DNA from: Ectocarpus siliculosus
Taxonomy: Eukaryota > Sar > Phaeophyceae > Ectocarpales > Ectocarpaceae
Reading direction: 5' to 3'
NCBI GenBank assembly: GCA_000310025.1
Contig: FN649742.1
Span: 41,052-76,652 of the forward strand
DNA length: 35,601 bases
The notes beneath the pieces are model-generated. The model was given only the letters and a program-made list of their open reading frames with translations. It was not told where the DNA came from and made no database searches. This document shows, in pieces, positions 1 through 35,601 of this stretch; the first letter of the stretch is position 1; each line of letters opens with the position of its first letter. A program made the translations under genes and the position numbers.

Positions 1-26
1 CCTTTCTTTGGGGTTTGGGTTATGGT

Positions 27-43
27 GGGGGGGGGGGGGGGGG
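27..43. repeat. G homopolymer run
   Basis: A run of 17 G residues lies near the left end of the window, and a run of 24 lies at the right end (35570-35593). Such runs are prone to sequencing and assembly error, so their exact lengths should not be trusted. Confidence 0.9.
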
Positions 44-189
44 TTAGTCAATATGGTGTTCAATCAGGCACATGTTGCGTCACTCGGTCCGCCTGTTCTC
101 GTTTGGTTTCTTCCCTCGCCGTCTCGTCCGTCTGCTGCCCCCCTCCCGCCCCGTTGGTTGTTGTTGCCATGTCCGTGCTGTTTCTGGGC

Positions 190-1390
190 TTGTTTCGTTT
201 GAGCACTTTTTGTCGGCTAGCCTCCTTTTCATCCTTGTGCCAGGAGGTCATGAACCTCTTAGCTTCCTGCAGTACCCCCGTATGCCACCGTACGCCCCGC
301 TCCACCGTCGCTACTCCGAATACGCATGGCTCGGCATCCGTAGATCTGTGCTTCGCCTCGAACATCTTGAGGTAGTCCTTCGGGCACATCTACCAGTTTG
401 GCTCCGGTTTCCCCCTGCCTGGGCGCTCCCCCCCCGCCAGCTCGCCAAGCATCAGCCGTTTCGGGAGCGCCCTACCCTCCTGAGGGTCTGGGCGTAGGAA
501 AGCTGCCGGTAGGTGCCCTTCTTGCGTTGGTAACCGATAACTCTCAGGAGCAGCCGGTGACGCAACGACCGCAACAGCCGGTAGTGGTCGTGACTTGGGG
601 CCCATGTCATGCAACCGTACAGCAGTGCCTCCATCGCCTCCGCCTGGAGCAGGCGAGCCTTGAGTCGGAACGGTGCTCTGGGCCTTTCGAAGAGCTCCCG
701 GCCATATCTCCTGACGCACGTCCACGCTGTTCTGCTCCGGCAATTGATCTCCCGGGTGAGGTAGCCATGTTCGTTGACGAGGCCACCTAGGTACCGGAAC
801 TCAGTCGTCCGGGCGTACCTCTGCCCTGCTGCTTCGATGATCAGTGGTGACCGCGATGGCGGCGGGGGGAGCGGTGATATTGGCCACTTTGCCTTGACGC
901 GCATCAGGAGCGGAACTCAGTCGTCTGGGCGTACCTCTGCCCTGCTGCTTCGATGATCGGTGGTGACCGCGATGGCGGCGGGGGGAGCGGTGATATTGGC
1001 CACTTTGCCTTGACGCGCATCAGGAGCGTCTCCGTCTTGTTCTCCGGTACCGTCAGCCCGAACTCCCCGAACACCTCCACGATGACGGCCATCATTCTCA
1101 CCAGTCCGTAGGCCGACCTCGATACAACGCCGGCGTCATCGGCATACAGCATCCCCCATACCGCCCTACGCACTCGGTTAAGAAGTGTCCCCGCCGGCGC
1201 TCCCGTCTCTCCGCCAGGTACACCATGTTCTGCAGAATAAAATCATCCTCGCCGAATCGAATGATAACGACCTCGAGAACCGCGGCGAAGAAGATGTTGA
1301 ACAGCAGTGGGAACAGCACGCACACTTGTTCGTAGGCCTTGTATGACCCAGAATCGGTCCGAAAACTTCGTCGTCCATGCCCACCCATGA
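190..1390 (-). mobile_element. Degenerate non-LTR (LINE-like) retrotransposon, reverse transcriptase and C-terminal part
   Basis: Read on the minus strand, the translation pieces follow the order expected for the second half of a non-LTR reverse transcriptase. First comes a thumb/palm segment with CVLFPLLFNIFF (about 1330-1290). Next is the catalytic YADD box in LYADDAGVVSRS (about 1150), followed by GLTVPENKTETLLMRV (about 1060-1020). Then comes FRYLGGLVNEHG (about 800) with the tail LLYGCMTW and LRHRLLLRVIGYQ. The C-terminal RLPKRLMLGELAGGE lies near 440, and WHTGVLQEAKRFMTSWHK ends near 220. The parts sit in different frames with stops between them, and no endonuclease domain or 5' end is visible. 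The copy is therefore dead and truncated. The clade is not assigned. One frame change is explained by the 116-bp duplication at 796-1027. Confidence 0.82.
796..1027. repeat. 116-bp tandem duplication inside the retrotransposon
   Basis: Bases 796-911 and 912-1027 are the same 116-bp unit side by side, with two mismatches that I could find by eye (one near 810/926, one near 843/959). The unit is not a multiple of three, so the duplication shifts the reverse-transcriptase frame. The protein segment around MRVKAKWPISPL appears twice as a result. The copies are nearly identical, so the event is much younger than the general decay of the element. Confidence 0.95.
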
Positions 1391-1897
1391 CATTGGTTAC
1401 ACCTATGCATACGCTATAGTCCTGTTGCTTTCTGTTCGTCGTTTTTGGTTTTCCTTGTTGCCCTTTGTGACTTAATTTTCAATGAAACTGTTGGAATAAT
1501 TACGCATCTTCGCAAGTAGGTGCTGAGACGTACTCGGTTGTTCGTCTTTCGCATCTGTTATTTGGGGTTATACTCGTGGCCACAGAAACATTTGCCTTGA
1601 AGAGAATGGAAAGAAGAGGTATGATTCTTAGTGTGAACACGAGGACGACAACAACACAGCAGATTGGTGTTACCTGCTGTGATGATTCCTGTTTTTCGAC
1701 ATGAAACCTTGTGAATCCCGTTTTTTTGTTTTGTTGCTGTGATTGCACCAGCTGGATTGCACACACCCTCACACATGAACGGCCGAAAACAGAACAGTCG
1801 GCCTAAAAAAGTGTCACGGTAGAGTATTTGGAGTAGGCAGGCATTTGTGTCATATGGTGCGTTACCATGGTTATTTGGCGGTATAAAATGTTGTAGA

Positions 1898-1913
1898 TAC
1901 TGCTGCAGCAGTA
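1898..1913. promoter_or_regulatory. Perfect palindrome made of two TACTGCTG words
   Basis: TACTGCTGCAGCAGTA at this site is a perfect 16-bp palindrome formed by two head-to-head copies of the 8-mer TACTGCTG. That word is enriched in noncoding parts of this window. A protein-binding site is possible, but no known factor is assigned. Confidence 0.35.
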
Positions 1914-2649
1914 CTGGTACTTGGGAATTATTGTTATTACGTTTGTTATGTGTTACACTTGGGTCTGGTTTGTGTGAGATTACGGCTGCATGGTGAACAC
2001 GCAAGGGAACAGGAAGGCAAGAAGGGAAGGGTAGTCTTTTTAGTCTTACTACGTTCGTTGAGGTTCGCTGGGCCCTTCCGCCCAAAAACACAAAGTGTGT
2101 GTGAGCTGTTGAGCTTGGAAAAAACGTCACACTGATGAAGCTGGCACCCACTTGTGGGTTGGCCCTTGGCTGCCTGCCTTTGTTTTCGTCTGCACCACCC
2201 CTTGATGACACTGGCTGCAGCTCTCTCTCATCGCCCGCCACATCACCACACAGGCGGGATCACAATAATAAAAACACACACAGAAAGACTACCCATTCGA
2301 GATATACCCACAGTTGAACGGGATGTGGTGGAGTCTTTTCAGTGAGTGGAGGGAAACCGGCTGGGTACTGGACTTATTTCGACTCTTGTAATTTTTTTGA
2401 AAAATTCCTCCGCATGCAGTTCTTTCCTCTCTGCGCTGCCATGTAATTGCTGGGAAGCTTACTCATCGCACGCGACGCCGGCTACCACAATCTGGTGGAA
2501 TTGACGGCATTGACTGCTGCTGTGCATGTCGGCAACCATACACCAAGGATACCCTCACCGGCTGTCCTGTCTCCCTAGCGCCCAGAGATAGCGGTCGTCA
2601 CACCTCTTCCGAGTTTGGGCGAGGAGGGTTGATTTTGCCGTTTAGACTA

Positions 2650-2669
2650 CAGCAGTAACTACAGCAGTA
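2650..2669 (-). promoter_or_regulatory. Paired TACTGCTG words upstream of the kinase gene
   Basis: Two copies of ACTACAGCAGTA lie 12 bp apart, about 300 bp before the kinase ATG. On the minus strand each reads TACTGCTGTAGT. Their spacing of about one helical turn and their position fit a cis-element, but this is inference from sequence alone. Confidence 0.3.
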
Positions 2670-2956
2670 GCCTCCTGCCTCTAGAAGAGGCAGACAGACC
2701 TGACGGCGTGCAGCTGTGGGAAAGGGAGACAAAATCGTGCGTAGCGTGCACAACAAACGAAGAAGCTCTAAGCCAAGCAGGACAAGGGTGCCGCCAGAGA
2801 CTTTTGCCACACTTTTGTGGTCCGGTCCGCCAACGCACGAGGCGCCGCAGAATGTACTAACGCATAGACTGCGGGGTACCCAAAGCACCACACAGCACAG
2901 CAGAGCAGAGAGCTGCAGCAGCAAACCGTACAGCTGACAGGACAGGAGGGAGGAGC

Positions 2957-5021
2957 ATGCCTAGGAGCATGGTGTCATCTTCGGGAGCAGCGAGAAGTAG
3001 TAGCAAATTCACATCAAAGCGGCGTCGCGTTGTGCTTGGAATATGCCTCGTCCTGCTGCCGACGCAAGGATGTTGCTTCCATAATCTCCCGTCGAGATGC
3101 CGCTTCGAGAGCCAGCTCCGTCGTCATGTAACCAAATCAAGGTCGCGGCAGCTGCACAGCCAGGCGCAAGAGCTCGACGGTGGGGATAGCGGGTCGGTCC
3201 CTGGTGTACTCCGCGATGTTGTCATCGAGAAAATCGAGGAGCTGGGTGGCGGGAAGGTACAGCAGGTATGTCTGTGTATACATACAAAAGAGGCATACCT
3301 GTGGTCGCATCATGCGTCAAGCAAGGGCCCGTGAGACAACTTGCTGTACTGCCGGACCTGCTGTGTGTGCGATATCTTGTGCCCACGTAATCTCTCTTAC
3401 TTAAAGTGCTGTCGTTTTCAGTTGCCCTGCAGAAACATCATCTGCCACCCACGTGTGATGCACACGATCAATTGTGCATGTGTAAAGGTGCAGGAGACTA
3501 CGGCTGGACCCGGACTACACAACAGGCACTTCAAGTACACGGCTACCGGCGGGACCTTCATGGCAAAGATCGCGAAGGCGAGCCGCTCGAGTCCTCCGAC
3601 GAACGACTGGCGGGAGGCCAGTCTGGACAATTTCTTCGCCGAACAAACAGGTCTAGAGGTACGGGGAACCAAGCTTGATGGTGTGCACCTTAGCTGTACG
3701 TGCGGATTGACGACTCAGTAACGAGGGAGGCTGAACGAAACGTTCCCTTCTTCCTGCGCACCTACCGCCATCTGTGACTGGCAGGCCATCTTGGAAACGG
3801 GCTGCTTGCGTGCCCCCAAGCCTCTGGCTCTCGGGACGTTGCCCCTCGGTGGTTCTTTCCTGCTCATGGAACACATGCCCTTCATACCCTTCGGACAGTC
3901 CATTCCAGAGGTTTTGCGGAACCTCGCGGAGGGGTTGGCAGCGATGCACTTGCAAGACCCTCCTCCGTCTTGCGGAGGGTTCGGGTTTGTCGGGGACAAT
4001 TTCCTCGGGGGAACGCGTCAAGTCAACACGTGGGACTCGGACTTCTCGAACTTTTTCGTGGAGAGAAGGCTCTCGCCGCAGTTCGCGCAAGCCAGGACGA
4101 AGTTCCAGGACAGCTGGGGCACCAAGAATGAAGACTTCGAGAGAATAGGAAGGGAGGCCATCCTAACGGCCAAAAAGGTCCTCGAGCCGGTGGCAAACTC
4201 GAAGCCGGCTCTTCTGCATGGTGGTGAGTTATGAGAACCAAGGGAGCAGGACTCCATGTCGCCGCGGCATACAACAATATTCTTGTTCCCGGGGGTTGTT
4301 TCCGGACAAGCAGTGCGGTTGTTGTCTTCGCCTTTGAAGTCGTTCTGACCTTCACCCAGTACCTCCTCATCCATCTGTACGGCAAAGCAATGGATTTCCC
4401 TGGTCGCAAGGTAGCGGATACGTCGGGCAAACTGCCTGCAGCGGACAGACAGTAGTGCAGCGCTGGTGGAGGGGGTTCCGGCGCTTTGCAAGGAGGGTCC
4501 CTGCGGGACTTGTTGCCTTGGATGCTTGTGGAGGGGTGTTCAGCCATATCCCTCACCCTGTCCCTAGCGAAGCAAGACAGACGTTCCTACCCGTACTGCC
4601 CTCTCTCTTTCGGGGAACTCGTCACACTTCACAAGGAACATCCGCTGCCCCCTGTCCGCGTGGCTTGCGCGTTGCAGATCTCTGGGTGGGTAACTGCGGA
4701 GGCGTGCCGGGAGAGGGAAGACTACGAGAGGCGGCTGTTTTCGACCCCGCGGTATGGTATGGTCTACCCGAGTTCGACCTCGCCCTGGCCACGATGTTTG
4801 GCGGATTCGGGAAACCATTCTACGAGACGTACCACGCCATCATTCCCAAGGCCCCGGGGTTCGAGCGCAGGATGCGAGTTTACAAGCTTTACCATTACCT
4901 TAACCACTTGAACCTGCACGGTGCAGGGTTCGGCCACGGGGGCACGGTCGAGGACCCAAAAGGGTACTATGAGCGGAGTTTGACGTTGATGCAGGAGATC
5001 GTTCAGGACGGCTTTTTATGA
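2957..5021 (+). CDS. Fructosamine/ketosamine-3-kinase, probably plastid targeted
   Basis: Four exons: 2957-3265, 3494-3658, 3785-4223 and 4678-5021, in phase, give 418 residues. The family (fructosamine kinase, protein-kinase-like fold) phosphorylates C3 of ketosamines on glycated proteins, which then decompose, so it acts in deglycation. Visible motifs are the nucleotide-loop region AGPGLHN (about 108-114), the lysine strand FMAKIA, the helix FFAEQTGLEAI, the segment APKPLALG, the catalytic HGDLWVGN (His303, Asp305, Asn310; Asp305 is split by the last intron), the metal-binding VFDPAVWYG (Asp327) and the family signature YKLYHYLNHLNL. Residues 1-40 are basic, then hydrophobic (VVLGICLVLLP), and end in GCC before Phe41. 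This resembles the heterokont ASAFAP-type plastid signal and explains the extra length over the usual 290 or so residues. Met5 is an alternative start. The P-loop cysteine of plant homologues is not present. The family is certain; the plastid location is inferred. Confidence 0.93.
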
Positions 5022-7475
5022 GCGGACGGACTTACATTAGTTTCGCCACTTGTTCTACCGTAGGTGTTTAATGGCGGATGGCGGGTGATAGTTGTCAGCA
5101 CGTCTAATCATGAGGTCGGCTTTATGCATCTCTTTCGTGCGGCGGAGATTTATGTTGGCAGTCACGTCTTCCGGGATTTTAAACAGCACCATATGTATGA
5201 GCGGGAGACAACACAAACGGCTGAATGTGTTCAACGACGGCCAACGAGAGAAGGGACGTACAGGACCCATCCGTGTGTCCCAACCATTCACACAACCATG
5301 CAGCCCGTTTGCGGAGTGAGGAATGAGCGCTGTCGTTGTACGCCGACAATCCGGCGAGCGGTATCTGTCATAAAGCTGAATTTGGCTTCAACGCGGAAGC
5401 GGGCACCGCGTAACGACCAAGTTGGAAGAGAGAGAGACAGCGACAGCAGTATTTTGCTTTATCTCCGAAGTTTTACCTACATGTAAAGTCAAGCTCTACA
5501 ACGTGCATACATGAAGCAACAGTTACTGACTGGCTGGTTTCCTTGCAAACTATTTTTTGCTGAGTTTCGCATCCGACACAGTGATCAGAGGCCGTGCTAA
5601 GGGGGAACACACTTTTTTTTTGTATCACTCACGCGTGAACCCTCTCGCCATCAGCACTCACATGCGAAGAGAGTGAAATGAACGAAAATTCGAAAAGGTG
5701 AACGGGAGCTCCTCAGTTGTAATTTTCCACGACAACACTCTCTTTCTTTCTCTGTCCAACAAAGCAGCAAGCTTGGTGAAACAAATTGAAGACGTCGCAA
5801 ACATCTACGGATACACCGACTGCCCAACAACCATTCCACCTGCCAATAGGACACCGACAGCTCTCACGCGTAACTTTTCGTATCCTACCGGATAACTGTA
5901 CATTCCCTCCGGCACAACATCCAGTCATCTTTTGAACCGAATTTGCCCATCCTGGCAGTGTTAGACCCTGCGTGCTCTGCATTCACTCATATCACCAACT
6001 TTCAGCCAAATGCCAACGACAGTCGCCCTTCGTCACATAAACTACGTTCTTCTCTTGAGAGAGATATCTTTGTACAACAACAGATGCTTTTATACTTCGT
6101 TCTTTCTCTCTCCCATCACACCACTGACCGCCCATCTATCCGACCGACTAGGCTACGATACACGTAGCCATATGGCTTTTTTTATTGCTGGCAGTCTCGG
6201 AACCAAACCTGGACCAACAGAAAGCTCGCTCATGTGATCATCTAGAGCGCAGACGCAAAGAGCTCTCCATCCAAAACCGACAGGAGCTAGCTCGACAACA
6301 AATGGCGGTCGACGTTTTCGCCCGTCAATTTCCAAGCGATCACCGGGGATTTGTGGCGATCTCTCCCGTTTTTCGCGACATGTATCTCGTTTTTTTAACC
6401 TGGGAATTGTCTGGACTACCAACACACCTAGAGGTTCGATCAATTCTTGAACGGCCGCTGAGAGGTGCTCTTCCCTACGATTCTTGAGTGATCAACAACC
6501 CCCCCGGCGCCACAGCCTGTCAGTATACGCGTGGTAGGGTCCGCCAGACCACTTCCCGCAGCAAACCTGTTCTCCCGTAGAATCTACATACATACATTGA
6601 TCAAGGCGATCACAAGAAAAGGTCTCCTCACCATATTCCTCCCCTAGGCGACCACGTTCCAACCGTTCTCTGGACTCGTTGCCGCCGAATGTTACAAACA
6701 AATGCAAAACCGTAAAACAAGCGTTGCCCTACGCTGCTGTTGCTGCTGCAACCACGTATCCGAAAAAACAAAAGGAGCACCACTGAATAATACGCACGCA
6801 CGCGTCGTATGTACACGGAGTATTTGCCGACGAAATATTCCTGCACCTACTTTTTATAATATATACACAACCACGCCAGCTAAATTGCGCTGGGGGATAT
6901 CTTAAAACCTCCGCCTGACGAGGGACCCAGACAGACATTCACGACTCATTTATCACCAACACGCCGAGCACACCCTCCACCCCGTGAACACAAAAATGGG
7001 AGGGGTACCATTGTCCTTCCAACTATAATGTCTGCGCCACCCCTCTTCTGTCTTCCAACGTTCTCCACGTATTGCGTGGTCTCGACACCCACCCTGACTG
7101 GATGCGACGCCTGTCTGCAGACGAAATGCTCTACTGCTGTGGGCGCGGCTATCTTCGGAAAGATCTCGGCGGCAGAGTTCGTTCTGAGTTGCTGGGTATG
7201 TCCACCATCTGACGTCGTTGTGCCATCGCCTTCGCGAGAATACTGTAACTTCAGAAACTTTCCGAACCGCACGTCCCCACTTGGGTCCCATAGAAGCCGA
7301 AATCAAACCGCTTATAGGCTAAGTTCGTCTTGAACCCCACGACTAGCTGTTACAGAAGCCGAAAGCAAGCCATCAGCTGACTAGGCTTATGATTCGGCGC
7401 CTGTAGTCCGGTCCAAGCATCCCTCCACAACCCCATTTATTTCCGCCGAGAGGCGAAGCAAGAAGAAACGCACTA
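5022..7475. other. Convergent intergenic region
   Basis: This stretch lies between the ends of the kinase gene (plus) and the lipase gene (minus) and should hold both 3' untranslated regions. The longest balanced open frame, 6185-6487 plus (100 residues), has no recognisable motif and no splice partners that I can support. A TACTGCTG word lies at 7132. Two copies of an AGAAGCCGAAA repeat lie at 7292-7371. No RNA gene was recognised. Confidence 0.55.
7292..7371. repeat. Two copies of an AGAAGCCGAAA repeat
   Basis: The word AGAAGCCGAAATCAAACC (7292-7309) recurs as AGAAGCCGAAAGCAAGCC (7354-7371), 62 bp away. It also forms both arms of a hairpin in an intron of the glycosyltransferase gene (33172-33211). 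The pair lies just downstream of the lipase stop codon, probably in its 3' untranslated region. Confidence 0.7.
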
Positions 7476-10400
7476 CTACACCGTCGACGGATCTGCGCCA
7501 TAGAAACACCTGTCGCAGACCCTGCACGCTTCCAAGACGCCCACTCTCGGCAGAGGCTTGCGGTGGTCGGAGCACGGGTCGCACACCAGGAGGCCGCACA
7601 TCCGGCAATTGTGCTTGTCCCTTGCTCGCTGGGCCTTTAAAAGGGGGGAAGAAAGAGATAGGTCGAGGGTTGATAGATGTCGCATTGTTTAACAAAAGTC
7701 GGCGGTGAGGGTGTGCCAACCTAGATGGTACCAGTTAGACGATGCTGGGGTAAGCGATGGTTGGGCTGGGAACTATACAATCGAGTTTGCATGTTTTCTA
7801 CGTAAGTTAATGCACATTTGAATTGTTGAAAGAGAAGGCGGCGCCCATAGATGTTAGAGACCAAGAAAGTTGCAGCAATCGATACTCCGGCCAGCCGCAA
7901 GCACCAACAAGTACAACACTACGCGTTGTTTCGCTGACTCGCGAAAAAAAGACCAATTTCTCGAAAAAAAACTCGTGTGAAGGGTTTCTGCGTGTACTTG
8001 TATTGGTCAATTCTGCTCTTGGTGGAACCACACCTGCCGCGATCGCAATCGATGACGGTGCCCGCTTCGATCCCCGAAACTAAATCTCAACCTGGCCATG
8101 AACGCCGCAGGCAGAGGAGTCTTTGCGCGAATCCCCAGAAAACACAAGTCAATGCCAAAAACAAACCTTCCAACTTCCAACCCTGTGCCCCTGCTTCTGA
8201 CACCAAACACCCCCGTTCAAAGGCCGAAGGGAGAAGGGAGAGCTCGAGGTAAAACCCAAACAATCGTTTCTATCCGCACACTCGAGTTCAACAACAAAAA
8301 AATAACCCCCGAACTGTCTGGCCCCCCGGCCCCCCGGTGTTTGCCATCGGGGTTGGGTTTTCGTCGCTTGGCAACGACGTTGTAAAACAAGCCCCCCACT
8401 CGGTGTTCGCCATCGGGATTGGGTTTTCGTCGCTTGGCAACGACGTTGTAAAACAAGCCAATTCACTTCGTGAACTCGGCAACCAGGTTACCGTTTTTTT
8501 TTTTTACCTCGGTTTTTTTTTTTGGCGGTAACCATAATGGTGGTCGAGTAGATCATGTTGTGCGGGGTGGAGAAACCTCACTCCGCGCAACGGGGGATGA
8601 TCGCACCACGTTGTGTTAAAATGGTCAAGCTTCCTCGAGGCAGTTACACAGTGCTTACAACTGTCTCTGGAAGTGAAAGCACCAGAAAATAAATTAAGTC
8701 ATACGTAGCTGTCATCCGTACGCAAGGAAGTAAGCACAAGATGCCGAACACCCTTAGCAGGATGCAGCTCACCCTTCATGCGACTCGCCAAATACCTCAC
8801 GGCGCTTCGCGCTTGGTGATGTGAGAGCCTGGTCCGGTGAGAACCCGGCGTGCTCCGTCCCGGCTTTGTAGGGATGCGAGGTCACTGGTCAAACGACTAC
8901 GGCATGCACGACTATGAGTACACCCCCCCCCCCCCCCCCGAAATGTCTGGGCAGTTTCTCATGTCGATCTGTCTCACCTCTGACTTGGAGGTGGACGCCC
9001 ACCAAAAATCGGCCTTGCACAGCTGGGACACCTCAAACTCCGAGAACGGAACCCAGTCGGGCATGAACTCTCCCTTCGCCTCGGCTGTGCGCACCGCCGC
9101 GATTTCCTCCAGAGCGTCAAAGTACCTTTTAGGATGGATGCGGCGGAATAACAAGACCATCGCGAGGGCCAACAAAAAGGAAAGGGCGAGGAGGACGCGC
9201 GTGCGTGGAGGGTATAGAGCAGGTCTGCCTTGTTCATTCGGTAATTTTAGCGCCCGTGCCGAAGCGGGGTGGAATTCCTCGTACTTTCTGATATCCTTCC
9301 TAAAGCCAGCAAAGGGAACAGGGTATCAACTTTTTCATGGATTGGCCCAGCGCACCCCCACACATAGCCTTGCATCGTTACACAACACCGGTACGAGGCT
9401 TGTCTGTTTCTCTGCCTGCCCAAGGTACACTGGAGGAGGAGGAGGACGAGGAGGAGGACGAGAACGACGCCCCAAGACATTTTGACCTCAAGTGCCGTCT
9501 GTCTCGAGTACCCGGGCGGGGACGGAGCACACTCTGAATGCTACACAAAGCAGGCTTTTGCAAAAAGCCCATGGCCACTACAAGCAGGCGCACATCAAAC
9601 GAGTACGCGAGGGGGGCGGGGGGGGTGGTGAGCGCGGGAGAAGGTGAGGGGTAGGTTTGCCTGCAACTGCCAGCGAGGGCAATATATCACAAAAACACAT
9701 GGACACTTACGCGATGCTGGCGTGATCCGCGAGCATGTTCCCGTACATCGGGATGGTGCGGAGCGTGTCATGGTCTCTCGGGACCTCGGTAGCTCGGTAC
9801 ACGCCACGCTGGCTGCAGGATAATGGGGAGAACATAGATCCAGGGGGAGGGGTCGCTTCGTGATATTTGTGAACACTGCTGGTGCTGTTGATGCACGAGT
9901 CAGCGAGTTGATATTGCAGGAGGACGAGCGAAAACACAACGTACACCGCTGGCTGCACAATACTTGGCCGGCAATTGATGCGGAGACTGCAGTGGATCGA
10001 TCTACCGTGTAGTTGAGCGAGTGGTCGCGGAGGAAGGACGTGCCACGAGGCTTGGAGCACAGCAGTACACGCCCAAGAACCGTATGCAAACATGTCCAAT
10101 ATTCCGTTCGCTCACCTACACAACCAGAAACGACAGCCGTTACCCACGACGGTACTCATCATCGTTCGGCGGTATACCTTGAACCCTACCAACAGCCAGT
10201 ACATTACACCATAGAGCGGGGTAAAAACCATCCGCAAATCCAATCGTCTCTACATTAACACCATACAAATCGGGGTTAAAACAAATCTGCAATTCGCCTC
10301 GCCCATCGCAGAAAAAGGCCCACAGGCGCCGCCAAGTGTGTGCCCAGTCGTGCCTGTAAATGTGGACGATTCTTCCCGGGACGTACAGCTCCGGGAGCGG

Positions 10401-13400
10401 CAGCTCTTCCACCACCTCCGCCTCTTCCTCCTCTGACCCCGCGCCGCCGCCGCCGCCGACGACGACCACCGCGTCGTCACCCGAGGCACCAGCACCGTCG
10501 CCGTCTTTTCCCGGCACCAGCACGCCTGCCGGATCGCGTCCGGTTCCACAGCTACTCGGCAAGGTGTTGGTGTCGTTGTTGGAAGCGGCGGGTCGCGGGG
10601 GTACGGGAGGCGGCACGGCGGCCGAATCCGGGTCCTGCTGCTGGGCGGCGGCGGCGACGACGACGGGAGCGGTAAAAATCGACGGTTTCACTATCCTAAA
10701 GTGTTGGCGAAGCTCAAACGTGTCGGATTGATTTTTTGCCAACTGTTTTGGGGCATGGGGGGGCGAGGAAGCAGAAGGCGGCGTTGCGGCAGCCCTTCCA
10801 ATCCGACAACCAACACTGACCTTGACAATATTACTGCGAATTCTCGCACTTGTGTCGTCGACGATCCGGCTAAGGCGGCTCTGCACCGACCGAACGTCCA
10901 CCGAGGACCACCGTCCCCGTTGCCACCGACCCCCCTTGGCCTGCACCGCCTCGCCTGCATTCGTCTCCTCCCCGCTAACGGTTTCGGCGGTGACGTCTTC
11001 CTTTGCCACCACCACCTCCGTTGGCGATCCTCGTCCACCCCACTCGTCTCCACCATCGACCGGCGCGGCACCGTCTCCTGCCTCCTGCGGAGACGTCTCG
11101 TGGAGATTCGGCGACGCTGCTGCTGCTGCTGCTCCAACGCCGTCGCTTTTCACGGTGGATGCCTTTTCCTCTTCGTCGGTGTCGCCCGCGGGAACGATGG
11201 CGGTGCTATCGGTGGCACCGGAGGCTTGCTGCACCGCGGCGACCGAGGCCATTCTCCACCGGGGGGCCCACAGTCCCTTGGCGCGGCCGACGACGGCGTC
11301 CCAGTCGTTGTACAGGTGCTTCACCCAGCCCTCCTGGTGCGGGAAGGCGAGACAACAAAAGACCATCGGCCGCTCATGAGTACAGAAAGAGCACACAAAA
11401 TATATGCCCCCTGGTGGATGACGCAGCAGCAGTAGTGTTGCATCCTCATGCGCAAGGCAACGTTTTCGGTCCTATCTGTTAAAACGACGATCCACCGCTC
11501 TGCGAGAGCTGTCGTTTCCGTCCGGCCGTCTAACAGCGCGACAACGCCTACAATAACGGGCGGAGTCTCACTCGTCTATCGGCAGGTACGCAGCACATGG
11601 CTCGACCAAGCGAAGCGAGACGGCCCGCACACCCACCGCGCCCCTCCCCCTGCACCAAACCCTACTGCACCGATTTTGCCCAAGCAACGCAATCGATCGA
11701 TCCATCACCTTGGTGCACAAGAGGTCCTTGAGCAGGGCACGAACGGCGTGGGGCGTGACCCTAGGGACGACGTCGTCGTGCAGAACCACGCTCGTGCACA
11801 GGCCCTCGCACAGCCTGGACACGCCGATGTCCGCGCAGGCGGGGGTGGCGAATCCTACGACGCGGACATCGGGGATCGCCTTTTGCCAGGGAAGGCGACG
11901 GCAACCCACAAAGGACACATATGGCAAGCAAACGATCAGGAGAAATCGTATACATTGTAGATACGGGGTGGGGCGGGTTGAGGTCTCTCAAGTAGAAGTA
12001 TTGTCCTTCAGGAGCCGGTCAGGGGGAAGCGTGGGTCGTACAATAGCGTTCTAACATGCAAAAAGGACGTACCCCATCCCTAAAACATGCCAGCTGGATC
12101 TTGATCAAACCATGCTCGATTTTGACTACAATCGTCAGAGCAGGGTTTTTATCACGGCCACCTCTCAGAACGAAGGTACAGCAGTCAACACTGGCAGGAT
12201 ACATGTCTGTTTTAGTCGCTAAAAGGTCTTCTAGCATGATCCATGGATACGTTCGCTAATACTCTGCCGCGGGTGACTGCAACGACGCCTTTGAATAGTC
12301 AGAGAAGAACTCATTCACCGACAGAGCGATGAAGCTGATGCCACAGCTCAATCTGGAGGAACCCACCATGGAGTCCAGGCCTTACCCGAAAATACACACA
12401 CAAACGTGCCTATCTTGTACCAGACGAACCTATCGCAATTCTCCTCAACACGTGGAGGAATAACCTTATCCAAGAACAGAGGTGAGCTCTTGATCTGCTG
12501 AAAACACAAACACAAGGATAAACACAGGTACAGGACACATAACGGTCACGATTCCTGTGCTTACATCTTTCAGGAGGACGCCAAGAAGCGCCGCAACGCC
12601 ACCTCCAAGCGAGTGCCCGAGGATAACGATCTTGTAGTTCTCCCGGTACAGCTTGATCAGCTGGTGCCCCACCTAGTCAGGAAGACAGGCAGAGGGGAGA
12701 GGGGGGGGGGGGGGTAGGCGGATGGCAGTCAGCATTTCCAAGTCAACCTCGTTAAAAAAATGCGGTGCGGTTCGTGGTTCTCAAGGCTGCCTGCTGTGTT
12801 TTGTAAATGCATGCCGCGCGGCATCCGGGTTTCTGCCCTCCGATACACCTCCGTGAGCGAGGAAGATGCAAAACATAATGAAACGACACTGACCACAAAA
12901 GGCATAGACTTGTGGACCCACGAAGGCACTTGAGACCACTACGGAATATCCCTATGTAGTGCAACTTCGCAGTTCTGGCCGCTCCCGCTTCACGCGGAAA
13001 GACGCTTCATCTTATGTATCACGTCCTTCGATTGCACTTTACTCGAAATTCCGCATAATGAGGAGAGATAGACAGAAACGAATCCCTCACTCAGAGCGCT
13101 AATATACGTGCAGCAAGCACCATCTCGTGGTGTCTACCTCGCGGTGTAGCCACTCGGCTGCCCTTGCGATGCCGCTGCACGCCACGGTTTCGGTCGGGGG
13201 CAAGTCGCTCCACCCGTCCGCTTCTTCCGCCGCACCTGCCATCGTCGACCGCACAAGTTTCGGTTCCGTCCGGGCGTTTTCGTCACGCAACCGCACCACA
13301 CAGGGCCCTCCTTGCCCTACCACGTTATTTGCGTTTTGTCTACCCCATCGAGAAACCTGCACGCGTTACATGGCTACCGTCTCGACCCGCGCACGCACCA

Positions 13401-16400
13401 AACATGCAACTACTCGTCAGGAGCGGGTTTCCATGGCACTCGACCCACAACCAAACACAAGTATCCTCGGCATCGTTCTGCTGGTCCCCCCCCTTACCCG
13501 ATTCGGCGTCGCCCCGCGGAGAGGGAAACGGCACCGGCATCGCCTGGATGTCGGTGATGACGTCCTGGATGCTTCCCGTTCCCCTCACCACCAGCGCGGC
13601 GGTCTTGGTCGTGCCGCACGCGAGCAGCGAGAAGGCGGGCTGGTGGAACCGAGAGTCGGGCTTGTGGAACACCAGCGACCAGCCCGTGTTGTTGCAGAGG
13701 ACCTGTTGTCCGCGTGGTTGAAGCAACAACGAGTGAGGAAAGCAAGCGAATCATGCTGTCTCAGACGAGCCTCTTGAGAGATTTTGAGATCGTGGCGCTG
13801 ACCGCGAAGCGTCCACAACAAGCGTCGAGAACAGCAACAGCAACGGGGGGGTAAACACACCAAGGTTTCTGAGAGCCCTTGCCCGTATCGGTGCGAACGT
13901 AAACCAAAGAAAGTAAATACAACAAACGCAACAAACCGAAAACCATACTTTGAAACAAACGTGCCGCATACCACAGTTGGCGGGCCGTATATTCCTAGGC
14001 ATTTCTAGATAAGCTTCTACTGCTGTTCAACATACCTGAAGTTCGAGCGCCGTCTTGGTGTAGGCGAAGTGGAGGGGAAGAGCAGACATCCTGCCGAGCA
14101 CAGAACAAGCCGTAGAGAGACCCATGTGAGGAGTTTGTTTTTCATAATGACACAACATACAGAAGACTTCCAATCCACCACCACAGCGCGGCTGTCGAGA
14201 ACTGGGTAGGACAAGCAGAGAACGGCTACTGAAGGTTGCCTTTGCCATTACCGGCAAGCGGTGCCATGCGAAACGACAAGGACAAGGTTCGCCGACAACA
14301 GTATCAAGGCAAAACAACCTCAGACAAATCATTTTTGGGGGCCATTGGCGATTGACGAGAATGAACTAACACAGTTTACAAGCGAACCGCAAGAGGATCA
14401 TGCATAGGGATACAACCTTGCGGACGCTTGACTACCGCGAGAATACGAGGATGCACCGAGCAACGCACGCCGGAGTCGAAGGAGGACAAGACAAACTTAA
14501 CAGAACTCCGGCCCCTACAACCGCGCCCCCCTCGGCTACTATTATAACACACATCTACCTTCGGGGTTCACGTACCCCAAAATAACGCGGCAATCGCGAC
14601 GTGCTGCTGCGGTCGGGCCGACAACGCTCACCTGCGGAGGAACGCCAGCTCGGTGTCGGAGATGGCCTCGCAGTCGGCATGCGCCTCGTGTTCGCCGTTG
14701 GGCGCGGAGCCCCTCTCACCCCGCCGCTGGGCGAGGAGGTAGTACATGGCGGCGGTCATCTCGTGCACGCTCATCGGCCACTTCCTGGGATAGCAGCGAC
14801 AAAAGAGGCAAGGCAAGAGGGTGTATGTTTGCATACGGGGCCTTCGTAAGGCTACAGAAGCATCTTGGCGAGCGAGCGTGGCATGCCTCTGTTTTGGCGG
14901 GAGTACCAAATTTTCCTGTTACGCCGCACAAGAGGGTGTTGTTGTTGTTGTTGTTGTTGTTGTCGTTGTTGTTGTCTTCACATTACAAGAGAGTGTGACC
15001 TGGAAAAATGCCCAAGGCGTCTGTGCCGGATGTGACCAGGCGCATGAGCAAGCAGACGACACATCACGAACATTCCGTTCAGGGCTGCACGCAGAAGAGA
15101 TAAAAACATGAAAATACCACTTCTTTTTTCGGTCTTTCCCTCGATGAATTTTCGTAAGTCTACTGCTCTCACTTGTCGACGCCCGAGAGGCGCTTGAGCA
15201 CTTCCACCGCCTCTACGAACTCCCGACGGAGAACCAAGCCCGCCACACCCGCCGTGCCGTACTTCATTAGCACGTCCATCACCTCCACCGACACCTGCAT
15301 GGTGATGGTCGCGACATGAACGCACGAAAACAAATGCAAACGAATGTAGCGATGATATCGTCCGTGCGAGTCTTCGGCCACGCCCGTTGTCGGGCCGACG
15401 TGTAAACAACCATAGCACCGTTTTTGGGAATCGCGAGGTTTTCAGGGCAGGGAACGCTTTCTCTCCCACCCAGCCGATGCGGGCGTACTCTTTGCTAAGT
15501 TCCTACCCGACAGTCAAGGGTGTGAGGGAGGTGTTGGGTCGTGCACACGCACCAGGCTTCAACAGAAAACAACCACTTTTAACAGGATATTTCTCCTGGC
15601 TAACCCGGCGTTGCCTCTCAAACCTCACTAGTTAGGTAGACAGAAATTAAAACTACCTTGACGGCCGTGCCCAGCGGTGCCGACTTGGCCACGTAAATAG
15701 CGCCGTCCACCACTCGAAGAGCCTTGTCGCCCACGGTGTCCTGCCCGACCGCGAAACGCGCCGCAAAACCGTGAGCAAGAAGGGGGTCCCGTGGGAACGA
15801 AGAGCAAGGGTACGGACGTGGCGTTATTGCCGCGGCGGAATTCCAGCCACATACACATGTGATGAAAGTAACGGTTGCTCCTGTACAAGGCCTACATAGC
15901 AATGTCACTACTGTTGGTGCCCGTTTAGAATGTGGAGAATATTCCTACCAGTGGGAGAGGGGTTTGGTGCGTGTGTGTGCTGTTGCAATATAGCGTTTGG
16001 TCGGCTTGGATCGGTGACGGCATCGCACGCAGCCCCTGGCGGAGGATCCTCTTGACAGCAAATTTGTCTATTTAGGCTCGAGGGCGTTGTCCCAGCGGAA
16101 AATGAGGACGAGAAACGCTGTTCTACGCGTGTGCGGCTTGTAGAAGTACGTACGCCGCTGCAGCACAAGAGGCATGTAATTGCATGGGAACCCAACGGAG
16201 GCATACTTTCCAATGCTGAGGCATCAACACTGACCCCCAAAACGGGCGTGCACAAGCTCCTGTGACAAAAACAATCATGCCTCCACAACTCACCACTCCT
16301 GTGTCGAAGTACGATATGAGACGGTTCTCGAGGAAGGCGTTCACACGCTCAAGTCTCCACTCGACGCGCTCTCGCCAGTCCTCCAGCTCGAGGGTGTGCT

Positions 16401-19400
16401 TGCAAGGGGTGCATACGCGCTGAGGGCGCAAGACAAACAAAAAAAGGGGCACGGCAAACGTACACTAGTGGGTGTGCGAGGAGGCGCTGGAACAACCACA
16501 ATGCTGAACGGGCTCGCTGCTTTGAATGATGATGGCACAACAACCGCCAGCCAAACCCCCAACAACATCCTTCAAATGCAGGAGAAGCTAAAACCTCCTC
16601 GGGGAAAAGTGCACGTATCTATGCCCCGGGGTACACGGCGCAAGTCCCTACTCTACACAAAAAGCACACCGAGGCGCGCCCATCAAAAGGCGCGCGCCAG
16701 CTATTAATAGCAGAGCCGACGACATAGCCTGCTTCTGCAGAGTAATCGAGCTTTGAAAAATCGGTCAATGTGGGAGGGGAGTGTTATCTTACGCAACCTA
16801 ACGTTCCACACCTGCGGGGCGGGTAGCCCTAGCTTGGGTATGGGGTGCTCGTGCCACGCGTGTTCGTGGCAGAAAGACCCGCCGCAGTGTCGGCAGTGGT
16901 GCCGGTACCGGGTCACCCCGAAGTCCTCCCCGCACTCCCGGCACTTGGGCTTCATCTCGAATCGGGGCGGCGAGAACAGCTGCGCAAGGTGGAACTGGGC
17001 CTCCTCGTCCCCCTGCCCGGCCTCCCGCCTGAGCCACTCCAGGAGAAGGTCCTGCGACGAGACCGTGCCAGGGGTGCTCCCGTCAGCAGCAGCCTCGCCC
17101 GTAGCGGCCTCTTTCGCGCCTTCGACCCTCTCCTTGACGAGGAAAGCGGCGGTCACGCTATCCGGCTTCGTTGGCACCGGCGGGGGTGTCGCAGAGGCTG
17201 GGTTAGGAGCCTGGCAGGCCCCCCCCGCGGGTACCGCGTCTCCCGGTTGTTGAACGCCGTCGAGAGCGGTCGCGTGCGCCTGGGCGAGGAGAGGTGTCGA
17301 CGCCGACAAATCTCCTCCGCTGGTCGGCTCGTCGACTCGTGCCGCCTCGGGCACCCCGCCCGGGAGACTCGCTCCGCCCAGCTCCTCGTAGGTCTCCATG
17401 AACTCCCGCATCGACGCCGTGTCCGCAGCAGGCGCGACGGCAAACTCGTCCGCGCCAACGCCCCCTCCCCCGTCCTCGCCGGATTCCCACGACTCGCACA
17501 GGCCGTCGAGCGGCCCGCCCCCCGGTCTCAACCTGGGCGGCGACGGGCTGTCCCTCTGGCCGCTGCTGACGCCACTGTCGCCGCCGGCGCCGGCGCCTGG
17601 GAACGGCGGCCGGCCGGAAACCATGGCGTGGATGGGGTCCATGGAGTTGCACTCGTCTTCGAAAATCGGGGCGGTGACCCATGGGTCGAGGTCCTGGTGA
17701 GGGGAGGTTTCCGTGAACATGACGCGGTAGGAGGAACCGTGGCGAGTGGTGGGATACGTGCCCACTGGCGACAAGATCGACAACAAGCTACGCCAACTGG
17801 GGACTCCCAGCGTGGTGCGCCCCGCACTCGTTTGATTTGGGTATGCACACAGGGCCGAGATCGAGTACAGAAACTGCGGAGATGGGGCAGCTCTAGAACG
17901 AAAGCGTGGTGCGTACTTCCATCCTCGTGCAGGATTTCTAAACGTCTGTCTTCCCAACTTCAGGGAATGTACAAGGGCATTTCACTCGCAACGGCTAGCT
18001 GCCGCGTCCGTCCTTTACCCTGGTTCTTCGTAGTCCAACACAAGAACCTACAGACACGACTATTAACTGTTCGTTCCAATAGTCACCCCTTGCCTTAAGC
18101 GTTGCCATCACCGATGCGTCGGCTGGTCTTGCTCTGACGCCGAACCCGAACCCGCCATCGCCGCCGCCGCTGTCACCGTGGAGTCGTGCCGATGGTGACA
18201 GGATGGGATCGCCGCTATCGCTTCCCTCTACGACTCCTTGCTTCTCCCCCTTCTCCTGCTCTTCATCTCTCTTCAAGGGCCCTTCCAAGGTGTCGCCGCT
18301 TCTGGAGTTTTCCACGAGCTGCCGATCGTACCAAGAGAGCGAACAGAACCTGTCGCGCCACGCGCGGGCCAAGTCAAAAGCCGAAGAAGGGGGAGGATGC
18401 AAACAGCACGTCTGCGAGCGCCGCAACACGAACGCAACGTACGTATTCATGACCACCAACAAGGACCCGAGGCGTTCTCTTTTGTATTGAACCAGCTCTC
18501 CCCAATACTTCTGCCGGTCAAAAACACTCTCCCCGATACGATACAACAATCGGCCGCAAAGACGCCACGTGCTCCTGCGACACGCCACATCGGCGGTTTT
18601 GTCGGCTTCGTTGCCACCAACACCACCCCGGAAGTACCGCACTGCAACATGCAACCGAAACAAGCTCAAAACCCTTCTCTCCCACCGTGTGTTGAGAGCA
18701 ACCTTACCTAGCGCCCACGCCCGACCAGTCCACCTTGGCGTTGTCCACCTGCCCCGGTGGGGCTTCCCCCCTACGGTGCTGCGAATGCATCTTGTCCACG
18801 TAACGCTTGGCGTGGCCGGCGGTAAACCTAGATAATGTCAACAGGATCAGGGGCAAGGGAGGTACCTCAATGGGGGTAAAGGTTGAGAAGAGACTGCCAT
18901 GTACCAGCGCTGGACCAAAATTCCGAGCCAGTGCACTAGGCCTCATACACCTGCAGGAAGAAGAATTTTACATGACGGCGCGGCGTGTGAGAAAACGTAT
19001 TGTGCATAAATACATGTGCCGGCCGCCGGTGGCAAGGTCGGAAATCGAGACATAGTCATGTGGTGTGTCCCTTGAGTACATACGGTGCGGGATGGCATGG
19101 CCGTACCATATACTCGAGGGACGGACGCACCTTATGGCTGTTGTATCGAATTCGACTTTGGCGCAGACGGTTATCTCATGTAGGCATGAAAAAAAGCCCC
19201 TCGCACACAGTACCCTCGCTATCTAAGATACTGCTTCCTGCACGCCCTGCCATGGGAGCTTCACCGCTTTATCCCGTCCGGACATGCTGAGCGGACACCT
19301 CTTGGTAGAAAGCCTCAAGCAGCTGCCCAAGAAAAGACGCCAGCGCTGTTTCTTTCGCCTTGTCATCTACGCGGCCACTTACTCTCTCACCTCGCCGCCT

Positions 19401-19671
19401 CCTGAGACGCCATCGCCGCGTACGACAAATACGGCTGCGACGCCTTGTGAGCGCGTGTCGCAAAGCGTCCCAGCGTGGGGACCAGAGCGGACAGCCGCCC
19501 GGACCCTTGCTCGTCGTTTTCAAGGCCAGTTCCAGCTTCCGACGCCGTGACATCGTCACTTGCTTCCGCTAGCTCGCCGGCAGCAGTCGCAAGGGCTTCT
19601 GTGTCTGGCGTCGATTCCAATTCCACCGCCGTGTTGGCATCATCTTCGACAGGACCGGTTTTCGAATCCAT
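7476..19671 (-). CDS. FYVE - class-3 lipase - FYVE protein (diacylglycerol-lipase-like), 18 exons
   Basis: Exons, 5' to 3' on minus: 19671-19391, 18827-18708, 18526-18443, 18349-18112, 17693-16812, 16419-16294, 15740-15657, 15294-15173, 14784-14632, 14090-14036, 13702-13498, 13235-13138, 12672-12565, 11879-11709, 11333-10267, 9812-9711, 9125-8978, 7634-7476. All phases agree and give about 1,400 residues. FYVE 1 (about 490-550) shows CRECGEDF, YRHHCRHCG and RVCTPC, the last completed by exon 6. The class-3 lipase (about 700-1300) shows HQPAF, the VVRGTGS oxyanion strand, GHSLGGG (nucleophile Ser837), HDDVVPR (Asp about 888) and LYVPGRIVHIY (His about 1233). FYVE 2 (about 1320-1395) shows WVPFSEFEVSQLC, HNCRMCG, VCDPCS and CRVCDRC. 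The family hydrolyses acylglycerols; FYVE fingers bind PI3P, so an endosomal or vacuolar membrane site is inferred. About 300 low-complexity acidic, Ala/Gly/Pro-rich residues separate the catalytic Asp from His. An in-frame upstream ATG at 19803 exists. The end of exon 4 (18112) and the borders of exon 3 are the least certain. Confidence 0.88.
8336..8459. repeat. 66-bp tandem repeat, about two copies
   Basis: The segment beginning GGTGTTTGCCATCGGGGTTG at 8336 repeats from 8402 with a period of 66 bp and only a few substitutions. The second copy ends near 8459. It lies in the last intron of the lipase gene (7635-8977). Each unit includes the inverted pair CGTCGCTTGGCAACGACG, which can fold into a short hairpin. 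Confidence 0.9.
8551..8602 (+). other. Strong hairpin with G-U wobble pairs, possible structured RNA
   Basis: Bases 8557-8570 pair with 8578-8591 to form a 14-bp stem around a 7-nt loop. An outer GATCAT/ATGATC stem (8551-8556 with 8597-8602) follows after a 5-nt G bulge. Three of the pairs are G-U in plus-strand RNA but would be A-C mismatches in the minus-strand transcript. Any RNA function would therefore be in the antisense direction to the surrounding lipase gene. This is a by-eye fold with no homology support. Confidence 0.3.
8923..8939. repeat. C homopolymer run in the last lipase intron
   Basis: Seventeen C residues lie about 39 bases after the donor site of lipase exon 17, so they appear as a G run in the pre-mRNA. 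The length is likely variable and error-prone. Confidence 0.9.
14938..14976. repeat. GTT trinucleotide microsatellite
   Basis: A (GTT)n tract with one C interruption lies in the lipase intron between exons 8 and 9 (14785-15172). It reads as (AAC)n in the transcript. No coding role. Confidence 0.9.
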
Positions 19672-21814
19672 AAAAAGCGCGCCGTTTTCTGTTTTGCGCG
19701 CGAGCAAGAAGGAGAGGTTGAAGGTAAATACTGCTGCGGAATAGTTGTCGACGATGCAAAGCTTGGGATGAAATGAGGCCTCGTGCGAAGGCACGGGATC
19801 CACCCATACATCATTCTCGATGTTTTATTCCCTGTCGTTGCCTGACTATTGTCTCGTACTTCCCCACATGTGCATAGTTGATGCCTATAATCGACGATTG
19901 ACCTTCGTTACCCGAACGCCGAAAAACGTTCCATGAAGCCTTCTTGCAACGGGAGATCGACTGCCTCCATGCACAACTGCTCATGCTCCTGCCTCCTGTT
20001 CTCGCCGTCGCTAGGCGGAGGAACGCCCCGCTTGTGTCGTCCGACCTATTGCAGTACAGAACATACCGCTTCGCCACCCCTTCGAATGTTTCCACCCCTG
20101 AGGGTTTCTACTGCGTGCGGCCCCCGCTAACACTGCTTCCCCTACCTGGAAGGAATGCTCGTGTAGTCTATAATAGTATACTGGCCGCCGTCGTCCCTCA
20201 AATGTCAAATGTCTTTCGCGTATGTGAGTACGTGAGCTTGCAAGGCCGCAGTAATGCAACCTGGCGACCATTGCGACGCCCCCCCCGTGAACCATCGACG
20301 TTGACCTTGGGGAACAAGCACCCCTCGCGCATGAACCAGCGCACCGACTTCGTCACCATGACGAACTCCTGTATACCGCTCGTACCGGACACAGCTCATG
20401 ACACTGACCTGCACTGACTGCTGTCGTTTCACGACGACTGCGTGGCAAGCTTCTCATTGTATCGCCAAAAAAAAGCGTTTTTGAAAATTGTCCCTTTTCC
20501 CGTCGGGAGACTCAATACTTGCGCTGCCAACGCGCATGCCAAACGGAACCCTGCGCCGTGTGGTTTGCCACTAAATTATACGTACGAGAAACGAGGCAAG
20601 TACACCTGTCTTTAATTCAAGCGCTCAAGAAATTGGCTTGAAAAGGCCTGTATACAACATCCGGTACCATTCCATCATCCTTCTTAATCTAGAGCTCTGA
20701 TATGTATGGAAGGCTTGATGATGGGGGGGATGGCAGTGTTTTGCAGCGCGTGCTCTCCAGCTAGCTCCCGGCTTTTGCCTTTACTACTGCCGTAAATAAG
20801 AGATTAACATTCAGCCCGACACCACCTTACGTCACACTACCACTCCGACGTCTGCCACTAGATAGAACTACAGATCAGAGCAGCAGCAGTAGTCAAGCTG
20901 TGGGCGTTGTTGTTGAAGAACGACCGCCCTTTGGCGGAAACCTTGTTGAACTGGTGTGGTTGCAGACGTATGCTACGTGCAGACGACATGCTGTTTCTCT
21001 CTGTTCTGTCTCTCTCGTCACTCACACCTATGACATGTAATAGCGGTGCGGGATCATACCTTTGGAAGAGGAGAGGGCACCACTGGAAGTACAACCAAGA
21101 GCAGCGTGTGCAGGGACGTCCCCAGCGTCGCACTGCACATGACATTCTACGATCGGCGGAAGGGGGCCGGTGATTGCTCCTGATACGAGGGGTATGTTAT
21201 CCGCGTAGCGTACCCCCTAGCCACGGTCCGAATCCGAGAGGCAGCTCGAAAGTACCGCGACACGCTGCACATTCAAAGCCACGAGCAGCCCGGTCACAAC
21301 CCCACCGAGCGCCCGAGACCGCACATAGGTCCACGTACGCGACGGGGGTGCGATTCGCTGCCCTGCCTTTTGGCGAGTGGAGACAAGTTTCCCCAACCCG
21401 TGCTCGACGAAGAACGGAGCACCGTGCAGGAGACGCAAACGGACGCGCACTGCCCAAACCGGTGGGGTGAGAGATAACGTGTGTTTTCGGATCATATACG
21501 AAGCAAGCGGAAGAGGCGACGGCTGGGCCACGGACACTGCTGCGACGTCTTCGCTCTCTGCGACCGCGTCAGGAGGAGCGAGACAGGAGCGGAGAGACAC
21601 GGAGAGAGACAATTGAGAGAGAACTGCTGGCTCTTGGCAAAGGCGTTTGATTTGGTTTCTGTTCGCCGTCTCTGCTCTCCTGTCTCTGTCGAGGGCTTTG
21701 TCTTTCTCTCGCGCAAAAAAAAGCGCGGCACCGGCGTCTGTCTGTTGAGAGTTGAGAGCCTGCTACAGCAGGTAACTACCAGCCGCAAGCTCTCGACAAC
21801 GTACTGCTGTCCTG
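19672..21814. other. Shared upstream region of two divergent genes
   Basis: The lipase gene runs leftward from 19671 and the glycosyltransferase gene rightward from 21815. These 2.1 kb should therefore contain both promoters and 5' untranslated regions. No conserved coding segment was recognised; ORFs such as 19944-20417 plus carry no family motif. TACTGCTG words lie at 20884-20891 (reverse) and 21802-21809, the latter only 5 bases before the proposed ATG. A purine-rich GAGA-type stretch runs from about 21570 to 21625. Confidence 0.5.
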
Positions 21815-24800
21815 ATGCCCAACCGCAAAGGACGGCACACTGCCGCAGCGCCGTCTTCTCTACCCACCGAGAGCGCACTCCCGCCCCCACCAGCCTACAC
21901 GCAGCCTGCCCCGGGCGGCGGCGGGAGTCGGGGGCGACGAGCTCGGAACGATGGTTCGGACGTGCCGAGCTACAGCAGTCGAAGAGGGAGTGGCGATAGC
22001 GCCGGGGCGAGAGACGGAGGGGCTAGAAGAGCAGGGTCGAATCCGACGGGAGGCTCTCATCGAGGTGGTGGCGGAAATGCCGCTGTGACGAACCAAAACG
22101 GAGAGAGGGTAGATGTCGGTCGAAATGGGCAGGGCGGCGGCGGCGGCGGCGGCGGCAGCGGCAGGCGGGTCGTGCATCGGGTGGGCATGGATTGCCTGAG
22201 CCCGATCAACGTCTCCAGGGCAGAGGGGGCTTCCAGTGGCGGTGAGCTATCGTACGGATAGAGCAGAGGCAATCCAAAGAGAGGACACACGCACAGACAA
22301 AGAGAAGAAGGTTTTTGTTTTTTGCCCCGAGTAGCTGCTCTCAGGGAGCACGCAGCACTCAGTGATGACCGTTCAGCAGCTGGAAACGAACCCGTTCGCT
22401 TGGGTTTGGTCCTGCTGCCTCTCCATCTAGTCTATTGCAATATCTCCAAACTCTGCAGTTCTCATTTATCGGCATCGTTCCTTGGTTTGTTTGCACCTCC
22501 CCTGTGTTACCAAACGCAGTTTGCTGCCACGGAATTGCTTCGAGAGATGATCCTCTCTCGCCGGATACCCTCTGTACAAAATGCATGTAGCTGAATTCGT
22601 TCTGTTTCTCGTGCAAATGTTCCCAATATTCATTACGCTGGCCAGCCACCCGCTGCCGTACGCCTTCTCTATCGTCAGTCACGTCGACTCCTGCTGTTGA
22701 TTGCGGAGGTCGAGGATGCGCCAGCTTCTCTCTCCAACGCTGATATAGTTACCATCTTCTGTGTTTGGCCTGGTATACATTATATCAAGCAATTGCCCCG
22801 TTTGGGTTTCCGTTATAGTTGTATACTAAATACCTGATGCGAAGAATCCATGTGCGTCAAATTGTAACTTGTATGCATACACATGTTGTATGCACGTATG
22901 CACGTCAAATTTTTAATTTTCCTTTTTTTCGCCATCTTCGTTTCGTTTTTTCTTGGTGGGCGGTTTTAATTTCTGGACACATCCATCTTATCTGCCTCCC
23001 GTTCGGTGTTGCAGACGGTACTACTGCTGTTGCCTCTCCCGATGCGGTATGCCTTTTGTACTTGTAGAGATCGGGTTGTGCGTTAAACGTTGTCGTCGAG
23101 ATGCAACCCGCCGATCTGTGGTTTACCGGTTAGTGGTGGAAAAACGTGAATCGATCAATCCTCTCAGAAACGCTTCCGTCCGGCCGGCCGACGTCCCTGC
23201 TGGCGACACCCCGGCCTCTTTCTCTCTCTTTGGTGCGTACCACCCCGCAACTACCTCGCGGACAGCAGCAAGCAGCCAAAGCACTTACGGGCGACGCGAA
23301 AAAGATTCCTTCCACGCCAGCCCCAAGATTTGTGTTTTGATGGTAGAACCCTCGACGTAGATTGTATGCATGTACAGTATAGACCGTATGCATACACCAA
23401 GTGGTTCTTGATCCAGCCCCTTGGCCAGCTAGGAAGTATAACCTACATACCTACTCCATGGATACCGGCTCTAAGTTTCCACTTTTGATCGATCGCTGAA
23501 AGACTGCCCGCTCGAGACCATACCCCTCGTCGAAGGGATGTGTTTCTGGCAGCCAGTGAGTTTGGTATAGGAAAACTGCTGGACGACGGGGTTATTTTGA
23601 GTCTCTGCAGGCCTGGTATCCACTGAAAGATCGTTGGTGCCAGCTGGCATGGTTCACATCACCCTACTGACTGCTGTACGTCCCCGTGTGCAGTTCTCCG
23701 CTCTGGGTCGACGACGAAAATGACTCTTTTTCATGTCCCCTCTGGCGGACGTGGGGACAATCCGACGGACAAGAACAAAACACACCGAGTGCGAAGAGTC
23801 ACCCAAGTCGCTCACATTCAGCCTACAGTGTTCATTTGATGGGTTATTTGTTATTTTCCTCTGCTCGTTGTTATCTATTGTTCGGTGACTGTTGGCCATC
23901 GCACTCATCACGCGCTGCGACAATACGTGTGTTGTGTTGGCATCTTAAACACCACTGCCACCAAGGCAATTCAAGAGCCGCGTGTGGTCAAGTTCCGGCT
24001 TGGGTGTCGTTTTCGTGGGAACAAATATACATTGTTTGGAATTTTAACCATGGAAGAACGCAAGAGGATCCCCGATGATGTTTCGCACACACAAATAAAA
24101 CCGCACAGCTCACCTCTGAACTTATTCATATGTCTCTCGATGGAGCGAGAGTGCGCCGCTATTTGTAGCAAGCGCGAAATGGAGCCCGACCATATCCGTT
24201 TTTTCTTTTACACGCATCTCGTCTACTGTTATCTCTGTCTTCTCTGTGATAGTCTCGGCGCCAGCCACTCTGTTAATGTAAGACCACTCTTGTCTCTATC
24301 TCCTTACTGATGCCCCTCACTTCCCCGCCGAGCCAAGCAAGGCAATCTTGACATGGCCGCGCTCATGGTTACTGCACGAATCAATTCACTTTCCCCGCGA
24401 AACAGGCATACAGCAGTACAAACTCACACACGTTTATCCTTTCCCTGCGTGTACTGCTGCACGGTCTCCCCAGAAATACAGCAGTATGATTTTCTCCATG
24501 TAGCATTTTTTTTCTGAAGTTTTGAAAGCGCGCGCTCATATCTCTTGCCGGGTGTACTTGATGAACAAATCAGCAATGGGGTTGTACATATGAATAGTGC
24601 TTTCAATGCTCCCGCCCCGATGACGCCCTTCTACCTCACCCTCGCGGCATGTCCCCGACACAACCGATAACAACCAGTACGAACGATACTGCAGCAGCAG
24701 GATGCCGGTGTTGGCCCGCCCGGTGTTGCGTCTCATCAAATTGTTCCATGCCTTGTCCACTACCTTAACTGTCCCCCTATCGTGCTCAAAAACGCAGTGA

Positions 24801-27800
24801 TTACGCCGCTCCACAGCGGGAAGAGCGGGCTGTCGTGCACCACGTCCATCGGGCCGGCGCAGTACATGCGCGAGGAGATGCTCACGCCGTCCCCGCCGCC
24901 CAACTGGGGACAGCACTTCGCGACAACGACCGAGCGCGAGCCGGGAGAAATGGAGTTCAAAGACGAGGTAAATACCAACTGGTGAACACGTACCTTTCAC
25001 CACACACACACACACAAAAAAGGGTGTTCGATGATGCTGCATGCGAGCATCGGAAGGACGGTGGTGGTGATCAGACGCCTCTTGTTGGGTTGTTTTTTGT
25101 TGAATGGGCCGGTGTTCCATCGACCGTTCACGTTCTACTCCGTACCAGGTTGCAAGCAACCTTTGCAGGCTTTTCGCGCTCGCGAACAGCTGCTTGCCGT
25201 GTGCATACACACCCTCAAGGAATATTTTTTCTCCCTTACTTGTACTTGAGGTTATTTTTGTTCCTTAGGCTGTGTAGGCCGCCGCCCGGCTGTGCGAGGG
25301 ATGTATCGCAGTGGCTGCGAGTGTGAGGGGGCACTCGCTCGCCAAATGCCCTCCTTGGCACGGGTGTTTTCGTGTTCTCGTACCGGTTGGCCTGACGGAG
25401 CTCGTGGGAGGGACAAGCCGTATCGTTTTGTTTTGTTGTGCCAGAAACAGCGCTTCAAATATGCTGCTTCGTTTCTGTATTCCGGTACATTTCTGCCGTG
25501 GACTACATTGCTGTGCAGTAGATGAAGCTCCCCGGCTTTACGCCAATGCAGAAAGAATCTCAACACACAATGCTCGGATGTCGGTGGCTAAGCTACGGTA
25601 CTGGTCCTGGCGATGGATCTTACGTCGTCTCCAACAGTCCCCCATACCCGATGCTGTCCGATGCCGCGATCTTTCCAAGCAAGGTAGACCGGCCGCAAGC
25701 ACCAAAAGTAAGACATCATCCGCGAATAAATTGTGATGGCCAAGGCTCCACTCGCGCAACCAACATGGTTTCCTGATGTACATGCGAACTCGCCCGTAAT
25801 ATTCTTTCCGTCCGTCCATCGCTGCAAACAAAACGAATGGAAAACTTTGACTTTTTAGGAGGAGCGCGCTCGGGCTGCCATGACTGATCGGGAGGCTGAC
25901 TTGGAGCTGGGCGATAGTGGCTGGTGCGAGGTTCGCAAGACGCGTTACATCAACTACATCACGGTGACCTTGACGCACGTGCTCATCTTCCTCGTGCTGG
26001 GTACCCGAGGGTACACCATCGTTCGCGACACGCTGAGCGACGGGTGAGATACAGTGGAGATTAAGGGTTTGGTTGCGATGCGTTTTGTTCGATGCGTACT
26101 TGTTCTCTTTTCTCTCTCTCGGTCTCTTTCTTTCTCTCCTTCATGTTTTGTGGTGTGTTGCGGAGGGCGTGGTAGCTCGTCTCGTCTCGCAGGCTCTTCG
26201 CGATTTTGTCAACGGAGAGGGTGGAGTGTCGTACTCGCGTGTGTATGTGTGTGATTGATTGCCATCGACCGCGCCAACCTCCTGACCAATCAAAAGACGT
26301 CGGTGTCAGCGGGTGCAAATCAATCGATGTCCCTGGAAGAGGGCCGAAATTGTAAGGCGGGCTTCGTCCATGATGTCACTGAAATCTCCTTGTGTGTTTG
26401 TATCTTCACGTTTAGCGTCGCTACCTGAGTGAGTATTGAAGAGGCGTCAGTATGTGTGTGTGTGTATGTGTTTTGTTGTATGGGCGGGCGGGCACTCACG
26501 AGCCCTGGCTTATGCAAGAGCGAGTAATTGTTGTTGACCTTGGCAGCGTCTCCGGGGGACTAGAATAGACGAGACATGCACAAGGGATTTCCGCACCAAG
26601 CTATTGCCCTTTGCCCCCTTCCCTCGCAACCCACACATTACGTCGCCGCTCTTCTCCCTCCCCCGCCGTCCTGTTTCGGTGTTTTTGTCGCATCCCTCTC
26701 GCAGGTACTACCTTCGATGCGTGGCGTTTTTGTACTATCTTCCAGCCTACGTTTTCATGCTCTTCAGCATCGACTACCTCCTAGCACAGGTGAGCTGCAG
26801 ATAAACCGTTTGCATTGCTGTAGTAGCCCTTGCAGCCCCGGCAGTTTGTCCGCTCCATGAAGGCTATTGGCAAGAGAGGGGGGTAGGGAGACTTCAGCAG
26901 AGGGCGCCAGTTGGTAGCTTTGGGCGTGAATATATCACCACCAGGAGACCGTGGTGGATTGTGCGAAATCGTTTTGATGGATGGCGTCGTTGCCTGGCGG
27001 ACGTCCTCGTTTTTGTTCCACACAAGGACCCTATTCTTGCTTTCATGGAGTGTTCTTGTGGACAAATCCGGTCTCAACCTGCGTGCCATCAATCGCGTCC
27101 AACAGCCCACCCTGCAGCTCGTTAGCGTTGATCGTCTCCACCGCCCGCCACGCTTTCCCCGCTCTCGTCATTATTTCGCCTGTCGCTGTGCGCCGAGAAC
27201 AGTTCATCTACGCGCTAGGACCGATCGCCCACATGCAGGAGAACTCCAAGTACTTCAGCAGCAAGCCTTGCCCCCGGCCGGCGGTGATGCCTAGAGTAAC
27301 CATACAGATGCCGGTGAGCAAAGGGCGAGCGACGCAGACACAAATGAGAGGCCGTCACGCAAGAAGAAACACAAGCTTTTTCCTGCTGTACGCATGTTTC
27401 GTCTAATATGGGTAGAGATGAGACGAGATTGGTGTGCTGTCCTTTCGTAAGAAAACAAAGGCAAGAGAACGTGTTGGTGCCACACACCACAACGCAACGA
27501 GCTTGATTCACCGAGACATAACGAACGCACATCGAAAAGTCTCACGTGAACATGCAAACAGCAGCTTTGCAGTTTCTACGCATTGGCTGTTAGTTGCTCC
27601 CATTTGGACTCTTGTGTGCCTGGCAAAATTATTTTGAAAAGGGAAATAGACACAAGTGGGTATACCCACACCTTTCTCGGACAAAAGTGGGTACTCGAAA
27701 ATCCAGCGCGCGCGCACTCCATAGGCGACCCCCAAACGACTCAAAACCCCATTCTGACACCTGGGCGACACAGCCAGGGACCATACACAGCACGGCATCG

Positions 27801-30800
27801 ATTTTTTCCCACTTTTAGGCACACCTTTGGCCCTAATACCGCCGACGCGCGCAAGGCCTCACCAGAGTGCCCACTTATGTCCGACATCGCGGTGGGTATA
27901 CCCACCGGCGTCAACTAATTTTTTCATGTACCCACTTGTGTCTGTATTTTGACCCACTTTTGTCCAAATTGTACCCACTTTTGTCCACTTACGGACGGCG
28001 AAAATCGAGCGGAAATCGACCTCCACGTCACCGCACGGCAGAACATCGAATAGCCTCGGAACATCTCAGAACCTCCCAACACCGTATCCATGGCATCTTT
28101 CCTATCCATGGCTGCCGACTGCGGACCGACTACGGAGGAACATGTCAGAAACATGCCAGACCCCTTCGGTACCGACCGGCACGGGAAGATACCCGCGGTA
28201 AGCCCGGCAAGCAGCGCACTAACGGCACGCCACAATGCGTGACACACAACGGACAACACAACCAACGGGTCGCGCATACAGAACAAAAGACGCGCAAACA
28301 GCAACAACACACACCAAAACACCAGCCACCACGACGAGTGCACACCGACTCGTCACGGCGACAGTAGGCTTGCCGCGGGTATCTTCCCGTGCCGGTACCG
28401 AAGGGGTCTGGCATGTTTCTGACATGTTCCTCCGTGGTCGGTCCGCAGTCGGCAGCCATGGATAGGAAAGATGCCATGGATACGGTGTTGGGAGGTTCTG
28501 AGACGTTCCGAGGCTATTCGATGTTCTGCCGTGCGGTGACGTGGAGGTCGATTTCCGCTCGATTTTCGCCGTCCGTAAGTGGACAAAAGTGGGTACAATT
28601 TGGACAAAAGTGGGTCAAAATACAGACACAAGTGGGTACATGAAAAAATTAGTTGACGCCGGTGGGTATACCCACCGCGATGTCGGACATAAGTGGGCAC
28701 TCTGGTGAGGCCTTGCGCGCGTCGGCGGTATTAGGGCCAAAGGTGTGCCTAAAAGTGGGAAAAAATCGATGCCGTGCTGTGTATGGTCCCTGGCTGTGTC
28801 GCCCAGGTGTCAGAATGGGGTTTTGAGTCGTTTGGGGGTCGCCTATGGAGTGCGCGCGCGCTGGATTTTCGAGTACCCACTTTTGTCCGAGAAAGGGGTG
28901 GGTATACCCACTTGTGTCTATTTCCCTTTTCAAAATTACAATATCACACCCTCGAAACAGCGCCCGTTTGCGCCATGCCTCCTCGCTCAGACTCAACATA
29001 TCCTGCCCCCCCCCCTTCTAAACACGTCAACAGGTGTACAAGGAGAATCTCGTGGAGACCATCCTGCCGTCCATCCAGTCCGTCATGACTGCCGTGCTGC
29101 ACTACAAGAAGATGGGGGGGGAGGCGAACCTCTACATCAACGACGATGGCTTGCAGGTAACAAAACACGCTACGGCAAGTATCTCGAACCACACGATAGC
29201 GGATTCACGATGCGATGCGATGCGATTTGTGCAGCAAGCACCCTGGTCCGGTATGATGGGCTCTGGCACTAAGAACCGTCGGCGGACGAGGATACCTGTT
29301 CGCAGGTCTATTCGAGGCTATCTTATCTTTACGGTTGCGTTTCTGGCCAGTGTGTACAATACAATACATGGATGCGACCTCTCAAGAAGCAGTCGGAGTT
29401 AAAGCAAATGCCTGGAAGAACAAAGGGGGGCATGGCATGGCAGTCTGGGGCGATGTTGAGCCACGGAGCGGCGGCTCAGCAAAATTTCATGATGGTTTTG
29501 TTGCGCGAACGAATCGCACTGCTGTGAAGACACTCATGTTGCCTTGCTGCTGCTGCTGCTGCTTCCGCCTCTCTTCGACCTGCTCCTTCCCGCCGCCGCC
29601 GCCGCCGCCATTTCCCGTGCGGGAACCGAATTTAACCGAGGAAAGGTCATCTCGGAGAAGGAGCGCAACGCACGGGTGTTCGCCTACAAGAGGCACGGCG
29701 TGTCGTACGTGGCGAGGCCGCCGGCGTCCATCCGCCCCCGGAAGGGCCTGTTCAAGAAGGCCTCCAACCTCAACTACGGGCTGAACGTGGCCATCAGGGT
29801 GGAGGAGATCATGGCGGAGTCTGGCGGCCAGGTCACGGACCCTGTCGAGGTGGGTCGGGCGCAGTAGCCTTGGCAGTGCTTTTCTATTAACTGAACGTGT
29901 TGGATGAAGCATGCAATCGGGGAAGTTAAGTTGCGTTACAGGGGGTTAAGGGTTGGGTTTGGGATGTAGGGTCTGCATCCCCCCTCCCTGCTCTATTTCC
30001 TCATGAAATTGTTCTGTTTCTCTCGAAGGCGCTTCGTCGGGCGACATATGGCTACGGCCGCAGCCAGGCTTGTTTTTTTATAGGTGTAGAGTTGGACATG
30101 AGGGTGTGAGATCGAGGTCTATACGGTAGAGGGGTGGGTCACGGGTGTGGTAGAGGTGCAGCATGGTGAAGGCGACGGCAATGGCGACTGTAGACAGACA
30201 AGTTCTTGGAGCTGGTCTCCGTCAGTACTTGGTAGACAAGGGCGTGTAAGAGGAGAGTGGTACATCACATCACAAGAGCGTGTTGACTGCCTGTCCAAAA
30301 GGTAGCCGGATGAGTTCTTTGTGATGCACGTTGGTTACTGGCGTAGCGGTGTTTGTTGTCGATTAACCAAGCATGCCTCGAAGACTTGGGATCGTTGAGG
30401 GCGCGAAGCATGGTCGTGCTGTAGTCTTGGAGTGAAACCGAACGTCGGCGTTTGTTCTTGTTCTTTTTGTGCCGTGTGGGAGTGTGCTGGATGGAGTGCG
30501 CACCCGCGACGATGTTCCTCGGAAGTCCTTCGTCCACCCCACGTTTGTTGACTTGTGTTCTGAGGCAAAGACACGAATACAAGCCCTTTCCTTTGGCGTA
30601 ATTTCAGCGCCATGTTGACGTATGTTGCCGATACACCCGTGGTACTTCACGGTTCCGAAGAGTGCTTTGCGGTAACTTTTTTTACCTGACGTTTCTTTCT
30701 TCAAAACAACAAACAACGTTGGACGGTCGCGCGTAACGCAGGCTCTTCAGCTGGTGAGCGGGGAGTTTAACGATGAGTTCTTCGCGGGGGGCGATGTGCG

Positions 30801-33800
30801 CATTGGGGACATCGTCCTGTTGGTCGACTCGGACACTCGAGTGCCCGAGGATTGCCTGTCCAAGAGCTCAGGCAAGTCGTCTTCGCGGAGGCGTCATAGA
30901 GCAACAACAGTAGCAGTATTTCATGAATACCTCAAGTGCAGCAAGTCTCCTACAATTTATGTGAACGATTTAGTGAATATTGTACGTCGTTCACGCGGTA
31001 ATTGTTGTCTCAAGGTACTTATCGGTCTTTCCGTCGGTCGGTGTGTGCTGCTTGCTCATGAGCAGGCGAGTTCGAGCGGTACCCCCAGGTGGGGTTCATG
31101 CAGTGCAAGACCACGTCCATCCGCATCCACAACAACTTCTGGGAGAACATGATCGCTCGTTTCACCAACGACGTGTACAGGTGGGCACACATCAGGCAAT
31201 TTAGTAAGAAGAGTCGCGAGATGCGTGTTCTATTGCTGTTGTTGTGTTGCTCAGTCTCGGGTAGAGGATGAAATATTTATTTCACCTCATATTTATATTC
31301 ATTCTGACGGGCGTGTCCCCCCTCCCCCCCCGCAAAAGCCGAAACCACGGCAGGCAAACGGGCGGTTCCTAACCACAATATCGGGCATTTGTATCTTTTT
31401 TCTTGTGAGAAAAGTCTCCGGCACCGTTTTTGTACGCACCACCACCCCCCTCCCGTTTTGCATTTGTCACGTAATCTCTCATGGGCATGCGAAATTTCTT
31501 GTGTTTTTTGCGCAGCGTGGGTATTGCCATGGCCGTGTCGTCTGGCGACCCCGCTCCCCTGGTTGGCCACAACGCCTTCCTGCGATGGTCGGCCATCAGG
31601 GAGGTGTCCTGGGTGGACTCGAAGGATGGGGAGCGTAAGTTCTGGTCGGAGGCGCACGTGAGCGAGGATTTCGACCTGGCTCTTCGGCTACAGGTGGGCA
31701 GGCTTGTGCCAGTATGTTGTTTTGTTTATGGCGGTGGTTTTGGTTCGTTATCAGCTATCCTGTTTTGTTTTGTTTTTTGGCGTGCGGTATTTTTCATTTT
31801 TTGGGTGCGGTGGATGTACGGAGAATGCAGGAAGATGTTATCTTACCGCGAAAGGCCTCCATACGACCCGCAACAATCGATGCCCCACGTTATTTTCGTT
31901 CAACGCACGTTGACTCCGCGGCTGCCTTTGTCACAAACCGCTTTCCCTTGATTACTGCTCGACACCCGTGTTCTTATTATTCCCTCCTCCGGTGGCCGTG
32001 CGCAGGCGCGTGGCTACATCGGGCGTTACTGCACCTACACCGGCGAAGGGTTTCAGGAAGGCGTTTCGCTCACGGCGGCGGACGAAGTCATCCGTCTCAG
32101 GAAGTACGCCTACGGCAGCTGCGAGATCATGCTCAACAAGTTCACGGTACGTGCACTTGACGAATTGACTTGACGCGCCTTGTTGGTAGATATCGTCGAG
32201 GAAGCACATCAACCGGTTGCAGCCTTTGTGTGTTTCCGTGTTTCCGTCGGAAGTGCACGGTAGAAAGGCAAGGACACATGGACGACGTCTAGCTGGGTTG
32301 CGACGTTTTTGTGCCGGGATGTTCTGTCATCTTGGGCTGTTTCGTCTTGAGGCAAGCTTTTTGCTTTATGCTTGGTTAGCCGTCGGGCCCGGTTCGTTAC
32401 CAGCTGCACGTCGGACCGAAACGTGTATTGAGCAGTTGTTCCCCACGTCCTTCTTGTCGGAAACTCTCCCTCGTGTGGCTGGGTGCCTTGGGTGTGTGCA
32501 TTCCGCCTTTGCTGAGGACGGCTGCCTTATATGTCACCGTTTCGTGCCACACCTTCGCATGCGTCGTCCATCGGGGGACAAGGGACGCACGGTACGCCCG
32601 CCGCCTGCCGTTCGTGTCTTCGTACGTTCGACAAGGAAATGTGCATCCACAACTTACCGCACGTCTCGCTGTTGTTGTCCGTTATGTTAGAATGGCCATC
32701 CACAACGTAACTCACTCGCTGTTGTCTGTTGTGGTTATTTATTGTTATTTGTGGTTGTTCCAATATTCCACAACTTAACTCACTCGCTGCTGTCTGTTAT
32801 GGTTTATTTGTGGTTATACAAATATGCGTTTTTCTGTTTTGTCTCTTGGCAGAAATGGCCCTGCTCCGGGCCCATCACGTCCATGTTCTGGCGCTACTTG
32901 CTGGCCGGAGGGGTGCCCTTCCCGGCTAAGATTCGCATGATCGCCTACCTCTGCACGTACATCTCCATGGCCTTCGCCTTCTACGGCATAGTGGGCTACC
33001 TGGCGGTGAGTGCGGTCGGCTCGGCTCGGCTCCGCTCCGCTCATTAAAAAAAGTGGTTTGTTTGTTGGTAAACGAGCGTCCCAAGTTACGCTCGTTGTGT
33101 TCGGCGTGATTGGGTGTAGTTGAAGTTCGCGGGGCGTTCGTTTGGCGAAACAGGACGATTGATGCCTATAGAAGCCGAAATCAAACCATAAATATGGTTT
33201 GATTTCGGCTTGTATAAAAGTTATATGCCGCTGAAATTTGACGGCGAACCACGTTGTTCGCGAATGCGATGAAGATGTGCTAGTGGTTGACCTTTGGCGG
33301 GGACCACGACTTCCTGGGGAGCATAAAGACCAACTGTTGATACTGCTTATCACTTCAAAACATGAGTGTTTCGGCCTAACCCCTTTCCCTTCCCGGCGGC
33401 CTCCTTTGACAGGTGTGGATCGTGCTTCCCGCGGCCCTCAAGTTCCTCGTCAACCCATTCGACATCCTCATCACCGTGTGCTTCGTGTTCGGCGGGTGCT
33501 CCGTCTTCGGCGTGGGCATGATCACGTACCGGAACGGGTACTCGAGGAGAGCATCGCTGCTTCGCTCCTTCCTGGACCAGCTCGTGAACGCGCCCATCAT
33601 GCTCCTCTTCTTCTCGCACGTGCTGTGGCATCTCACCGTCGTGTGCTTCAGGTGTGTCGCCGACGAAGGCGATGGTCTGGTCTTCTTTTCTGTGTTTCTT
33701 GAGTAGTAGCATCGACCGCGCTAATCGACTGACCAATGAAAAGACGTCAGCGCCAGCGGGTACAATGTGTGTGCGTGTGCGTGATTTGCGCCACTGAGGC

Positions 33801-35249
33801 AACCCATTGTATGTTGATGCGTGGACTGCTGTTTGCGGTTGGTTTTAGCTGAGTGGGTGGTGGCTTCCTTGCTTAGTCGTCACAGGCGTCTCCGGCGGGC
33901 TGGTTGGGAGGAGTGGACCGCTGTCCCGATACGTCCAAATGGTTTTGGACGGAAGGAAGGAAGATGGCAAAAAAGCGACTTGATCCCAGCTTCCTTGCGG
34001 GCGTTTCGGATCTTCGTGCTTCGTGACCACCCCCGTGCTTTCTGTCTGCTATTAACACGTGTTGCCCCTGCCCCTGCCCCTGCCCCTGCTGCTGCTGCTG
34101 CTACAGGTATTTCTTCGGGATGACTGTGGAATGGTCAGCCTCGGTGAAGGAAGTTTCGCAAAACGACTTCTGGACGGAGGTAAGAACTTTTTTTTTTGCT
34201 AATGTCCCGTGCGCTATTATAACTGCGTACCACCTGCCAGTGTGTTTTGTTCCCTGTGGTCATTGCTGTTCTTGTTGCGGCTCCAAGCGAATCGTTTAGT
34301 CATTGTGTGCCCGCTGCTGTGTTACCCACCCTGGTGCGTTTTTGTTTTGTCACTGCTTGCTGTTGCGTGCTCGCTCGCGCCGTGGCTGTTAGGCTCTGCC
34401 CTGCCGTCTGTATGCCGACTCGCGGTTGGTTTAAGTCTAGGCCTAGCCTGCAGCGGAATATCTGGTAGCATCCCTGTGACATGGCATGCTTTATACGACC
34501 GATAATAAGTGTTGTTGCTTTCCAGGTCCTGTAACGATGCACTGCGCGTCCTCGCGAACCAAGCACCGACTCCGTAGTTTGTAACGCGCACGTGCGGTCC
34601 CACTTTCTTTTGTTCTTTCTTGGAATGCCACGGAACACGGAACACGGAAAACGGGACAAGGATGATGCGGATCCCAGTGTTAAGCTTTCCCTTCCCACCC
34701 ATAACTCTCCGCCGCCGCCTTTTGTTTTTCGTATCTCTGTCGTCGTCTGTGCCACCAGGTGGTCAACACGTTCCGGCGGTATGGGCGCACGTTCCTCATG
34801 ATGATGCTCTTGGCCGGGCTGTTCGTGGGGGTCATGTGGTACTTCGAGGTACGCAACCGGGCTCCGGAAGCAAGCGGTCTAGGCTAGTGGTGTAGGCATC
34901 AGTTGTGGACGACAACACCCAGCAGCTGCGTGGCTGCTGGCTTGCATGCGAAATGCCGTATTTTCTTTCACTGCCGACACCATTACGTAGCGCAGCGACG
35001 TGCTGGAAAACAACGGCCTGAGGTTCTGATCAAATTCACGCGCGGAAGGTCAACACTCTCTCCCTGTGGTGCACATGTGTGTGCCTCCGTTCCGTTGCTT
35101 CAACTTGCTTGTTTTTGTTTTCTTGTGTTGCGATTGATGCATAGGTGGGGTGGGACATCAGGGTATACCTGCCTACCTTCATCTACATCGGGTCCCACAT
35201 TCTGGGCCCCTTCCTGCTGAACCCTGTCATCATGCGCGGGTACTACTAG
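21815..35249 (+). CDS. Family-2 (GT2) membrane glycosyltransferase, polysaccharide-synthase-like, 17 exons
   Basis: Exons: 21815-22241, 24798-24967, 25522-25683, 25859-26043, 26705-26789, 27203-27313, 29034-29156, 29646-29849, 30742-30871, 31066-31180, 31516-31693, 32006-32146, 32853-33005, 33413-33651, 34107-34179, 34759-34848, 35145-35249. All phases agree and give 896 residues. Residues 1-140 are low complexity, rich in Gly, Arg, Ser and Pro. Two membrane helices (about 284-303 and 320-341) precede the GT-A catalytic core: VTIQMPVYKEN (381-385), INDDG (Asp417/418), VARP, LLVDSDTR (DxD, Asp518/520), GHNAFLRW and VSEDFDLALRLQ (Glu621/Asp622). Several helices follow (about 695-830 and 845-890), with FFGMTVEWSASVKEV between them. 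This order fits processive inverting GT2 enzymes that polymerise a glycan across a membrane, and the tail resembles fungal GT2 proteins of uncertain product. The QxxRW site reads KFTKW, split by intron 12. A cell-wall or sulfated-matrix glucan role is inference. Intron 9 has a GC donor. Exons 1-3 are less certain than the rest. Confidence 0.9.
22242..24797 (+). other. First intron of the glycosyltransferase gene
   Basis: This 2.6-kb gap separates the low-complexity first exon (donor GGCG/GTGAGC) from exon 2 (acceptor AACGCAG). The phases match exactly and restore a Val codon. I found no further conserved exon inside, but a small missed exon is possible. The intron contains four TACTGCTG words, three of them clustered at 24411-24486. 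Confidence 0.6.
24411..24486. promoter_or_regulatory. Cluster of three TACTGCTG words in intron 1
   Basis: Copies lie at 24411-24418 (reverse), 24452-24459 (forward) and 24479-24486 (reverse). Such clustering in a long first intron fits an intronic enhancer or a small repeat remnant. No function is shown by the sequence itself. Confidence 0.3.
26263..26319 (+). repeat. Intronic repeat, copy 1
   Basis: A segment starting CATCGACCGCGCCAACC in intron 4 of the glycosyltransferase gene matches 33710-33766 in intron 14 of the same gene. Shared blocks include CATCGACCGCG, CTGACCAAT, AAAAGACGTC and CAGCGGGT. Both copies lie close to GTGTGT-rich DNA. Confidence 0.75.
27629..27631. repeat. Left target-site duplication TTA
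   Basis: TTA immediately left of the foldback element is matched by TTA at 28936-28938 on its right. A 3-bp TTA/TAA duplication is typical of PIF/Harbinger insertions. Confidence 0.65.
27632..28935. mobile_element. Palindromic foldback/MITE-like DNA transposon in intron 6 of the glycosyltransferase gene
   Basis: Bases 27632-28204 (573 bp) are the reverse complement of 28367-28935 (569 bp). By eye the arms differ at four bases and one 4-bp indel (ACCG extra in the left arm), so the identity is about 99%. A unique centre of about 162 bp (28205-28366) separates them. The termini read TTTTGAAAAGGGAAATAG, and a TTA duplication flanks the element. No transposase was recognised in any frame, so it is non-autonomous. 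The PIF/Harbinger assignment rests only on the TTA duplication. Each arm carries about six copies of CCCACTTNTGTC or its complement and two perfect palindromes GTGGGTATACCCAC (27656-27669 and 27892-27905, mirrored on the right). Near-identical arms mean recent arrival or ongoing gene conversion. Confidence 0.93.
28936..28938. repeat. Right target-site duplication TTA
   Basis: This is the right-hand partner of TTA at 27629-27631, directly after the terminal TTTTCAAAA of the foldback element. Confidence 0.65.
33167..33216. repeat. Perfect 19-bp-arm hairpin containing the AGAAGCCGAAA repeat
   Basis: Bases 33172-33190 and 33193-33211 are perfect reverse complements separated by 2 bp. The pairing extends outward through TATA with one mismatch. 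The arm carries the same 18-mer found at 7292-7309. The hairpin lies in intron 13 of the glycosyltransferase gene (33006-33412). It could be a minimal MITE relic, but no target duplication was identified. Confidence 0.85.
33710..33766 (+). repeat. Intronic repeat, copy 2
   Basis: This is the partner of 26263-26319, diverged at roughly one base in five. It lies 58 bases after the donor of intron 14. The orientation is the same in both introns. Confidence 0.75.
34064..34103 (+). repeat. CCCCTG then CTG microsatellite forming the splice polypyrimidine tract of exon 15
   Basis: About four CCCCTG units are followed by about five CTG units that run directly into the CTACAG acceptor of exon 15 (34107). 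Changes in repeat number would alter the pyrimidine tract of this splice site. Confidence 0.85.
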
Positions 35250-35601
35250 ACGAAGGATTGAAGGAAAGCCCCGGTGGGTGGTTGCGCAACATCCGCTGCT
35301 AGCCAATAAGCGCGCGTCGCCTCTCCTGTTGTGGCATCCATAACACGCTTTGGGCCATTGGAGGTAGCATCCGCCTCCCGCCCAAGCGCCGCGGAGAAGC
35401 CTGGTGCTGCTGCTTCGGCATTCTAGACGGGAAAGCTTTTTCTTAGCGGGAGGTGTTTCGGGAGCCGACATGTTTGGTCATGTTGGGTGCCACGAAGGAC
35501 ATACCAACCGTTTCGCCTTCGAATCTCGGGAAAATCTCTGGAATGTCGGGGTCGCTATGAAGCAACTTCGGGGGGGGGGGGGGGGGGGGGGGGTAATTTT
35601 T
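35250..35601. other. Downstream region of the glycosyltransferase gene
   Basis: This stretch holds the presumed 3' untranslated region and flank. No coding segment was recognised. It ends in a 24-base G run (35570-35593) close to the window edge. Confidence 0.6.

Follow-up and report, generated by a model that had tools for sequence, protein, structure and literature searches.

A class-3 lipase core between an N-terminal FYVE finger and a C-terminal FYVE-like finger in a predicted gene of Ectocarpus siliculosus

A FYVE finger usually places proteins on endosome-type membranes. In a 35,601-nucleotide stretch of Ectocarpus siliculosus DNA (contig FN649742.1; this whole stretch is called the window hereafter), a preliminary description placed two FYVE-type fingers around a lipase and suggested that the enzyme is tethered to, or bridges, PI3P membranes. 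The locus raises two questions, namely whether a single gene is present and whether its fingers are of a kind that would read PI3P. Here we show that the three domains occur in the described order on exons of good coding quality and mostly compatible phase. Judging from its sequence, the N-terminal finger (FYVE-N) most likely tethers a class-3 lipase to PI3P membranes. The alternatives weighed below overlap, and their probabilities need not sum to one.

Domain content and exon structure

Searches of the raw, unspliced frames against Pfam (curated cut-offs 27.8 bits for FYVE and 22 bits for Lipase_3) identified FYVE at 3.6e-8 (33.8 bits), Lipase_3 at 8e-7 (29.5 bits) and a second FYVE at 1.6e-9 (38.1 bits), along with a second Lipase_3 piece at 5.2e-4 whose 20.4 bits fall under the cut-off by themselves. 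The gene lies on the minus strand, running from 19671 to 7476 in many exons, and our splice model joins 17 exons into 1,433 residues with no internal stops. In the spliced protein FYVE is matched at 6.1e-22 with two stretches and Lipase_3 at 1.2e-17 over profile positions 2-137 of 140. Raw frames and spliced protein thus agree on FYVE, class-3 lipase core and FYVE-like finger between 7476 and 19671, as originally described. Rfam and tRNA searches of the window gave no matches. The features of the model are as follows.

Exon 1, 19391..19671, minus strand: ATG start at 19671, no known domain; codon score +17.0 bits; N-terminal extent uncertain
Exon 2, 18708..18827, minus strand: codon score +16.2 bits; acceptor uncertain, 18770 scoring higher
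Exon 3, 18052..18349, minus strand: codon score +9.8 bits, the lowest per codon; both boundaries uncertain
Exon 4, 16812..17873, minus strand: linker, then the first six putative zinc ligands of FYVE-N; Pfam FYVE 3.6e-8 in the raw frame
Alternative start of exon 4, 17693 instead of 17873, minus strand: possible from the boundary ranking
PPPVPTKP motif in exon 4, 17186-17163, minus strand: residue 463, by sequence position
Sel1-like stretch in exon 4, minus strand: from residue 509, a weak match
Exon 5, 16294..16419, minus strand: RVCTPC end of FYVE-N
Exon 6, 15657..15740, minus strand: between FYVE-N and lipase; codon score +17.7 bits; junctions 5/6 and 6/7 jointly top-ranked, the best single donor being 15629 and not the chosen one
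Exon 7, 15173..15294, minus strand: ahead of the lipase; codon score +16.1 bits; junctions 6/7 and 7/8 top-ranked
Exon 8, 14632..14784, minus strand: ahead of the lipase; codon score +26.6 bits; junctions 7/8 and 8/9 top-ranked
Exon 9, 14036..14090, minus strand: short, ahead of the lipase; codon score +2.8 bits; junctions 8/9 and 9/10 top-ranked
Exon 10, 13498..13702, minus strand: start of the Lipase_3 core (LVVRGTGS..DVITD), Pfam match from residue 804; phmmer match to 4jei, Lipase 2
Exon 11, 13138..13235, minus strand: Lipase_3 core; codon score +15.5 bits
Exon 12, 12565..12672, minus strand: GHSLGG elbow with putative nucleophile Ser889 (12612-12610); Lipase_3 8e-7 in the raw frame
Exon 13, 11709..11879, minus strand: GFATPAC and HDDVVPR, with putative catalytic Asp939 or Asp940 (11777-11772); Lipase_3 5.2e-4 in the raw frame
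Exon 14, 10324..11333, minus strand: low-complexity insert between Asp and His; codon score +81.9 bits; donor weak
PPPVPPRP motif in exon 14, 10613-10590, minus strand: residue 1202, by sequence position
VPGRIVH in exon 14, minus strand: residue 1279, after PPPVPPRP
Exon 15, 9711..9812, minus strand: NMLADHA with candidate catalytic His1328 (9724-9722); codon score +9.8 bits
Exon 16, 8978..9125, minus strand: Trp of the WxxD position (residue 1356), single Cys, Phe and extended loop FWWASTSKSE of the C-terminal finger (FYVE-C)
Exon 17, 7476..7634, minus strand: DKHNCRMCG..CDPC..RVCDRC, last six putative zinc ligands of FYVE-C, and stop codon

Two unequal fingers

Joining exons 4 and 5 raises the Pfam score of FYVE-N from the 33.8 bits of the raw exon 4 frame to 53.5 bits. 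Its putative zinc ligands number eight in four pairs, seven Cys and one His, or seven of eight if a strict eight-cysteine rule is applied. The Vps27 FYVE chain is matched at 2.1e-13 and has a His in the matching place, which we take to be a zinc binder. The motif YRHHCR agrees with R(R/K)HHCR at five of six positions, Tyr replacing the first Arg, and the R(V/I)C motif is present as RVCTPC when acceptor 16419 is used; the alternative acceptor 16398 has the better codon and splice rank, but it loses RVCTPCK and 11.6 FYVE bits (41.9 vs 53.5) and was rejected. WxxD is missing from FYVE-N, with no Trp upstream in the usual place and a Pfam match that begins at profile position 8.

FYVE-C scores 43.1 bits over profile positions 2-63 when exons 16 and 17 are joined, and exon 17 by itself reaches 38.1 bits over positions 22-63 (cut-off 27.8); a phmmer query of the exon 17 finger, which included two wrong leading residues, matched the FYVE structures 1z2q (4e-8) and 1vfy (7.7e-8). 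Seven of eight zinc ligands are present, with Ser at the first Cys. DKHNCR stands in place of R(R/K)HHCR and the second His of HHCR is missing, the Trp of WxxD is kept and its Asp missing, RVC is kept, and the loop past the conserved Phe carries a 10-residue insert. A scan of the last intron in three minus-strand frames for a mini-exon encoding a canonical first half gave three C..C matches, one of which contains a stop and none of which looked FYVE-like by eye.

By its profile, then, FYVE-C is FYVE-like and not a canonical PI3P finger. Given that its first Cys, the Asp of WxxD and the second His are all missing, PI3P binding by this finger is doubtful, and for the same reason the suggestion that the protein bridges PI3P membranes is weak. 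The part of PMC3017826 available to us gives the FYVE finger as eight cysteines, singles out the Asp of WxxD and the second HHCR His as PI3P selectivity residues, and describes plant FYVE variants with HNCY instead of HHCR. Such variants lend some weight to the alternative that the architecture is correct and both fingers are structural or protein-binding modules rather than PI3P sensors, as do the loss of WxxD in both fingers, the Tyr for the first Arg in FYVE-N, and DKHNCR with Ser for the first Cys in FYVE-C. Against it, FYVE-N retains eight likely ligands, HHCR and RVC, and the accessible part of PMC8233823 describes an oomycete protein whose two FYVE domains are missing either RVC or both WxxD and an Arg in the PI3P motif, and which required its FYVE and PX domains for a signal at vesicle-like structures. 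We regard this alternative as unlikely, although it survives better than the others. The proposed PI3P tether is accordingly reasonable for FYVE-N, with its seven Cys and His, Vps27-like spacing, HHCR and RVC, and is qualified by the missing WxxD and the Tyr at the first basic position.

One gene or several

The splice and codon statistics are not independent of the model, because the splice matrices were trained on frames and boundaries that had already been picked; read in that light, leave-one-out codon use was positive in 17 of 17 exons, with the chosen frame the best frame in each. Every exon exceeded per codon the 90% mark of 346 overlapping intron windows (-0.10), and six (1, 3, 5, 9, 12 and 17) scored below the best of those windows (+0.22). 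G occupies position +5 in 13 of 16 donors, compared with 27% of 870 GTs in the region. When boundaries were ranked jointly by codon and splice score, the chosen junction came out on top in 12 of 16 cases, the exceptions being 1/2, 2/3, 3/4 and 4/5, and the boundaries of exons 1-4 are thus ambiguous. When donor and acceptor were chosen blind to phase within 60 bases, 12 of 16 junctions were phase-compatible (one third expected, P 8e-4), and within 100 bases 10 of 16 were (P 0.016). Junctions 3/4, 6/7, 12/13 and 14/15 fail the 60-base test.

Where 18 phase-compatible exons were first proposed, our model needs 17, and compatibility holds blind at those 12 junctions. The sole further candidate spotted by eye, 12497-12465 (11 residues, phase-neutral), has a codon score of -1.2 bits and was left out; Lipase_3 scores 68.7 bits without it and 68.9 bits with it, a difference of 0.2. 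A GC donor for exon 14 was weighed by eye only and set aside.

It is also conceivable that the model wrongly joins separate genes, two or three of them side by side on one strand, for a FYVE protein, a lipase and a small protein with a zinc finger. Two of the failing junctions, 6/7 and 14/15, separate the lipase from the fingers, although both are jointly top-ranked; the frame of exon 14 stays open past the chosen donor to 10140, a possible alternative end; and the last intron, at 1,343 bases, is longest by far. However, the remaining gaps between exons measure 178-685 bases, and the blind test at 60 bases finds compatible phase at junctions 5/6, 7/8, 13/14, 15/16 (via a different donor) and 16/17. 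Furthermore, a lipase requires a His after the Asp, and the best candidate sits in exon 15, while FYVE-C is itself divided between exons 16 and 17. We consider wrongly joined neighbours an unlikely explanation, and infer a single transcript.

The lipase core

The Lipase_3 (PF01764) score of 68.7 bits, against a cut-off of 22, covers residues 804-947, a match that includes both Ser889 (GHSLGG) and Asp939/940 (HDDVVPR), 50 residues apart. The third member of the Ser-Asp-His set, which had been called intact, is less secure: the candidate His1328 lies 389 residues from the Asp and outside the Lipase_3 match, its segment has no homologue among solved structures, and the best single donor of exon 15, 9747, would remove it. 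By the chosen boundaries, and if exons 14 and 15 join, the insert between Asp and His comprises 276 residues. His1328 would be the third catalytic residue, and the segment VPGRIVH ahead of it presumably resembles animal DAG lipases.

Among solved structures the relatives of the core by sequence are class-3 lipases, with Lipase 2 (4jei) best at 1.9e-9, 5xk2, whose chain bears the name diacylglycerol lipase, at 0.0019 and PAD4 weak at 0.23. Taken in its animal sense, the label 'diacylglycerol-lipase-like' is an assumption. Of the eight most hydrophobic 19-residue windows, seven lie over the lipase nucleophile region (the eighth is at residue 1173), so no separate membrane-spanning segment is evident. 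That the fold serves without catalysis, as a scaffold in the manner of PAD4 and EDS1, lipase-like proteins of plants which to our knowledge have no lipase activity, is improbable: PAD4 is among the weak relatives and the third catalytic residue is a candidate far from the Asp, but the motifs RGTGS and GHSLGG and that of the Asp are all intact, and the profile of Lipase_3 is matched almost from end to end.

Relatives and earlier reports

Searches for relatives used narrow patterns. The lipase pattern matched 30 stretches of viral contigs and the FYVE-C pattern nine, none of them relatives, and a FYVE alignment matched 85 stretches of viral contigs and 159 of genome contigs, with two relatives in each. 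When the model was compared with these four loci by tblastn (in two runs, with E limits of 10 and 1), matches with E below 0.01 fell over finger regions only; weaker ones ranged from 0.066 to 9.8, including one over the lipase at 0.93 (locus L003), and locus L004, where the frame is rich in Arg, probably matches by chance. The lipase had no tblastn match in plasmids or phages and a single match in PHROGs (phrog_21992, esterase/lipase, 1.7e-4), and NCBIfam, searched with FYVE-N and the lipase, gave none up to 0.01. No relative with the FYVE-lipase-FYVE order was found in the viral, genome, plasmid or phage sequences searched, which means little because these collections are without eukaryotic genomes.

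Among the matches listed from a limited, open-licence literature, no title or abstract opening reports the two-sided arrangement, nor do the available parts of PMC8163842, PMC3019232, PMC6841712 and PMC3001460 describe such a protein. PMC9324892 mentions FYVE together with 'lipase (class 3)' in proteins that bear an archaeal label, and its available part gives no accession, domain order or finger number; the archaeal origin may reflect contamination. In the part seen of PMC2837644, a table has Abhydrolase_3 and Lipase_GDSL in what is presumed to be the FYVE column. The parts are familiar and the combination of FYVE with a class-3 lipase is already in print, while the two-sided sandwich layout is unusual.

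Discussion

The reading that best accounts for the locus, to which we assign a probability of about one half, is that of a single nuclear gene whose product is a soluble lipase of class 3 (alpha/beta-hydrolase), about 1,350-1,430 residues long. According to this model, which is drawn from sequence, the Vps27-like FYVE-N would recruit the lipase to PI3P-bearing membranes (endosome, vacuole or autophagic), where it would hydrolyse glycerolipid. By analogy with the loop of animal DAG lipases, the long Asp-His insert could act as a gate to the active site. FYVE-C is probably a weaker accessory, providing a second membrane contact, a dimer contact or a protein contact, because the residues named for selective PI3P binding are missing from it. 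A more elaborate arrangement, in our view highly speculative, is a two-point clamp in which FYVE-N reads PI3P while FYVE-C, whose extended FWW loop is rich in Trp and whose selectivity residues are altered, would insert into or read another lipid, either in that membrane or in a second one, so that the lipase is held between the two fingers; the matching motifs PPPVPTKP and PPPVPPRP, one in each long linker, would bind a single partner of SH3 type, which would open the enzyme.

If the locus does encode one protein, an address (PI3P) would be wired to a reaction (glycerolipid cutting) within one enzyme, directly tying endosomal or autophagic identity to lipid turnover and offering a single-gene handle on it. 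The difference between the fingers is likewise open to experiment, as an instance of one FYVE module keeping and the other losing PI3P selectivity residues.

Comparison with known systems

Class-3 lipases with solved structures (4jei; the triacylglycerol lipases 3o0d and 4tgl; 5xk2) comprise 269-301 residues. The present lipase has RGTxSxxDVITDI and GHSLGG in common with 4jei and 3o0d, but its Asp-His gap alone spans 389 residues and its core has a finger on either side. Animal DAG lipases (DAGLA/DAGLB) likewise have a class-3 core, and the loop within their catalytic domain may be paralleled by the insert here. That regulatory loop may gate the active site, and we know of no FYVE finger in these enzymes. 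They have four N-terminal transmembrane segments, the layout given for DAGLB in the part of PMC9205912 consulted, whereas none is evident here in hydropathy.

FYVE-C shares HN for HH and the absence of the WxxD Asp with plant class V variant FYVE fingers, as far as these are described in the available part of PMC3017826, and differs from them in having HNCR rather than HNCY, in keeping RVC, in the replacement of its first Cys by Ser and in the 10-residue insert of its loop. FYVE-N has the same spacing as the fingers of Vps27, Hrs and LM5-1 (1vfy, 3zyq, 1z2q), with HHCRxCGGxFCxEH, the His as in Vps27, and RVC..C; unlike them it is without an upstream WxxD, has Tyr as the first basic residue and sits on an enzyme rather than a sorting protein.

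PIKfyve and MTMR3/4 have one FYVE finger each, as does FYVE-Rheb. The use of a PI3P-binding type of finger as an enzyme's membrane address, proposed here for the lipase, has parallels in PIKfyve/Fab1, MTMR3/4 and FYVE-Rheb (the last in the available part of PMC5869587), which differ in being a kinase, a phosphatase or a GTPase. The proteins of PMC9324892, as far as its accessible part describes them, unite the two domain families, FYVE and class-3 lipase, that are also joined in the gene described here.

Results

The FYVE, class-3 lipase, FYVE order proposed in the preliminary description was matched by Pfam both in raw frames and in the spliced protein. Unspliced single frames gave four matches:

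16707-17981, minus strand, FYVE finger (3.6e-8)
12469-12672, minus strand, Lipase_3 (8e-7)
11571-11987, minus strand, Lipase_3 (5.2e-4; 20.4 bits, under the cut-off of 22)
7479-7688, minus strand, FYVE finger (1.6e-9; profile positions 22-63 of 67)

The gene was rebuilt by hand from three-frame translations; on the minus strand, it starts with an ATG at 19671 and its stop codon is at 7476, the same ends as described previously. The model's 17 GT-AG exons hold 4,302 coding bases, stop codon included, and encode 1,433 residues with no internal stops; its introns span 178-685 bases, except for the last, of 1,343. The spliced protein matched FYVE in two stretches (6.1e-22) and Lipase_3 over profile positions 2-137 of 140 (1.2e-17).

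Third-position G+C was 77% in exons versus 53% in introns overall, and in a leave-one-out codon score all 17 exons were positive in the chosen frame and above both other frames. Compared with 346 overlapping stop-free 99-base intron windows (bits per codon: median -0.38, 90th percentile -0.10, maximum +0.22), every exon scored above -0.10, six of them (exons 1, 3, 5, 9, 12 and 17) not above the intron maximum. G occupied position +5 in 13/16 donors; among the 870 GTs of that strand the share was 27%. When donor and acceptor were scored jointly within 200 bases the model's choice came top at 12 of the 16 junctions; another choice topped the scoring at junctions 1/2, 2/3, 3/4 and 4/5, and at 3/4 the model's choice lay outside the six best shown. 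The best donor and best acceptor picked blind to phase within 60 bases were compatible at 12/16 junctions (one third expected; P 8e-4) and identical to the model at both sites at eight; within 100 bases these counts were ten (P 0.016) and six. Where 18 phase-compatible exons had been claimed, the model has 17, and the 60-base test upholds compatibility at all junctions other than 3/4, 6/7, 12/13 and 14/15. The analyst picked frames and boundaries beforehand and used those boundaries to train the splice matrices, so the splice and codon tests support the model but do not prove it independently.

From this model we infer a single transcript over both fingers and the lipase. The C-terminal FYVE-like finger (FYVE-C) is itself divided between exons 16 and 17: with exon 16 added, its FYVE match scores 43.1 rather than 38.1 bits and reaches back to profile position 2. 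The lipase, too, requires a His after its Asp, for which exon 15 supplies a candidate. Division into several genes would be favoured by the long last intron, by junctions 14/15 and 6/7, the weak links joining the lipase to the fingers, and by the best single donor of exon 15 (9747), which would remove the candidate His; with donor and acceptor scored jointly, the model's exon 15 donor is top (34.8 versus 31.3).

The N-terminal finger (FYVE-N) has seven Cys and one His with the spacing of Vps27 (2.1e-13), and HHCR and RVC are present; it is without WxxD, and in its R(R/K)HHCR motif Tyr replaces the initial Arg. The best alignment of FYVE-C reads S-x2-C-x3-F, ten extra residues, DKHNCRMCG, CDPC and RVCDRC, and therefore places Ser at the first zinc Cys and Asn at the second His, and keeps the Trp of WxxD without its Asp. 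The fingers are identical at 15/40 aligned positions and are not near-identical duplicates.

Within the Pfam Lipase_3 match lie RGTGS, GHSLGG (Ser889) and HDDVVPR (Asp939/940), so that two members of the intact Ser-Asp-His set described previously are borne out, the third, His1328, being a candidate only. Ser and Asp are 50 residues apart; between the Asp and His1328, a low-complexity insert (276 residues by the analyst's boundaries) widens the distance to 389 residues. Among solved structures, Lipase 2 (4jei) is closest at 1.9e-9, with a triacylglycerol lipase (3o0d) at 3.8e-9 and further matches at 0.0014 or weaker; no solved relative of the His1328 region was found. No separate membrane-spanning segment is evident in the protein.

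Both long linkers contain polyproline motifs of one type, PPPVPTKP (residue 463, 17186-17163) and PPPVPPRP (residue 1202, 10613-10590; both minus strand), consistent with SH3-type ligands. None of 2,000 shuffled versions of the protein contained PPPVPx[KR]P, a pattern picked after being seen, and the general PxxPx[KR] was unremarkable (2 versus 0.65 expected). A Sel1-like stretch (residue 509 on; 17048 downward, minus strand) immediately precedes FYVE-N, with whole-sequence E-values of 2.2e-7 (4bwr) and 2.2e-4 (6ok3) and no single stretch under 0.1.

Elsewhere the window contains:

907-1242, minus strand, reverse-transcriptase remnant (RVT_1 9.8e-5; 22.6 bits, under the cut-off of 29.6), overlapping a 116-base tandem duplication (795-1028)
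3722-5018, plus strand, fructosamine kinase exons (5.3e-18 and 1.1e-26)
27631-28174 and 28393-28936, inverted repeat of 544 bases, 99% complementary, with 218 bases between arms, possibly a foldback or palindromic mobile element of recent origin, lying upstream of plus-strand glycosyltransferase-2-like exons
31475-31948, plus strand, glycosyltransferase family 2 segment (1.2e-14)

Discussion

The protein is most likely a soluble lipase that would be anchored at PI3P membranes through FYVE-N and would cut glycerolipid there. Catalysis, substrate and PI3P binding are predicted from the domains; FYVE-C would supply a weak or different contact, and the insert may govern access. Bridging of PI3P membranes by the two fingers, as suggested in the preliminary description, is possible, although the degenerate FYVE-C does not favour it.

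The Asp-His region comprises about 57 residues in Thermomyces lipase, and in animal DAG lipases it contains a regulatory loop with a PPGRIIH-like segment after it; VPGRIVH of this protein may be akin to that segment. FYVE fused to enzymes is an established theme, as in PIKfyve and MTMR3/4. Two IMG/VR viral contigs each contain an open frame (L001, 9878-11851, 658 codons; L002, 9941-11860, 640 codons) with a FYVE finger close to the start and a tail that is PI-kinase-like by eye. A 1,023-codon open frame of Pseudomonas gingeri (L003, 7343-10411) has two FYVE-like fingers at its end, preceded by a metallopeptidase-like HEIGHQLGMPH motif; such a pair of fingers is, in our view, unusual for a bacterium. 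Published work gives FYVE-Rheb as another FYVE-enzyme fusion (PMC5869587) and mentions FYVE with 'lipase (class 3)' for proteins labelled archaeal (PMC9324892); a lipase between two FYVE fingers was not among the matches listed from open-licence literature. According to one report, Phytophthora sojae has 272 FYVE proteins, and one with two motif-deviating FYVE domains requires its FYVE and PX domains to give a signal on vesicle-like structures (PMC8233823). A report on plant FYVE proteins implicates two residues, the Asp of WxxD and the second His of HHCR, in PI3P selectivity and states that variants with HNCY may interact with other phosphoinositides (PMC3017826); FYVE-C likewise has Asn at the second His, but in the form HNCR.
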